The position numbers and the translations under genes are program-made. The notes beneath the pieces were generated by a model. The model was given only the letters and a program-made list of their open reading frames with translations, did not search any database and had not been told where the DNA came from. Of a DNA stretch of 64,000 bases, positions 1 through 64,000 are shown in pieces. Source of the stretch: Candidatus Methanosphaera massiliense (lineage in GTDB: Archaea; Methanobacteriota; Methanobacteria; Methanobacteriales; Methanobacteriaceae); contig NZ_JARBXM010000001.1 in NCBI RefSeq assembly GCF_028890305.1, forward strand, positions 1,344,501 to 1,408,500, written 5' to 3'. Numbering within the stretch: the first letter of the stretch is position 1; every line of letters starts with the position of its first letter.

Positions 1-1528
1 AAGTCTATTTTAAAGTGATGAAATAGAAGTAGACCTTACACTTGTACCTGAGTTTACATACTATAAAGTCTATTTTAAAGATGCTAATGGATCACATACA
101 CTTATTATAAATTATAGGTTTACATACTATAAAGTCTATTTTAAAGTACAAAAATTAGTGGAATATGTCTTGATTATATACGTAGTTTACATACTATAAA
201 GTCTATTTTAAAGCATGTTATTTTTAGTAATGCATTTATTACTGATAAAGTTTACATACTATAAAGTCTATTTTAAAGTTTGGTCTCGTAACTTGTTGAA
301 CTGGTCAGTAATATGTTTACATACTATAAAGTCTATTTTAAAGCTTTGATTCTTGTGGTTATTAGTGAGTTATTGGTGAGGTTTACATACTATAAAGTCT
401 ATTTTAAAGCAAGAAAAGGAAGGGATGATGTAATCAAAATGTATGACGTTTACATACTATAAAGTCTATTTTAAAGATGGTACATGGGTTGACGGAGCAT
501 CTGCATTATCCAGGTTTACATACTATAAAGTCTATTTTAAAGCATATTAGATAATATTTTTGCTTGTCCCATAGATAAGTTTACATACTATAAAGTCTAT
601 TTTAAAGCCGTCCCAAATACACGGCAATAGCTGTGAATGATTGGTTTACATACTATAAAGTCTATTTTAAAGGATACAAACACTCAAATTAATGAAGCAT
701 TACTGTGGGTTTACATACTATAAAGTCTATTTTAAAGTCAAGTTTGTAAACAGTTCGAAGAAATAAGTACCTAGGTTTACATACTATAAAGTCTATTTTA
801 AAGGTGGAAATTATTGTTAGTGGTATTATTGGTGCTTATACGTTTACATACTATAAAGTCTATTTTAAAGAAGCTGAAGGAGGATGTTTTCCACACGTTT
901 GTATTGAGTTTACATACTATAAAGTCTATTTTAAAGGGTATTAGCGTAATCTGGGCAGCTGGACATAATAGCGAGTTTACATACTATAAAGTCTATTTTA
1001 AAGGATATGTTTTTAATACTGCTTGTTGACGATAATATAAGTTTACATACTATAAAGTCTATTTTAAAGTGATAAGTTGATTGCTAAAAAGGTGCAGTAT
1101 AGTAAGGGTTTACATACTATAAAGTCTATTTTAAAGGAGAATTCCTTACTTATGGATTGTCGGTTAGTGGGGTTTACATACTATAAAGTCTATTTTAAAG
1201 GGTAATTATACATGTACAGTAACACTCACAATACCAAGGTTTACATACTATAAAGTCTATTTTAAAGAAAAGCATCCCCTCTAAATAAGCTAAAAATCAT
1301 CAGGTTTACATACTATAAAGTCTATTTTAAAGTTGTTATGTTTATATTATAATTATGTGTATACTCGGGTTTACATACTATAAAGTCTATTTTAAAGCCT
1401 CTATTATAGACAAATCAAATTAGCTGCTGAAGGGTTTACATACTATAAAGTCTATTTTAAAGAACTTATATTATTTTCAAAGGTAATCTTTTTTTCAGTG
1501 TTTACATACTATAAAGTCTATTTTAAAG
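1..1528 (-). CRISPR. CRISPR array, 23 full repeats plus one partial
   Basis: A 29-bp repeat, on the plus strand beginning GTTTACATAC and ending ATTTTAAAG, recurs every 64-67 bp. Full copies start at 52, 118, 185, 250, 315, 381, 448, 514, 579, 644, 709, 775, 842, 908, 975, 1041, 1108, 1172, 1239, 1304, 1369, 1434 and 1500. Positions 1-15 are the tail of another copy, so the array continues left of the window. Spacers are 35-38 bp and all differ; the repeats read as identical. Read on the minus strand, the repeat ends in ATGTAAAC, which resembles the 8-nt 5' tag of type I-B crRNAs (often ATTGAAAC). I therefore infer minus-strand transcription, with the leader at the cas2 side and the newest spacers near 1500. 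Confidence 0.98.
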
Positions 1529-1652
1529 GCCAGCTAATATGATGTATTATTACTATAAGAAAGTCTAAGTTGTCTTATATTATTATTTTATTTTGTCTAC
1601 ATATAATAATGTTGTTTTTATTGATACGTGGACAAGATTTTTATATAATTAT
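1529..1652 (-). promoter_or_regulatory. probable CRISPR leader and array promoter
   Basis: This AT-rich stretch lies between the last repeat and the cas2 stop codon and carries no ORF. On the minus strand a TATA-like run (TTATATAAATAATTATATAA) sits at about 1633-1652, which would direct transcription leftwards into the array. Leader status rests on the inferred repeat orientation and on the position beside the adaptation genes, not on a recognised leader motif. Confidence 0.6.
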
Positions 1653-1913
1653 TTATATAATAAAATCAATATTATTTTTTTCGATTCCAATAATGGACTT
1701 TTTAACATATTTTTTAGGTATTTCATAAATTATTATGGAATCTTTTTCATAATCTACTAATTCATTGAGTTTTTCTTTAATTGTATTGTATTGTGCTTTT
1801 GTTACTTCTCCTTCAAATACTGAATTTTGTATCCATGTTAAATGTGTTCTTAAAAAGTTATGTATTATGCTTACATTTTTAGTATTAATGTCATATACAA
1901 TGAGTATATACAT
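1653..1913 (-). CDS. cas2: CRISPR-associated endonuclease Cas2
   Basis: An 86-residue protein beginning MYILIVYDIN, the first beta strand and catalytic aspartate typical of Cas2 (ferredoxin fold, usually 85-100 residues). Cas2 dimers bridge Cas1 dimers during spacer integration. The reading frame is open to a GTG at 1925, but the ATG at 1913 matches the family N-terminus and has GGTGGT just upstream. It follows the cas1 stop by two bases, so it is translated with cas1. It is the last gene of the operon and abuts the array. Confidence 0.93.
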   Translation of the reverse strand: MYILIVYDINTKNVSIIHNFLRTHLTWIQNSVFEGEVTKAQYNTIKEKLNELVDYEKDSIIIYEIPKKYVKKSIIGIEKNNIDFII

Positions 1914-1915
1914 TG

Positions 1916-2893
1916 TTACCACCACATTTTAAAGCTTTCATATTTTTTATCATTTAATAAATGTTTTATTAGTTTATATCCTTCTAAACGAATTAAATAC
2001 TCATATGATACTTTTTTGTTTAGTCTTGGATGTTTAACTGTTGTTTTTAATTTTTTCTGGTATTCTTTAATAAATATTTTTCTTCCATTTTCAGTTAGAT
2101 ATAATCCTATGTCTTCTTTGAAATGTTTTTGTTTAATCATATTATTATTAACTAGTTTGAAGATTGTTCTGCTAACTATGATTGGTTTAAATATATCTGC
2201 TAAATCACAAGCTAATGAATATCTTCTTTCTCTAGGTTCATGCAAGAAACTTATTGAAGGATGAAGATATGTATGATATATCTGAGATAATGTTGTGGTA
2301 TATAATAATGCATTTCCGAAAGAGATAAGTGTATTAATCTCATCGGTTGGAGGTCTATATTGTCTTTTTTCTATTTTATAATTTTTTGTAATTTGGTTAA
2401 ATGATGGATAATATTCTTCCCATATTCTTCCTTCACAACTAAGTATTTGATTAATGGTATTACCTTTAACTGCTATATTATTTATTTTATTGATATTTTG
2501 ACCAAGATTTTTACCTTTTTTCTGATAATATTTTAAAGTTGTAAGCATATTATGTTTCATACCTTTAACCATTTCTAATGCAATCTCATTTCTTTTAATA
2601 TTATCATTATAAAATAAAGCTTGTTGAACTACTATTTTACCTGAATTTAATTTTAGCCTAGGATATAATGACCCTTGGTAATAACCATATTTGTTAAATA
2701 TATTCACAATCTTTTTCTCTTTGAGTAGCAATGCTATAGCACCTGATTTTAGTGATACTTTTCCTAAACAATTTATTTGTTCAATAGCATTAATAGGTAT
2801 TTTTCTCTTATTTTCCTTATTAATAAATAATGGCTTTGTAGAAATCCTATTTTTGCAAAATTTGAATAGATCTATAAATATTATAAAACACAT
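1916..2893 (-). CDS. cas1: Cas1 integrase with N-terminus replaced by IS sequence
   Basis: From about residue 22 on this is Cas1: KYGYYQGSLYPRL in the N-terminal beta domain, then the metal-binding residues Glu154 (CEGRIWEEYY), His218 (FLHEP) and Asp230/Asp233 (SLACDLADIF). Residues 1-21 (MCFIIFIDLF...) are not Cas1; they are encoded by the end of an insertion sequence at 2832-4034. Removing the IS and one 8-bp target copy restores a normal start reading IKEPLYINSNGILSRKDNT, encoded at 4042-4101. The current ATG lies inside the transposase gene in another frame. The ORF keeps nearly the native length (325 against about 324), but the first beta strands are changed, so activity is doubtful. Confidence 0.9.
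   Translation of the reverse strand: MCFIIFIDLFKFCKNRISTKPLFINKENKRKIPINAIEQINCLGKVSLKSGAIALLLKEKKIVNIFNKYGYYQGSLYPRLKLNSGKIVVQQALFYNDNIKRNEIALEMVKGMKHNMLTTLKYYQKKGKNLGQNINKINNIAVKGNTINQILSCEGRIWEEYYPSFNQITKNYKIEKRQYRPPTDEINTLISFGNALLYTTTLSQIYHTYLHPSISFLHEPRERRYSLACDLADIFKPIIVSRTIFKLVNNNMIKQKHFKEDIGLYLTENGRKIFIKEYQKKLKTTVKHPRLNKKVSYEYLIRLEGYKLIKHLLNDKKYESFKMWW
2824..2831. repeat. target-site duplication of the cas1 IS, left copy
   Basis: TAAATAAT, identical to 4035-4042 on the other side of the element. Both copies derive from cas1 coding sequence (codons for Leu-Leu-Phe). Confidence 0.93.
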
Positions 2894-4034
2894 TTTTTAA
2901 TTTTGTTTCTTTTATTTGTAATTTCGTAGATCTACTATTGTTTATTCCATTAAATCTTCTTTTTTGAATACTATTCACACATTCTACTTGATTTCTGAAG
3001 TTATATACTGGTTTTAAGAAGATAGTTCTACATTTACTCCTATATTTTCCTGATTTTTGTCTAGTTTTCACAGGTATTTGTGGTAATGCTGTTGTTTCTT
3101 CTACTATTGTTTTTTTAATTATTTCTGAGTCATATGCTCTATCTGCTAATATATACCGTGGTTTGTACTTCTTTATTGCTCTAATTGCACTTATTGCAAA
3201 TACTGTATCGAATTTTGGTCCTTTTAAAGCATTGTAATGTCTTATTAACATATATTTTGAATCGATTGTGATATGGTTTTTTATGTATTGTCGTCTTGTT
3301 TTATTTGTTCTATTGTTGTAATAGATGTCTGAATAGGAATTAGTGTATCCTGTTCCATCTAAACTGAAATAACACTCTTTCACAGGGAAATATTGTAATA
3401 ATAGTCTGTTAATATTGTTTATTTGTTTTGTTTCTATTCTTTTGAAGAATTTCTGAATTGTTGTGTGATGTGGTATCGTTTTTAGTCTTAAAGCTTTCTG
3501 TAATTTAGTTGATACGTTTAGATTATCAATTGTTGTTCTGTAATCGTATTTATTGTATATTTTATAAGCTATTATTGCAAATAATTGTGGTTGTGTGTAT
3601 TTTTTCTTTGAATAGTGTGATGAATATTTGTTAAAAGTTAATTTAGCATAATTATATGCTGTTAATACGAAATCTAACATCATATTGTGTGTTAAATTTA
3701 TTTTTTCATTTTTGGATATTTCTGATAAATAATTATTATTTTGTCTTTGAATTCCAAAATCGAAAAGTTTAAGTTGTTTAGAATTCAAATACTTATTTGT
3801 AGAATAGATATTTTCGTTTAGCATATTTATATCTATTCTACTCTTTAAATAAATACTTATTCTTATTGTATTACTTTTAAACTTATTATTATTCTTTGAT
3901 TTTATAATTTAGATTAATTTCAAGTGTAATTTTTTTATTTAATTGTCTATTTTTTATTATAATTTAATTTTAAAAGATCTGGTAATGTTTTCATAAAGAT
4001 TTTTATTATAAAATTATAGGTTTTCTACAAAGCC
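2832..4034 (-). mobile_element. insertion sequence (IS4/IS5-like DDE) inside cas1
   Basis: The left end GGCTTTGTAGAAATCCTAT at 2832 and the right end, whose complement reads GGCTTTGTAGAAAACCTAT, at 4034 form 19-bp inverted repeats with one mismatch. The flanking octamer TAAATAAT occurs directly at both sides (2824-2831 and 4035-4042), a clear 8-bp target duplication. The element is 1203 bp with one intact transposase gene. Clean ends and an exact duplication suggest a fairly recent insertion. Assignment to a specific family is tentative; the 8-bp duplication would suit the ISH1-type part of the IS5 group. Confidence 0.95.
2847..3824 (-). CDS. DDE transposase of the cas1 insertion element
   Basis: A 325-residue transposase that looks intact. 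The catalytic acids can be placed: first Asp in FSLDGTGYTN, second in ILADRAYDSE, and Glu in the C-terminal stretch NQVECVNSIQKRRFNG. The YxxD-type second motif and the overall layout suit the IS4/IS5 superfamily (DDE_Tnp_1). It fills most of the 1203-bp element and is read in the same direction as the cas operon. Its last 47 bp overlap, in another frame, the ATG now used by the cas1 ORF, so translation of Cas1 may depend on transposase message. Confidence 0.88.
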   Translation of the reverse strand: MLNENIYSTNKYLNSKQLKLFDFGIQRQNNNYLSEISKNEKINLTHNMMLDFVLTAYNYAKLTFNKYSSHYSKKKYTQPQLFAIIAYKIYNKYDYRTTIDNLNVSTKLQKALRLKTIPHHTTIQKFFKRIETKQINNINRLLLQYFPVKECYFSLDGTGYTNSYSDIYYNNRTNKTRRQYIKNHITIDSKYMLIRHYNALKGPKFDTVFAISAIRAIKKYKPRYILADRAYDSEIIKKTIVEETTALPQIPVKTRQKSGKYRSKCRTIFLKPVYNFRNQVECVNSIQKRRFNGINNSRSTKLQIKETKLKNVFYNIYRSIQILQK

Positions 4035-4101
4035 TAAATAATAATGTATTATCTTTTCTTGATAAAATACCATTTGAATTAATATATAATGGTTCTTTAA
4101 T
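4035..4101 (-). pseudogene. cas1: displaced 5' end of cas1
   Basis: Translated on the minus strand from 4101 this gives IKEPLYINSNGILSRKDNTL, the missing Cas1 N-terminus, then runs into the IS. The first codon is ATT, five bases after GGTGA (4107-4111). No ATG, GTG or TTG is in frame, so an ATT start is inferred. Neighbouring cas genes show the same GGTGA-spacer-start pattern. Whether a short peptide is still made here is unknown. Confidence 0.85.
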
Positions 4102-4123
4102 AAAAATCACCTTCTGTATATGA

Positions 4124-4624
4124 TTAGATTTTACATAATTCAAAAAAAGAACATTTTCTACAATAAGAAGTATTAATTTCTTTTGGCGGTTTTTCTTGTT
4201 CTGCTATTTTACTAATATTACTAATTATTTCATTAAGTTCTTCTTCAATATCACTTGATAAGTATATAGATTCTCTCTTTTTTTCTTTAGGAAAAACTAA
4301 AACTCCCTTAGAATCTAATCCTACTTTTTTCAATGAATATAAATAATAATATAATTGATACTTGGAACTTTTAAGTAGTTTACTTGATTTTTTAACTTCA
4401 AAAATAGTTAATTTATTTTTATCTTCAATAAAATCAAAAACCATATTATCTATTTGAATTTCTTTATTTTTTCTTTTAAAACTATTTTTATGAATATCTT
4501 TTCCAATAGTAATATCATCATTATCATATGCCATATTAATATTATGAATATAAAACCATAATTTTCTCTTACATAAAATATAATAATGAACCATAACCCC
4601 AGAAACTTTAAAATTATCAACCAT
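4124..4624 (-). CDS. cas4: Cas4 exonuclease (Fe-S, PD-(D/E)XK)
   Basis: 166 residues from the ATG at 4624. The frame is open to 4684, but GGTGATTTA directly before 4624 and the family start argue for the shorter form. The first cysteine lies in YILCKRKLWFY and three more in the C-terminal CRKCSFFELC, the four ligands of the iron-sulfur cluster. The nuclease core is visible as FDFIEDKNKLTIFEVKKS (D...ExK). Cas4 trims prespacers and helps choose PAM and orientation with Cas1-Cas2. It starts five bases after the cas3 stop codon begins. It looks intact, unlike its partner cas1. Confidence 0.92.
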   Translation of the reverse strand: MVDNFKVSGVMVHYYILCKRKLWFYIHNINMAYDNDDITIGKDIHKNSFKRKNKEIQIDNMVFDFIEDKNKLTIFEVKKSSKLLKSSKYQLYYYLYSLKKVGLDSKGVLVFPKEKKRESIYLSSDIEEELNEIISNISKIAEQEKPPKEINTSYCRKCSFFELCKI

Positions 4625-4628
4625 TAAA

Positions 4629-7013
4629 TCACCATATGTTAGGATCTTGTTCTTTTTTAGGAATAAAACCAGTTTCTTCATCATATTTACGTGTTAATTC
4701 ATCTCTAGGAATATTTACAATTGTTTTTTCATTATCATGAAAATCAGCCCCTGTTTTATATTTTGGAATATGTATAATGTAACTATAGAAATCTGACCTT
4801 ATTTCCCTGAATTTCTGTCGAGATTCCATTTTATTAGAATTTTCACAAATTGAAATATAATCCGCCCATAGTCTTTCTGCAGATTTATCTTTTTCAATGA
4901 ATACATTCACGGGATTATCTAAGTTTTCAATTAATTTAAAATCATTGGGAATAGTTTCTAATTCAAGATTACTGATTTTTTCATTTAATTTATCTGATTG
5001 TTCCTGTGAAATTCTATCTTTGAGTATTTTATAGTATTCATTTGGAATTTTAAGATTAAATTCATTCTCTGAAGCTGTTATAATATCGTTATTAGTTGAA
5101 TCTAAATTATTTATTAATTCATCAGTAGCACTAATTAAAACACTATCATATATCATGTTATAAAAATATCTATTTTGGTCATCTTTCAGCTTTATTATAT
5201 GAACTTCTCCCTTTCCATTATTATTGTTCCTATTACATCTACCTGCGGTTTGAATAATACTATCTATAGGTGCAAAATCACGATATATAATATCAACATC
5301 TATATCCACACCAGCCTCAATTAATTGAGTTGTTACAATAATCTTTTGTTTATTACTCTTTTTTTCAATTTTATCAATCCTATCTCGTCTATCTTTTGGA
5401 ACAATATTAGTTGATAAATAAATTAATTCTTTATCACTGACATTAATATTATTAGATATATGATTATATAATATCCTGGAACAATGAATTGTATTAACCA
5501 CAAACATTATATCTTTATTTTTATTATTCTCTATAATATTACTAGCTTGTTGACAAAATTCTTTTAAATCTACTGGTTCTTTATGAAAATAATACTCAAT
5601 TCTATTAAATTTTTGGAAGTAAAATTGCTTATTTTCAATTATTTCATATATATGCTCTGGATTAAAAATAAGTGGTTGTGTAGCTGTCATAAGAATAATC
5701 CATACATGATAATTATACGCAATATCTTTAAGGATTGTTGCTATTATATTCCAGTATTTAATAGGAATAGATTGAACTTCATCTAAAATAACTATTGAAT
5801 CAATTAAATTATGAAATTTACGTAGAGATTTATTTTTATTAGAAATGATTGAATAAAAAAACTGTATAGAAGTAGTTATTACAATTTCTGAATACCATCC
5901 ATCTATTAATAATTCTGATGAATAACCAGTAATAGATTCATCTTCTGATGTATTATAAGTTGTGTCTGATAAAGAAGTCTGTACTAAAAGATAATCATTA
6001 CCTTTTATATTAGACTTTTCTAGAATATTATTTAGTACTGTTTCAGTTTGATCAATAATACTTAAAAATGGTAAAACATAAAGAATACGAGGTGTTATAT
6101 TTTTTTCTTTTTGTATTCTTTCTCGTAGTCTTAATGCAAAAGCAAATATATCCAAAGTTTTACCAATACCTGTAGGCAATGTCAATGAATAAAGTTTATT
6201 ATTTAAGTCCAACTTATCTACATAACACATTACTTCCTTATAAGCCTCTTCTCTAATTTTATTAATACCTTTAATTTCTCCAAATTTAGATTTTTTATAA
6301 TTTGAAATAATCTGAGAAGGTAATTTATCTTTCCGAGGTAGATTCTGAGTTTCCGAAGCATCAAACTTATCTGAATCTAATAATACTGAATAGAGCATTA
6401 TTATCTCTTCATAATTCATCATGCTTTCTTCCATAGAAAGTGTAAACAAATCGTCATTAATATTCTCTTTGATTAAGAAGTAGCTTTCTATAAAATCATT
6501 AATATCAATATTACATTCATCTTTATAAAATTTTCTTATTTCTAGATATTCATTAGTATTCTTATGTTTTTCTAAATCCTCAATTTGTTTTTCAGTATTA
6601 ATATCCTTATCTAAAGCTGTGATTTCACTAGGAGCTTCAATCAGATTTTTAAGGTTTCCATGATGATGATTAATCACTAAATAAGACATAATCGGGTAAT
6701 TTTCACAATTATAAGAAGTATTATCTAAAAGATTTTTAATAACATAATAACAAAAGAATGCGGATAAAAGACTATGATTTGCATAAGTAGATTTATAAGT
6801 TTCATCCTGCAAATGTTTTTGAAAGTAACTAGTTGCTTTACCAAAATCATGACAAATTCCAATTAAAAAAGAGAGTTGAGTATAGAATTCTTTATTATCT
6901 ATATCCGTTTGTTGAAATATTTCTTTAGATATTTCTCCAACTTTTTTTAAATGAGTTATTAGTTTTTTATCTTTATGAGAATAAAATGAATTTTTATCAG
7001 TATAACATGACAT
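4629..7013 (-). CDS. cas3: Cas3 HD nuclease-helicase
   Basis: 794 residues from the ATG at 7013, which has GGTGA five bases upstream; the GTG at 7022 overlaps that site and is less likely. The N-terminal HD domain shows GICHDFGK (about residues 53-60), ANHS and NHHHGN. The superfamily 2 helicase follows: PTGIGKT (about 280), DEVQSIP (about 411), MTATQP, TQLIEAGVDIDVD and QTAGRCNRN. Cas3 is recruited by Cascade to unwind and degrade the non-target strand. It overlaps the cas5 end by 17 bp. All motifs appear intact, so interference should be possible even though cas1 is damaged. Confidence 0.97.
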   Translation of the reverse strand: MSCYTDKNSFYSHKDKKLITHLKKVGEISKEIFQQTDIDNKEFYTQLSFLIGICHDFGKATSYFQKHLQDETYKSTYANHSLLSAFFCYYVIKNLLDNTSYNCENYPIMSYLVINHHHGNLKNLIEAPSEITALDKDINTEKQIEDLEKHKNTNEYLEIRKFYKDECNIDINDFIESYFLIKENINDDLFTLSMEESMMNYEEIIMLYSVLLDSDKFDASETQNLPRKDKLPSQIISNYKKSKFGEIKGINKIREEAYKEVMCYVDKLDLNNKLYSLTLPTGIGKTLDIFAFALRLRERIQKEKNITPRILYVLPFLSIIDQTETVLNNILEKSNIKGNDYLLVQTSLSDTTYNTSEDESITGYSSELLIDGWYSEIVITTSIQFFYSIISNKNKSLRKFHNLIDSIVILDEVQSIPIKYWNIIATILKDIAYNYHVWIILMTATQPLIFNPEHIYEIIENKQFYFQKFNRIEYYFHKEPVDLKEFCQQASNIIENNKNKDIMFVVNTIHCSRILYNHISNNINVSDKELIYLSTNIVPKDRRDRIDKIEKKSNKQKIIVTTQLIEAGVDIDVDIIYRDFAPIDSIIQTAGRCNRNNNNGKGEVHIIKLKDDQNRYFYNMIYDSVLISATDELINNLDSTNNDIITASENEFNLKIPNEYYKILKDRISQEQSDKLNEKISNLELETIPNDFKLIENLDNPVNVFIEKDKSAERLWADYISICENSNKMESRQKFREIRSDFYSYIIHIPKYKTGADFHDNEKTIVNIPRDELTRKYDEETGFIPKKEQDPNIW

Positions 7014-7692
7014 TATCTTCACCTATCCTATAATATTCACATTCTTTAAGTTTTATCGAATTAGCTAATTCTTCATAATAATATTCAATAAATTCAGTCA
7101 CTTCTCTATTATTATTAAAAAATCCGGGAGATTTTATAATTCCATATTTCTTATTTTTTTCAATGATTAATTGAGATTTATTTTTTAATACAACAGAATC
7201 AATATTTATATTTTTACCCTTCATTTTTTTTAAATCATGTAGACCATTACCAACAATGGAATAATTAGCTAAGCATTCCGTAACTCCCATATATACAGAA
7301 TATTTTGTTTTATGATTTTTAATTAAATAAAACAACTCATTCATCTGGTTTGTATTATCAAGATGAACATAAATTCTATATTTTGCATTTTTAATATATT
7401 CTATCGGTATTTGTGTTCTTGAACTACGTGGATCATTTCGTGTTTCAATATAATTTAAATTTAATCTTGTTCTTTTTATAGGGTTTAATATCTTTAATCC
7501 AATTTTACTATTGTTTTTTTGAAATAGTTTCTGATAACTATTACGTTCGAGACCAAGAATTCCTGCTATAATACCCGAAATAGTTGTACGACTTGGAAAA
7601 GGATATGAAAGAATAGAAGTTGTAGTATACCCTCTTCTAAAACAAGCTAAATCAGACCATATATCAAAAACTATTACTTTTTCATTATCCAT
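6997..7692 (-). CDS. cas5: Cascade subunit Cas5 (type I-B)
   Basis: 231 residues. The N-terminus VFDIWSDLACFRRGYTTTSILSY followed by PFPSRTTISGIIAGILG is the Cas5 RAMP strand with the aromatic/arginine hook that holds the crRNA 5' tag. The start at 7692 has AGAGGAAG upstream. It follows cas7 by nine bases and overlaps cas3. The family is Cas5h-like, consistent with Csh1/Csh2 partners. Confidence 0.93.
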   Translation of the reverse strand: MDNEKVIVFDIWSDLACFRRGYTTTSILSYPFPSRTTISGIIAGILGLERNSYQKLFQKNNSKIGLKILNPIKRTRLNLNYIETRNDPRSSRTQIPIEYIKNAKYRIYVHLDNTNQMNELFYLIKNHKTKYSVYMGVTECLANYSIVGNGLHDLKKMKGKNINIDSVVLKNKSQLIIEKNKKYGIIKSPGFFNNNREVTEFIEYYYEELANSIKLKECEYYRIGEDNVMLY

Positions 7693-7701
7693 TTTCTTCC
7701 T

Positions 7702-8601
7702 CTAAACTTTAATTTCTTCAATTTTTATACCTAATTCTTTAAGTTTAGGTAATAAATCGTCCTCAAATTTAAGATAATTATCAATTTTATAGTTTATTTG
7801 TTTTATTTTATTTTTATTTTTTTCAAGTACTTCTATTAATTCATGACAATCTAATTTTAATTGTTCTATCTTTCGTAATTCTTTATCTTCTTTAACTAGG
7901 TCATATTCATCATTTTCTTCAGTTTCATAATTTAATTTAACTCTATTGTCTAATTCACCTATAAAAAAGTAATCTTCTTTATATTCTATTTGTAGTAACA
8001 TTCTTGGAACTTGACCGAACTTTGATCGTGTTATTAAATTTTTTGTTCCATTCCACATTGCTTCTAATAATATTTTTATATCTTCTTCTGTCAACTTGGA
8101 TTCCTTTGCAGCAAGTTCATTAATAATTCCATAAAACCCTATTAATGAATAAGGTAATATATATTCTTCACGGAATGTTTTTTGACTTTCTTCACCAGTT
8201 GAAGCAAAACCACCTGTTCCTTTAATATGTTTAACTTCAACTTTATGTAATGATTTACCCATTTTAAACTGAACAGGACCCGTTAAAGTCATTTTTTTAG
8301 GTATTAATGCTCCAAATAATCTTAAATCAATACAGTCCTCTAATATTTGTTTTTCATCTTTAAAATCTTTAGCACGTTCTTCTGCTTTTTTTAACTTACC
8401 ATTTTTTTTAAGACTATCACGTACAAATATTTCTTTTCCTTTATAATTATAGATATAGTCTCTGATAGTTCTTTTAAGTCTTACATCTGTAACTAAATTA
8501 ATTCCAGTTTCATCGTCAATTCTTGGTTTGTTTTCATAGGCATCCCCATTAGGGTTACCATTACTTATATCATAATAAAATAATAATTCACTTCTATTCA
8601 T
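7702..8601 (-). CDS. cas7: Cascade backbone subunit Cas7 (Csh2-like)
   Basis: The sequence SELLFYYDISNGNPNGD followed by PRIDDETG and VTDVRLKRTIRDYI is the hallmark of Cas7/Csh2, the subunit that polymerises along the crRNA. The frame is open to 8628, but residues before MNRSEL are a lysine run and the family begins at that methionine, so I use the ATG at 8601 (299 residues). That ATG overlaps the cas8b stop by eight bases, which suggests coupled translation. The glycine-rich KGTGGFASTGEES may belong to the crRNA thumb region. Confidence 0.93.
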   Translation of the reverse strand: MNRSELLFYYDISNGNPNGDAYENKPRIDDETGINLVTDVRLKRTIRDYIYNYKGKEIFVRDSLKKNGKLKKAEERAKDFKDEKQILEDCIDLRLFGALIPKKMTLTGPVQFKMGKSLHKVEVKHIKGTGGFASTGEESQKTFREEYILPYSLIGFYGIINELAAKESKLTEEDIKILLEAMWNGTKNLITRSKFGQVPRMLLQIEYKEDYFFIGELDNRVKLNYETEENDEYDLVKEDKELRKIEQLKLDCHELIEVLEKNKNKIKQINYKIDNYLKFEDDLLPKLKELGIKIEEIKV

Positions 8602-10510
8602 CTTTCTCATCTTCTTCTTTTTTTTCATATTTATACATTGTAAATCCTAAAGTAAAATAATAACTAGTTTCATCACGAGTTAAATTCCAATTAGAATCTG
8701 TTTTTATCAATAATTCAGCAATACAACGTTCGATATCCTGTGTATACCAAATATTATAATCTTTAAGTTTACTAATTAGTGTAGGATATAAATTCTGTAA
8801 TTGTTTATGGTTTAATGAAAATCCTCTTAATTTATTTAAGAAAGAACTTGATTTATGGTCTTTATATTGTCTATTTATTACTATTCTAGATAATTCTCCC
8901 ATTAAGAAAGCAACTTTTTGATCCTCGTTTTTTAACATTTCTAATATATTATCATAATTATTATTCATGACTCTTCCACCTTTGAATAAATCTAAGTTAT
9001 CTAATAATATTATTAGTATTAGAGATTTAAATGTAGTGTATTTTAAGTTAAGCAATTGATTATATTGATTAGTATTAGTATTATTATTCTTTGTAGATTT
9101 CTTATACATTTGAGTTGTTATTTTTTTCATAAAAACAGATAATAGGAAATTGTAATCAATTTTTCTTCCGTTTAATATAGATGTAATTATCTCTATAAAT
9201 TCTTTATTTTCTGTTTTCTTATTTAACTTAGGCATATATTCACGAAGAAAACCAATATACCAATTGGAGCTAGTGTAATATTCATTATGATTAATCAAAT
9301 ATTCAATAAGATTTCCTTTAAAAGAATCTCCAAATGTCTTTTTCATATTATCTTCAGAAAATATTGTATATTTTCCTATATTTAGTTGTTCTTGGTATAT
9401 TTTATTAAGCCATGAAGGTAATAAACTATCTACAAAACCAATAATTTTTAATGAATCTTGATTTCTAAAAAAATATACAAATTCAAATTCTAAGTAATCA
9501 TTTAAACTGATAGCTTTTTTCATCAAATATTTTTCTAATGTTAATACTAATAATCCATAACTGTTTTTGTCATTTTTCTTAAAATATTTGTATACTTTTT
9601 TAAAACTTTCAATTGGATTTATTAGAAACTTAGGTATAACATAATAATTTAAACCAAACTCTCTAAATTCCAGGTATTCATTAATAAAGTTATTACCAAT
9701 AGTTATATAAGAGGCACAATCTTCACAAATAGGAATTTGTTTCCAATTTTCTTTAAGTGAAAAATTAGGCATATTACCTATTTTATCTACTGCACCATAT
9801 TTTAAATTAAGAGCAGGTAGAACATTCCCATAAATTTTTTTTTCTTCATTACATAATAGACAAGTTCCATGAGGAGATAAAATTTCCTTACCATGTGTTT
9901 TATAATAACTGTTTTTTATTTTCTCAAAGAATATATTTACAAAACATTCATAATCTATTAAATAGTTATCAGTAGAATTCTCTTCAATAATCATTGATAC
10001 TAAAACTTGGAATGGTCTATTAGTTTTTTCGTTTTTATTAATTTTTCCTTTCTCATTAAATATACCTGATTCAATAAGTTTTGATTCTAAATCACTTTCA
10101 ATTAAATGTTTATTTTTTTCTATTTCATCATGTAATAATGAGATTTTTGAATGCTTCTTATAATCTTGAAAAAACTTAATAAATTTACTTGAAAAGTTAT
10201 TATTTAACTTATTCTTATCATTTTCAGAGGTTATTCGAAATGTTGGAGAACCATTTAATGAATTTTTATACTCTTTATATAATAATTTATTAATATTTTT
10301 CAAAATAAACTCTGTAAGACGAACTTCTTTATATTTAAGTTTATTATTCGATTCCTTTTTAAAAATAATATAAATTACATGAGTATTATCTCTATTATTT
10401 TTATTAAATGATTGTATATTTACTTTATCTTCAAGATTTAACTTATCATAACTATTTTTACCATAATCTTCTACTGTAGCTTTACCAATATTATATAATG
10501 CATCTATCAA
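8594..10510 (-). CDS. cas8b: Cascade large subunit Cas8b (Csh1/TM1802 type)
   Basis: 638 residues beginning with a TTG codon at 10510, preceded by AGGTGA with five-base spacing. Two CxxC pairs, CLLC (about residue 217) and CEDC (about 262), make a treble-clef zinc site typical of TM1802/Csh1 large subunits, which recognise the PAM. Asn/Lys-rich and poorly conserved elsewhere, as usual for this family. It lies between cas6 and cas7, the standard I-B order. The identification rests on the zinc motifs, size and position. Confidence 0.88.
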   Translation of the reverse strand: MIDALYNIGKATVEDYGKNSYDKLNLEDKVNIQSFNKNNRDNTHVIYIIFKKESNNKLKYKEVRLTEFILKNINKLLYKEYKNSLNGSPTFRITSENDKNKLNNNFSSKFIKFFQDYKKHSKISLLHDEIEKNKHLIESDLESKLIESGIFNEKGKINKNEKTNRPFQVLVSMIIEENSTDNYLIDYECFVNIFFEKIKNSYYKTHGKEILSPHGTCLLCNEEKKIYGNVLPALNLKYGAVDKIGNMPNFSLKENWKQIPICEDCASYITIGNNFINEYLEFREFGLNYYVIPKFLINPIESFKKVYKYFKKNDKNSYGLLVLTLEKYLMKKAISLNDYLEFEFVYFFRNQDSLKIIGFVDSLLPSWLNKIYQEQLNIGKYTIFSEDNMKKTFGDSFKGNLIEYLINHNEYYTSSNWYIGFLREYMPKLNKKTENKEFIEIITSILNGRKIDYNFLLSVFMKKITTQMYKKSTKNNNTNTNQYNQLLNLKYTTFKSLILIILLDNLDLFKGGRVMNNNYDNILEMLKNEDQKVAFLMGELSRIVINRQYKDHKSSSFLNKLRGFSLNHKQLQNLYPTLISKLKDYNIWYTQDIERCIAELLIKTDSNWNLTRDETSYYFTLGFTMYKYEKKEEDEKDE

Positions 10511-10514
10511 AAAA

Positions 10515-11213
10515 TCACCTTTGATTGTTTATAAAGCCCATTCCTAATGAATTTTTCTCTCCATATCCACAATCGAATAAGAAGTTATAGAATTTTTTAT
10601 TTGATTTAAGAATATCTTTTTTAAATTCCCATAAACTCCCAATTACAATAAATGATTTATAATTTATTTTCATTCGTATTGAAACTTCTTTCTTAAATTT
10701 AAAAGTGTCAACAATATTTTCATCTAGTTGAATATCTTCATGATAATATGAGTTATATTTTTTAATGGCATTATCTTTTAATCTTTTGAAAAAGAAATCA
10801 AGATCATTATTTTTAAATGAGAAATACTTATTAGATTGATTATTTTCAAATAATACTATTGGTGTACCTGTGATTATATTAGATTTAACGTTCATATTAA
10901 TTGATTTTACTTGAATTAGTTTTAGGGTGTAATTATTTAATCGGATAGTATTCTGATTTTTAAGTTGGTTAGCTAATGTTTTTATTAATACTTTACTAGG
11001 TGAAGATATGATTAGCATTTTAGTTTCATTAGATTTAAAATCTGTTATTGGAAATATATTTGAATAATTAAAGAACTTGAATCCATGATTTTGGTGCCAA
11101 TAATCTAGTGAAGTATCTTTTAATAAAGAGTAAATAAATCCTTGTATATCATATTTACTAATAGCATAATAATCAAATTCCATTAATGGTTTGAATTTTA
11201 ATATTAATCTCAT
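10515..11213 (-). CDS. cas6: CRISPR pre-crRNA endonuclease Cas6
   Basis: 232 residues, first gene of the operon. The C-terminal GYGEKNSLGMGFI is the glycine-rich loop of Cas6 RAMP proteins, and the N-terminus shows the short LKFKPLMEFDYY strand followed by a helix. The expected role is cleaving pre-crRNA within the repeat to leave the 8-nt 5' tag. The ATG at 11213 has GGAGG at 11227-11231, a rather long spacing. The catalytic histidine cannot be placed with confidence. Confidence 0.9.
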   Translation of the reverse strand: MRLILKFKPLMEFDYYAISKYDIQGFIYSLLKDTSLDYWHQNHGFKFFNYSNIFPITDFKSNETKMLIISSPSKVLIKTLANQLKNQNTIRLNNYTLKLIQVKSINMNVKSNIITGTPIVLFENNQSNKYFSFKNNDLDFFFKRLKDNAIKKYNSYYHEDIQLDENIVDTFKFKKEVSIRMKINYKSFIVIGSLWEFKKDILKSNKKFYNFLFDCGYGEKNSLGMGFINNQR

Positions 11214-11681
11214 ATATTATTATATACCTCCAATTTTTTAAACAAAAATCTATACTAATACAAATTTTATTAATATTTTATCAATTATATTATATATATT
11301 TATTTAATCAGTTAAATTATAATAAAATACTCAAATTATTCTATATATATTATTAAATGACTCTTATGAGATTTATTTTTTTAAATATAATTATACTTAT
11401 TTTTATTTAAAATTTAGCAATAATATGAGTTTTATTTAATAAATAAAAATTATTTTAATATTTTAATATATTACTTATTTCTTTTAAAAATAAATAAGGA
11501 TAATGATTTTATTAATAATTTATGTTCAAAAATATATAAAATAAAAAAATTATTATACAATATCTTTTTATTTAGAATCATCTAATTTTTTATCATAGTT
11601 TAACCATATAAAAATATTTATGTCTCAATAATTTTAAAGAAAAGATTTATAAAAAAAAGTTATTTAGAATAGGAAGTTCTT
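11214..11681 (-). promoter_or_regulatory. gene-free AT-rich region upstream of the cas operon
   Basis: About 470 bp with no credible ORF and very low GC. It holds many TATA-like runs, for example TATATATTTATTTAATC near 11290. It should contain the promoter of the leftward cas operon and the terminator of the minus-strand gene at 11682. No single box can be chosen by eye. Confidence 0.4.
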
Positions 11682-12233
11682 TTATGCGTATTTTGTTTGA
11701 CTTCCTTTGTATTTTCCTAGGGAAAATGTTTTGGATTCAGTGTTTCCATTGTATGTAATATCAATTTCTGCCATGTCAGGGTACTTTGGCATTGCAGTGT
11801 AATCAGTATAGCTTACAGAACCATCTTGTCCTACGGTAACTGCCTGTGTTGAAGGAGTATTCATAGTGTTTCCATCTCTATAGTAATACACAGCTATGTT
11901 AATTGTTTTTCCAGCGTTTTCGCTTCCCACATTTATTGTTGCTGATTCTCCAGTGTTTGGATTACCATCAGAGTAAAATGTCGCTGATTTTACTGAGGGG
12001 AAATTATTGCTTGTTGTTGCTTGAGTTGCTTGTGAACTGCTAGAAGCACTGTTACTTCCACTGGAAGCTTGATTACTGCCTGTGTTATTGTTTGTCTGTT
12101 GTACTGTGGTAGTGTTTTGTAATTGGTTTGCGGAGTCTTTTTGGTTGTCTGTGATAATTATTGCAGATGCTGCTATGACTACTACACATATTATGATACA
12201 GATACATATTATTAGTATTCTATCCTCTCTCAT
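11682..12233 (-). CDS. membrane-anchored small surface protein
   Basis: 183 residues. Residues 8-28 are one strongly hydrophobic segment (IICICIIICVVVIAASAIII), a signal anchor. Residues 30-78 are a Gln/Asn/Ser/Thr linker. The remaining ~100 residues look like a beta sandwich (SATFYSDGNPNTGESATINV ... IDITYNGNTESKTF), as in small extracellular Ig-like modules. It is therefore probably tethered to the outer face of the membrane and reaches into the wall. The same build (anchor, Ser/Thr linker, small C-terminal module) recurs at 33915 and 43353. The function is unknown. Confidence 0.75.
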   Translation of the reverse strand: MREDRILIICICIIICVVVIAASAIIITDNQKDSANQLQNTTTVQQTNNNTGSNQASSGSNSASSSSQATQATTSNNFPSVKSATFYSDGNPNTGESATINVGSENAGKTINIAVYYYRDGNTMNTPSTQAVTVGQDGSVSYTDYTAMPKYPDMAEIDITYNGNTESKTFSLGKYKGSQTKYA

Positions 12234-12399
12234 TATTTTTCATCCTTTTTTTTCATTAATATATCAGATTAATGAATAATTATCATATTTATATATTTTA
12301 ATAATCCTAATTAAATTTATCTCATATGAAGGTATAAATTCTATTAAAAAGTTCTTATAAATAATATATTAGAATAATAAGTAGAAATATTTAATTAAA

Positions 12400-12592
12400 A
12401 TGATTATACTTTCATGTAAAGAGTTGTATCTTGATGTATTAGAAATATTAGATAATTCACAAAAGAAGATATGAATAAAATAATTTAATCCAAGTGCATT
12501 AAAATATTATAATAGGATTGGTTGGACTTGTACTCATCTAATAAAAGCATCAATTATAGGAAGTAAAAAAGAGGATATTTACAATAATTAGT
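12400..12592 (+). pseudogene. possible remnant of an ABC ATPase N-terminus
   Basis: From the ATG at 12400 the reading MIILSCKELYLDVLEILDN resembles the start of an ABC-F ATPase. Some 100 bp on, IGLVG in one frame and HLIKASIIGSKKEDIY in another look like a broken Walker A and the helix after it. Stops and frame changes interrupt it. This is a weak match by eye and could be chance. The rest of 12280-12748 holds no gene. Confidence 0.3.
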
Positions 12593-12748
12593 ACCGGAAA
12601 ACTAATGTCCACTTAGTACTAGTTGATGGAGACATTCTAACTAACTTAATGATAAAATATATAAGGAGTAAATATTATACTGAAATTTGAGATAAAACAA
12701 TTAGATTCTGACTACTTTGATGAATGAATATATAAGAAGGGATTTTTA

Positions 12749-15717
12749 TTGAAGAAGGTTAATGTTGTGGCTGCTATTATTTTTAAGGATGAACGTATTT
12801 TTGCTACCCAGAGAGGTTATGGTGAGTTTAAGGATTTGTGGGAGTTTCCTGGTGGTAAGATTGAGTCTGGTGAGTCTCTGAGAAGGCTCTTGTGCGTGAA
12901 ATTAGGGAGAAGCTTGACGCTGATATTGAGATGTTGGATTTTGCTCTTGAGTTGGAGTGGCAATATCCTAATTTCTATCTAGTTAGTGTTGCTTTTATTA
13001 CTATGAGTGGCCTCACTCCCCTCTTACAGGATCTACTTGAACTTGAACATAGAGGTGTTAAGGGTAAGATTTTAACTACTGATTATCTTAACTTCATTGA
13101 ACCTGAGGCATTAGAGAAGTTATTAGAGTTTAGTAATATTGAGGTCAAGTTTTTTTACCAGGAAGAGGGCTTTCATACAAAAGGCTACTTCTTTAAATCA
13201 GGTGATGTTTATACTGGTATTATTGGTAGTTCTAATTTAACATTAAAGGCTTTGACTGTGAATAAGGAGTGGAATCTTGGCTTTTCATCATTGTATGATT
13301 GTGAACTTTTACAGGATATTCTAGGGCAATTCAAAGAAATTTGGGGTAAATCTAGTAATGTATCAGATATATTAGATGAATACAAGTCTACATATAATAG
13401 TAAGGATAGACCTCTTCAAGGTTCTATTGAAAATCGTGCTGTGACTAGTTTTAAACCTAATAGTATGCAGAGAGAATTCATATCAATTTTAATGAATTAT
13501 TAGATAAGGGAGAAAAAAGAGCATTATTAGTATCTGCTACTGGTACTGGTAAGACTTATGCATCAGCATTTGCTGTTAAGGCTGCCCATCCTAGGAAGTT
13601 TCTCTTCGTTGTCTACCGTGAACAAAAAGCAAAACAGGCAATTGAATCATATAAGCATGTATTTAAGGGTGAAGATGATAAGTTTGGATTATTAACTGGT
13701 AACAGTCATGATTATGATAAGGAGTACCTCTTTATTACTGTACAGACTATGAATAAGGACCATATTTATACTCGTTATTCTGGGGACGAGTTTGATTATA
13801 TTGATATTGATGAGGTGCATAAGGCTGGAGCAGATAGTTATCAGAAACTATTTGAATACTTCACACCTAAGTTCTATCTGGGAATGTCTGCTTCTCCTGA
13901 CCGTACTGATGATTTTAATATTTATGAATTATTTGATTATAATGTACCACTTGACATCAGATTAGAGGATACGTTAAAAGAGGACCTACTATGTCCATTC
14001 CAATACTTTGGAATAAGTGACCTGGAAATAAATGGTAAAGTACTAACTGATGAATCAGAGTTTAGATACTTAACATCAGATGCTCGTGTGGATTATATTC
14101 TTGAAAAATCAGACTTCTATGGATATAGTGGTAGTAGATGAAAGGCACTGGTATTTTGCAGTACCAAGAAAGAAGCACGTGAACTAGCAAAGAAATTCAA
14201 CAAAAAAAGACATCCAACAATAGCACTTACAGGTGAAGACAAACAAGAAGTAAGAGAGGATGCAATTGACAGACTAACAAATGATGAACGTGAAGACAGA
14301 CTTGAATACATTATAACTGTTGACAATGAAGGAGTAAATATACCGGAAGTAAACCAGGTACTACTAGTAAGGCCAACGCAATCATCAATTATATTCATAC
14401 AACAACTAGGTAGAGGATTACGTAAAACAAAGATAAAGAATACGTAGTAGTAATCGACTTCATAGGAAACTATAAAAACAACTTCCTAATACCACTAGCA
14501 TTATCTGGTGACACATCATATGACAAAGACTCAACAAGAAGATATCTCATGGAGGCAAACAAGCAGATAATTGGATCATCAACCATTAACTTTGATGAAA
14601 TATCCAGAAAAAGGATATATGAATCAATTAACAATGCAAGCTTCTCCAATATCAAATTATTCAAGGAAAAATACCAGAACCTAAAATACAAGCTTAACAG
14701 AATACCATACCTAGTAGACTTCTATAAAAACAAGGAACTAGACCCAATAATAATACTAAACCATGCCAAGTTTGACTGCTACCATGACTTCCTAATAGCC
14801 TACGACAATGAATACAAAGAAGTCATGATAAGAGATGAAACCAAATCACTGAAATTCATCACAGATAACTTTGCGGATGGAAAAAGACCGCATGAGCTAA
14901 TAATACTACAACTACTAAGAGATAATGAGTATTTTACAGTAAGACAAGTAGAAGAAAAATTACAGGAATATGGTATTACAGATGACTTTGAATCAATAAA
15001 ACACTGCTTTAAAATGTTTAATCAATCATTTCTAAAAAAGAATGACCAGAAAAAGTATGAAGGAGTAACATACTTTAACTGTACAGATAATATAGAGGAC
15101 ATACACGAACATGATTCAACACACTACAGCATCACAGATGAATTCAAAAGTTACCTTCAATCAAATACATACAAGAAGCACTTTGAAGACTTAATAGACT
15201 ATGCACTATAAGATATACTGACAAATACTGTCCTCAAACCGAGAATGTCAACCTGAAACTCTACGAGAAATATTCAAGAAAAGATGTATGTCGGCTACTA
15301 AACTGGCCTGGAAATGATAGTGCCACAATCTATGGCTATAGAATAAAATATAATACCCTACCAATGTTTGTAATATACAAAAAATAAGACAACATATCAG
15401 ACAGTACAAAATACCAGGATGAATTTATATCACGGGAAATATTCAGCTGGATGACAAGAAACAATGTGAAACTAGATAGTAAAGAACCACAGGAAATCAT
15501 TCACAACAAACAACTACAAAAAGGTCTATTTATAAAGAAAAGTGATGATGAATGAAGTGAATTCTATTACATGGGACAAGTGGATGTTATAGACTATAAA
15601 GAAACAAAAATAAAAAATGATGAAGAAAAGGAACTTCCTGTTGTAAACTTTAAATATAAATTACACTATCCAGTAAAAGAAGAATTATATAATTACCTAG
15701 TTAATGATATAGATTGA
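12749..15717 (+). pseudogene. Nudix/PLD/DEAD helicase/DUF3427 chimera, decayed
   Basis: Conceptual repair gives one long protein: a Nudix N-terminus (VVAAIIFKDERIFATQRG, WEFPGGKIESGES, ALVREIREKL), then a phospholipase D-like module (FHTKGYFF ... IIGSSNLT), a superfamily 2 helicase (SATGTGKT, DEVHKAG, MSASPDRT, QQLGRGLRK) and a DUF3427-type tail (KYSRKDVCRLLNWP ... FSWMTRN, FIKKSDDE, FYYMG). Lesions: one-base frameshifts near 12875, 13485, 14433 and 15211, and in-frame stops at 14139-14141, 15385-15387 and 15553-15555. The Nudix part stops around residue 80 and joins directly to VSVAFITMSGL, so the Nudix end and helicase start seem to have been deleted at about 12990. That suggests two neighbouring genes fused by deletion and then decayed. 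Confidence 0.88.
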
Positions 15718-15818
15718 TTTGCATCTATTTTCATTAACCTTTTTTTATTTATATAGTAGTAATATTTTTTAAGGAGTTTGTATTAAAATATTATCATTGA
15801 AATATAAGTTATAATTGG

Positions 15819-16478
15819 ATGTATAATATTATGAGTGAAAATAATGAAGAAGAATATAGTGATGAATTCATATTAAACTGTAGAAAGCCTGTAGGTGAGC
15901 TTGGAGCACAGGTCGTGCATAACATGAATAAATCCCACGAAAAAATAGCATTATGGGGATTAGACCACCTTAACGTTGGCGAAAATGATGTTATACTAGA
16001 TGTTGGCTGTGGTGGTGGAGTTAATATTGAACGTTTCACTAATAAGACTAATGGAAAAGTATATGGAGTAGATTACTCAGATGTTAACGTAGCTGAATCA
16101 ACAAAACATAATAAAAAAAAGTAGATGAAGGCCAAGTAGAAATAGTATCAGGCTCAGTGTCAGACCTACCCTTCAAGGACAACACTTTTAATATTGTAAG
16201 TGGCTTTGAAACAACATACTTCTGGCCAGACCTAGTAAATGACTTCCGTGAAATCCACAGAGTACTAAAAAAGGATGGAGTAATCTTCATATGTAATGGT
16301 GATAAGAAAGATGAAAACCTGATGGATAGACTGGGTGATGTAGTAAATCTAGGACATGACAGTATTATCAGAAAAAGAATTACATGACCTACTAGAATAA
16401 GCAGGATTTACTGATATAGAAGTATACACTAGTAATGATACAAACTACATCTGTGCTATTGGACAAAAGAGTAATTAG
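15819..16478 (+). pseudogene. SAM-dependent methyltransferase, frameshifted
   Basis: A class I methyltransferase in three frames. The first part ends with motif I, VILDVGCGGG, and VYGVDYSD. The frame changes at an A8 run (16113-16120) just before the TAG at 16122. The second part has VSGSVSDLPFKDNTFNIVSGFET and EIHRVLKKDGVIFI. The frame changes again near 16365, and the third part (SEKELHDLLE ... AGFTDIEVYT) contains an in-frame TAA at 16398-16400 and ends at 16478. The start is either ATG 15819 or ATG 15831. The A8 run alone could be read by a -1 slip, but the later lesions make this a dead gene. Confidence 0.88.
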
Positions 16479-16561
16479 TCCAATATTACTATTTTTATAT
16501 TCTAGTACTTAATCTATTAAAAAAGAAGTAGGTGGAGATTATTTCTATTTTTTTATTATTT

Positions 16562-18805
16562 TTATTCTAAAAATTCATATTCATATTCTACTGCTTTAAT
16601 TTCATTATTATAAACAAAGTTTTTTCTTATAATTATGTTTTTACATTCCCTTTTACCAATTATATAATCTGCTTTATTATTAATGAAATTATTATTGGTT
16701 ATTCTAGTGTTTTTTGAACCATCAAATATTAATGACCCGGATACTAATTTGTTATTTGTAAAATTATTTTTTGATATTATTGTATTATTATTATATAAAG
16801 ATTCTATTACTCCAAATTCATGATTTTTAAATACGTTTTCTATTATTTTTACATTATTTGATGAAGATATATCCATTGCTCCAGCATCTTCCGTATTATT
16901 GACAAAAATATTACCATTAATCAGGATATCATTTGAATTATCAATAGATATTGCTCCACCACCTGGTGCAGTATTATTTATAAATGTGTTACCGGTTATA
17001 TTAGCATTTTCTACTTTGTAATTATATATTGATCCTCCACCAAATGCACCATTATACATGAAGTAATTATCGGTTATATTAGTATTTATTCCAGTATTAT
17101 ATATTGCTCCTCCAGGTCTCATATCCTGAGCTCCATTATCGATAAAGTTATTTTTTTGTAAAAGTGTATTCATTGATTTTTCTATATTTACTGCTCCACC
17201 TTGCTTTGTTGCACTATTTGTTGTTATATTATTAGATAATAAGTTATTATTAATTCCTTTAATTGATATTGCCCCTCCAGTAGTAGCATTATTCTCTGAT
17301 ATATTATTAGAGTTAATTATATTATTATCACCTACAATATTTATTGCTCCACCTCTACTTGCATTATTATTGTTAATTTGGTTATCTTTAATTAGGGTAT
17401 TTGCTCCATTCCAGTTGTTAATTGCTCCACCATAATTGGATGCTATGTTATTTTGGAGGGTGTTATTTGTTATTTGTGTGTATGTTCCTATGTTATAGAT
17501 TGCTCCTCCACTGGTATCTGCTGTATTGTAGTTAATGTTATTGTTTGATAGTGTAATGTTTTTTCCTTTGATATATACTGCTCCGTAATTTGCCTTATTA
17601 CTTGTTATGTTATTATCTATGATTGTTGTATCTATTGCATTCCAGTTATTGATTGCTCCACCGATACTATCTGCTATATTGTATGTGAATTCATTATGTA
17701 TTATGTTAGTATTGATTCCTAGGTTATTGATTCCTGCTCCATTATTTGCATAGTTATTTGTGAAGTCGTTTTCTTGTATACTGTTATCAGGTCCTATGAT
17801 GAATACTGATCCTCCACTATAATTTGCATTATTATTTTCAAAGGAATTACCGTATATGTTTGTACTGTTTCCTCTATAGTATATTGATCCACCATAATTA
17901 GCATTATTATAGGTCATTATGTTATATTCTATTAAGGCATCAGGTGTATTCCAGTTACTTATTGCTCCACCTAATGTATTAGCTTTGTTATTATTGAATC
18001 TGTTCTCAATTATCTCTGTTAGTATTCCTTGGTTGTTTACTGCTCCTCCACTGTATTTTACAGAGTTATCTGATAGTGTGTTGTTATATATATAATTATA
18101 GTTTCCCTTGACATATACTGCTCCACCATAATTAGCTTGATTAGTATAAAATGAATTAGATATTAAGCTGATACTATTTCCATTTATATATACTGCTCCT
18201 CCAAGGTTAGCATTGTTATCTGAAAAGGTATTACATGATATTACAGTATTATTTGCCGTGTTATGTATTGCTCCACCAGTATTACCTTTAAAGTTTCTGA
18301 ATTCAATGTTAGAGATAGAAATTTCACCATTTACAATATTAAAACATGTAGTCCTATTAGTTCCATTTAGAATAACTTTATCTACTCCTTCAATTTTTAG
18401 AGTTGTTTTCTTATTAAATGTCACAGTACTATTTATTTTATAGGTTCCTGGCTGAATATACACTATTGAATTATTGTATTTAGGATTTTTTAGTGTATTT
18501 AAACCATAACCGTATGACCATGCATCATAGCTACTTCTACCACTATTACTGCTAGAACCATCAGTAGATATATAATACGTGTTACCAGACTGCTTTAAAT
18601 TCTTATTTGAAGTCATTTTTGTTTTGTTTACAGTATTAATCTTTTCAGTTTTAACATGAGAATCAGTTGTTACGTGACTAGTACTAGTATGGTTTACGTT
18701 ATTACCTGTATCATTAGTACTTGTAGCGTTTGTTGCTGTTATCCCCATGATTAGTATGAAAATCATTAATACTGTGAATGTTATCAGTTTTTTATGATCT
18801 TTCAT
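16562..18805 (-). CDS. adhesin-like parallel beta-helix protein 1
   Basis: 747 residues. A signal peptide covers about residues 1-27 (TVLMIFILIMGITATNA). An Asn/Thr linker leads to a conserved block (NTYYISTDGSS ... SYGYGLNTLKN ... VYIQPGTY), then a right-handed beta-helix built of short turns such as GGAIYN, NNWN and NNTI. This is the secreted adhesin-like class of gut Methanobacteriales. No C-terminal membrane helix, Ig-like or pseudomurein-binding module is visible; the protein ends in KAVEYEYEFLE. It is the last of five tandem paralogues. It shares an almost identical 300-bp block with the next gene. Confidence 0.9.
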   Translation of the reverse strand: MKDHKKLITFTVLMIFILIMGITATNATSTNDTGNNVNHTSTSHVTTDSHVKTEKINTVNKTKMTSNKNLKQSGNTYYISTDGSSSNSGRSSYDAWSYGYGLNTLKNPKYNNSIVYIQPGTYKINSTVTFNKKTTLKIEGVDKVILNGTNRTTCFNIVNGEISISNIEFRNFKGNTGGAIHNTANNTVISCNTFSDNNANLGGAVYINGNSISLISNSFYTNQANYGGAVYVKGNYNYIYNNTLSDNSVKYSGGAVNNQGILTEIIENRFNNNKANTLGGAISNWNTPDALIEYNIMTYNNANYGGSIYYRGNSTNIYGNSFENNNANYSGGSVFIIGPDNSIQENDFTNNYANNGAGINNLGINTNIIHNEFTYNIADSIGGAINNWNAIDTTIIDNNITSNKANYGAVYIKGKNITLSNNNINYNTADTSGGAIYNIGTYTQITNNTLQNNIASNYGGAINNWNGANTLIKDNQINNNNASRGGAINIVGDNNIINSNNISENNATTGGAISIKGINNNLLSNNITTNSATKQGGAVNIEKSMNTLLQKNNFIDNGAQDMRPGGAIYNTGINTNITDNYFMYNGAFGGGSIYNYKVENANITGNTFINNTAPGGGAISIDNSNDILINGNIFVNNTEDAGAMDISSSNNVKIIENVFKNHEFGVIESLYNNNTIISKNNFTNNKLVSGSLIFDGSKNTRITNNNFINNKADYIIGKRECKNIIIRKNFVYNNEIKAVEYEYEFLE
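17411..17706 (-). repeat. near-identical block shared with 19999-20294
   Basis: From CCAGTTGTTAATTGCTCC onward the sequence matches the block offset by 2588 bp in the next paralogue. The first ~238 bp read as identical; one mismatch (T/C at 17649/20237) precedes a further match to about 17706. Sequence on either side differs much more. Confidence 0.88.
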
Positions 18806-18941
18806 AATATTATCTTCCTAATAAAAAAAAATAGTTTCATAAGATTTTTATTAATTTTTAAATTCATAAATATAATGTTTCTTATATTATATTCATAAAA
18901 TATATTTTTTAAAAAAAATAAACTAGTTAATAGTCTTTATA

Positions 18942-18979
18942 ATTAATATTATTGATTTAATTTTATAAATAATTGATTA
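18942..18979 (-). promoter_or_regulatory. shared adhesin promoter, copy 1
   Basis: Plus-strand TTTTATAAATAATTGATTAA at 18961-18980 with ATTAATATTATTGATTTAA beside it. On the minus strand this gives a TATA box about 156 bp before the start at 18805, so a long untranslated leader is implied. Close copies lie upstream of the other four adhesin genes. Confidence 0.65.
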
Positions 18980-19026
18980 AAATTAATTTTTTATAATTGA
19001 AAAAAAGTTGAAGAAGGAGAAAGTAG

Positions 19027-21393
19027 TTATGCTGTGTAATTCCCTGCTACTACTAATTTATTATTTTTTATTGTGTTACCTCTTGTTTTGAAGTCCTCTA
19101 CTTTGCTTTTATTTATTACATCTGGATAATCTTTAGAGAGTATGTTATTTGTTATTATATTATTAATAATTCTTGTATGTACTGTGGCATAGCTATTTAT
19201 TATTCCACAGTATGTTGCTTCATTGTATTTAATTGTATTCTTATTTATCATTACTTTTTCACTGTACATATCGAGAATAGCTGTAGCTACATCTCCATAG
19301 TTTGAAAGAATCCTATTACTGGTTATATTAATATTTTCTGATGCTCTAAGGAATATAGCTACTCCTCTTTCTCCATAATTATATTCTAAAAGATTGTTCA
19401 TTATTAAACAATTTGTATTAGAGCATAAAACTGTTCCACCATCAGCAGCTCTATTATTAAATATATCATTCTTTAGTATGCGTGTAGTATATCCATAATC
19501 TGATATTGCTCCACCTTCATAATCTGCATAATTATCGTAGATATCATTATTATTTATTGTTAGTTTTTGTGAATTATCATCATTATATATTGCTCCGCCT
19601 TCATTTGCACTATTATCTGAGATGTTATTGTATTTTATTGTAGTTTGATATCCATAATTTCTTATTCCACCACCAACATTATATAAAGATTCATTATCAT
19701 CATCTAAATCATCCACAGCTTCATTATAAGATATATTATTATAAGCTATTTTTGTGTACCTTGAGTTGTTGAGATTTATACCAGCACCAGCACTTGCTTT
19801 ATTGAATTCTATGCTATTAGCATTAATCATGTTGTTGTAACCTGTAATATACATGGCTCCTCCTTCTTTTTTTGCAACATTATCTGTTATTTTATTATTT
19901 GTAATATTTGAAAGTGAGCTTTTCAGGTATATTGCTCCTCCATATTCTGCTTTGTTGTAGTTAATATTGTTATTCTTTATTAGAATGTTTGATGTTTTCC
20001 AGTTGTTAATTGCTCCACCATAATTGGATGCTATGTTATTTTGGAGGGTGTTATTTGTTATTTGTGTGTATGTTCCTATGTTATAGATTGCTCCTCCACT
20101 GGTATCTGCTGTATTGTAGTTAATGTTATTGTTTGATAGTGTAATGTTTTTTCCTTTGATATATACTGCTCCGTAATTTGCCTTATTACTTGTTATGTTA
20201 TTATCTATGATTGTTGTATCTATTGCATTCCAGTTACTGATTGCTCCACCGATACTATCTGCTATATTGTATGTGAATTCATTATGTATTATGTTTGTAT
20301 TGGTTCCCAAGTTATCGATTCCTGCTCCATTATTTGCATAGTTATTTGTAAAGTTGTTTTCTTGTATATAGTTATCATGTCCTATGACGAATACTGATCC
20401 ACCACTATATCGGGCATTGTTACTATTAAAACCATTATCATATATGTTTACAGAGTTTCCTCGATAGTATATTGCTCCACCGTAGTTTGCTTCATTAGAT
20501 TCTATATTGTTATAATTTATTGTTACATCATCAGTATTCCAGTTGCTTATTGCTCCTCCAAGTGTATTAGCATTGTTATAATAGAATGTATTGTCAGTTA
20601 TTTGTGTTTGTGTTCCCTGATTATTTATTGCTCCTCCACTATATTTAGCAGAGTTATATGTTAATGTATTACTGGTTAATCTGTTGTTGTCTCCTTTAAT
20701 GTAGACTGCACCAGCATATCTGGCATTATTATTCTCAAACCTGTTAGAAGTTATCTTATTATTATCTCCATTTATATATACTGCTCCACCAAGATAGCCA
20801 GTGTTATCTTTAAATGTATTATAATAAAGCACTGTATTATCAGCAGTATTATGTATAGCTCCTCCAGTATTTCCTTTAAAGTCTCTGAATTCAATATTAT
20901 ATATAGAAATTTTACCATTTATGATATTAAAACAAGTGGTTTTATCATTTCCATCTAGAATAACATTGCTATTACCTCTAATAGTCAGCGTTACATCTTC
21001 GTCAAAGGTTACAGAACTGTTTACATCATAAGTACCTGATTCTATGTATACTACTGAGTTGTTATATTCCGGGTATTTTAGGGTATTTAATCCATAGCCG
21101 TATGACCATGCATCGTAACTACTTCTGCCACTATTATAACTAGAGCCATCAGGGGATATGTAGTATGTCCTACTTGATTGCTTTATATTCTTATTTGAAG
21201 TTGTTTTTGTTTTATTTACAGTATTATTCTTTTCAATTTTAACATGAGAATCAGTTATTACGTGACTAGTACTAGTATGGTTTACGTTAGTACCTGTATC
21301 ATTAGTACTTGTAGCACTTGTTGCTGTTATTCCCATTATTAGTATGAAAATCATTAATACAGTGAATGTTATCAGTTTTTTATGATCTTTCAT
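19027..21393 (-). CDS. adhesin-like parallel beta-helix protein 2
   Basis: 788 residues with a signal peptide almost identical to that of the preceding entry, including the following HTSTSHV and KTTSNKN linker. The beta-helix carries many GGAIYN / GGAINNW / NNAN turns, and after about residue 560 the repeats become less regular and more acidic (DDLDDDNES, YADYEGGAISDYG). It ends in KNNKLVVAGNYTA with no anchor. The start at 21393 has AGGAGA upstream. It is probably exported and held in or on the pseudomurein wall by an unknown mode. Confidence 0.9.
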   Translation of the reverse strand: MKDHKKLITFTVLMIFILIMGITATSATSTNDTGTNVNHTSTSHVITDSHVKIEKNNTVNKTKTTSNKNIKQSSRTYYISPDGSSYNSGRSSYDAWSYGYGLNTLKYPEYNNSVVYIESGTYDVNSSVTFDEDVTLTIRGNSNVILDGNDKTTCFNIINGKISIYNIEFRDFKGNTGGAIHNTADNTVLYYNTFKDNTGYLGGAVYINGDNNKITSNRFENNNARYAGAVYIKGDNNRLTSNTLTYNSAKYSGGAINNQGTQTQITDNTFYYNNANTLGGAISNWNTDDVTINYNNIESNEANYGGAIYYRGNSVNIYDNGFNSNNARYSGGSVFVIGHDNYIQENNFTNNYANNGAGIDNLGTNTNIIHNEFTYNIADSIGGAISNWNAIDTTIIDNNITSNKANYGAVYIKGKNITLSNNNINYNTADTSGGAIYNIGTYTQITNNTLQNNIASNYGGAINNWKTSNILIKNNNINYNKAEYGGAIYLKSSLSNITNNKITDNVAKKEGGAMYITGYNNMINANSIEFNKASAGAGINLNNSRYTKIAYNNISYNEAVDDLDDDNESLYNVGGGIRNYGYQTTIKYNNISDNSANEGGAIYNDDNSQKLTINNNDIYDNYADYEGGAISDYGYTTRILKNDIFNNRAADGGTVLCSNTNCLIMNNLLEYNYGERGVAIFLRASENINITSNRILSNYGDVATAILDMYSEKVMINKNTIKYNEATYCGIINSYATVHTRIINNIITNNILSKDYPDVINKSKVEDFKTRGNTIKNNKLVVAGNYTA
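19999..20294 (-). repeat. near-identical block shared with 17411-17706
   Basis: Partner of the block described at 17411. Both encode the same run of beta-helix turns (GGAIYNIGTYTQITNNTLQN and neighbours). Confidence 0.88.
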
Positions 21394-21579
21394 ATTTATC
21401 TCCTACTAAAAAAAGAGTTTTTGAATAATTTTTTTTAGAATTTAATTTTATTAATCTCTATTTAATTAATTATTCTATGATTAATACAATTCATTCTAAA
21501 TATCTTAATAGTATATAACTAATTATTTAGATTTATCGGATATTTCCTGAATTAATCATTTTAAATTAATTTTTTTAGT

Positions 21580-21620
21580 TAATAATTATTATTTTTTTAA
21601 TTTTATAAATAGTTGAGTAG
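21580..21620 (-). promoter_or_regulatory. shared adhesin promoter, copy 2
   Basis: TTTTATAAATAGTTGAGTAG at 21601-21620, preceded by an AT-rich AATAATTATTATTTTTTTAA. Read on the minus strand the TATA box is about 208 bp before the ATG at 21393. Confidence 0.65.
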
Positions 21621-21676
21621 GATTATCTGAACTGGTTTTTATATAAAAAAAGTAGAAATGAGGAGGTTATATTTTT

Positions 21677-23776
21677 TTATTCATAGTTATTGTTTTTCAT
21701 TGTGTTTCCTGTTATGGTTGTGTAGTGTGTTCCGTCTTTTATTATTACTTCCTGGTTGTTTCCCAGTAGTTTATTATCGATTATCATGTTATTGGTGATT
21801 TGGGTGTTGTTTGTTTCTTTATTGTATATGGTTCCCTTTGTGAAGGCATTATTATAGGTTATGTTGTTGTCTGTTATCTGAATGTTTTCTGCTGTTTTAC
21901 TGTATATTGCACTTCCTAGTCTTGCATCGTTTTCTGTTATGGTGTTGTTTTTGATGATTGCATTATCCGTGTTTTCCGTGTATATTGCTCCGCCGTATTC
22001 TGCCAGGTTGTTTTCTATAGTGTTTTGTGTTATGTTCAGGTTTTGGGAGCCTTTATTATATATTGCTCCTCCTAGTTCTGTATTATAACTGTTTTTTTCA
22101 TTGTATTTTGCCGTGTTGTATGTTATGTTGTTTTCTGTTATGGTTATTTTGTTTGCTGTTTGTTCTACTGCTACAGCTCCTCCATGTGTTGCATTGTTTT
22201 CTGTTATAATGTTTTGTCTTATGATTATGTTTTTTCCGGTAATGTATATTGCTCCGCCCTTATTATATGCTGTATTATATGAGATATTGTTGTATGTTAT
22301 AGTGGATTGTGAGCCTTTCAGATGTATTGATCCGCCATAAGCTGCCTTATTATAGCTTAAGGTATTATTGTTTATCAGTGTATTTGCATCATTCCAGTTA
22401 TTTATTGCTCCTCCATAGTTAGATGCTGTATTATAGATGATAATATTATCTGTTATTATTGTACCTGATGCTATGTTAAATATTGCTCCTCCACTGGCAA
22501 ATGCCGTGTTATTGTTTATCGTGTTGGATTCTATCCTAGTATTTCTTCCTCTAAGATATATTGCCCCGTAACCTGCATTGTTATTGTTTATATTATTGTC
22601 TGTTATGGTAGTGTTTATTGCATTCCAGTTACTTACAGCTCCTCCTATGCTGCTGGCAGTGTTACCTGTGAAGTTATTATCTGTTATTGTAGTGTTTGTT
22701 CCTAGATTGTTTACTCCTGCACCGTTTTTTGCACTGTTACTTGTGAAATTGTTTTCCTGTACACTGTTATCCTGTCCTATGATAAATAAGGATCCGCCAC
22801 TGCGATTGGCATTGTTATCTCTGAAATTGTTATCTGTGGTTTTTAAGTTGTCTCCACGGTAGTAGATTGCTCCGCCATAGTTTGCATTATTATCCTCTAA
22901 CTGGTTATCCTCTATTATGGTATTGTTAGTGTTCCAGTTACTTATAGCTCCTCCCAGTGTACGGGCATTATTGCTGATGAATGTATTGTCAGTTATCAGT
23001 GTCATTGCTGCCTGATTATTCACTGCTCCGCCGCTATATGTTGCATTATTCTCCCTGAATATGTTATCTGTCAATTGATTGTCACTACCTCTAAAATATA
23101 CTGCACCAGCATAGTCTGCATAATTACCATTGAAACTGTTAAAAGTTACATTGTTGCCAGTTCCATTAATGTAAACTGCTCCTCCAATCTTAGCATGGTT
23201 AGAAGAGAACGTGTTATTAGATATTATAGTATTGTTAGCACGGCTACATATAACTCCGCCGGTACCGCCATTAAAGTTCTGGAATTTAATATTATGGATG
23301 GATATAGTACCATTTAGTATGTTGAAGCATTGTGTCTGGTTACCTCCATCTAACACAACATTATCTGCTCCCTCAATTCTGAGAGTCATATCCTCATCAA
23401 ATGTTACAGAACTATTAACGTTATATGTTCCAGGCTGTATGTATACTACTGAATTATTATATCTGCTATCTTTTAATGTGTTTAATCCATAATCATAGGA
23501 CCATGCACTGTCAATACTACCGCCAGTGTTATTACTGGAGCCGTCCGTGGATATGTAGTATGATTTTTCTGCCTGTTTTTTAGTATTCTTTTCTTCCTGT
23601 GTTACTTTTACCTTATCTGCAGTACTTACTGTATCATTATTAACATTGGAGTTTTCAATTAAACTACTATAATCCGGACTGATACCGGTATCATTAGTGT
23701 CTGTAGCACTAATCGCTGACACTCCTGCTATTAATATGAAAAGCAGAGTAACTGCATAAATTAATAGTTTATTCAT
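21677..23776 (-). CDS. adhesin-like parallel beta-helix protein 3
   Basis: 699 residues, signal peptide about 1-25 (LIYAVTLLFILIAGVSAISA). It is the most diverged of the five: the linker has acidic/Lys stretches (TADKVKVTQEEKNTKKQAEK) before SYYISTDGSSNNTGG, and it uses more GC-rich codons than its neighbours. The beta-helix region has the same turn pattern (GGAVNNQAAMT, GGAISNWNTNN). It ends at TMKNNNYE with no anchor. Long antisense open frames across it are by-products of the repeat composition. Confidence 0.9.
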   Translation of the reverse strand: MNKLLIYAVTLLFILIAGVSAISATDTNDTGISPDYSSLIENSNVNNDTVSTADKVKVTQEEKNTKKQAEKSYYISTDGSSNNTGGSIDSAWSYDYGLNTLKDSRYNNSVVYIQPGTYNVNSSVTFDEDMTLRIEGADNVVLDGGNQTQCFNILNGTISIHNIKFQNFNGGTGGVICSRANNTIISNNTFSSNHAKIGGAVYINGTGNNVTFNSFNGNYADYAGAVYFRGSDNQLTDNIFRENNATYSGGAVNNQAAMTLITDNTFISNNARTLGGAISNWNTNNTIIEDNQLEDNNANYGGAIYYRGDNLKTTDNNFRDNNANRSGGSLFIIGQDNSVQENNFTSNSAKNGAGVNNLGTNTTITDNNFTGNTASSIGGAVSNWNAINTTITDNNINNNNAGYGAIYLRGRNTRIESNTINNNTAFASGGAIFNIASGTIITDNIIIYNTASNYGGAINNWNDANTLINNNTLSYNKAAYGGSIHLKGSQSTITYNNISYNTAYNKGGAIYITGKNIIIRQNIITENNATHGGAVAVEQTANKITITENNITYNTAKYNEKNSYNTELGGAIYNKGSQNLNITQNTIENNLAEYGGAIYTENTDNAIIKNNTITENDARLGSAIYSKTAENIQITDNNITYNNAFTKGTIYNKETNNTQITNNMIIDNKLLGNNQEVIIKDGTHYTTITGNTMKNNNYE

Positions 23777-23984
23777 ATTATAATTCCTATAAAGAAAGAA
23801 GAGATTTAGATTATGAAAATTATAAGATTCTAAAAATATTTCTTTCTCTATTTATTTTATTTAATACTCTAAAATTAAATGAAAATATAAAATAGATTTC
23901 ATCACATGTGTATATATAAATAAGAGACTATACACACAATAATATTAAAATCCATTTTATTAAAGTAAACATTTATTCTATGTT

Positions 23985-24024
23985 AAATAATATTATCAAT
24001 TTAATTTTATAAATAGTTAATAGA
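23985..24024 (-). promoter_or_regulatory. shared adhesin promoter, copy 3
   Basis: AATAATATTATCAATTTAA followed by TTTTATAAATAGTTAATAG (TATA core 24005-24014). It is about 229 bp before the ATG at 23776 on the minus strand. Confidence 0.65.
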
Positions 24025-24127
24025 TATGCCATCTAATCATGAAAAGAATAGTAAAATAATATATGACATATACATCACTTATAAGAAAATAAGGGAGGTT
24101 AAAAGGGGAGAAGAATATATTTATATT

Positions 24128-26755
24128 TTATTGATAAAATTCCTGATTGATATTATTTTTTATCGTGTTACCTGATATTTTTGTATTACTTGTACCGACT
24201 TTTATTATCACGTTAGAATTTCCACCAGATAATGAATTTCCAGTTATTTTATTGTTTATAATTTTAGTATTAGTTGTATCTTTATTGTATATAATACCGC
24301 TACTATATACTTGATTATTCTGTATCCTATTATTTGATATTTTCACATTATTTCCTGCATCATTATATATTGCTACTCCATCATATCCACTGTTATCAGT
24401 GAAGTTGTTATATGCAATGTTAACATTAGGCGTGACCATTGTACAGATTCCTGCACCTCTACCAGCATAATTGCCTGTGAATTTATTATATGTTACTGTT
24501 AATCTGTTTGATTCACAGTTATAGATAGCTCCTCCCTTAGCCTCTAAAGTTAGATAATCATAAATACTAAAGCCATCATCTTCATAATCTTTGTATTCAT
24601 TATAGTCAATATCATTTTCATCAAGATATCCTTCATTAGCTGTATTATCATTAAATTCATTATGTGTGATTGTTGTATTAGCTGCTATCATTTCAAGTGC
24701 TATTGCTCCGCCTTGTCCAGCACCATTTTCATATAATTTATTTCCTTTAATTATGTTATTTTCACCACCAATGTATATAGCACCTCCAGTACGAGCTTCA
24801 TTTGATGATAATTTATTATTAGTTATGTTCGTATAATCTCCTAAATTATCTATTGCTCCACCAGAATAATTGGCATAATTGTTATTAATCGTATTATTGT
24901 CTATTCTAGCAAATTTAGAGAAGAATACTTCTATTGCTCCTCCTGATTGGCTTGCTTGGTTATAATTAATTTTATTTTCTGTTATTGTGGTTTTTGTAGA
25001 GTAATCTACGATTGCTCCTCCACATCCTTTATATGAGTATTGACCGTCATCATTTGGATATGTTTCTCTTGTTCTGTTTACAAAGTTGTTAGTCATGTTG
25101 TTTTTTGATATTAATGTGTTTTTTGAATTGTAGTTTATTATTGCTCCTCCACTGCTTGCATTGTTGTATGATAAATCATTTAATGTGATTTTATTATAGT
25201 TACCTATATTATACAATGCTCCTCCGTCAATATCACCATAATTGTATCTTATAGTGTTATGTGTTATATTGGAGTTTGAACTTTTAAGATATACTGCACC
25301 ACCATAAGTAGCGTTGTTATAGTTTAGTTTATTATCCTTGATTAACACGTTTGAGGCTTGCCAGTTGTTGATTGCTCCACCATGATTAGATGCATTGTTA
25401 TGATTTATTGTATTGTTTATAATCTGTGTATCTATTCCTATGTTAAATATTGCTCCGCCACTAATATCTGCTGTATTATAGTTTATAATGTTTTTAGTTA
25501 ATTTTATATTTCTTCCCTTAACGTATACTGCTCCAAAGTTAGCATTGCTGCCTGTTATATTATTAGATGTGATAGTTGTATCCTCTGCATTCCAGTTATT
25601 TATAGCTGCTCCAACACTGTTCACTGTATTTTTTGTGAATTTATTATCATTTATTTCAGTATTTGTTCCCAGATTATTTACTCCTGCACCATTATTTGCA
25701 GTGTTCTGTGTGAATTCATTCTTTAGTATTTGATTGTCTTGACCTATTACAAATATTGATCCTCCACTGTATCTTGCATTATTTTCTCTGAATTTATTAT
25801 CTGTTATATTCACACTGTTTCCACGATAGTATATTGCTCCACCATAGTTTGCTTCATTATTTTTAATCGTGTTGTTCCTAATTATTATATCATCTGTGTT
25901 CCAGTTGCTTATAGCTCCTCCTAGTGTATATGCATTGTTATTCTGGATGTTATTATTTATTACCTGTGTATTTGTTCCCTGATTATTAATTGCTCCTCCA
26001 CTGTACTTTGCTACATTATATGATAGGGTATTGTTTTTTAATTGATTATCAATTCCTTTAACATACACTGCACCAGCATAGGATGCCTGATTTTCTTTGA
26101 AGACATTACCTGTTAACTTATTATTATCACCATTAACATAGATTGCTCCACCAAGCTTAGCAGTATTATATGAAAAAGTATTATTATAAACTACTGTATT
26201 ATTAGCAGTGTTATGTATTACTCCACCAGTATTACCATTGAAATTTACGAATTTAATACCACGGATAGTTATTTTACCATTCACAATATTATAACAGGAA
26301 GTCTTATTTCTTCCATCCAATATAACATTACCATTACCTATAATACTGAGAGTTGTTTTCTTATTGAAGGTTACAGTACTATTAACATGATATGTTCCCG
26401 GCTGAAGATATACCTCTGAATTATTATAATAACTATTCTTAAGCGTGTTTAATCCATAACTATATGACCATGCATCATAACTACTTCTACCACTATTATA
26501 ACTAGAGCCATCAGTAGATATGTAATACGTGTTACCATATTGTTTTAAATTCTTATTAGAAGTTGTTGATTTAGTTTTATTTACAGTATTTAGTTTTTCA
26601 ACATTAACATGAGTATCGGTTGCCACACTACTACTAGTATGATTTACATTACTTGTTGTATCATTAGTACTTGTAGCACTAGCAGCTGATACTCCTATTA
26701 TTAGTATGAAAATCATTAAAACTGTAAATGTCACCAGTTTTTTATATGTTTTCAT
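24128..26755 (-). CDS. adhesin-like parallel beta-helix protein 4
   Basis: 875 residues, the longest of the set. Signal peptide about 1-28 (KLVTFTVLMIFILIIGVSAASA), Asn/Thr/Ser linker, NTYYISTDGSS block, then beta-helix turns to the end. Two acidic insertions interrupt the helix: TRETYPNDDGQYSYKGCGG (about 545-565) and EGYLDENDIDYNEYKDYEDDG (about 695-720), probably loops on the outer face. It ends KNNINQEFYQ without an anchor. Signal peptide and first domain closely match proteins 1 and 2. Confidence 0.9.
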   Translation of the reverse strand: MKTYKKLVTFTVLMIFILIIGVSAASATSTNDTTSNVNHTSSSVATDTHVNVEKLNTVNKTKSTTSNKNLKQYGNTYYISTDGSSYNSGRSSYDAWSYSYGLNTLKNSYYNNSEVYLQPGTYHVNSTVTFNKKTTLSIIGNGNVILDGRNKTSCYNIVNGKITIRGIKFVNFNGNTGGVIHNTANNTVVYNNTFSYNTAKLGGAIYVNGDNNKLTGNVFKENQASYAGAVYVKGIDNQLKNNTLSYNVAKYSGGAINNQGTNTQVINNNIQNNNAYTLGGAISNWNTDDIIIRNNTIKNNEANYGGAIYYRGNSVNITDNKFRENNARYSGGSIFVIGQDNQILKNEFTQNTANNGAGVNNLGTNTEINDNKFTKNTVNSVGAAINNWNAEDTTITSNNITGSNANFGAVYVKGRNIKLTKNIINYNTADISGGAIFNIGIDTQIINNTINHNNASNHGGAINNWQASNVLIKDNKLNYNNATYGGAVYLKSSNSNITHNTIRYNYGDIDGGALYNIGNYNKITLNDLSYNNASSGGAIINYNSKNTLISKNNMTNNFVNRTRETYPNDDGQYSYKGCGGAIVDYSTKTTITENKINYNQASQSGGAIEVFFSKFARIDNNTINNNYANYSGGAIDNLGDYTNITNNKLSSNEARTGGAIYIGGENNIIKGNKLYENGAGQGGAIALEMIAANTTITHNEFNDNTANEGYLDENDIDYNEYKDYEDDGFSIYDYLTLEAKGGAIYNCESNRLTVTYNKFTGNYAGRGAGICTMVTPNVNIAYNNFTDNSGYDGVAIYNDAGNNVKISNNRIQNNQVYSSGIIYNKDTTNTKIINNKITGNSLSGGNSNVIIKVGTSNTKISGNTIKNNINQEFYQ

Positions 26756-26939
26756 TTCTAATCTTCCTACTAAAAAAATTGTTAAAAATTTTTTAGATTT
26801 GATTTATTAAATTCTCGTTTAATCATGTTTAATATAATAAAAATCATTTTAATAGTATATTATGATAGTATTATACTGTATAATATCATATATTAATTAA
26901 TATAGAAATTTATTTTATTAAATTAAACTTTTAATGAGA

Positions 26940-26980
26940 TAATTATTAATATCCTCTTTATTCTATAAATAGTTGATTAG
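26940..26980 (-). promoter_or_regulatory. shared adhesin promoter, copy 4
   Basis: TTCTATAAATAGTTGATTAG with the TATA core at 26961-26970, about 206 bp before the ATG at 26755. An upstream TTTTATTAAATTAAACTTTT (about 26911) matches copy 5 closely. Confidence 0.65.
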
Positions 26981-27061
26981 AAAATTTTCATTAAAATTAG
27001 CTTGTTTTAGATAAAAGTGGAGGTTAAGTTGGAAAAGATTTAATATTCTTTTCACTTTCTT

Positions 27062-29335
27062 TTAATAGTCACTATAATAATAATTATTTTTTATAGTGTT
27101 GCCTGAAGTAGTTGTACGAGTAGAACCTGATTCTATTACTATAGCTCCAGAGTTACCACTTCCAATACCATTATTTGTGATTTTATTATTGGTAATTCTT
27201 GTTTTATATGAACGATAGTTGTATATTAGTCCGTTACCTTCCATTTCATTATTTTTAATTGTATTATATGATATACGGGCATTTGTTGTGTATCTTACTG
27301 TTATCATTCCATAATTAGCTATATAATTATCTGTGAATGTATTGCTTGTTATATTTGTATTTTCTCCAGAACAGAATACTATACTGTTAAAGTCACCTTC
27401 ACCAGTATTATCATATAAGTAGTTACCCTTAAAGTTATTCTGTGATATTACTGTTTTAGTACTTGCAGCATAATTTGCTATTATAATTCCATTGTTTACT
27501 TCATTGTAGTTAATATTGTTTCCTATGATTTTTGCCTGATATTCATTAACTATTATAGTTCCTTCATCGGCAATGTTATTGTTTATAGTGTTATTTTTTA
27601 CGAGTAGATTTTTTGAAGGCCATTCATTATACAATACGCTGCCTGAATTGTATGCTTCATTGTATTGTAGGTTGTTTAAATTGATTATATTATTGTTTCC
27701 TATGTTATACACTGCTCCTCCGGAATTCTCTGCATAATTATCGAAGATTGTATTATGTGTTATATTGGAATTTGAACTTTTGAGATATATTGCTCCGCCG
27801 GTAGTTGCATTATTGTACATGATTATATTATCTTTAACCAGAACATATGCTGCATTCCAGTTATTTATTGCTCCACCATAACTTGATGCTGTATTATAGC
27901 TTATTGTATTGTTAATTATCTGTGTTTTTGTTCCAATGTTAAAAATTGCTCCACCACTACTTGTAGCAGTATTACCGTCTATATTATTCTGTGTTAGTTT
28001 AATGTTTTTTCCTTTAACATATACAGCTCCATAACTTGCACTGTTATTTGTTATAGTATTACTTGTTATTGTTGCATCAACAGCATTCCAGTTACTGATT
28101 GCTCCGCCCACACTACTTGCAGTGTTAGATGTGAATTTATTTCCAGATATTACTGTGTTTGTACCAAGATTATTTATTCCAGCACCATTATTAGCATTAT
28201 TATTGCTGAATTGATTTTCCTTTAACTGATTATTTTGTCCTATGACAAATACTGATCCGCCGCTATGCTGAGCTTCATTACTACTGAAATCATTATCATA
28301 TATGTTTACATATTTACCTCTATAGTAAACTGCTCCACCATAGTTTGCCTGATTATAGCTTATAGTATTATATTTTATTGACACACCATTAGTATTCCAG
28401 TTACTTACTGCTCCTCCAAGAGTTCCAGCATTATTATTATAGAATCCATTACTAATTATTCGTGTATATATTCCGAGATTATTTATTGCACCACCACTAT
28501 AATCTGCATTGTTCTCTGACATGTTATTATATCTAACATTGTTAGACTGACCTTTAACATAAACAGCACCACCATAACTAGCACGGTTATACTCAAATGT
28601 GTTCTCTATAAGCTCATTATTATTACCGTTTATATAAACAGCACCACCAATATTAGCATAATTATTAGTGAATTTATTATATCGTAGTATAGTGTTATTT
28701 GCCGTGTTATGTATAGCACCACCATTAGTACCATAGAAGTTTACAAAATTAATGTTATAAATAGATACATTACCATTTACAATATTAAAACAACTATTAC
28801 CCTCATTACCATATAATGTAACATAACCATCACCCCTAATTGTAAGGGTCACTTTCTTATTGAATGTTACAGTACTATTAACATAGTAAGTACCAGACTG
28901 GATATATACCACTGAATTATTATATCTGCTATTTTTAAGTGTGTTTAATCCATAGCCATATGACCAGGCATCATAACTGCTTCTACCACTATTATAACTG
29001 GAACCATCCGTAGATATATAATACGTGTTACCATATTGTTTTAAATTCTTATTAGAAGTTGTTGAACTTGATTTATTTACAGTACCTAGTTTATTATTAT
29101 TCTGAGAACTAACAGCTATATTATCAGTGTTACTAGACTGAACTATATTATTATCAGCACTAGTTGCTGCATCATTAACACAATAAGATGCACTACTATC
29201 AGTATAAGTAGCTACACGACCATTATCATGACTACCAATATCTGTAACGTTAGCAGCACTAATAGCTGATATTCCCATTATTATAATGAAAACCATTGAT
29301 ACTATAAATAATAACATTTTAGAATGATTATTCAT
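27062..29335 (-). CDS. adhesin-like parallel beta-helix protein 5
   Basis: 757 residues with signal peptide about 1-28 (LLFIVSMVFIIIMGISAISA). The linker is longer than in the others (about residues 29-105) and rich in Ser/Asn/Thr. The conserved YYISTDGSS block follows, then beta-helix turns (GGAVYVKGQSNN, GGAINNLG, GGAIYLKSSNSN). The last ~150 residues are less regular. It ends KNNYYYSDY with no anchor. It is the first gene of the tandem array. Confidence 0.9.
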   Translation of the reverse strand: MNNHSKMLLFIVSMVFIIIMGISAISAANVTDIGSHDNGRVATYTDSSASYCVNDAATSADNNIVQSSNTDNIAVSSQNNNKLGTVNKSSSTTSNKNLKQYGNTYYISTDGSSYNSGRSSYDAWSYGYGLNTLKNSRYNNSVVYIQSGTYYVNSTVTFNKKVTLTIRGDGYVTLYGNEGNSCFNIVNGNVSIYNINFVNFYGTNGGAIHNTANNTILRYNKFTNNYANIGGAVYINGNNNELIENTFEYNRASYGGAVYVKGQSNNVRYNNMSENNADYSGGAINNLGIYTRIISNGFYNNNAGTLGGAVSNWNTNGVSIKYNTISYNQANYGGAVYYRGKYVNIYDNDFSSNEAQHSGGSVFVIGQNNQLKENQFSNNNANNGAGINNLGTNTVISGNKFTSNTASSVGGAISNWNAVDATITSNTITNNSASYGAVYVKGKNIKLTQNNIDGNTATSSGGAIFNIGTKTQIINNTISYNTASSYGGAINNWNAAYVLVKDNIIMYNNATTGGAIYLKSSNSNITHNTIFDNYAENSGGAVYNIGNNNIINLNNLQYNEAYNSGSVLYNEWPSKNLLVKNNTINNNIADEGTIIVNEYQAKIIGNNINYNEVNNGIIIANYAASTKTVISQNNFKGNYLYDNTGEGDFNSIVFCSGENTNITSNTFTDNYIANYGMITVRYTTNARISYNTIKNNEMEGNGLIYNYRSYKTRITNNKITNNGIGSGNSGAIVIESGSTRTTTSGNTIKNNYYYSDY

Positions 29336-29487
29336 AGTCTTATCCTACTAAGAAGAAAATTCTTCCTAGATTTTATTTTATTAAATTCTCGATAATCCAA
29401 TGAAAATAATTAATTAATAAATTATTAGAATTTCCACTAATAATATTAAATATATTAACTAGTTATCTGATAATTCTAAAAATTATT

Positions 29488-29552
29488 TCATTAAATTAAG
29501 TTTTACTGAGATAATTAATATTATCAAACTGATTCTATAAATAGTTGATTAA
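29488..29552 (-). promoter_or_regulatory. shared adhesin promoter, copy 5
   Basis: TTCTATAAATAGTTGATTAA with the TATA core at 29533-29542, about 198 bp before the ATG at 29335. The flanking TTTTATTAAATTAAGTTTTA and GATAATTAATATTATCAAA resemble copies 3 and 4. The rest of 29336-29730 is AT-rich and holds no gene. Confidence 0.65.
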
Positions 29553-29730
29553 AATTCAATCCCTTTAAATTCTATGAAAATTAAAGAAAATAAATTATAA
29601 AAGAAATAAGAGCATTAACTGTGTTATTTAATATAATAAAACTATTTATCATAAAAATAGAGATATAGATTTAGAAAAATTATATGGATAAATGTCAAAT
29701 TAAAAGAAGATAATAGAGAATAGTTATTGT

Positions 29731-30348
29731 TTATAGTACTAACCATTTTGTTATTATTTTTCCTTGATCTTTTGTTGTTTTATCTATCGCCACTAGTTTT
29801 ACTGTGACTTGCTGTGGTTCCATTGACGGTTCATAGTTTAATACTATTTCTTTATTTATGTCTGTCATTGTTGCTGTGATTATGATGTCGCCTTTTTCTA
29901 ATTTATTGTTTATGTAGTACTGTTTTTCTTGTTCCATGCCATCAGCTACTTGGGTGTAGCCTGTTATTGTGTATTCATCTTTTTGTTTGAAGAGTACTTC
30001 GTTTTCTATGATTTTTGCTGTTATTTCTTCTTGTATATCTGCATCATTTATTGTGTATTCCTGATTTGGTTGTTTATCATATTGTATTTCCAGGTATTGC
30101 GGTTTATCCAGTAATTCTTCTATTTCTATTATTTCATTATTTAATAGGTATATGCTTCCTGGTTTTGGATGTGTTCTGTTCTGATATTTTATGGTTTTAT
30201 TGTGAGCTTTGTGTTTTATTATTTGTCCTTCATTGTTTGTTTCTAGAAATTGATACATTATCAGGTTCTTGTATTTGTATTCTATTACTTGTCTGTATCC
30301 TTGTATGTCTTTGTAGTTTTTTGTCTCGTTTATGGTGTTACAGAACAT
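29731..30348 (-). CDS. unknown protein, paralogue of the next gene
   Basis: 205 residues, not recognised. It has no signal peptide or membrane helix and is rich in Lys, Glu, Asn and Gln. The second half aligns with the upstream gene: EYTITGYTQVADGMEQEKQYY, KLEKGDIIITATM, IVLNYEPS and VKLVAIDK ... KWLVL. The first half diverges. The pattern of short beta strands suggests a small all-beta fold repeated twice. It lies 27 bp after its paralogue, so the pair is probably one transcript. Confidence 0.75.
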   Translation of the reverse strand: MFCNTINETKNYKDIQGYRQVIEYKYKNLIMYQFLETNNEGQIIKHKAHNKTIKYQNRTHPKPGSIYLLNNEIIEIEELLDKPQYLEIQYDKQPNQEYTINDADIQEEITAKIIENEVLFKQKDEYTITGYTQVADGMEQEKQYYINNKLEKGDIIITATMTDINKEIVLNYEPSMEPQQVTVKLVAIDKTTKDQGKIITKWLVL

Positions 30349-30375
30349 TGACTTTTCATCTCCATTAGATGGTTG

Positions 30376-30996
30376 TTATAGTACTAGCCATTTGTTTATT
30401 ATGTTTCTTTTTTTCTCATCTTCGTCTGGCTTGTCTATGGCTACTAGTTTTACTTTTACTGTTTGTGAATTCAGGGATGGTTCATAGTTTAGCACTACTT
30501 CTTCATCAGCGTTATTTGATGTTGATGTGATTATGACATCCCCTTTTTCCAGTTTTTCTGTTGTATAATATTGTTCTTGTTTTTCTAGTCCGTCATCTAC
30601 TTGGTAGTATCCTTCTATGCAGTATTCATCGTATTCTTTGAATTCTACTTCATTGTCTGTTATTATGGATGTTACTGTAACTTCTTCTCCATTTACTATT
30701 CCTGTTATCTGATATTCCTTGTTTAATTCTCTGTCATATATTATGTCATTTTCCTCAGCTACTTCTAGTACATCCAGTATTACTTCACATCCTTCATCTC
30801 TGCAGATGTTACATCCTTCTGGTTTGTAGTAGTCATCATACATTGATGCATCCTGAAGGTCTCCTAATCCATCACCATATAAATCCACATATAGATTTGA
30901 CCCGTTTAATGAATATTTTATTGATTGCTTATAACATTCAACATCTTTTGCTCCTAGTACATCCCGTAATCGTTTACATTTCATGGGCTTCTTCAC
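30376..30996 (-). CDS. unknown protein, paralogue of the previous gene
   Basis: 206 residues, not recognised. It shares the C-terminal half of the previous entry (EYCIEGYYQVDDGLEKQEQYY, KLEKGDVIIT, VVLNYEPS, VKLVAIDK, KWLVL). Unlike its partner it is acidic, with DLYGDGLGDLQDASMYDDYY and a cysteine pair region CNICRDEGC that could bind metal. No signal peptide. The ATG at 30996 sits in AAACGTTTAC-rich context with GGAGTG upstream. It is probably an intracellular duplicated gene pair. Confidence 0.75.
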   Translation of the reverse strand: MKKPMKCKRLRDVLGAKDVECYKQSIKYSLNGSNLYVDLYGDGLGDLQDASMYDDYYKPEGCNICRDEGCEVILDVLEVAEENDIIYDRELNKEYQITGIVNGEEVTVTSIITDNEVEFKEYDEYCIEGYYQVDDGLEKQEQYYTTEKLEKGDVIITSTSNNADEEVVLNYEPSLNSQTVKVKLVAIDKPDEDEKKRNIINKWLVL

Positions 30997-31206
30997 TCCT
31001 TTTTGTTGTTTTTAGTTATTACTATTATATGTGTTTAGTATTTTATATTCATATCTCAACATCTGTATATGCCTTTGTATTCTTGTTACACTTTTTCCTA
31101 ATTTAATCGTTTATATTTTTATTTTATCCATTATATATTGATAAATTAACTATAAATACTAGTATTAAATATAGTTTTAATAAATTAATTTAAATAGGTG
31201 TTATAC

Positions 31207-32625
31207 ATGTATGAAAATAATATATGCTTATTAACCGATAGTTATAAGATAACTCACCATTATTTCTATCCAAAGAATACTGAACGTGTTTACTCCTACA
31301 TGGAAAGTAGGACAGGTTCTGAGTTTAATAAAACAATATTTTATGGATTACAATACATATTAAAGAAATACATGGAAGGCTGTGTTGTAACTAGAGAAAA
31401 AGTATTAGAGGCAGAGAAAGTTATCAACAAGCATATTGGTTCAGGTATATTTAATACTGATGGTTGGCTTTATATTGTTGATGAATTAGGTGGTAAACTA
31501 CCAGTTGAAATCAAGGCAGTAGCTGAGGGTACACCGGTAGATGTTGGTAATGTATTAATGACTGTGGAAAATACTGACAAAAAATGTTACTGGCTTACTA
31601 ATTACCTTGAATCATTATTATTACAGGTATGGTATCCATCTACTGTTGCAACATTATCTGCTGAGGTTAAAAAGGTCTGTAACTTCTATCTTGATGTAAC
31701 AGGTTCATGTAAGGATAATCTTCCATTCATGTTACATGACTTTGGTTATCGTGGATCTAGTTCTAATGAATCATCAATCCTCGGAGGTTCTGCTCATCTA
31801 TTAAGTTTCAGTGGTACAGATACCCTAACAGCACTTACTATACCATGTAACTACTATAACGATGATAATATGTATGGCTATTCTGTACAGGCTACCGAGC
31901 ATAGTGTGATGACATCTATGGGTAAAGAAGGAGAAATAAAACAGGCAATAAATGTTGTAGAACAGGCTCGTGATGGTGTATTATCAATGGTTATTGATAG
32001 TTATAATTATCGTAACTTCTTATTAAATGCATGTAGTAAGGGTTACAAGTTATATGAAACAATATGTAACTTCCTCAATCGTACAGAGGGTAATAAAGTT
32101 GTATTCCGTCCTGATAGTGGTGAACCAGTAAGTACTACCATTGATTGTTTAGAGATAATTGGTGAGGGATTTGGTACATATCTAAATGATAAAGGTTACA
32201 AGGTGTTTGATGCTAATGTTGGATTATTATGGGGTGATGGATTAGATTATCATCGTATTCGTGATATTCTCTTTGGTATGAAATCCTCTGGATGGGCTGC
32301 TGAGAACATTATCTTTGGTATGGGTGGTGGTATTCATACTAATGTTAACCGTGACACTCAACGTAACGCTTTCAAGTGTTCAGCTCAATTACGTGATGGT
32401 AAATGGTATGATATATATAAAAAACCATTAGATAGTAGTAAGAAATCTAAATCGGGTCGTTTTAAGTTAATTATGAATAATGGTAGATATCATACTGTTA
32501 AAATTAGTGATGATGGTGAGGATTGTCTTAGACCAGTATTTCGTGATGGTGAAATTCTTGTAGAGGATTCATTTGGTGATATCAGACGTAGAGCTGAATG
32601 TTACATTAATCATCCCTTAAGTTAA
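31207..32625 (+). CDS. nadV: nicotinamide phosphoribosyltransferase
   Basis: 472 residues from the ATG at 31207, which has AGGTG six bases upstream; the GTG at 31198 overlaps that site. The protein makes NMN from nicotinamide and PRPP in NAD salvage. Family landmarks are DSYKITHHYFYPKNTERVYSY, HDFGYRGSSSNESS, PDSGEPVSTT and GGGIHTNVNRDTQRNAFKCS. The length suits the NAMPT/NadV group rather than nicotinate phosphoribosyltransferase. It stands alone, and a bacterial origin is possible because the family is patchy in archaea. TATAAATA near 31151 is a likely promoter element. Confidence 0.9.
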   Translation: MYENNICLLTDSYKITHHYFYPKNTERVYSYMESRTGSEFNKTIFYGLQYILKKYMEGCVVTREKVLEAEKVINKHIGSGIFNTDGWLYIVDELGGKLPVEIKAVAEGTPVDVGNVLMTVENTDKKCYWLTNYLESLLLQVWYPSTVATLSAEVKKVCNFYLDVTGSCKDNLPFMLHDFGYRGSSSNESSILGGSAHLLSFSGTDTLTALTIPCNYYNDDNMYGYSVQATEHSVMTSMGKEGEIKQAINVVEQARDGVLSMVIDSYNYRNFLLNACSKGYKLYETICNFLNRTEGNKVVFRPDSGEPVSTTIDCLEIIGEGFGTYLNDKGYKVFDANVGLLWGDGLDYHRIRDILFGMKSSGWAAENIIFGMGGGIHTNVNRDTQRNAFKCSAQLRDGKWYDIYKKPLDSSKKSKSGRFKLIMNNGRYHTVKISDDGEDCLRPVFRDGEILVEDSFGDIRRRAECYINHPLS

Positions 32626-32654
32626 TCAACTTTCTTCTTATTTTTTATTACTTT

Positions 32655-32720
32655 TAATGTACATAATATACATTAGATACATATTATACTTAATGTAGTT
32701 TAAGTACATAAATATTTATA
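32655..32720 (+). promoter_or_regulatory. promoter and two palindromes before the AbrB-TIR operon
   Basis: TAATGTA (32655-32661) and TACATTA (32669-32675) form one perfect inverted repeat. TACTTAA (32687-32693) and TTAAGTA (32700-32706) form a second. A TATA-like AATATTTATA ends at 32720, about 24 bp before the ATG at 32744, so the message may be leaderless. The palindromes could be where the AbrB-fold protein represses its own operon. Confidence 0.55.
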
Positions 32721-32743
32721 GTAACAACAATAAACTAGAGAGT

Positions 32744-32935
32744 ATGAAAAATTACACGGTTAAAGCTAGGGCTAGAAAAGGAACTAACTCTATAGATCTT
32801 ACATTACCCGCAGATATACGTAAAGAATACTCTATCAGTCAAGGAGATATCTTTAAAATAGATACAGTAATAGAAAAGGATACTTTGAAGCTAGAATACA
32901 CGTTAATTTATCAGAATAAAATAGACAAGGAATAA
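32744..32935 (+). CDS. AbrB/SpoVT-fold DNA-binding protein
   Basis: 63 residues. The stretch VKARARKGTNSIDLTLPADIRKEYSISQGDIFKI is the swapped-hairpin AbrB pattern: basic first strand, LPxxIR turn, then xxGDxFxI. Such proteins bind DNA as dimers and are often antitoxins or autorepressors. Its stop is four bases before the TIR-like gene, with which it forms an operon. A distant paralogue lies at 63759. The role as antitoxin or regulator of the TIR protein is inferred from arrangement alone. Confidence 0.8.
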   Translation: MKNYTVKARARKGTNSIDLTLPADIRKEYSISQGDIFKIDTVIEKDTLKLEYTLIYQNKIDKE

Positions 32936-32939
32936 AGAA

Positions 32940-33413
32940 ATGAGTAATGAACCAAAGATTAATATATTCATCTGCTACAACCACATTGATGAATACTTTA
33001 AAAATAAATTAAATGAAATCATAGGCGATAAATTCACAATAAATTCATCACCACAAAGATATGATATAAAAAATGATTTTAACAAATATGTAGAGGAATT
33101 AAACAAGGAAAATACAGGAGACCGTAATATATTCATAGTATTAATGGGACCAGACACATATAAAAGTAAAAATGTAAACTGGGAGATAGACTACGCCCTA
33201 CATCATGATGCATGCATGCTAGGATTATGCCTACCTACAAACGATGACTACCTAAAAAGGAATATTAACACAAGTAAAATGCCAAGACAATTTGTTAACA
33301 ACCTACTAGCAGGATACATATCATACTTTGACTGGACAGATGAATACGATAATCTCGCTAATTATATAAAATTCTCATGTAACCGTAAAAATCACTGCCA
33401 CGCATTAATATAA
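32940..33413 (+). CDS. TIR-like protein, MTH538/ThsB type
   Basis: 157 residues. IFICYNHIDEYFKNKLNEI at the N-terminus and NIFIVLMGPDTYKSKNVNWEIDYAL in the middle match the MTH538 TIR-like family (DUF1863), which includes the Thoeris sensor ThsB. The glutamate in NWEIDYAL is at the place of the TIR catalytic acid. LGLCLPTNDDY completes the Rossmann-like core. AAGGA lies eight bases before the ATG. No ThsA-like effector is in the window, so a Thoeris system is not shown. It may act as an NAD-using enzyme, controlled by or paired with the AbrB protein. Confidence 0.8.
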   Translation: MSNEPKINIFICYNHIDEYFKNKLNEIIGDKFTINSSPQRYDIKNDFNKYVEELNKENTGDRNIFIVLMGPDTYKSKNVNWEIDYALHHDACMLGLCLPTNDDYLKRNINTSKMPRQFVNNLLAGYISYFDWTDEYDNLANYIKFSCNRKNHCHALI

Positions 33414-33914
33414 GAAAAAATATTAGATTTCTAGCCTAAACTTTATAATACGAGAAATAATAATCTATTAAGACTGAAAATAGATACCTACTTTTAATTT
33501 TTTTTTAAAAAAATAATTACTTATAATCGTTTTTACATTTGTTTTTTGATATTATTGGATATTACAGTATCTAATTCATCACCTATTCTTTCATTTTTAT
33601 AATTTTAAAAAATTCATCATTTTAAAATACAACATGACTTAATACTTGCCATTCATAGTATTTGCTAGCATTAATTAATCTATTCCATGTTTTATTAAAC
33701 AATTCCATTTTTTTTCTTTATTATTAAAATCAGCTGTGTTCCGTCTTAATTTATTTTATTTTTAATAAGATTTAGTAAACTATGATAATTTTTGTTTACT
33801 TTTTTTCAATACTTTATTGAGTTTAAAAAAAAAATCATATTATATAAAAAAAATAAGTAGGAGGGGTAGAATTAATTTAAAATAATGTACTCTACTAACA
33901 ATATTTATTAAATT
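33414..33914. other. gene-free AT-rich stretch
   Basis: About 500 bp without a convincing gene. A 28-codon minus-strand frame at 33622-33708 (MELFNKTWNRLINASKYY...) has no ribosome binding site and could be a gene fragment. Confidence 0.4.
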
Positions 33915-34301
33915 TTATGCAATATTATATCCTTCCCAATGTTCACCAGTTTTATGGTTATAATATTCACTATAACCTGTTTTTTTTGTTATGTCTCCAT
34001 GTTATACTAGGATCTGGATCAGATCCTGCACCATATCCATATTCCCAATCATCATCTTCAGATTGTTTTTTAGTTTTTTGCTTTTTTGTAGTTGTTTTTT
34101 TCGTCGGATTTTTTATTGTTGTATTATTAGTTGTATTATTATTAAGTGTAGTTGTATTATTTTGTAGAGTAATATTTGTATTATTTGTTTTATTAGTAGT
34201 ATTATTTAGCTTAATGTGATTTGTTATGTATGCTACTGAAATTCCTATAGTATACATATGAATATGAGTATACATAATATAATTACATTTTTTTCTTTCA
34301 T
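33915..34301 (-). pseudogene. small anchored surface protein, two frameshifts
   Basis: Starting at ATG 34301 with a Shine-Dalgarno-like TTAGGAA upstream, the first frame reads MKEKNVIILCILIFICIL, a membrane anchor, then stops. One inserted base gives GISVAYITNHIKLNNTTNKT and an Asn/Thr-rich linker, then a Lys/Thr stretch and DDDWEYGYGAGSDPDPSITWRHN. A second shift at an A8 run (33980-33987) gives KTGYSEYYNHKTGEHWEGYNIA and a stop at 33915. The joined product is a coherent anchored protein of about 128 residues, like those at 11682 and 43353. Decay, or A-run slippage for the second shift, would explain it. Confidence 0.7.
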
Positions 34302-34414
34302 TTTTTTTCCTAACCTTTAAAATTGTTTAATTATACTTATATCTGTATATATTTTTTCATGGTAATCTTAATTATTTTTCTAGAAAAAGATAATTGATTA
34401 TAAAGTTACCATAA

Positions 34415-35560
34415 TTACTTTTTATCATCATTTATATCATTTAAAGCCTTATTCTTGGAGATAATAAGATTATTCTTGGAAATCATTTCATCCTGTAACT
34501 TCCTGTATGATTCATGAAGATTTGATAATTCATTTTTTAATTTAGTGATTTCATCGGATAATTCTTTGTTTTCATCAATAAGATTATTTATAACATTATT
34601 TTCATATTTGGTAATATTGACAATACTGTCACCTGCTTCATTCATATATAGTTTAATAGGTTCTGGAATGACATCCTTGGAATCTCTGAATCTATTAAAT
34701 AATAATAGGAATTCATTGATTAAATCAGTTCTATCACTAGATGAAACATCACTTTTTATAAATCTTTTACTCCAATTGTCCAGATGATTAGCAATAGCCC
34801 AATGATAACTTTCATCATAGTTATCTAGTATGTCACCAACTAAATTATATACATCAAGATAATAACGTAAATTATCAGCACTTAACTGGCTGGTAATGGA
34901 TTCATCATCATCACGTTTAATGTAATTAAGCACTGGTCTGTTAATATATACTATACCCTCAGCTTTTGTAAGACAATAGTAAACAAAATATAAGTCCTCA
35001 CTAGGTTTATTTTCCAGGAATTGTATATCATTATCCTCTAGAAATTCTTTTCTATAAATTTTAGCCCATACAGATGGTGGAACTCTAAGAAGATTAGGAT
35101 TATCTCTTAAACGTTCTACTCTAATTCTGTTATTTTCAAGTTCTAGAAAATCCCATGATTTAATCTCATTAAATGTACGGCCAACAAACATGTAATTACC
35201 AGATACAATATCCACATCCTCATCCACTATAATATTATATAATATTTCACATGATTCGGGATTATATGTGTCATCTGGGTCAAGAAACATTATGTAATCA
35301 CTAGTAGCATGTTTTAATCCAACATTTCTTGGTTTACCAGCATATCCACTGTTTTCTTCAAGATAATAGCTTTTAACATTATCATATTCATTAGCATAAA
35401 GTTTTATTTTTTCATCACTATTATCTGTTGATTTATCATCTACGAATATTACTTCAATATTCTCAAATCCTATTGTCTGAGCTCTTATTGATTCTAGTGC
35501 TCTATCCAGGTAGTTGTTAACATTATATACTGGTAATATTACTGTTAATTTGTATGTCAT
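34415..35560 (-). CDS. family 2 glycosyltransferase with coiled-coil tail
   Basis: 381 residues. The GT-A domain begins at LTVILPVYNVNNYLDRALESI, with VIFVDDKSTDNS for nucleotide binding and the DxD-type FLDPDDTY at about residue 95. It probably transfers a sugar to a cell-surface polymer at the cytoplasmic face. Residues about 320-375 are a coiled coil (ENKELSDEITKLKNELSNLH). It is the last of three minus-strand transferases, 32 bp after the next one, and is probably cotranscribed. Confidence 0.88.
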   Translation of the reverse strand: MTYKLTVILPVYNVNNYLDRALESIRAQTIGFENIEVIFVDDKSTDNSDEKIKLYANEYDNVKSYYLEENSGYAGKPRNVGLKHATSDYIMFLDPDDTYNPESCEILYNIIVDEDVDIVSGNYMFVGRTFNEIKSWDFLELENNRIRVERLRDNPNLLRVPPSVWAKIYRKEFLEDNDIQFLENKPSEDLYFVYYCLTKAEGIVYINRPVLNYIKRDDDESITSQLSADNLRYYLDVYNLVGDILDNYDESYHWAIANHLDNWSKRFIKSDVSSSDRTDLINEFLLLFNRFRDSKDVIPEPIKLYMNEAGDSIVNITKYENNVINNLIDENKELSDEITKLKNELSNLHESYRKLQDEMISKNNLIISKNKALNDINDDKK

Positions 35561-35592
35561 GGCTTTTCAACTCTTATTATTGGATTAATTCT

Positions 35593-38418
35593 CTATTTCC
35601 AGAATTTCAGTTTTCGTAGTGGCTTTGTTATCTTCCAGCTAGTAGAATTATATACGTCTTTTTTGAATTTTTCTAATTCCTCTTTTTGTTCTAGGAGTAT
35701 TCCGATCTTCTCGTCTTTTTCCTGTTCCTGTACGGTTATATCATCCACTTGTCTTGTTAATTCATTGATTCTTTCATTTTTTTCTTGTTCCTGTATAGCT
35801 GTATCCTCTATTTGTCTTGTTAGTTGATTGATTTTCTCGTCTTTTTCACTGTTTTTATTTAGTAATTGTTCCTGTTCTTTAGTGAATTTCTTTTCAGTAT
35901 TGATTAGTTCCTCTTTTTTCTGAAGCAGTTTATTATTAGCTGTTATTAGTTCATTTTGTAATTTCAGTAATTCCTTGTTTGTTGATTCAAGTGCACTGTT
36001 TTTGTTTTTGTTGTCTTCTATGTATTCTCTGGTTTTTCTGGATTGTATTTGGATTAGGTTATCCTGGTATCTTATTAGTTTTATTATTGAAGTTATTATT
36101 TTTTCTGTCTTTAAGTCTATTTTTTTAAGTTCTGCTACTAATTTAATGTATTTAAGGATTAATCTTCTTTTATCAGTGCTTGATATCTGTGAGTTTAGTA
36201 GTGTATCCGTCCAGTTATTAAGATAAGCGGGCATTATGTCTAGTTTATCAGTATCTTGACTTACAAGTAGATCTATTAATCTTTTAAATACTGTTAATTG
36301 TGTTTCAAGATTATTAGTACATTTATAGCTCTTATTGTTAATGTAGCTATTAATTAGATTTGTATTTATTTTTGCTGTTTTTACTGCGGTTAAAAGTGTT
36401 TTTGCTGTATAGTATAATTCGTCATCGTATACATCTTCCATGAATGTGAGATTATTTTTTTGGAGGTATTTCTTGTTATAGATTATTGTTGATAGTTTTG
36501 GTATTTGTTTATCTGTATCTGATTGTTGTGTTCTTGTTATACTGTCAGCATATACTAATCCTACTCTTATAACATCATTATCCTGTGTTAGGTATGGTTC
36601 TATTATTTCTACCATGTTACTTGCTAGTGTGGTATCAGCATCTATGAATAATACATGGCTACCTGTAGCATAGCTTAATCCATTGTTTCTTAGTTTGCCT
36701 ATGCTTAAAGTATTCATATTATCTGTGAATATATTCACATTACCATATTTTTCATTGTATAATTTGATCTGTGTGTCTAGTTTCTTTATTGGATTGTTGG
36801 ATGCTATGATTACTTCTATTTTTTCAAATCCTACTGTTTGGTTAAGTAATGATTCCATCACATTAGTCAGATGATTATTATCATTGTTTGCTACTAGTAT
36901 TATGGATAAGAGGTACTCATTAGGACGTGGCAGTATATTAAAGGAGTTATCCTTGAAGTATAATATATGTGAATTCTCTATAAGGTATCTTTTATGATCG
37001 GATAGTGCTGCTGTATTTGCAAATTTATTGGATAGATATGTGTATATAGTATTATTCTTGGCATTGTTTTTCTTGTTTTTATCATCATAGTATGTTAATC
37101 GTATATGTATATTACATTTATCATCCTTTTTCAGTGGTATATGTATTTCGAAGTTATGCTTGTATTGCCATGTTCTTGAGAGAAATCTTTCATCTACCCT
37201 GTTATAGTATTTAACATATTCACCAGGATAGATGTTTATTTCTCCACCATAGGACTCTTTAACTGCATCTATTCCTATATTATCTATGTCAAAGTGACTA
37301 TTATAGAATCCTGTGATTACCAGCTTATCTTCATCTAAGGTTACTTCATCTAGCCATAAATTATGGTTTTTAAGATTATCTATTGTATAATCACCAGTCT
37401 TTATAATTACAGTATCATCCCTGTATTCCCTGTGTAATTCATTATACTTCAGGTATATGTAGAAGGTCTTAAACACTGGATTTGTAATGTTATCATTATC
37501 AGCAATAGTAGTGATACTAAGATGATCTAACACGTAATGTAAATAATTCCAGAATTCATCTAATTCACCACTGGATTCAAATGGTAACTCCCTGCTTTTC
37601 AACATCCACTGAAGATCATATGCTAATGTATACTGTATAAATAAGGGTACTTCACCCTCCTTTGATAGATAATAATCAATTAATTCAACATAATAATTCT
37701 TCAACTGATTAGTGAAGAATAACTTATTATCCCTTGTATTATCAATAAGAGAATCACCATTAAACCTACGTCTATAATAATAGATACAGGAATCTACAAC
37801 TCCATACCTATGCTTCTCACCTAATAACTTATTAATTAAAATACAATCCTCTGCATGAATAACATTAGATGGAAAACTATAGTTGTTTACTATTGCACTT
37901 TTAAAAAAAGATGAAGCACTTGATAACTGCGGATTATTAGGCTCGGCATCCAAATCAATGACACGTGAAGATTCAAACTTATAATTAAGCATATGTTCAT
38001 GATTTAAACGTTCAAAATAAGTTATAGGTATAGATACTAAATCCACTTCATCATAATGTTTCTCAAAGAAATTATAAACATCCTCCAGAGTATTAGAGGA
38101 GATGTAATCATCACTATCAAAGAAATTAACATATTTACCCTGAACATACTTTAAACCATTATTTATTGCAGCAGCACGGCCACAATTTTCCTGGTGTAAA
38201 ACTATTATATTAGCAGGATATTTTTCCTTGTATTCATTCAGTATCCTAAGAGAATTATCTGTACTTCCATCATCAACTAGTATTAACTGTACATTGTCTT
38301 TAAAATCCAATGTCTGATCTATCAATGAATCAATAGCATTATGCACATACTCTTCTGTATTATATACTGCCATTACGATAGAAAACTTGTACCTGCTTGA
38401 AATTTCTGTATCATTCAT
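35593..38418 (-). CDS. double family 2 glycosyltransferase with coiled coil
   Basis: 941 residues. The first GT2 domain (about 10-230) has FSIVMAVYNTEEY, ILVDDGSTDNS and NFFDSDDYIS. The middle part (about 330-490) is a beta-rich linker. The second, more divergent GT2 domain (about 503-700) has LLSIILVANNDNNHL, KLRNNGLSYATGSHV and FIDADTTL. Residues about 800-915 are a coiled coil with a 21-residue duplication (LTRQIEDTAIQEQEK / LTRQVDDITVQEQEK). The C-terminus STSWKITKPLRKLKFWK is a tail seen on many polysaccharide synthases. It likely builds part of a surface glycan with its neighbours. Confidence 0.88.
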   Translation of the reverse strand: MNDTEISSRYKFSIVMAVYNTEEYVHNAIDSLIDQTLDFKDNVQLILVDDGSTDNSLRILNEYKEKYPANIIVLHQENCGRAAAINNGLKYVQGKYVNFFDSDDYISSNTLEDVYNFFEKHYDEVDLVSIPITYFERLNHEHMLNYKFESSRVIDLDAEPNNPQLSSASSFFKSAIVNNYSFPSNVIHAEDCILINKLLGEKHRYGVVDSCIYYYRRRFNGDSLIDNTRDNKLFFTNQLKNYYVELIDYYLSKEGEVPLFIQYTLAYDLQWMLKSRELPFESSGELDEFWNYLHYVLDHLSITTIADNDNITNPVFKTFYIYLKYNELHREYRDDTVIIKTGDYTIDNLKNHNLWLDEVTLDEDKLVITGFYNSHFDIDNIGIDAVKESYGGEINIYPGEYVKYYNRVDERFLSRTWQYKHNFEIHIPLKKDDKCNIHIRLTYYDDKNKKNNAKNNTIYTYLSNKFANTAALSDHKRYLIENSHILYFKDNSFNILPRPNEYLLSIILVANNDNNHLTNVMESLLNQTVGFEKIEVIIASNNPIKKLDTQIKLYNEKYGNVNIFTDNMNTLSIGKLRNNGLSYATGSHVLFIDADTTLASNMVEIIEPYLTQDNDVIRVGLVYADSITRTQQSDTDKQIPKLSTIIYNKKYLQKNNLTFMEDVYDDELYYTAKTLLTAVKTAKINTNLINSYINNKSYKCTNNLETQLTVFKRLIDLLVSQDTDKLDIMPAYLNNWTDTLLNSQISSTDKRRLILKYIKLVAELKKIDLKTEKIITSIIKLIRYQDNLIQIQSRKTREYIEDNKNKNSALESTNKELLKLQNELITANNKLLQKKEELINTEKKFTKEQEQLLNKNSEKDEKINQLTRQIEDTAIQEQEKNERINELTRQVDDITVQEQEKDEKIGILLEQKEELEKFKKDVYNSTSWKITKPLRKLKFWK

Positions 38419-38603
38419 ATTTAATGACCTCTTTAATAGATAATAATAGTTGACATGATAATTTAATTATTAATAATTATCTCTTCAATATAATATAAAT
38501 TTATTCAAAAGAGACTCAATTAGTAATACAAATAAACAAATTGTCTAAAATCTGTTTTAAAAAATAAAAAAAGAGTAATGATAAAACACTGACAATACAT
38601 TTA

Positions 38604-41600
38604 TCAGTGTCTGCGTATCCAATCATAAACACGTTTACAATTTAATTTATCATGATATTTGAAGAATTTATCTACACGTTCCTGGTAAATACTTTCCATT
38701 CTACAATCATGGGATAGATAATATGATATTTTTTCAAATAAATCATCCTTATTTTCTACTACTTCTCCAAATCCCATGTCTTCATAACTATAATAGCTTT
38801 TACCATGATGATAATCATCAAATGGATGATAATATATAACAGGCTTCTTTAAATATGCAAAATCAAAGAATACTGATGAATAATCGGTTATCAGTAGAGA
38901 TGATTCACTAAATAGCTTCTGATATGATTCATCATAACTTAGTCTGACATCTGGATTAATATCGATCAAATCAATATATTTCTTACCGCTGTCACCGGTT
39001 ATATACTTATTTAATCTTGGATGTGGCTTGAAAACAATATCATATCCATACTTCTTGGATAATGATACTATTTTACTGTTAAGAAGATTATTTATGCTCT
39101 TAACATAATTTGAGTTTTTAAATAACTCCTCATTACCTTCAAGGTAATTACGCCATGTTGGTATAATTAATATCTGTTTACGTGGATGATTCTCCAAGTT
39201 ATCAAATCGCGGAAATCCTAGTGTCTGAATTATCTCTTCATCATAATTATATCCTTTAACAAGAAATGAATCATGTTCTTTATCAGATACTGTTGATATT
39301 AATGATAAATTCTTATCATACTTTTTAAGGTAATTTGAAATATTTCCCAGTGTAACACCATGCTGTAGGAAGTATATTTTCGGATTTCCTATACCATTAT
39401 ATAATTCCCTTAAATCTTTATTGGATGTATCTGAATAAAATGGATTAATCACGGGTTCATCAGGATGTGATGTTATGATCTTATCAGCTAAGAGAAACAT
39501 TAGTTTATGTTTGAATGACCCGTAGGGTATAACATTACTATTACCTGATAATCTCTTGAATGATACTGAATCCTTTTTTACAGTATAGTATTTAGATATA
39601 TTATCGTCCTGATTTATAGCATAATGGAATAAGTGTTCACCATTATCATCAGCTTGCTCTGGACGGTCCATAAACAGGTATACTTGTTTATTACGTAAAT
39701 TCTTAATAGGATAGGCTAATAAGAATAGTGCTCTGAGTTTTAATGCTTCTTTATAACCATATCTTTTATCATTTAATATCTTTTTAAATATACTGTATTC
39801 ATATCTGAGTATTGATTTATAACTATAATCATGTACATGGAATGATTTACCTTTAAGAAGCACTATTTTTGAATCATAGATTGAATATATGCTTGTCTTT
39901 GAAATACGAACAGTTTCCCTGAATGATAAATTCATATACATGGATATTATATTATCCTCATCATAATTTGTTCTGTCTCCATCGATATGGTAGGTTGTTC
40001 TTATCTTTACCTGACAGTTTTCATGATCTAATACTGGTATCTTTAAGTCAAAGTTATGTTTATACTGCCAATTTTTAGACAGATACTTTAAATTAACCCT
40101 ATCTGTATAAAACACTTGTATATCAGGGTATGTACCTACTACTTCACCATCAACTGATTTAACACCATCAATTGTGATGTAATCAGAATTGAAATTACTG
40201 TTCAGAAATCCTGATATTTGCAGGTTATTATCCTTAAATTCTACTATATCCAGCCAGATTCTATGTTTATTAAGATTATATATAACATGGTTCCTGGTTT
40301 TTAGTAATGCATTGTTCTTTTTTAATTCTACATGTAAATCCTTATTTTTTAATGTTAAGAAGAATGATTTGAACATTCCTCCTGTTATGTTTCTGTTGTT
40401 TTCAAAGATTTCCATGTCCAGATTATCTATCACGTAATATAATAGATTCCAGAATTCATTGATTTCTTCCTGGGATTCTAGTGTTAGTTCTGGTTCTTTT
40501 AGCATCCATTGAAGGTCATATGCTATTAAGTATTGGATAAATAATGGTACATTGTCTTCTTTTTCTTGACAATATTCTATTAATTCTATGAAGTAATTTT
40601 TAAGTATGTCTGTGAAGAATTCCTTTTTTGTTGTGGACTGGTCTATTGTTGAAGTTAAATCTGCCCGTTTACGGTAGTAGTATGTTGCCGTGCTTACGGC
40701 TCCATATTTTTTCTTGCCTAGCAGTATTTTGTTGATTAATATACAATCCTCAGCATGAACAACATCTGTTGGAAATTTATTTTCGGCAAATACCTCCTTC
40801 TTAAAAAATGCTGATGAAGCAGATAACTGCGGATTATTAGGATTTTCAACTAAATCAATAACATGAGTCTTATTAAACTTGTAATTTAACATATGTCCAG
40901 CATTTTTACGTTCAAAGAAATTTATTGGAATAGCAGTGATATCTATTTCATCATAATGTTTATTAAAGAATTTATATACATCCTCTAAAGTGTTAGATGA
41001 TAATATATCATCACTATCTAAAAAGTTAACATAATCTCCTTCCACGTAGTTAAGACCATTATTACGTGCTGTTGCCTGTCCACAGTTTTTTTGTGTAACT
41101 ACTTTAATATTTTCCGGATATTTTTTCTCATATTTTTTTAGTATTGATAGTGAGTTATCAGTACTTCCGTCATCAACAAGTATCAATTGAACATTATCCT
41201 CAAATCCTATTGATTGATTGATAACTGAGTTTATTGCTTCCTCCACGTAGTTTTCAGTGTTATATACTGCCACTACTATAGAGAAAATGAATTTGTTTAC
41301 TAGTGTAAAATCTTTACCATTACTGATAAGTTTATATTTTCCTGCTAGTAATCTATCACGTTTATGATGGGTAATTGTAATGTTTTTCGTGTATTGCTTG
41401 TTATTATCTAGTATTATGAAATGATATTTATCATTATTATTGTATGGGATTTCTACTGTGAATTTATAGTAATTACTCCATTCTATTGGAAAATGATTAA
41501 GATTGTAATAATTATCATTGGAATAAGTAGTATGTTTACAGTTAAATGTCTCGGTTTTTTCCTTATTTTCTTTAATTAGATTTATTATTACAGAATCACT

Positions 41601-41735
41601 GGGATGACTTGTTCCTAATACACCCTTAATTGTCAGTGTTTCATTGTTTAGTTCTGCATCCTCAATATATATATTATCAGATGTCTCAGAATCATATTTT
41701 TTTGATTTATTATTTATAGTAGAAACGGTAATCAC
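38604..41735 (-). CDS. GT2 / TagF-like glycerophosphotransferase fusion
   Basis: 1043 residues. Residues 1-145 form a beta-rich module. A GT2 domain follows (FIFSIVVAVYNTENY, ILVDDGSTDNS, NFLDSDDILSS). The C-terminal ~380 residues match CDP-glycerol glycerophosphotransferases: KIYFLQHGVTLGN, IIPTWRNYLEG, DIVFKPHPRL, LITDYSSVFFDFAYLKKPVIYY. This family makes poly-glycerol or ribitol phosphate chains such as teichoic acid. An archaeal enzyme with this fusion implies a teichoic-acid-like surface polymer. The GTG at 41735 sits directly on GGAGTG, so the exact start is unsure. Confidence 0.88.
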   Translation of the reverse strand: MITVSTINNKSKKYDSETSDNIYIEDAELNNETLTIKGVLGTSHPSDSVIINLIKENKEKTETFNCKHTTYSNDNYYNLNHFPIEWSNYYKFTVEIPYNNNDKYHFIILDNNKQYTKNITITHHKRDRLLAGKYKLISNGKDFTLVNKFIFSIVVAVYNTENYVEEAINSVINQSIGFEDNVQLILVDDGSTDNSLSILKKYEKKYPENIKVVTQKNCGQATARNNGLNYVEGDYVNFLDSDDILSSNTLEDVYKFFNKHYDEIDITAIPINFFERKNAGHMLNYKFNKTHVIDLVENPNNPQLSASSAFFKKEVFAENKFPTDVVHAEDCILINKILLGKKKYGAVSTATYYYRKRADLTSTIDQSTTKKEFFTDILKNYFIELIEYCQEKEDNVPLFIQYLIAYDLQWMLKEPELTLESQEEINEFWNLLYYVIDNLDMEIFENNRNITGGMFKSFFLTLKNKDLHVELKKNNALLKTRNHVIYNLNKHRIWLDIVEFKDNNLQISGFLNSNFNSDYITIDGVKSVDGEVVGTYPDIQVFYTDRVNLKYLSKNWQYKHNFDLKIPVLDHENCQVKIRTTYHIDGDRTNYDEDNIISMYMNLSFRETVRISKTSIYSIYDSKIVLLKGKSFHVHDYSYKSILRYEYSIFKKILNDKRYGYKEALKLRALFLLAYPIKNLRNKQVYLFMDRPEQADDNGEHLFHYAINQDDNISKYYTVKKDSVSFKRLSGNSNVIPYGSFKHKLMFLLADKIITSHPDEPVINPFYSDTSNKDLRELYNGIGNPKIYFLQHGVTLGNISNYLKKYDKNLSLISTVSDKEHDSFLVKGYNYDEEIIQTLGFPRFDNLENHPRKQILIIPTWRNYLEGNEELFKNSNYVKSINNLLNSKIVSLSKKYGYDIVFKPHPRLNKYITGDSGKKYIDLIDINPDVRLSYDESYQKLFSESSLLITDYSSVFFDFAYLKKPVIYYHPFDDYHHGKSYYSYEDMGFGEVVENKDDLFEKISYYLSHDCRMESIYQERVDKFFKYHDKLNCKRVYDWIRRH

Positions 41736-41793
41736 ACTCCAATTGTTTGATTCAATAAAAAATAATTCTATTTAGAAAAAATAATTTGCTTCA

Positions 41794-41826
41794 TATTATA
41801 GTATTATCAAAGAATGTATAAATAAT
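41794..41826 (-). promoter_or_regulatory. probable promoter of the transferase cluster
   Basis: On the minus strand ATTATTTATACATTC (about 41812-41826) is a TATA-like box some 80 bp before the GTG at 41735. The same bases also resemble the IS630 terminal repeat next door (TATTATAGTATT), so part of this may be an old element end. Confidence 0.4.
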
Positions 41827-41892
41827 TTTTCTAATTGCCTGTAATTAGATATTTTCGTGTTTTTTCTATTTAAACGTTGATATTATAGTATT

Positions 41893-43229
41893 TTACCAAA
41901 TGTTTATACCTAAATATTCATTAACCCAATTTGTGTAAAATGATGTTAAATCAACTATTTTATAGAATTCACGTTCAAATATTTCTATTAATTTGTTTAA
42001 ATTTTCATACATTGATTTATATATTTTAGATTTAATTTTACGCCATACATCTTCAATTGGATTTAAATCAGGGCAATATGGTTTTAAAAAGATTAAATTT
42101 ATGTTCAATATTTCACAGGCTTTTTCAACAATTTTAGCATGATGTATTCTTGCGTTATCTAAAATAATATTTATTCTTTTTTCTTTTGAGTTTATTTCCA
42201 TTATTTTTGGATTTGATAGGTTATTCAGTAATCTTAATCTTTTTTCATACCCTATTTTTCTTGAATTGTTGTTGTCTTCTTTCCTGCAAATCTTTTGAAT
42301 TTTTTCTATGGAAATTTGTTTGGAATTGTCATTATATAGTTCATCATTGATTTTATTTATCAAATCCATTTCATTTAGTGATTTAGAGGATAGATATTTT
42401 TTTATTTTTTCATCAGATAAGTTTTCATTGTTTATTGCATCTTTGATTAATTGTTTACCTAATCTATTAGTCATGTTTTCAATACGGTAATGGCATAAGG
42501 TAATTACAAAGTGAAATGCATTGTTTTTTGTATTTACCTCCATATATGAGTTGCAATTGATTCCTTGAAATCCAGTTACATTTATTCCAAATTTTACTGG
42601 ATGTTTTGTTTGTATATTTTTTTCTCCAGGAGCATATAATATTCTTGTAACATTTGGAACATTTTGACAAGATGTTTCATCTAAAAAAGCAAAATATTCT
42701 GTTTGTATGTCTGTTGTCTTTAGTTTTTTTTAAGATCTTCTTCAGGATTCTTAGGACGTGTGTTGTATTTAATGAATGGTTTTCCATAGTTTAAATTTAA
42801 TTTTTGTCTTGTAATAACCCATACTTGCTTCTCACTATATGTTATACCATATTTTTCTTTAATTAAGTTTCGTACATCTTTTAAATTATATTTCTCTTCA
42901 TTTCCAGTTATGATTTCATTCAATTCTTTTAATTGTTGATCAGTTAAATATGATTTTCTTCCACAATTGGAATAATTTGAAAATAAACCATCAACGCCAT
43001 TTTCATTATATTGTTTGACCCAACGTTCGCCTGTTTTTCTTGAAATATTAATGTTTTTTGAGGCTTTAGCAATACTTTCACCATTTGCAACCATGTTAAT
43101 TAACAAAAGACGCCTATAAACAGTGTAATATTCCTTGTACTCTTTCAGCATGTCTGAAATTTCTGAAAGTTCTAAATGTTTTTCAATTTTATTATTAAAT
43201 TTTTCCATGAATATACATTTATAATCCAT
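41893..43229 (-). CDS. IS630 transposase in two frames joined by -1 slip
   Basis: The first frame (43229 to 42720) holds the helix-turn-helix region: AKASKNINISRKTGERWVKQYNENG and SEKQVWVITRQKLNLNYGKP. It ends just after an A8 run. The second frame, entered by a -1 shift, carries the DDE domain: FAFLDETSCQN, INIILDNARIHHAK and PYCPDLNPIEDVWRKIK. It is open without a stop down to 41893. The joined protein is about 445 residues, longer than typical IS630 transposases because of an insert around NKINDELYNDNSKQISIEK. With the slippery site it is probably functional. Confidence 0.88.
42723..42731 (-). promoter_or_regulatory. programmed -1 frameshift site
   Basis: On the minus strand the zero frame reads CTT AAA AAA AAC TAA, so the heptamer A AAA AAC (X XXY YYZ) is directly before the stop. 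A -1 slip gives KKKLKTTDIQTEYFAFLDET and opens the DDE frame. This is the classical slippery sequence, and IS630 members are known to use such sites. Confidence 0.75.
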
Positions 43230-43352
43230 TAGGTATAAACTTTTAGTAAAAAACTATAATAGTATTTTTGTTTTTATTGAATTATTATAGTATTTAGGAG
43301 GTTTTAATGTTTTAAAAAAAAATAGTAGAAGAGTAATTTTAGTTTAATGTTT

Positions 43353-43739
43353 TTATACGTATATGTTTCTATGTCCGCATTTTGGACAGTACTCTAGTCT
43401 TGAGTCATATACAGCTCCACATCCAGGATATTTACATGTTTTCATGTATCCAACGTTTTTATCTACTCCTGCTTGTTCATAGGTTACTTTGTTTGATGAG
43501 CTTGATGCTTTTGATCCTGAACTTGACCCTGAGCTTGAACTTGAACTCTGTGATGAATCACTAGTCTGTGAATCATTTGTTGTATTGTTTTGTTGTGTAT
43601 CATTTAATTGTTGTTGTACTTGTTGTAATGATTGATTGAGTTCTTCGTTTTGTTCCTGCATATCAGTATATAAAGTATATGCTCCAAATGCTACACAGCA
43701 TATTATAACAACAATAACAGCTGTCAATACTATTTTCAT
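43353..43739 (-). CDS. anchored protein with C-terminal zinc ribbon
   Basis: 128 residues. Residues 4-24 are a membrane anchor (VLTAVIVVIICCVAFGAYTLY). A Gln-rich coiled coil follows (NEELNQSLQQVQQQLND), then a nearly pure Ser/Gly linker (about 60-85). The C-terminus holds CKYPGC and CPKCG, a four-cysteine zinc ribbon. With an N-terminal anchor the ribbon would be outside the cell, an unusual place for it; an N-in or N-out choice cannot be settled by eye. Function unknown. Confidence 0.78.
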   Translation of the reverse strand: MKIVLTAVIVVIICCVAFGAYTLYTDMQEQNEELNQSLQQVQQQLNDTQQNNTTNDSQTSDSSQSSSSSSGSSSGSKASSSSNKVTYEQAGVDKNVGYMKTCKYPGCGAVYDSRLEYCPKCGHRNIYV

Positions 43740-44166
43740 CTCTGACCTTATGATAAAACCTCCCTTTTAACTATTATATACATGTATTTTAATTTAATAT
43801 CCTTAAAAACAATAAAAAAGATATCTCAGACACTTATCTTATCAAAAATATTAACTGATATTAACATGTTTTAGTCTTAAATTTGTAATTTATAATTATT
43901 AAATATAACGTGATTATTAATGGAATTCACGTAATTAAATCATGTTTTCTAATAATAACAATTATAGATAATACTATGTAATACAAAATACTGGTAAAAA
44001 TATTAAATGAATGTATATATACTTTATGTTTTATAAATTAATATATAAGATAAAATAAGAGTTATTAAAACTCTAAATATAAATTAATAAACTACCCTTT
44101 TTTTATAAGACTTAACCTAAAATTACAGGGTTAAATAATATACTAACAAGTATGAGGTAAAAGAAA
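43740..44166. promoter_or_regulatory. divergent intergenic region
   Basis: 427 bp of AT-rich sequence between two divergent genes. It should hold a promoter for each. TATATATACTTTATG near 44012 is a TATA-like candidate for the rightward gene, and GAGGT near 44154 is its ribosome binding site. No ORF is seen. Confidence 0.45.
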
Positions 44167-44871
44167 ATGACAACATCTCATAATAAAATAAAAACACAAA
44201 CAAAAGCAGAAATCACTGATTCTGATACTCACATGTTCACAGTACATGTAACTGTTACAGAACAGGGAACAGGAAAACCTGTAACTAAAGGAAGAGTAAC
44301 TATAAAATCAAAAAAGGGTAAAATAATTGGTACAGGTAAAATAAAAGAAGGAACAGCTGATATAACAGCATCAATAACCAATAAAAATTATAAATTAACA
44401 ATAATCTACGAGGGAACAGAACATACCTATGATGAAAGTGTTACAAAGATTGACTTCCAGAAAGAATACCTATTCTATAAGACAAGCTCATACTTATGGA
44501 TTGCAATCATTGCAGCACTAATAATAATAGTATACACGATAGGATTATACACATTATTAATAACAGCATATCCGCAATCCCAGCTAGCACATACACTAAG
44601 TAGTATTATACCATACGTAGCAGTATCCAACACTACAATGCAACACTTCTATCTAGCAAACCTACACTACTTACAATTCTTTGTTAATATTCTTATATGG
44701 ATATTGATAATATCCTTTATTACAGCAGGAGTATATGCTACACAATTTAACAGTAATTTCCACAATATAATTCGAAAAAATGTAACAAATCACAGTGTAT
44801 TTCAGCATTTCTTTGGATTAATCATAGTAATACTCATGATAATTACAATAATCACAGTGATAATAGCATAA
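44167..44871 (+). CDS. Ig-like domain membrane protein
   Basis: 234 residues. Residues 13-95 look like a bacterial Ig-like (invasin-type) repeat: FTVHVTVTEQGTGKPVTKGRVTIKS ... GTADITASITNKNYKLTIIYEG. Three hydrophobic segments follow at about 113-136, 165-190 and 213-234. There is no signal peptide before the Ig-like domain, so either it faces the cytoplasm or the first helix exports it. Homologous Ig-like repeats form stalks in archaeal adhesins. Function unknown. Confidence 0.7.
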   Translation: MTTSHNKIKTQTKAEITDSDTHMFTVHVTVTEQGTGKPVTKGRVTIKSKKGKIIGTGKIKEGTADITASITNKNYKLTIIYEGTEHTYDESVTKIDFQKEYLFYKTSSYLWIAIIAALIIIVYTIGLYTLLITAYPQSQLAHTLSSIIPYVAVSNTTMQHFYLANLHYLQFFVNILIWILIISFITAGVYATQFNSNFHNIIRKNVTNHSVFQHFFGLIIVILMIITIITVIIA

Positions 44872-45082
44872 AATACAATCCTAAACTCCTACTATTTTTA
44901 TATATTCTTTTAAAAGAAAATACCAAATTAAAAAGAAATTCATTACATTAAAGAATTCTTATATGATAATGAAGTATTAATGAAGTTTAATAAATTCAAA
45001 ACTATATATAAACATTAAATATTATATTATATTATATATTATAAGAAAAAAATTTATAATAATTATACACAGGGGTGTAATT

Positions 45083-46522
45083 ATGAAAGTAACATTAGTT
45101 AATCCACCACAAACAGCATCTAAATACAAATTCATGGGTGTAATAGCACCACCACTTGGAATAGCTTATATGGCATCAGTACTAAGAGAAAATGGTAAAG
45201 AAGTGGATATACTAGATGCATCAGCAGAGGATTTAACATTCAGTGAATATAAAGAAGAAATCAAACGAAGAAACCCGGATTTAGTAGCAATAACAGCTTT
45301 AACTCCAACCATTGGAAGAGCACTGGAAGCTGCAGAAATAACCAAAATGGTATTACCAGATTGTCTAGTAGTAATGGGCGGATATCATCCTACATTTAAT
45401 TACGAAGAAACACTGCAAGATGAAAGCGTAGATATGGTTATACGTGGAGAAGGAGAATATATACTATTAGATCTTGTAGATACATTAGAAAATGATGGAA
45501 ATCTAAGAGAAGTAAAAGGTATAGTATACCAGGAAGAAGATGAGGAAGGTAACAAGAGTACTATCATCAATGAAATAGCACATCCAGAACCAGATCTTGA
45601 TAAAATACCGTTCCCTGCATTCGACCTGCTACCAATGGACAAGTACCGATTACTAGACATGGACACACATATGACAACAATGATAACATCAAGAGGATGT
45701 CCAATGCAATGCTCATTCTGTTCATCAGCAGCTATGCATGGTAAATTTGTAAGAGAACGAAGTGTAAAAAACATAGTGGATGAAATAGAATTCCTAACAA
45801 CACACTACGATATTGATACAATAGCCTTCATGGATGATACTTTCACACTAAATAAACAGAAAGTAATGGATATCTGTGATGAAATAATGAACAGAAACAT
45901 TAAAATATGGTGGGGTTGCACTTCACGTGTAGATACATTAGATGAAGAAGTACTACAAAAAATGAAGGATAGTGGATGTATAACAATATTCATGGGAGTG
46001 GAATCAGCAGATCAACAAGCTCTAGATAATATGAATAAAAACACTACCATTGAAAAAATAGAAACAGCATTCAAAGTATCACGTAAACTAAAAATCAGAA
46101 CAATAGCATCTGTAGCACTTGGAATGCCTGGAGATACCAAAGAAATAATGAATAAGACAATAAAATTTGTACACTCACTTAAACCAAACTATGCAATATA
46201 CAGTCTTGCTACACCATACCCTGGAACAAGATTCTATCAAGAATCATTTGAGAAAAATCTTATTAAAGTAAAAGACTGGTCTAAATATACATTAATCAGC
46301 CCTATCATAGAAACAGTAGACTTTTCACTGAAAGACTTAAGAAGAATACAGGCAAAAGCATTTATTAAATTTTATTTAAGACCACAATATCTTCTAAGTC
46401 AATTTATAAAAGACGGACCATACTTTATTAAAACAGTATTCGGTGTAATAAAAACAGCCTTAGGTAAAACTCCTAACACAACAGATTATAACAAACGAGA
46501 CATTAAAGCACTAGAACCATAA
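45083..46522 (+). CDS. B12-binding-domain radical SAM protein
   Basis: 479 residues. An N-terminal cobalamin-binding-like Rossmann domain (MKVTLVNPPQ ... APPLGIAYMASVLRENG ... VVMGGYHPTF ... VIRGEGE, residues 1-125) precedes the radical SAM core with SRGCPMQCSFCSS (CxxxCxxC, about residue 208) and FMDDTFTLN. The layout is that of the BchE/HpnJ/MiaB-like class B group, which methylate or rearrange lipids, hopanoids or cofactors. The typical DxHxxG cobalamin loop is not evident. GGGGTG precedes the ATG. The substrate cannot be deduced; no operon partner is adjacent. Confidence 0.88.
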   Translation: MKVTLVNPPQTASKYKFMGVIAPPLGIAYMASVLRENGKEVDILDASAEDLTFSEYKEEIKRRNPDLVAITALTPTIGRALEAAEITKMVLPDCLVVMGGYHPTFNYEETLQDESVDMVIRGEGEYILLDLVDTLENDGNLREVKGIVYQEEDEEGNKSTIINEIAHPEPDLDKIPFPAFDLLPMDKYRLLDMDTHMTTMITSRGCPMQCSFCSSAAMHGKFVRERSVKNIVDEIEFLTTHYDIDTIAFMDDTFTLNKQKVMDICDEIMNRNIKIWWGCTSRVDTLDEEVLQKMKDSGCITIFMGVESADQQALDNMNKNTTIEKIETAFKVSRKLKIRTIASVALGMPGDTKEIMNKTIKFVHSLKPNYAIYSLATPYPGTRFYQESFEKNLIKVKDWSKYTLISPIIETVDFSLKDLRRIQAKAFIKFYLRPQYLLSQFIKDGPYFIKTVFGVIKTALGKTPNTTDYNKRDIKALEP

Positions 46523-46649
46523 TTATACTAATATTATGTTAAGCTTCTCTTCTCCCTTATTTATTTTACATACTAATTTTTTTATAATATAAACTTATTA
46601 AATAATATAAAATCTATACTTAATATATTAACACATATGAGTTGATTAC

Positions 46650-47105
46650 ATGGACAACAAGATATTATCAGCAATCATAGTAATCATAGTAATAATTATT
46701 TCTTCATTATATGGAGGTCATATTGCTGATAGTAATGATACAGGAAATATAACAGGTAATAGTACTGTAAGTGTCATGGAAGACGGACAATACACTAGTA
46801 TGGAGGATGTATCAGCCTACATTAAAAAATATCATAAATTACCTAGTAATTATATAACAAAAGAGGAAGCACGTGATTTAGGATGGACTGGCGGATCACT
46901 GGAGCCATATGCCCCTGGTAAAAGTATAGGTGGTGATGTATTTACTAACAGACAGGGAATACTGCCACGCAGTGATAAAAAATATATTGAATGTGATATT
47001 GATGCTAATAATACTAGTCGTGGAGCAAAAAGAATAGTATACTCTACCGATGATTACAGAGTTTATTATACAGAGGATCACTACAACACATTCACAGAGG
47101 TATAA
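46650..47105 (+). CDS. secreted barnase-type ribonuclease
   Basis: 151 residues with an N-terminal signal or anchor (ILSAIIVIIVIIISSLYGG, residues 4-22). The rest aligns by eye with barnase throughout: YIKKYHKLPSNYITKEEARDLGW, APGKSIGGDVFTNRQG, YIECDID, RGAKRIVYS and DHYNTFTEV. The barnase active-site residues Lys27, Arg59, Glu73, Arg83, Arg87 and His102 all have counterparts. Such RNases cut single-stranded RNA. The gene just downstream encodes a barstar-type inhibitor, so this is a toxin-immunity pair, unusual for an archaeon. Confidence 0.92.
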   Translation: MDNKILSAIIVIIVIIISSLYGGHIADSNDTGNITGNSTVSVMEDGQYTSMEDVSAYIKKYHKLPSNYITKEEARDLGWTGGSLEPYAPGKSIGGDVFTNRQGILPRSDKKYIECDIDANNTSRGAKRIVYSTDDYRVYYTEDHYNTFTEV

Positions 47106-47148
47106 TAATTAATAATCTTATTATATTGAATAAGGAGGGAATTAATAA

Positions 47149-47394
47149 TTGACAGAATATATAGAATTAGACGGACATAAAATAAAAGAATATTCACATG
47201 AATACCTAATTAAGACACTTGATTTACCAGATTATTATGGTAGAAACTTGGATGCATTATATGATTGTCTTACAGATATATGTGAAGATACAGAAATACA
47301 TTTATTTAATAGTAACGAGGTATCACTTGACCTGATAGATACATTCTTTGATGCAGCATGTGCTAATAATTGTTTAACATTTACAAATGACTAA
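47149..47394 (+). CDS. barstar-type ribonuclease inhibitor
   Basis: 81 residues starting with TTG at 47149, eight bases after a strong GGAGGGA. YIELDGHKIKEYS, LDLPDYYGRNLDALYDCLTD and CLTFTND follow barstar (about 90 residues). The two aspartates that block the barnase active site (Asp35, Asp39) are present in NLDALYDCL. It lies 43 bp after the RNase gene and has its own ribosome binding site, so the immunity protein may be made in excess. It should stay in the cytoplasm to protect the producer before export. Confidence 0.9.
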   Translation: MTEYIELDGHKIKEYSHEYLIKTLDLPDYYGRNLDALYDCLTDICEDTEIHLFNSNEVSLDLIDTFFDAACANNCLTFTND

Positions 47395-47536
47395 TTAAAC
47401 AATTAGCCTCACCCTCTTTAAAATAGAATTTAAAACTTATTTTACAAAATAAAGTTCTGAATTGATATAACTCTTTCTAAGCAAATATTGATTTTTACTT
47501 TTTCTAAAATTAGAAGAAAATCTTTAGAAGAGTGTT

Positions 47537-48640
47537 TTAATACTCTCTTCGATTTCCTGGTACTCTATTTATATTAAGTACTACTATTTCGGAATGTGTT
47601 CCCAGTCTTATTGGTGCTGCAAATGCACCTACTCCCTCAGTAACTGACAAATATGAGCGATATGTTTTGTCTTTTACTGTTACCTGTCTGTTAAATAAAC
47701 CATTGCTGTATTCGAACATAAGCTTTGAAACATAGTTTACTGGGAAGAATTGTCCTCCATGTGTATGACCTGATAATTGTAATTCTATTCCCATCTTTGA
47801 GAATTCATCCCAGTATTGAGGAACATGGTATATGAGAATATTATTCATTGTATCAGATATTGGTAATTTGTAGCTGTTATCCAAATCTAAGTTATCAAAT
47901 GAGAATCTTAATCCTATGATATTAAGATTTACATCATCATATATTAGATTATCATCATCTAGTATTATTACTCCAGCATTTTCTAATGCTTTTTTCACAT
48001 GATCTATTCCCTGATAGTAATCATGGTTTCCTGGCGTAAATATTACAGGCATTATCGCATCTTTAAATCCCATGAATGTATCGGGAAGTATTGGACTTGA
48101 ACCATCAGCTACGTCACCTGATATTATTGTGATTACTTTAGTATTTTCTTTCTGTTTTTCTTCAGCTATTTTATTAATATTATTTACCAATTCTGTTATT
48201 GTAGACTTGTGTATCATTGATCCTATATGTATATCTGACACGTGTATTATTGTCACAGGTTTACTTAGTTTTTCTGATTTTTCCTTTAGATATATTTCAT
48301 ATCCTCTAATGTAGTTATGATGTGCTACGTAGTATCCTATTATCATAAATAGAGGTACTAAGAGTACTATTATTGTTTTAATTGTCAGTGATAATTGTAT
48401 GAAAAATCCTATTATATATAAAAGGATTATCTCAAATAAGTACATGAATGATGCCCATAGCCATAATCCCGATATTTCGACTAGTATTTCTGTTATTCTA
48501 TGACTTTTATTTCGTTCTATTGACATTGGAATTATTCTGATAGCTACTAGTATTATTACTAAGCTTATTATGATATATAAGTTTAAATTGATTTCTAGTA
48601 TAGTTGATAGTGATGTTATTATAAAGTAGTTATATATCAT
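47537..48640 (-). CDS. membrane metallophosphoesterase
   Basis: 367 residues. Three or four N-terminal hydrophobic segments (about 1-120) precede a calcineurin-like phosphoesterase domain: IIHVSDIHIGSM, ISGDVADG, TPGNHDYYQG, LIYHVPQ and LSGHTHGGQF, all metal ligands in place. Similar proteins hydrolyse phosphoesters at the membrane. The same frame extends upstream without a stop and continues the protein as TIDYAERRFQIQGVLFTFLL before the ATG at 48640. That stretch looks like a real N-terminus, but it has no ATG, GTG or TTG, so the true start may be upstream and unusual. Confidence 0.88.
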   Translation of the reverse strand: MIYNYFIITSLSTILEINLNLYIIISLVIILVAIRIIPMSIERNKSHRITEILVEISGLWLWASFMYLFEIILLYIIGFFIQLSLTIKTIIVLLVPLFMIIGYYVAHHNYIRGYEIYLKEKSEKLSKPVTIIHVSDIHIGSMIHKSTITELVNNINKIAEEKQKENTKVITIISGDVADGSSPILPDTFMGFKDAIMPVIFTPGNHDYYQGIDHVKKALENAGVIILDDDNLIYDDVNLNIIGLRFSFDNLDLDNSYKLPISDTMNNILIYHVPQYWDEFSKMGIELQLSGHTHGGQFFPVNYVSKLMFEYSNGLFNRQVTVKDKTYRSYLSVTEGVGAFAAPIRLGTHSEIVVLNINRVPGNRREY

Positions 48641-48752
48641 TAGCAGGAATGTGAATAGTACTCCTTGTATTTGAAATCGGCGTTCAGCATAATCTATAGT
48701 AACACTTCCTCTTATCCTTTTTTTAAATTATTTGTTGTTTTGTTAATTGTTT

Positions 48753-49400
48753 TTATACATAGTTTTTCCAGTTATCTGATATATCATCGAATGTTCCTCT
48801 TGTTATTCCTAATGATAATTCCAGGTTGTGTGTCATTGTTTTTATTACTTCGTTTTCATGGGTTTCTGACCATAATGGTTGGGTGTAGAAGAAGAATGGA
48901 ATTGTCACTGCTAGATTCATAAGTAGCAGTACTAAGGTTTCCTCTTCATAGATTGGTTTGAATATTTTATTTTTTATTCCTTCATCTAAGACTTGTCTTA
49001 TTAGTGGTTTGAATCTTTCTATTCTTTCACAGATGATTTTTATGAATATTTCACCATCTAGATTTTTTACATCGTGCATTAATGTTTCTTCTCTATGCAT
49101 AAGAGAAATTATTTCATAAACCATTTCCTTAATTTTGTCTATTGTTGTTAAAGCTTTATTATTTAATATTGTAGTCATATTCTTTATCTCTTTATCGAGA
49201 TATCTATTAATAAGGATATTTTTAACTTCTTCTTTATTTTTAAAGTAATGATAAAAAGTTCCTTTTACAACGTCTATTTCATTAATGATATCTGTTACTG
49301 TTACGTTGTTATATCCTTTTTCATTAAATAATCTCTCTGCTGTATTGAGTATTTCTTCTTTACGTTCTTCTGGTGGTAGAGAGATTCTGGTTTTTTTCAT
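48753..49400 (-). CDS. TetR-family transcriptional regulator
   Basis: 215 residues. The N-terminal helix-turn-helix is typical: ILNTAERLFNEKGYNNVTVTDIINEIDVVKGTFYHYFKNKEE (about 15-56). The C-terminal part is a helical ligand domain of unknown specificity. It is divergent from a radical SAM gene 150 bp away, with a palindromic operator candidate between them. It probably controls that gene and itself. Confidence 0.92.
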   Translation of the reverse strand: MKKTRISLPPEERKEEILNTAERLFNEKGYNNVTVTDIINEIDVVKGTFYHYFKNKEEVKNILINRYLDKEIKNMTTILNNKALTTIDKIKEMVYEIISLMHREETLMHDVKNLDGEIFIKIICERIERFKPLIRQVLDEGIKNKIFKPIYEEETLVLLLMNLAVTIPFFFYTQPLWSETHENEVIKTMTHNLELSLGITRGTFDDISDNWKNYV

Positions 49401-49452
49401 GTTATCTATCCCTTCTGTTATTATCGATAACTATATATATTATCATATTTAA

Positions 49453-49491
49453 AATTTTTATACAAGTAGTCAATGACTAGTAGTCAATGAC
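49453..49491 (+). promoter_or_regulatory. promoter with TetR-type operator
   Basis: TGACTAGTAGTCA at 49474-49486 is a perfect palindrome around one central base. The 11-mer TAGTCAATGAC occurs twice (49467-49477 and 49481-49491), 14 bp apart. A TATA-like TTTTTATAC at 49456-49464 lies just before it, so a bound dimer would cover the transcription start of the radical SAM gene at 49553. Confidence 0.65.
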
Positions 49492-49552
49492 CTTTGGTTA
49501 ATGAATTATTAGGAATGATAAAGAAGAAAAAAAATAAATCGAGGTATTAAAA

Positions 49553-51010
49553 ATGGAATCAAAAGAAAGTCATGAGGAAATAGAAACAGACAAAATGATA
49601 CGAACTTTTGAGAACATCATAAACAATGGACTATCACAAAAACTATTAAACAGTGCACTAAACTACTGTGATAAATGTCAAAAGTCACATCTAGAATCTG
49701 CACTGGATTACTACCTGGGAAAACAAGATGAAATCTGTACAACCTGTAAAATAACCTACAAACTAATACAAAAAATAATAAAAAAATCATTAGAAACATT
49801 TGACACATCAGAAGAAGCATTAATAGAAACCATGCAAAATCCAGTATGGGAACGAGGATTACTAAGCACATTCAAAGGAATGAGCAGATTCAAAGTAAGA
49901 AAACCATTTACACCTGGAGCACCGTATCAGATAGTCTGGAACATAACAAGAGCATGCAATTTTAACTGCATACACTGTTACGAAAATGCAGGACAAAAAG
50001 ATGAGGACGAACTAACAACACAGGAAATTCATGAAACTATAGACTTATTAGCAGATATTGGAGTAGTTTCCCTGGCATTCAGTGGAGGAGAACCATCAAT
50101 ACATCCAGACATACTGGAATTCATAAAACATGCATCAGACAGAGGATTATTTGTAAGCATGGCATCAAATGGATATGTATTTAACACATACGAAAAAGCT
50201 AAGCAATTCAAAGATGCAGGATTAGAGTTCGTACAACTAAGTCTAGACGGCTTAAATCCTGAAACACATGATTCATTCAGAAATGTTAAAGGTTCATGGA
50301 ACAGAGTAATAGAAGCAATCAAAAACTTCCAGAAAGCAGGAGTATATACTGGAATATCAACCACGGTAACCAAAAGAAATAAAGACGAAATACCAGACAT
50401 GATAAAATTCCTAAATGATTTAAATGTAGATTGGTTCATGTTATATAACTTCATACCAACAGGAAAAGGATCAAACATAAGAGACATAGATTTAAATCCA
50501 CAGGAAAGAAGAGAATTACTGGAATTAATATACAAAGCTAACGTTGATACAGACATGAATATCATGTCAACAGCACCACAATTTGCAGATGTAGCAGTGA
50601 ATAATGACACCGGTACCCAGATGGTACCAACTCACTTCTATAATGTAAATTACGTAAATCCGGCAATGAAGCAACTATCTGAATTCATAGGAGGTTGTGG
50701 AGCTGGTAGATTTTACATGAGTATAGAACCTAATGGAGACATATATCCTTGTGTATTTTTCCCACATAACAAGGATGTATTATTAGGAAATGTTAAAGAT
50801 AAGAATATAGAAGATATATGGATAAATCATCCTTTATTAAAAGAGTTCAGAAGTAAAGATATTCTCAAGGACCATTGCGGTAATTGTGAATCAAAATATA
50901 TATGTGGTGGTTGTAGAGCCAGAGCATATAATTACTTCCAAGATATATTATCTCCAGATCCTGGTTGCATAAGAAATCAGGATGCATGGAATAAGTTAGA
51001 AACCAAATAA
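49553..51010 (+). CDS. radical SAM/SPASM enzyme
   Basis: 485 residues. The first ~130 residues are a helical region with a CDKC / CTTC cysteine set (about residues 40-64) that could bind another metal. The radical SAM core has ITRACNFNCIHCYEN (CxxxCxxC) and SGGEPSIHPD. The SPASM region near the C-terminus has GGCGAGRFYMSIEPNGDIYPCVFF and CGNCESKYICGGC for auxiliary clusters. Such enzymes modify peptides or tetrapyrroles. The divergent TetR gene suggests inducible expression. No precursor peptide gene is obvious next to it. Confidence 0.88.
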   Translation: MESKESHEEIETDKMIRTFENIINNGLSQKLLNSALNYCDKCQKSHLESALDYYLGKQDEICTTCKITYKLIQKIIKKSLETFDTSEEALIETMQNPVWERGLLSTFKGMSRFKVRKPFTPGAPYQIVWNITRACNFNCIHCYENAGQKDEDELTTQEIHETIDLLADIGVVSLAFSGGEPSIHPDILEFIKHASDRGLFVSMASNGYVFNTYEKAKQFKDAGLEFVQLSLDGLNPETHDSFRNVKGSWNRVIEAIKNFQKAGVYTGISTTVTKRNKDEIPDMIKFLNDLNVDWFMLYNFIPTGKGSNIRDIDLNPQERRELLELIYKANVDTDMNIMSTAPQFADVAVNNDTGTQMVPTHFYNVNYVNPAMKQLSEFIGGCGAGRFYMSIEPNGDIYPCVFFPHNKDVLLGNVKDKNIEDIWINHPLLKEFRSKDILKDHCGNCESKYICGGCRARAYNYFQDILSPDPGCIRNQDAWNKLETK

Positions 51011-51699
51011 AGCATAATTAAATAATAATTTTCAAAGAATCTAGAGATGATCTTCTTCATTGGATTTTATCATTAGTAATTTAATATGTATCAATACCTC
51101 GATATAATAATCAAAAATACATCATATGAATAAGGAAAGTTATCTAATATTATATTTTTTTAGAATCATAAATTAGGAACATATAAAACCTAATGAAGAA
51201 GATAATTTTTTATTTTTTTTTATTTTTAGAGGTATTGAATTAAAAATATTTTTTTCTACAAATATACTATTTTTTAATAAGATTAGCGAAATTATTCTAA
51301 TAAGATAATTACTCATTTTATTCTATTTATCTAGTACTTCTTCACTTTTGCTTATGGAATTTTATCTTCTTCAACATTTAATACATTCAGTCCCCTGTTT
51401 ATTCATATACAACTTGTTTTATTTTATTTATCCTCTAATTTTTATTAAATATAGACAGGTACTATTTTAAATCTATTTTTTTAGATATAATATATAGAAG
51501 TGGGTTAGTATTGTATTTTTCATTATTAAAATACCACAAGTCATAACCTCTGTTATAGAAAAAAAACTGGAACTGGACTTGTTATTGAATTTATTATAAC
51601 AGTTAGATTATATGAAAAATAGTTGAAAATAGGTGATTTGTAGTTGTTAATTAATGTATTCTACAAATCAGATTGTACAGGTTATTGAATAAAATATTT
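51011..51699. other. gene-free region
   Basis: About 690 bp of AT-rich sequence between two convergent genes. A T-rich run near 51210-51230 may end the rightward transcript. I see no ORF, RNA gene or repeat that I can support. Confidence 0.4.
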
Positions 51700-52224
51700 T
51701 TAAACAATTTTAAGAACATCAGAATATTCAGGGTTTCCAATCATTAAATTACTTGCATATGGACATGAAGGAACAATTTTCACATCTTCAATACGTGCAT
51801 GTTCTATAACTTTCTCTACTAATTTTTTAGCAATTCCTTTACCTGAATAGGATTCATCAACTTCTGTAAGAGTTATAACCCAGTTATCTTTTAATCTGGC
51901 GAAGTGACATTGCCCAATTTGTTTATTTCCATCATATGCAATACTACTATTATCTTTTTCTGCAAATTCTATGTTAATATTATTTTTATTTTTTAATTCA
52001 TATTTAAGTGCTCCTGATGGACATTTATCAATGATTTCTGCTATTTCTGTAGCTGGTGCTACATTAATATCTACCCATGGCCTTTTTGTTGTGTCAAAGA
52101 CTAGACTGTTACCTCTTACACAGTTGGTGGAATGCTGACATATTTCGGGATTCCAGAAAATATTAAGTTCATTATTTTCATATGTTTTATATCCCTTTGA
52201 TTCTAATTCTTTTCTCATTGACAT
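51700..52224 (-). CDS. divergent 4Fe-4S ferredoxin fused to small GNAT
   Basis: 174 residues. Residues 20-80 match the single-cluster domain Fer4_19: CQHSTNCVRGNSLVFDTTKRPWV ... IIDKCPSGALKY. Residues 85-174 match the small YjdJ-type N-acetyltransferase: SYSGKGIAKKLVEKVIEHAR and KIVPSCPYA. Both domains are usually found apart or joined in small bacterial proteins; the function is unknown. The order, ferredoxin first, is clear. It stands alone on the minus strand. Confidence 0.85.
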   Translation of the reverse strand: MSMRKELESKGYKTYENNELNIFWNPEICQHSTNCVRGNSLVFDTTKRPWVDINVAPATEIAEIIDKCPSGALKYELKNKNNINIEFAEKDNSSIAYDGNKQIGQCHFARLKDNWVITLTEVDESYSGKGIAKKLVEKVIEHARIEDVKIVPSCPYASNLMIGNPEYSDVLKIV

Positions 52225-52408
52225 TGTTTTTACTCCTTATAATATTACTAATAAATATTATTTATTATTATACTATTTCCATCTATTCATATGTAATTTA
52301 TCAACTGTAAAAAAACTAATTTTTATAACATTAATATATTATTTAGGTAAATCTAGTTTTATTTTTGTTTAATGATTATTGTTGTTATTAGGATTTGCCA
52401 TATAAGTA

Positions 52409-52428
52409 TTTATAACAGCAGTTATAAA
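52409..52428 (+). promoter_or_regulatory. palindrome upstream of the small-protein pair
   Basis: TTTATAAC and GTTATAAA form perfect 8-base arms around AGCA, about 30 bp before the ATG at 52457. It contains TATA-like sequence on both strands, so it may be a promoter, an operator, or both. Confidence 0.5.
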
Positions 52429-52456
52429 ATATACATTAACAATGTGAAGTGATAAA

Positions 52457-52882
52457 ATGAATATAGTAAATGATTGGGACCAAGATTACATAGACAATTT
52501 AAGAGAATTTGATAAAAACATAAAAGAATCATCAGTAACACTAAACTATGATTTCATAACAGAACACTACTTTGAAATGTATGAAGTAGCATTAAATGCC
52601 GGAACAATAATGCCCTACAGATTCAATACTATAGGCCTAGCATACAAGGGACATGACCATGACAGACCAACAAAATTCAAAAACTTCGACCCAAAAGTAA
52701 AAGAAAGACTAGAAAATGCATACAAAAAACGAACAGAACTACAATTCAAATTCGCAGACCCAAATTCTGATCAAAAAGCCAGATACGATGAATTCCTAGA
52801 TAAAGAAATCTATGATTTTATTGAAGAATTCCCACAATTCAGGGATATAATCTACCACGATGACGATGAAAAACAGGAATAA
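52457..52882 (+). CDS. unknown 141-residue soluble protein
   Basis: Not recognised. No signal peptide or membrane segment. It is highly charged and mostly helical in appearance, with YDFITEHYFEMYEVALNAGTIMPY and a His/Asp stretch YKGHDHDRPTKF, ending in an acidic HDDDEKQE tail. It is followed after eight bases by another small gene whose end (NHPQWSELI) resembles its own FPQFRDII, so the two may be distant relatives. AAGTGAT precedes the ATG. Confidence 0.7.
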   Translation: MNIVNDWDQDYIDNLREFDKNIKESSVTLNYDFITEHYFEMYEVALNAGTIMPYRFNTIGLAYKGHDHDRPTKFKNFDPKVKERLENAYKKRTELQFKFADPNSDQKARYDEFLDKEIYDFIEEFPQFRDIIYHDDDEKQE

Positions 52883-52890
52883 AAGAAAAC

Positions 52891-53295
52891 ATGAACACAA
52901 CTGAAGAAGTAAACAAAATACTAGAAAAAGAACAAGACAAAATGATAAAATACCTTAAATGGTATGAAAATCTGCCTGGTAAGTATGCAAGCAAGATAAA
53001 ACTTAACAGAAAATATGCAACAGAAATCAGGGAACAACTAATAAACAATCCAGATGCATATCCGACAAAACTAGTCTATATTCTAAATGTTAATCCTATG
53101 GACTATAATAAAAAATATCCTGGAGCTGTAATGTATGAAAACTATAAAATGAAAGCATACCAGATACTATACCTAGAAAATAATGATAATATTACAGGAT
53201 ATGATGAAGATATAGGTTTTTCTATAGGTTTAGAATTAATTATGAAGGAATTTGTTGATAATCATCCGCAATGGTCTGAACTTATAAAGATATAG
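52891..53295 (+). CDS. unknown 134-residue soluble protein
   Basis: Not recognised. Charged, probably helical, no export signal. Starts at 52891, eight bases after the previous stop, with no clear ribosome binding site, so it may be translated by coupling. The middle part has LNVNPMDYNKKYPGAVMYENYKMKAY. Probably works with the preceding protein. It ends about 110 bp before arsR. Confidence 0.7.
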   Translation: MNTTEEVNKILEKEQDKMIKYLKWYENLPGKYASKIKLNRKYATEIREQLINNPDAYPTKLVYILNVNPMDYNKKYPGAVMYENYKMKAYQILYLENNDNITGYDEDIGFSIGLELIMKEFVDNHPQWSELIKI

Positions 53296-53404
53296 AATAA
53301 AATAATTCCCTTCAATCTACTTTTTTTTAAATATATTTTTATATATTACTTATTAATTTAAAATATAAATTATTGTATAAATATAAATAGTTTTAGATGA
53401 TATT

Positions 53405-53701
53405 ATGGATTTAATGAAAAATGTTAAAATTTGCAAAGCTCTTAGTGATCCTACTAGATTAGAGATTGTTACTATGATTAATGGCACAGAAAAATGTGCT
53501 TGTAGACTTCTTGAGCATTTTGACATAACACAACCTACATTATCACATCATATGAAACAGTTAACTAATTGTGGCTTAGTTGATGTTAGAAAAGAAGGTA
53601 AATGGTCATATTATTCCATAAATACGGATGTTTTAACTGAATTTAAAGACTTTGTAAACAGTCTTGAATCTAATATGAATGATACTTGTATTGAATGTTA
53701 A
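53405..53701 (+). CDS. arsR: ArsR-family arsenic/metal repressor
   Basis: 98 residues with the winged helix of ArsR/SmtB: CKALSDPTRLEIVTMI, then CACRLLEHFDITQPTLSHHMKQL and GLVDVRKEGKWSYYSI. The Cys-x-Cys at the start of the recognition region is where ArsR proteins bind As(III). A further Cys pair ends the protein (TCIEC). It lies 167 bp before an ACR3 gene whose promoter has two palindromes, so it likely represses the pump until arsenite releases it. Confidence 0.93.
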   Translation: MDLMKNVKICKALSDPTRLEIVTMINGTEKCACRLLEHFDITQPTLSHHMKQLTNCGLVDVRKEGKWSYYSINTDVLTEFKDFVNSLESNMNDTCIEC

Positions 53702-53773
53702 TTTTTATTTAATTTTTTGGCTTATTTTTTGTTATTTTTCTTTTTATTCTGATATTATTATAACACTGACATA

Positions 53774-53850
53774 TAGATAATTATCAATATATTTAAATAA
53801 AATAAATTAAAAAAAATACTATAACAATAACACATTGATGATTATCAATG
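53774..53850 (+). promoter_or_regulatory. two ArsR-type operators before acr3
   Basis: GATAATTATC at 53776-53785, within ATATAGATAATTATCAATAT, is the first palindrome. CATTGATGATTATCAATG at 53833-53850 is the second, near-perfect. Both share TnATnATTATCAAT-like halves and end 18 bp before the ATG at 53869. The arsR promoter itself (53296-53404) has no such site. Confidence 0.65.
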
Positions 53851-53868
53851 TATAAGAAGGTTTAGAAA

Positions 53869-54948
53869 ATGACAAACGAATCAAAAATTAGTTTCTTTAA
53901 CAAATATCTAACCATATGGGTATTAATATGTATGGCTATAGGTATCTTCATAAGCCAATACATACCTATCATTCCAAATTTCTTAAAACAATTTGAATAT
54001 GCTCAAATATCAATTCCTATTGCAATATTAATATGGATAATGATTTATCCAATGATGTTAAAAATTGACTTTAAAAGTATTAAAAACGTGAAAAATAATA
54101 TAAAAGGAATAATACTAACGTGGTGCGTAAACTGGCTAATCCAACCATTTACAATGTACTTAATATGCACAGTATTCTTTTTTATAATATATCAAGGAAT
54201 ATTATCAACAAACATGGCAACAAATTATCTTATAGGAGCAGTACTTCTAGGATCTGCACCATGTACTGCAATGGTATTTGTATGGAGTGAATTAATGAAA
54301 GGAGATTCAGCATACACACTAGTACAAGTAGCTACCAATGATATAATAATACTATTTGCTTATGTACCAATTGTTACATGTCTCTTAGGAATTTCAAACA
54401 TATCAATTCCATATGATACCTTAATATTATCAATAATATTATTTGTTGTAATTCCATTCATAGCAAGTATAATAAGTAGAAAATTTATTATTAATCATAA
54501 AAGTAAGGAATATTTAGAAAATAAGTTTATTCCGAAATTCGATAATATTACTACTATAGGTTTATTATTAACATTAATATTTATTTTCTCATCACAAGGA
54601 AATCTAATATTAAATAATCCATTAGATATTATATTAATTGCTATTCCATATATTATCCAAATATTTTTAATATTTGGTATAGGATATCTTGGTTCAAAAG
54701 CTATTAAGTTACCACAAAATATTGCAGCTCCTGCATCACTAGTTGGTGCTTCAAATTTCTTTGAATTAGCTGTTGCTATAGCCATAGCTTTATATGGTGT
54801 AAGTAGTCCAGTAGCTTTAGCTACGACTGTAGGTGTATTAATAGAAGTACCGGTAATGTTGACATTAGTACGAATTGTGAATAATACTAAAGACTGGTAT
54901 AATTCAGGATTAAATGATAAAAAAATCAGTGATAAATATTATAATTAG
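53869..54948 (+). CDS. acr3: ACR3-type arsenite exporter
   Basis: 359 residues with ten hydrophobic segments, the usual ACR3 layout and length. GSAPCTAMVFVWS carries the conserved cysteine of transmembrane segment 4 needed for arsenite. The late motif LVGASNFFELAVAIAIALYG is also typical. It exports As(III) using the proton gradient. It lies after arsR, and AGAAGG precedes the start. Confidence 0.94.
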   Translation: MTNESKISFFNKYLTIWVLICMAIGIFISQYIPIIPNFLKQFEYAQISIPIAILIWIMIYPMMLKIDFKSIKNVKNNIKGIILTWCVNWLIQPFTMYLICTVFFFIIYQGILSTNMATNYLIGAVLLGSAPCTAMVFVWSELMKGDSAYTLVQVATNDIIILFAYVPIVTCLLGISNISIPYDTLILSIILFVVIPFIASIISRKFIINHKSKEYLENKFIPKFDNITTIGLLLTLIFIFSSQGNLILNNPLDIILIAIPYIIQIFLIFGIGYLGSKAIKLPQNIAAPASLVGASNFFELAVAIAIALYGVSSPVALATTVGVLIEVPVMLTLVRIVNNTKDWYNSGLNDKKISDKYYN

Positions 54949-55065
54949 CTATAATAATATATAGCTAACCATAATTTTCTTTTAAAATAATATAGAACTT
55001 TATTAATATTATTGATGTATATTATTAAAAACATGATTAAAAAATTATTGATATACATCTAATAT

Positions 55066-56643
55066 TTAATTTTTAAGAGTTCTGTAGAAATCATGTATGA
55101 TACTATTAACTAATTCAAGATTAAGAGTACTGTCTAGCCATTCACGTGGAATAGAATCTAATCCATAATATAATGCTGCAAGACTACCAGTTATTATACC
55201 ATTAGTATCAGTATCTCCACCAAGATTAACAGCCTTTAAAACTGCATCCTTATAGTTGTCAGTATTATAACAACAATATAAGGCTACTTCAAGTGAATCA
55301 ACAACATATCCAGTACTTGAGACTACTGTATCTTTATTATCTAGGAAATTTTTACTGTATAACTTACTAAAGCAAGGATATTTATCTTCAATGTCATAGT
55401 ATTTTCGTGATTCATTTAAACCTCTTTTTATTAGAGTTTTAAAGTTCTTAGTATATCTGTCATGTAATATTTCCTGGACTATAAAGTTATAAATATTACA
55501 TGATGCCTTACTTATACTATGAGCATGTGTTAGTGAGGAGATGTCATCTATTAGTTTTATTGATTCATCCACTGGTATATTATTTGTGTAAATATACAGA
55601 AGTATAGGCATGATTCTCATTAATGATCCATTACCGTTATTACGTTTTCCATCTCCACCACATTCTATTGGCTCAATTCCCTTACTGTAGTTTTCTATAG
55701 CATATTTCGTTGTTCTTCCAACATCAAATGTTTCACCAAGTGGCGTGTAATCACCATTATAGTACCATTTCTGGAAGTTATTCATAATATCATCATAATC
55801 TACTCCTTTTTTTAAACTGTCCAGTAATGCTATTGTAAGAGAACTATCATCAGACCATGTTCCTACAGGCATGTTATATGTACCGTGACCCGTCATACCA
55901 GTAGCCGGGTTATCTAACATTTCTTCATGTGACTTAAACTCGTATGGCACTCCAAGTGCATCAGCTACTACTCCACCATATATTGCAGCTTTTATGTCTG
56001 TTATTGTTAATCTATGACTATCTTTTACTAATCTTCTGAAGTTTGCTGATGATTCACGCGGATTATCATGTTTCATTATAGCAGATACTATTGCTACTCC
56101 GTCAAATCCATATTCATTTATTACTTGTGGCGTGTTGTATTCCTTTACTCCGCCAATTGCTACTCTTGGTATTGTGATGTTTTCATCAACTTTTTTAAGG
56201 TCTTCCTTGCTAATTACACTACAGTCCTCTTTTGTTGAGGTAGCTTGTATTGCTCCTATTCCCAGATAATCTGCTCCATCTTTTTCTGCTTGAAGGGCAT
56301 CTTCATAGTTTTCTGCACTTATACCGATTATTTTATCTGGTCCTAGTATTTGTCGTGCTATTTTGCATGGCATGTCATCCTGTCCGAGGTGTACACCGCT
56401 ACTGTCAACAGCTTGTGCCACATCAATTCTATCATTAATAATTAATGGTACATTGTATTTATCAGTTATTTGTTTAACCTTCACAGCTAAATTATAGAAT
56501 TCTCTTGTTGTACTATTTTTTTCTCTTAGTTGAACTATACTGGTTCCACCAATTATAGCTTTTTCTATTATGTCAAGAAATTCCTGTTCTGTGAAGTCGA
56601 ACTGATCTGTTACCAGATATACACTATAATCAATATTCATCAT
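55066..56643 (-). CDS. thiE: ThiE fused to ADP-ribosylglycohydrolase
   Basis: 525 residues. Residues 1-207 are thiamine phosphate synthase: SIVQLREKN, LIINDRIDVA, GVHLGQDDMP, ATSTKED and AIGGV. The TIM barrel joins thiazole phosphate and HMP-PP to thiamine phosphate. Residues 213-525 are an ADP-ribosylglycohydrolase (DraG/ARH fold): YGGVVADALGVPYEF, WSDDSSLTIAL, NGSLMRIMP, LTHAHSIS and GGDTDTNGIITGSLAALYYG, with the metal-binding Asp pairs present. I know no established role for this second domain in thiamine synthesis. It follows thiM by eight bases. No stop separates the domains, so it is a real fusion. Confidence 0.92.
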   Translation of the reverse strand: MMNIDYSVYLVTDQFDFTEQEFLDIIEKAIIGGTSIVQLREKNSTTREFYNLAVKVKQITDKYNVPLIINDRIDVAQAVDSSGVHLGQDDMPCKIARQILGPDKIIGISAENYEDALQAEKDGADYLGIGAIQATSTKEDCSVISKEDLKKVDENITIPRVAIGGVKEYNTPQVINEYGFDGVAIVSAIMKHDNPRESSANFRRLVKDSHRLTITDIKAAIYGGVVADALGVPYEFKSHEEMLDNPATGMTGHGTYNMPVGTWSDDSSLTIALLDSLKKGVDYDDIMNNFQKWYYNGDYTPLGETFDVGRTTKYAIENYSKGIEPIECGGDGKRNNGNGSLMRIMPILLYIYTNNIPVDESIKLIDDISSLTHAHSISKASCNIYNFIVQEILHDRYTKNFKTLIKRGLNESRKYYDIEDKYPCFSKLYSKNFLDNKDTVVSSTGYVVDSLEVALYCCYNTDNYKDAVLKAVNLGGDTDTNGIITGSLAALYYGLDSIPREWLDSTLNLELVNSIIHDFYRTLKN

Positions 56644-56651
56644 AAAATTTA

Positions 56652-57515
56652 TTACTCCATCTTTGTTAAATTAGACATTGAAGTTAATGTTTCCTCATCC
56701 ATTAATGATAATTCATCTATTAAATCCACACCAAAGCTACCAGTACCCCTACCATCAGTTTCTACTTTTATAGCTGCTTTTTGTCCGGCTATTCCCATTA
56801 CTAATGTTCCAGTGATAGCTGCTACAAGTGGTGTTGTTATAGCTGCATATGAAGCTATTACGCATCCTAGCATACAGCCGGTACCAGTTATTCTGCTCAT
56901 CATAGCATCACCATTTCTAATAGTATAAACACTTTCACCATCGGAGATTATGTCTATTGGTCCGGAAACTGCTATAACAGTGTTTAATTTAGATGCTATA
57001 TTTTTTACTAATACTGCCTGGTCACTTATAGTTTCCTCATTAATCACATCAGTTTCTGCTACATCTACACCTTTAGCCTTAGTACATTCATCTAATATTC
57101 CATATAGCATTGCTATTGCCTTGATTTCTGATAGGTTACCTCTGATTATGGTAGGTTTTGATTCTGTTATTATATCAATTGGTGTTTGATTTCTTATTTT
57201 ACTAATTCCTACTCCTACAGGGTCTAATACTAATGGTATGTTTGATTGTACTGCTTTTTTTGCTGATTTTTTCATTGTTTCCACTTGGCTTGTTGTTAAT
57301 GTTCCAATATTTATGAGTAATGAATTAGCAATTCCTGTTATTTCCTCTGCTTCTTCTGGTTCATTAGCCATTATAGGTGAACCACCTACTGCTAGCACTG
57401 CATTTGCACAATCTTTGACTGTTACTACATTTGTTATGCAATGTGTTAGTGGACTATCCGTCCTTAGTTGTTGTACTGCTTCTATTACTTTATCATTCAC
57501 TGAATTATCAATCAT
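56652..57515 (-). CDS. thiM: hydroxyethylthiazole kinase
   Basis: 287 residues, ribokinase-like fold. LTHCITNVVTVKDCANAVLAVGGSPIM, VLDPVGVG, IIRGNLSEI and ITGTGCMLG match ThiM, which phosphorylates the thiazole moiety for ThiE. The start at 57515 has AAGGAGA nearby. Together with the downstream ThiE fusion it forms a thiazole salvage operon. No TPP riboswitch-like element was recognised upstream (57516-57600). Confidence 0.94.
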   Translation of the reverse strand: MIDNSVNDKVIEAVQQLRTDSPLTHCITNVVTVKDCANAVLAVGGSPIMANEPEEAEEITGIANSLLINIGTLTTSQVETMKKSAKKAVQSNIPLVLDPVGVGISKIRNQTPIDIITESKPTIIRGNLSEIKAIAMLYGILDECTKAKGVDVAETDVINEETISDQAVLVKNIASKLNTVIAVSGPIDIISDGESVYTIRNGDAMMSRITGTGCMLGCVIASYAAITTPLVAAITGTLVMGIAGQKAAIKVETDGRGTGSFGVDLIDELSLMDEETLTSMSNLTKME

Positions 57516-57645
57516 GTTTAATCTCCTTATCTATAGTAATATTTCTAGTCTTAATAATTATTAAATTTTATTACGTAAACACGTTTTAGGATGTTTAGAT
57601 TTTATTTAAAATAATTAAATTATAAAAAAGAGTTTTTAAGAGAAA

Positions 57646-58470
57646 TTATCTTCTTATAATATATTTACTAATAATTGGCTCGAGTTTATAGTATAATTTT
57701 TCTGTTAATGGCAGTGATATTAATATGTATACATATATACTTAGAATTACTGAAATAAGGTTAGAAATTCCACTGTAAGCATATAATTGCTGTGAAATAG
57801 CAGGATATATTGTTGCTAGTGATGATACTGCTGCTACATTCATACTTGTACTTCCTACTCCACAGGCTAGTGCATATGCATATGGATGCAATGGTATCAG
57901 TGTTGAGAGTACTGATGCAATTATGCTTATAAATATTGTTCCTAATACTGCTCCTATTAAGTATACTATCATGAATCCGTTTACTTCTGGTGAATTAAAT
58001 CCATATTTATCTATTATTACTGCCATTTGTGGTTCACGGCATATGGAGCTTGTCATTCCTATAGCTTCTCTTTTGAATCCTAGCAGTAAAGCAACTGGTA
58101 ATGCAACAAAAATTGATCCAAGGTCTCCTATTTCTTCAAGTAGTATTAATGGCCCTGTATTAATAAGTAAGGTTATATTTTGACCACTTATTATTGCTAG
58201 TTTTGCTATTAAGGGTCCTATTAGTAGTAGTAATAGTTTAGATGATGTTCTTGATTGTTTTTCATCTATCCATTTAAAAGGTTTTAACTGGTATAATAAC
58301 ATCGCCAGAACTAGTGCATAGATTATGGGCAATATTACAAGACTTACCCCTTTTATTAGATGTATGTGAAATATTCCAATGTATTCTGATATAACTACAA
58401 TTATTAATATTGTTAGATGTAGTTTATAGTCAAACATGTCAATATTGTCTGTTTTATCTTTTTTATCCAT
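57646..58470 (-). CDS. DUF3100 membrane protein A
   Basis: 274 residues with about eight membrane segments. The conserved FKREAIGMTSSICREPQMAVIIDKYGFNSPE and YALACGVGSTSMNVAAVSSL are shared with the paralogue at 59060. DUF3100 proteins look like small secondary transporters; the substrate is unknown. It starts 123 bp after the small membrane gene and may have its own promoter. Confidence 0.85.
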   Translation of the reverse strand: MDKKDKTDNIDMFDYKLHLTILIIVVISEYIGIFHIHLIKGVSLVILPIIYALVLAMLLYQLKPFKWIDEKQSRTSSKLLLLLIGPLIAKLAIISGQNITLLINTGPLILLEEIGDLGSIFVALPVALLLGFKREAIGMTSSICREPQMAVIIDKYGFNSPEVNGFMIVYLIGAVLGTIFISIIASVLSTLIPLHPYAYALACGVGSTSMNVAAVSSLATIYPAISQQLYAYSGISNLISVILSIYVYILISLPLTEKLYYKLEPIISKYIIRR

Positions 58471-58592
58471 ATCAATACATCTTTCATAGTTTTTAATTCT
58501 TTAGTAGTATTATGTATAAAAAAAGTAATATATTTATTGTAAAAAGAGTTTTATTGGAGGTTATGTGAAGTATTATTCTCTTTAAATACTTC

Positions 58593-59060
58593 TTATATGA
58601 TTCCTGTGTACATTAATACACCCTGTGCTATTATTGCTGATCCGAGATAAGTTCCTATGATTACAAAGAAAGTTACGATAATTCCTCTTATTCCAACCTT
58701 TTTAAATTCTCCTAAGTCTTTTCCCATTGCTACACCAGCATATGCTAAGAGAATTGTTGTTAAAGATACTAAATCTACTTTGGATGTATAATATATGATA
58801 GATCCAGATATAGGACACCATGGAACTGCTAATAGTAATCCTATTATGCTTATATATATTATTGCAGGGATGTTATATGGAACATATTTCTCTATTATCA
58901 TACCTATTAATGTTATCGCACATAATATAAGCATTCCTACTAATGATTCTTCAAATGGGTACTGATATCCTACCCAATTTCCAATAGCTGACATTACAGA
59001 GAATATTAATAGAATCAATATCCATTCTAGCACTGTGTTAATTGATAATACTTTTGACAC
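58593..59060 (-). CDS. small membrane partner of DUF3100
   Basis: 155 residues, four or five hydrophobic segments (VLEWILILLIFSVMSAIGNWVG, VGMLILCAITLIGMII and others). It begins with GTG at 59060, whose G is the last base of the preceding stop TAG, so the two are translationally coupled. MGKDLGEFKKVGIRGIIV lies in a loop. It probably forms a complex with the DUF3100 protein encoded just before it. Confidence 0.8.
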   Translation of the reverse strand: MSKVLSINTVLEWILILLIFSVMSAIGNWVGYQYPFEESLVGMLILCAITLIGMIIEKYVPYNIPAIIYISIIGLLLAVPWCPISGSIIYYTSKVDLVSLTTILLAYAGVAMGKDLGEFKKVGIRGIIVTFFVIIGTYLGSAIIAQGVLMYTGII

Positions 59061-59923
59061 TATATCATATCCTCATCTTCACTATTTTTTCTAGATAACA
59101 ATTTACTTATAGGCGGTTCTAGAATTTTATATAACCATTGTGTTAAAGGTATTGCTACTAGAATATATACATACATTCCTGTTACCATTGACAGCATATT
59201 TGCCATTCCACTGAATGCCTGTAGCTGTGTTGACATGCTCGGAAATATAGCAGATAATGATGCTACAGCTGCAGCATTCATACTTGCACTTCCTATACCG
59301 CACGCCATTCCATATGCATATGGATGTAATGGAAGTAAATATGCTAATACACTTACTAATAAACTTATAAAAGGTGTTCCTAGTACTGTTCCTATGAGAA
59401 ATACTGAGAAGAATCCCTTTGTCTCTGGTGAATTAAATCCAAATTTATCTATTACTACTGCCATTTGTGGTTCACGGCATATGGAACTTGTCATTCCAAT
59501 GGCTTCTCTTTTGAATCCTAGCAGTAAAGCAACTGGGAGTGCTGCAAATATTGTTCCGAGATTTCCTACTTCCTGTAGTAGTAATGCCGGTCCAGCATTG
59601 AATATTATTTCTATATTTTGACCACTTGCTATAGCTAATTTAGCTAGTAATGGACCTATCAATAGCATCATAATTGTACTTGCTTTACTTGATTGTTCCT
59701 CTTTTATCCAGGTTATTGGTTTTGCTAGATAGCATGCTACTGCCAGTACTAATGAATATAATAAGGGCATTAATACAATTCGTATTCCACCTAAATTCAG
59801 TGTATACATACCTATGTATTCAGCTATTATTATAGATACCAGAATTGTCATATGCAGTTTATAATCTTTTCGTGCTGATTTTAGTTCTTCATAATTATCC
59901 GAGTCCTTTTGTTCCATTACCAT
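59060..59923 (-). CDS. DUF3100 membrane protein B
   Basis: 287 residues from the ATG at 59923; GGGGGA lies six bases upstream of it, which decides against the ATG at 59941. About eight membrane segments. It shares with protein A the stretch KREAIGMTSSICREPQMAV and the later YGMACGIGSASMNAAAVASL. First gene of the DUF3100 set. The duplicate and the intervening small gene suggest tandem duplication of a two-gene transporter with loss of one small subunit. Confidence 0.85.
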   Translation of the reverse strand: MVMEQKDSDNYEELKSARKDYKLHMTILVSIIIAEYIGMYTLNLGGIRIVLMPLLYSLVLAVACYLAKPITWIKEEQSSKASTIMMLLIGPLLAKLAIASGQNIEIIFNAGPALLLQEVGNLGTIFAALPVALLLGFKREAIGMTSSICREPQMAVVIDKFGFNSPETKGFFSVFLIGTVLGTPFISLLVSVLAYLLPLHPYAYGMACGIGSASMNAAAVASLSAIFPSMSTQLQAFSGMANMLSMVTGMYVYILVAIPLTQWLYKILEPPISKLLSRKNSEDEDMI

Positions 59924-59941
59924 TGAGTATCCCCCAGTCAT

Positions 59942-60629
59942 ATAATATTGTTCTTATCCCTACAAACTTTTATTATTGTTATATCATATGGCTTTTTACA
60001 GGTTTTGTGAAATAAATTTCTTAATAATTAATATTAATATTATACTTATATAAAAACATTCAATAATAAAATTAATAAATACTATAAACATTTTTTATAT
60101 TATATTACCATATTATAAAAATTATTTTATTAAAAAGATATTTTTATTATAATTTATTTATAGTTCACATAAACTCTTAAAACAAAAAAATAATAACATT
60201 AAAATTCAAAGAAAAATTCAATTCCTAAAATAAGTATAAAAAAGCTAAAAATAGTATAAATAATAGGAACAAAGTTATTCCTGATATAAGAATAAATCAA
60301 CCAGTTATTGCACTTTAAGAGAACATATAGTTCTTAATATCATATAATAAGGATAATTAAACATTTTAGATAATTTAGTAAATAAGGCGTTACAAGTAGT
60401 TATATAACAAATAAAGAGTATTCTATCCTTATTTTAGTTTATAAAAGTTAATTGAAAAGGTATAGTTAAAATAACACTCTTAGAATTGTTCCTAAAAAGT
60501 GATTTATAAAAGTTTATAGTTCCTAAAAAGTGTTTATTATTGTGCATATTTATTCATTAAACATGAACTAAAATTAATAATAATTCCTAAAATAGGAACT
60601 ATAATACTTATTATATACATAGCTAAAAA
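59942..60629. promoter_or_regulatory. gene-free region with repeated GTTCCTAAAA motifs
   Basis: No ORF. ATTCCTAAAA occurs at 60221, AATAGGAAC at 60262, GTTCCTAAAAAGTG at 60488 and again at 60519 (31 bp apart), and TTCCTA-AAA-TAGGAA at 60584-60598 is a perfect inverted repeat. Looser versions (ATTCCTGATATAAG near 60277) lie between. It may be a binding array for an unknown regulator acting on the DUF3100 operon to the left. Replication origin status is not supported. Confidence 0.55.
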
Positions 60630-61430
60630 CTAAAGAGAAAACACTTCCAAATCATCAGGAATAAATAATCTACCAGAAAAAAACATGCACCCTTCATCAT
60701 AAAAACGCTTTTTCCTAGAATCAATATCATCATCAACAGTATGATACAACACCAAATTCTCAACATCTAATGATTCAGCAACTAAACAAGCATCCTTAAC
60801 AGTAGAATGATTCTTCTCATAAGGATTAAAAACATCAGCATCACTAAAAAGACAGAAAGCCTCATGAAGAAGCCACTTACTACCATAAACATAATCCCTT
60901 ACACACTCATGAAAAGGCTCATCACCACAACAGCTAAACTTACCACCATCATCCAAAATCATGGAAAAACCATACTGTAAAGTCCTATCTGAACCAACAT
61001 CAAAAAATACAACATCATGACCATTAATAATACAATGTTCACCATTAACAACAGACACCAAATGAACAACTGTACCCATACACTCCAATTCAACAGGACG
61101 AAGCAGCCTGGCAATAAAATCATTGATAATACTAATTACTTCACTATGACCACGAATGAAAAGTTCACCATCATAATCACCTCTAACAGAATATTGACAA
61201 ACCAATCTTATAAGCCACAATACTCCAAATAAATGATCCATATGTTTATGAGTAACAAAAACTTCACCAATATCCTTCCAGTCAATACCAGCATATTCTA
61301 ATTGACGAAAAAGTCCACTGCCTCCGCCACCATCAACAAGAAAATATTTATCATCATTATTTAAAATAAAACAGGTATTATAGCAATTAGTAGCAACAGC
61401 ATTACCCGTACCTAACATGATAAGATCCAT
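60630..61430 (-). CDS. metallo-beta-lactamase-fold hydrolase, RNase Z-like
   Basis: 266 residues. LGTGNAVATNCYNTCFIL at the start and VTHKHMDHLFGVLW (HxHxDH, about residue 60) are the metal site of the RNase Z/arylsulfatase branch. Later ligands are in SCCGDEPFHE and LVLYHTVDDD. It is shorter than tRNA RNase Z and lacks its flexible arm, so the substrate may be a small ester. It has GGTG before the ATG at 61430. No operon partner. Confidence 0.88.
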   Translation of the reverse strand: MDLIMLGTGNAVATNCYNTCFILNNDDKYFLVDGGGGSGLFRQLEYAGIDWKDIGEVFVTHKHMDHLFGVLWLIRLVCQYSVRGDYDGELFIRGHSEVISIINDFIARLLRPVELECMGTVVHLVSVVNGEHCIINGHDVVFFDVGSDRTLQYGFSMILDDGGKFSCCGDEPFHECVRDYVYGSKWLLHEAFCLFSDADVFNPYEKNHSTVKDACLVAESLDVENLVLYHTVDDDIDSRKKRFYDEGCMFFSGRLFIPDDLEVFSL

Positions 61431-61625
61431 AAAAACACCTCTAGAAATAAAAAAAATTACATCTAAGTATACATTTAAAACAAGAATTTAATAAAATTTT
61501 CAATAAAAAAAAATGGATAGTTAGTAAAAGAGTTTAGAAATAAAAATAGAGAATCTAATGGGATTAGATTTACTTTAAAAAAATATAAAAAAAAATAGTA
61601 AAATAGGTAATACTATTACTTATAT

Positions 61626-63563
61626 TTATTTAGAGGCTGAAGTTGCACTTTGAGGATTCTCTACTTCTACACCTTTTATATAATCACTGAAATCACGGTC
61701 ATATAATGAAGCTGCTAACATTACAACAGCACATGAACCTATGTTATGTACTAATGCTCCTGTAACTGGGTTAAGTAATCCTAGTATAGAACATATTATA
61801 GCAACTGCATTAATAATCATTGATATAGTAATACTTAAGTGTATTGTGAATAATGTGGAGTTTGATAGTTTTTTAAGATATGGTAATTTTTCAATGTTAT
61901 CACCAAGTAATGCAATATCTGCAGCATCGATAGCTATGTCACTACCCATACCACCCATTGCTACACTTACATCGGCGGTTTTAAGTGCTGGTGCATCGTT
62001 AATACCATCCCCAACCATACAAACTTCTTTTCCGTCTTTTCTTAATTGTTCTACGATTTCAACTTTGTTTTCTGGTAGTAATTCAGAGTGAATATTAGTT
62101 ATTCCGACCTGACTTGCAAAGTAGTTAGCTGCTTTATCGTTATCACCAGTTAATAGTTCAACATCAGTTTCAAGATCATCTTTTAATGTTGAAACTACTA
62201 CTTTAGCATTTTCACGTAATACATCTGATAATCCAACTAAACCTATAACTTCACCATCATAAGCTACTACTATTGAAGCTTTTCCTTCATTACGTAGCAT
62301 GTCAAGTTTGTTTATACATTTATCTGTTACTTCAATGTTACTTTCTTCTATGAATCTTGTTGTACCAGATAGAATTTTTTTACCATGATAATTTACAGCT
62401 ACACCTTTTCCAGGTACCATTTTAAAGTCATCAGGTTCTGAGTATTGAATTCCTTCACTTCTACCATAATTTACTACTGCTTTACCTATTGGGTGTTCTG
62501 ATTTTATTTCACTGATTGTCACATATTTTGTTAATTCCTGTGAACTTACATCATCTTTTAATGGTATTATATCAGATACTTCTAGGTCTCCATATGTTAG
62601 TGTTCCGGTTTTATCAAATGTTATACAGTCTACATTACCCATGTGTTCTAGTGCTTCACCAGATTTGATTAGTACACCATGTTTTGTTGCCTGACCTATT
62701 GCGGCCATAATTGCTGTTGGCGTTGCTAATATTAGTGCACATGGACAGAATACTACAAGTATTGTTACTGCTCTTTCTATATTCCATGTTATGAAGTATG
62801 TTACAATTGCTATACCTAGTGCTACTGGTACTAGCCATGTAGCCCATTTATCTGCTATTCTCTGTGTTGGAGCTTGTTTTTCATCTGCTTCTTCTACCAT
62901 TCTTATGAGTTTTTCAAGAGATGAATCTTTTCCTACATTGGTTGCTTTTATATCTATTGCACCATATAGGTTTAATGTTCCTGAAAATACATCGTCTTTA
63001 ATTGTCTTATCAAGTGGTAGTGATTCACCAGTCATAATTGATTGGTCTACTGATGTATCTCCTTTTATTATAACACCGTCTACTGGTATTACTTCTCCAG
63101 GTAGTACTCTTAGTATATCACCTTTTTGGATGTCTTTAGCATCTATCTGTTTTTCTGTAGTTTCGCCATTTTCAGTGATTAGTAATCTACCTTTCTGTGG
63201 TTTAAGGTCAATTAAATCCTTAAGACCTTGTTTTGATTTGTTTACTGTGTAGTCTTCAAGTAGTGCACCAAGTGCCATTATGAATACTACTTCACCAGCA
63301 GCGAATATTTCGCCTATCATTATTGAAGCTACCATTGCTATACATATAAGTAGTGCTGATGATACCCAGTGTTGTCTTACTAGTCTTTCTAATGCTAGAT
63401 ATAATAGTGGTAATCCACAAATCACTATTGTTACCCATGCTGGATCAACGGGTACTTGTATGTTTAATAATAGTATTATTAAACTAAACAATAGGAAAAC
63501 TCCTCCTACTATGGTCATCTTCAGACCTTCAAAGAAGTGCATTAGTTGTTCAAACTTATTCAT
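61626..63563 (-). CDS. P1B-type heavy-metal ATPase
   Basis: 645 residues. No N-terminal metal-binding domain. The actuator has DQSIMTGESLP, the transport site VFCPCALILATPT (CPC), the phosphorylation site FDKTGTLTYGD and the hinge MVGDGINDAPAL. The C-terminal helix reads VTGALVHNIGSCAVVMLAA; the HN in place of the HD common in Zn/Cd pumps leaves the metal uncertain. AAAGGAGGT precedes the ATG. Two palindromes bracket its promoter, so it is probably metal-induced. Confidence 0.93.
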   Translation of the reverse strand: MNKFEQLMHFFEGLKMTIVGGVFLLFSLIILLLNIQVPVDPAWVTIVICGLPLLYLALERLVRQHWVSSALLICIAMVASIMIGEIFAAGEVVFIMALGALLEDYTVNKSKQGLKDLIDLKPQKGRLLITENGETTEKQIDAKDIQKGDILRVLPGEVIPVDGVIIKGDTSVDQSIMTGESLPLDKTIKDDVFSGTLNLYGAIDIKATNVGKDSSLEKLIRMVEEADEKQAPTQRIADKWATWLVPVALGIAIVTYFITWNIERAVTILVVFCPCALILATPTAIMAAIGQATKHGVLIKSGEALEHMGNVDCITFDKTGTLTYGDLEVSDIIPLKDDVSSQELTKYVTISEIKSEHPIGKAVVNYGRSEGIQYSEPDDFKMVPGKGVAVNYHGKKILSGTTRFIEESNIEVTDKCINKLDMLRNEGKASIVVAYDGEVIGLVGLSDVLRENAKVVVSTLKDDLETDVELLTGDNDKAANYFASQVGITNIHSELLPENKVEIVEQLRKDGKEVCMVGDGINDAPALKTADVSVAMGGMGSDIAIDAADIALLGDNIEKLPYLKKLSNSTLFTIHLSITISMIINAVAIICSILGLLNPVTGALVHNIGSCAVVMLAASLYDRDFSDYIKGVEVENPQSATSASK

Positions 63564-63600
63564 TAGTATTACCTCCTTTATATACTTTAATTTTATAATT

Positions 63601-63662
63601 ATTACTATAGTAATACTAGTATATAAAGGAATTTACTAAAAAGTAATACTATTGTATTACTT
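63601..63662 (-). promoter_or_regulatory. metal ATPase promoter with two palindromic operators
   Basis: ATTACTATAGTAAT at 63601-63614 is a perfect 14-bp palindrome. AAGTAATAC (63641-63649) and GTATTACTT (63654-63662) form another with a TATT spacer. Between them, on the minus strand, TTTATATA (63620-63627) is a good TATA box. Both operators contain TA(G)TAAT halves. A repressor bound to both could shut the promoter. No regulator gene for it is in the window. Confidence 0.68.
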
Positions 63663-63758
63663 AACCCCTTGAAACTAAAATATTATATAAAAAATAGTGA
63701 AAAATAAAAAAAATTTTAAAAGTAATTCAAATTATGTATAATAAGAAAGGATTAATTT

Positions 63759-63956
63759 CTAATCCATTCCATTATACTTCTTAGTAAAAGTAGTTTTCTT
63801 CTGATTCTTACAGTTAATAAAGTAAGTCCACTCTATCTTGTCACCATCATGAAGCCTGTAAGCATCAATAATCTCAGAAGGAATTTCTACATACATTGGT
63901 TTATCTTCATCATCATTTTCTCTGATAACTTTCTTACTAAATGTTAATTCTACCAT
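63759..63956 (-). CDS. AbrB-fold protein
   Basis: 65 residues from ATG 63956, which has GGTGG five bases upstream; the GTG at 63965 overlaps that site. LTFSKKVIRENDDEDKPMYVEIPSEIIDAYRLHDGDKIEWTYF is a swapped-hairpin AbrB pattern (IPxxIxxxxxxxxGDxI). It could be a regulator or antitoxin. Any partner would be left of the gene's end or outside the window; nothing suitable lies between 63566 and 63759. It is a distant relative of the AbrB-fold protein at 32744. Confidence 0.72.
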   Translation of the reverse strand: MVELTFSKKVIRENDDEDKPMYVEIPSEIIDAYRLHDGDKIEWTYFINCKNQKKTTFTKKYNGMD

Positions 63957-64000
63957 GTCAACCACCCTTATAAATTACTAATCTCTTCATCAATATCTTT

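Follow-up and report, generated by a model that had tools for sequence, protein, structure and literature searches.

The window, by which we mean the whole 64,000-nucleotide stretch of Candidatus Methanosphaera massiliense DNA that was analysed, carries a 63-residue AbrB-fold ORF and a ThsB-type TIR ORF separated by four bases, both as described in an earlier sequence-only reading. The two genes have the order of a two-gene operon with the DNA-binding gene first, and are preceded by a phased array of short repeats and a TATA-box-like element. On the same strand, a NAMPT-type gene, absent from that reading, ends 118 bases ahead of the AbrB ATG. The AbrB-TIR pair was confirmed as a real observation. 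Its features and the neighbouring gene, by position in the window, are:

31198..32625, + strand: NAMPT/NAPRTase gene, neighbour of the pair (NCBIfam PRK09198, E 3.4e-174)
32657..32709, no strand: putative operator, one perfect ATGTACAT (32657-32664) plus six 5-bp units in 9-bp steps
32710..32720, + strand: TATA-box-like AAATATTTATA, directly after the last operator unit
32744..32935, + strand: AbrB-fold regulator, 63 aa (proposed autorepressor/controller)
32940..33413, + strand: ThsB-family TIR protein, 157 aa, with likely catalytic Glu82

The TIR protein matches Pfam ThsB_TIR (PF08937) above the cut-off (E 2.1e-12), and its structural matches include ThsB 6lhy and EcThsB 8wcf. Glu82 is kept in 10 of 11 TIR copies (Asp in L035) and aligns with the EcThsB Glu in a weak match (E 0.28). 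Position 10, in the first strand, is Phe in seven copies and Tyr in four. In staphylococcal ThsB2 a putative catalytic Glu faces a Phe (PMC12578639), and in EcThsB2 of TM-macro Thoeris one lies close to a Tyr (PMC11204291); by our own mapping, position 10 may correspond to this Phe/Tyr. Conservation of Glu82 together with Phe/Tyr at position 10 supports an enzymatic reading of the TIR. The TIR is a conserved ThsB relative, and from family, fold and conserved residues we predict an NAD-processing enzyme. A phmmer search with the single TIR returned no solved chain at E<=1. When the aligned TIRs were run as a profile against the PDB, a clostridial toxin chain matched weakly over one short stretch (E 0.0036), which was judged a chance hit. 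The window's genome holds a second ThsB_TIR match, which is weak (L039 6074-6487, at about 768 kb of C1, 21.7 bits); it has no subfamily AbrB nearby and may be what this genome has as its genuine MTH538-type protein.

The AbrB protein scores 22.2 bits against Pfam MazE_antitoxin (E 1.4e-4), 2.5 bits under the 24.7 cut-off. Its family profile matches solved AbrB-family regulators, with 5itm best (E 3.8e-7) and 2l66 and 5itj at about 4e-7. The predicted order of elements is strand-strand-helix-strand-strand, with the last strand ending at residue 56 of 63, which leaves about seven residues beyond it.

The 9-bp-phased array ahead of the AbrB gene

The six units of the array read TACAT, TACAT, TACAT, TACTT, TAGTT and TACAT and start at 32660, 32669, 32678, 32687, 32696 and 32705. 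The first sits within the perfect ATGTACAT and the last abuts the TATA-like AAATATTTATA. The two perfect palindromes of the sequence-only reading were reduced to this one ATGTACAT, the longer inverted repeats being imperfect; the whole 64 kb window contains ATGTACAT twice. None of 2000 dinucleotide shuffles reached the in-register count of four TACAT units. The TATA box noted earlier was recovered as AAATATTTATA, 24-34 bases ahead of the AbrB ATG, a spacing that makes a near-leaderless AbrB-TIR message plausible, with the start site predicted from it. An array that ends at the TATA box is the arrangement that an autorepressor would need.

Sites in the same 9-bp register precede all 11 AbrB-TIR copies examined, with a weak register statistic for L032; in L028, for example, TACAT occurs at -102, -93, -84, -75, -66, -57 and -39 from the AbrB ATG. 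By eye, A+T-rich stretches resembling AAATATTTATA follow the array in homologous loci. Three TACAT units spaced by 9 bp, with at most one mismatch, were found at nine places in the window's genome, two of which are this operator. Four of the other seven lie in ORFs of at least 100 aa, one in a 77-aa ferredoxin-like ORF, and one more outside ORFs of 100 aa. A reversed-pattern control was uninformative for TACAT, which reads the same backwards. We viewed six of these seven places for a wider AbrB regulon and found no clear second operator.

Conservation of the pair in Methanosphaera

Both genes are present in 11 of 20 Methanosphaera genomes and both are missing from the other nine, some of the genomes being incomplete. 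In a TIR search of 60 related genomes, the window's genome had a close homologue, and so had 9 of the 18 others in the genus, where the homologues form 10 loci (two in G003) at 50-61% identity. One of these genomes also has a distant TIR (33%), and the remaining 41 of the 60 gave no homologue. An AbrB gene (69-86% identity over the aligned part) lies directly upstream of all 10 close homologues; none lies directly upstream of the distant one. The AbrB-TIR neighbours are thus conserved, which was the first point on which the sequence-only reading could have failed. The gap between the genes is 1-4 bases in 6 of the 11 copies and 23-32 bases in four, and one further copy overlaps if its first ATG is the start.

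AbrB and TIR distances (11 sequences each) correlate with r 0.81, a value reached in none of 5000 permutations. Pairwise dN/dS was 0.04-0.06 for the TIR in three pairs, one near saturation, and 0.07-0.18 for AbrB in four pairs; the remaining pairs tried were saturated or too close. The dN/dS values point to strong purifying selection on the pair.

The pair occurs in three contexts. In the first an ArsC-family gene is nearby; in the second, that of the window's species, the pair adjoins the NAMPT gene; in the third, seen in G003, its neighbour is a VapBC-like pair (PIN domain E 2.5e-16). The ArsC-family gene lies up to about 1.6 kb away in nine loci, assigned by tblastn for six and by likeness or Pfam for three. 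Since the pair is kept together across these contexts, the conserved unit comprises the operator, AbrB and TIR. Neighbours differ among the three contexts and we found no constant third gene. One candidate, the gene downstream of the pair in six of the nine ArsC-side loci (L034:5987-6511), has no Pfam match and marginal PADLOC matches only (best MkoB, E 4.4e-4 over 66 residues). It was rejected as a third component: 14 of the 20 genus genomes have it (E<=1e-5), but G002, G004 and G010 among these have no pair, and its homologue in the window's genome lies away from the pair.

A scan with two short peptide patterns, which is uninformative on absence elsewhere, gave eight loci: the window's species (RUG12825), six from Methanosphaera, of which two are M. 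stadtmanae, and one from Methanobacteriaceae. Phage records gave no match to the AbrB of L066, the AbrB of L180 or the window's TIR, and pattern-based scans of viral contigs gave none for the AbrB or TIR alignments. Eight plasmid records have a relative of the TIR. In the three that we viewed, from Aliarcobacter (34%), Aureispira (32%) and Acinetobacter (24%), no neighbour is named AbrB, and other TIR genes lie close to the TIR relative.

The AbrB subfamily beside restriction-modification genes

A profile of the 11 AbrB proteins matched 19 of 151 genomes of the phylum, namely 11 from Methanosphaera and eight from two other genera of the family. A second profile, run over 395 relatives, matched 21 genomes; it added a strong, distant match in G293 (E 2.6e-20) and weak, partial matches in G290 and G306. 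We viewed twelve AbrB loci without a TIR: L066-L073 from the two other genera, L074 (a second AbrB of G018), L179 (from G293), and L180 and L181, which are haloarchaeal plasmids found by tblastn.

Restriction-modification or Vsr genes adjoin AbrB in 11 of the 12, one of them haloarchaeal; the twelfth, from Halopiger, has no such gene beside AbrB. The neighbour is an MvaI/BcnI-type endonuclease in L066, L068 and L074 (by Pfam) and in L067 and L070 (by likeness); a C5 methyltransferase accompanies it in every case where the stretch is long enough to include that gene. Vsr lies beside AbrB in L069 and L071 (by Pfam) and L072 (by likeness); C5 methyltransferases accompany it in L069 and L072, and none was recognised in L071. 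L073 combines a ResIII helicase, in which an Mrr domain is weakly recognised, with an N6/N4 methyltransferase; L179 has a BstXI-type endonuclease and an N6/N4 methyltransferase, and L180, by record annotation, a SacI-family endonuclease and dcm. In six loci (L066, L067, L068, L070, L074 and L179) the operator sites lie between AbrB and a divergent endonuclease gene; at the window's operator there is no restriction gene. A prophage setting for the restriction-modification copies was considered and not established, as the six nearby proteins compared with PHROGs yielded a single match, to a pseudomurein endopeptidase family.

The operator type accompanies the regulator. We compared the 115 bp upstream of AbrB in 23 regions, counting as near-perfect any site with at most one mismatch to ATGTACAT. 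At least one ATGTACAT-type site was present in 23 of 23 and at least two near-perfect sites in 21, with one each in L073 and L181. All 48 spacings between near-perfect sites, pooled over the 23 regions, are multiples of 9 bp, related copies among the regions not being independent. In L180 and L181 the assumed AbrB start codon is out of frame, which affects offsets and leaves spacings unaffected. In 18 of 20 upstream regions, no more than 5 of 2000 dinucleotide shuffles reached the in-register count, the exceptions being L032 (97/2000) and L073 (891/2000, one unit only). In L066-L072 and L074, ATGTACAT lies at -54/-53 and -27/-26, with an extra TACAT 9 bp past the first, and L179 shows the same -53/-44/-26 geometry, no site having more than one mismatch. 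The region ahead of the Haladaptatus AbrB holds ATGTACATAATGTACA; among 20000 single-base shuffles of it, one had two ATGTACA.

Because these sites are kept beside AbrB proteins only 41-49% identical, there is good evidence that ATGTACAT/TACAT sites are the binding sites of this AbrB. The 9-bp register is unusual. As it is shorter than a helical turn, neighbouring sites would rotate steadily around the DNA, which predicts a wrapped or helical AbrB filament. The protein has little beyond its DNA-binding fold and its subfamily stands beside unrelated restriction enzymes, which suggests control via DNA and not via partner binding. Finding one type of regulator and operator beside unrelated enzymes likewise argues for a transcriptional controller and not an antitoxin. 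That AbrB is a dedicated autoregulator, from a subfamily tied to restriction systems, is well supported.

Control and function of the AbrB-TIR pair

We read the pair as a two-gene defence operon with its own AbrB controller, in which the TIR would act as a ThsB-type NAD-processing enzyme (probability roughly 0.58). An AbrB dimer would bind the 9-bp-phased ATGTACAT/TACAT array abutting the TATA box, coat it cooperatively and block TBP/TFB, which would keep its own mRNA and the downstream TIR low. Release may follow dilution, degradation or titration of AbrB, either while a cell is infected or when the pair arrives in a new one; alternatively, infection may activate the TIR directly. The triggered TIR would consume NAD+ or turn it into a signal, and viral growth would stop. 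We favour the TIR as its own effector and see AbrB not as an antitoxin but as an exchangeable regulator that governs the expression of dangerous enzymes. The compact, autorepressed unit of the sequence-only reading is supported, the pair being conserved and autorepression probable.

To a broader proposal we give about even odds: that archaea possess a transferable AbrB controller of ~60 residues which, with its 9-bp-phased ATGTACAT operator, serves as a plug-in for unrelated defence enzymes. The Methanosphaera example would be a stand-alone TIR; the others would be Vsr and restriction enzymes of four kinds. AbrB would polymerise on its operator, and the TIR would be controlled at transcription, like restriction, and not via ThsA. 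If true, archaea have an equivalent of the C proteins, which set the timing of restriction systems, that is built without a helix-turn-helix; TIR immunity and restriction are linked by one shared type of regulator; and the pair is a compact example in which ThsA-free TIR defence can be tested.

C proteins of restriction-modification systems are helix-turn-helix proteins. Like them, the AbrB of this subfamily is a small DNA-binding protein with a probable operator between its gene and that of a dangerous enzyme (relatives of MvaI/BcnI and BstXI). It differs from them in its AbrB fold, which is also that of the window's regulator, in the 9-bp phasing of its operator and, in Methanosphaera, in standing ahead of a TIR gene. 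By this analogy, we propose that AbrB works like a C protein.

The locus is not a standard Thoeris locus. It shares with Thoeris ThsB the Pfam ThsB_TIR domain, a ThsB-like fold and a likely catalytic Glu in a WEI-type motif, but the window locus has no ThsA, its TIR is paired with an AbrB regulator and no third gene is constant. As had been noted, ThsA is missing from the locus: the flanks are the NAMPT gene and a glycosyltransferase (by Pfam), and PADLOC, run on 10 flanking proteins from the window and four homologous loci, identified neither ThsA nor PDC-M50A. Reading the flanks of the remaining pair loci by eye revealed neither. On a ThsA elsewhere in the genome, the alternative left by the sequence-only reading, the evidence covers the STALD type and is weak: none of the 20 genus genomes matched the STALD domain (PF18185), and the control matched nowhere either. 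PADLOC's candidate system PDC-M50 joins a membrane protein to a ThsB-like TIR, and the window's TIR weakly matches PDC-M50B (E 4.9e-5); the window locus differs in having AbrB in place of the PDC-M50A membrane partner, of which none was found there.

It is possible, at clearly lower odds, that the pair signals in a Thoeris-like manner, with the TIR making a cADPR-type or related nucleotide for an unlinked effector and AbrB only setting the TIR level. ThsB proteins are described as sensors generating signalling nucleotides in an excerpt of PMC11204291, and other archaeal ThsB TIRs lie beside membrane proteins: PDC-M50A in L101 and L104 and, by eye, another type in L107 (= L100), L110 and L113 (= L099). 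Against an unlinked effector stand the lack of a constant third gene, the PADLOC result on the flanking proteins, and the lack in the 20 genus genomes of both STALD/ThsA and any relative of the L100 membrane protein; both of these searches are uncalibrated, the latter having no positive control. Of 395 related genomes, 68 have a ThsB_TIR match. At 22 other ThsB loci, those of the best matches and viewed mostly to 1.5 kb each side, subfamily AbrB is absent, and the positive controls L034 and L124 were found.

Several of these loci have layouts of their own. L100 (4175-5334) has a ThsB-like TIR followed by a membrane protein of 215 aa; L099 (4176-7335) has a ThsB-like TIR, a membrane protein in two ORFs and, by eye, two further TIR-like proteins. 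L110 has a similar membrane protein, for which PADLOC returned no match. L112 (886-2405) carries in a row an AbrB-like ORF of another kind, recognised by eye and unmatched in Pfam at 0.1, an ORF resembling a coiled coil, a ThsB TIR and a membrane protein, possibly a second AbrB-TIR arrangement.

A type II toxin-antitoxin module, in which AbrB would neutralise the TIR by direct contact and autoregulate, as MazE does for MazF, seems unlikely. The AbrB fold, the small first gene, the short gaps in 6 of 11 copies, and the operator at the promoter with probable autorepression recall MazE/VapB-type antitoxins, and AbrB-type antitoxins are common according to an excerpt of PMC2701414, where the partners shown are toxins such as PIN, MazF, Fic and RelE. 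Unlike these antitoxins, the window's AbrB appears to have almost no C-terminal tail past its predicted fold with which to bind a toxin, and its subfamily stands beside unrelated enzymes (MvaI/BcnI, BstXI, SacI, Vsr and ResIII/Mrr proteins). The pair is, moreover, mostly kept in place under strong purifying selection. The toxin-antitoxin reading is therefore less supported, its positive evidence being gene order and spacing; of the earlier suggestion of a TIR defence or toxin-antitoxin unit, the compact unit holds, but the short AbrB and the unrelated partners speak against an antitoxin.

We consider a metabolic role similarly improbable. Here the TIR would be a TIR-fold nucleotide glycosidase in NAD or nucleotide salvage, co-regulated by AbrB, and the adjacent NAMPT gene would be the hint. 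NAMPT is patchy in the genus (8 of 20 genomes), adjoins the pair only in the window's species (two genomes), and four of the eight NAMPT-bearing genomes have no pair. On these grounds we rejected co-function of NAMPT and TIR; NAMPT is probably outside the unit, and its adjacency looks incidental. The controller subfamily is, besides, otherwise linked to restriction-modification. Chance neighbours or annotation noise, for which only the small gene size speaks, are refuted by 20 of 20 concordant genomes, operator conservation and purifying selection.

The sequence-only reading did not recognise the pair as described. This stands to the extent that our literature search found no paper joining AbrB, the TIR domain and Thoeris; most subscription papers were outside the search, and novelty is not proven. 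Among the papers searched, AbrB and Thoeris are co-named in one unrelated genome paper (PMC11326445), AbrB and TIR are co-named in several papers, and AbrB, restriction-modification and a controller protein come together in one, with AbrB in the reference list only (PMC8053105). AbrB appears as a jumbo-phage transcription factor in a paper that has TIR elsewhere in its text (PMC7824862), and an AbrB-family arCOG is listed in a table of Methanobrevibacter differences; the excerpts of that paper (PMC11366006) and of PMC12259885 hold nothing on such a pair.

Other features of the window were recorded in passing. Adjacent, seemingly related ORFs of 205 and 206 aa at 29731-30996 (-) match no Pfam family at cut-off. 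At 12892-15211 (+), three separate short ORFs match PLD-like/NgoFVII, ResIII and DUF3427 domains and look like one helicase-nuclease gene in pieces. A single ORF at 55069-56643 (-) combines thiamine-phosphate synthase and ADP-ribosylglycohydrolase domains. Finally, about 20 kb from the pair, 1919-11213 (-) holds genes for Cas1, Cas4, Cas3, Cas5, Cas7, TM1802 (Cas8-like) and Cas6, which we read as a type I-B-like CRISPR-Cas locus.
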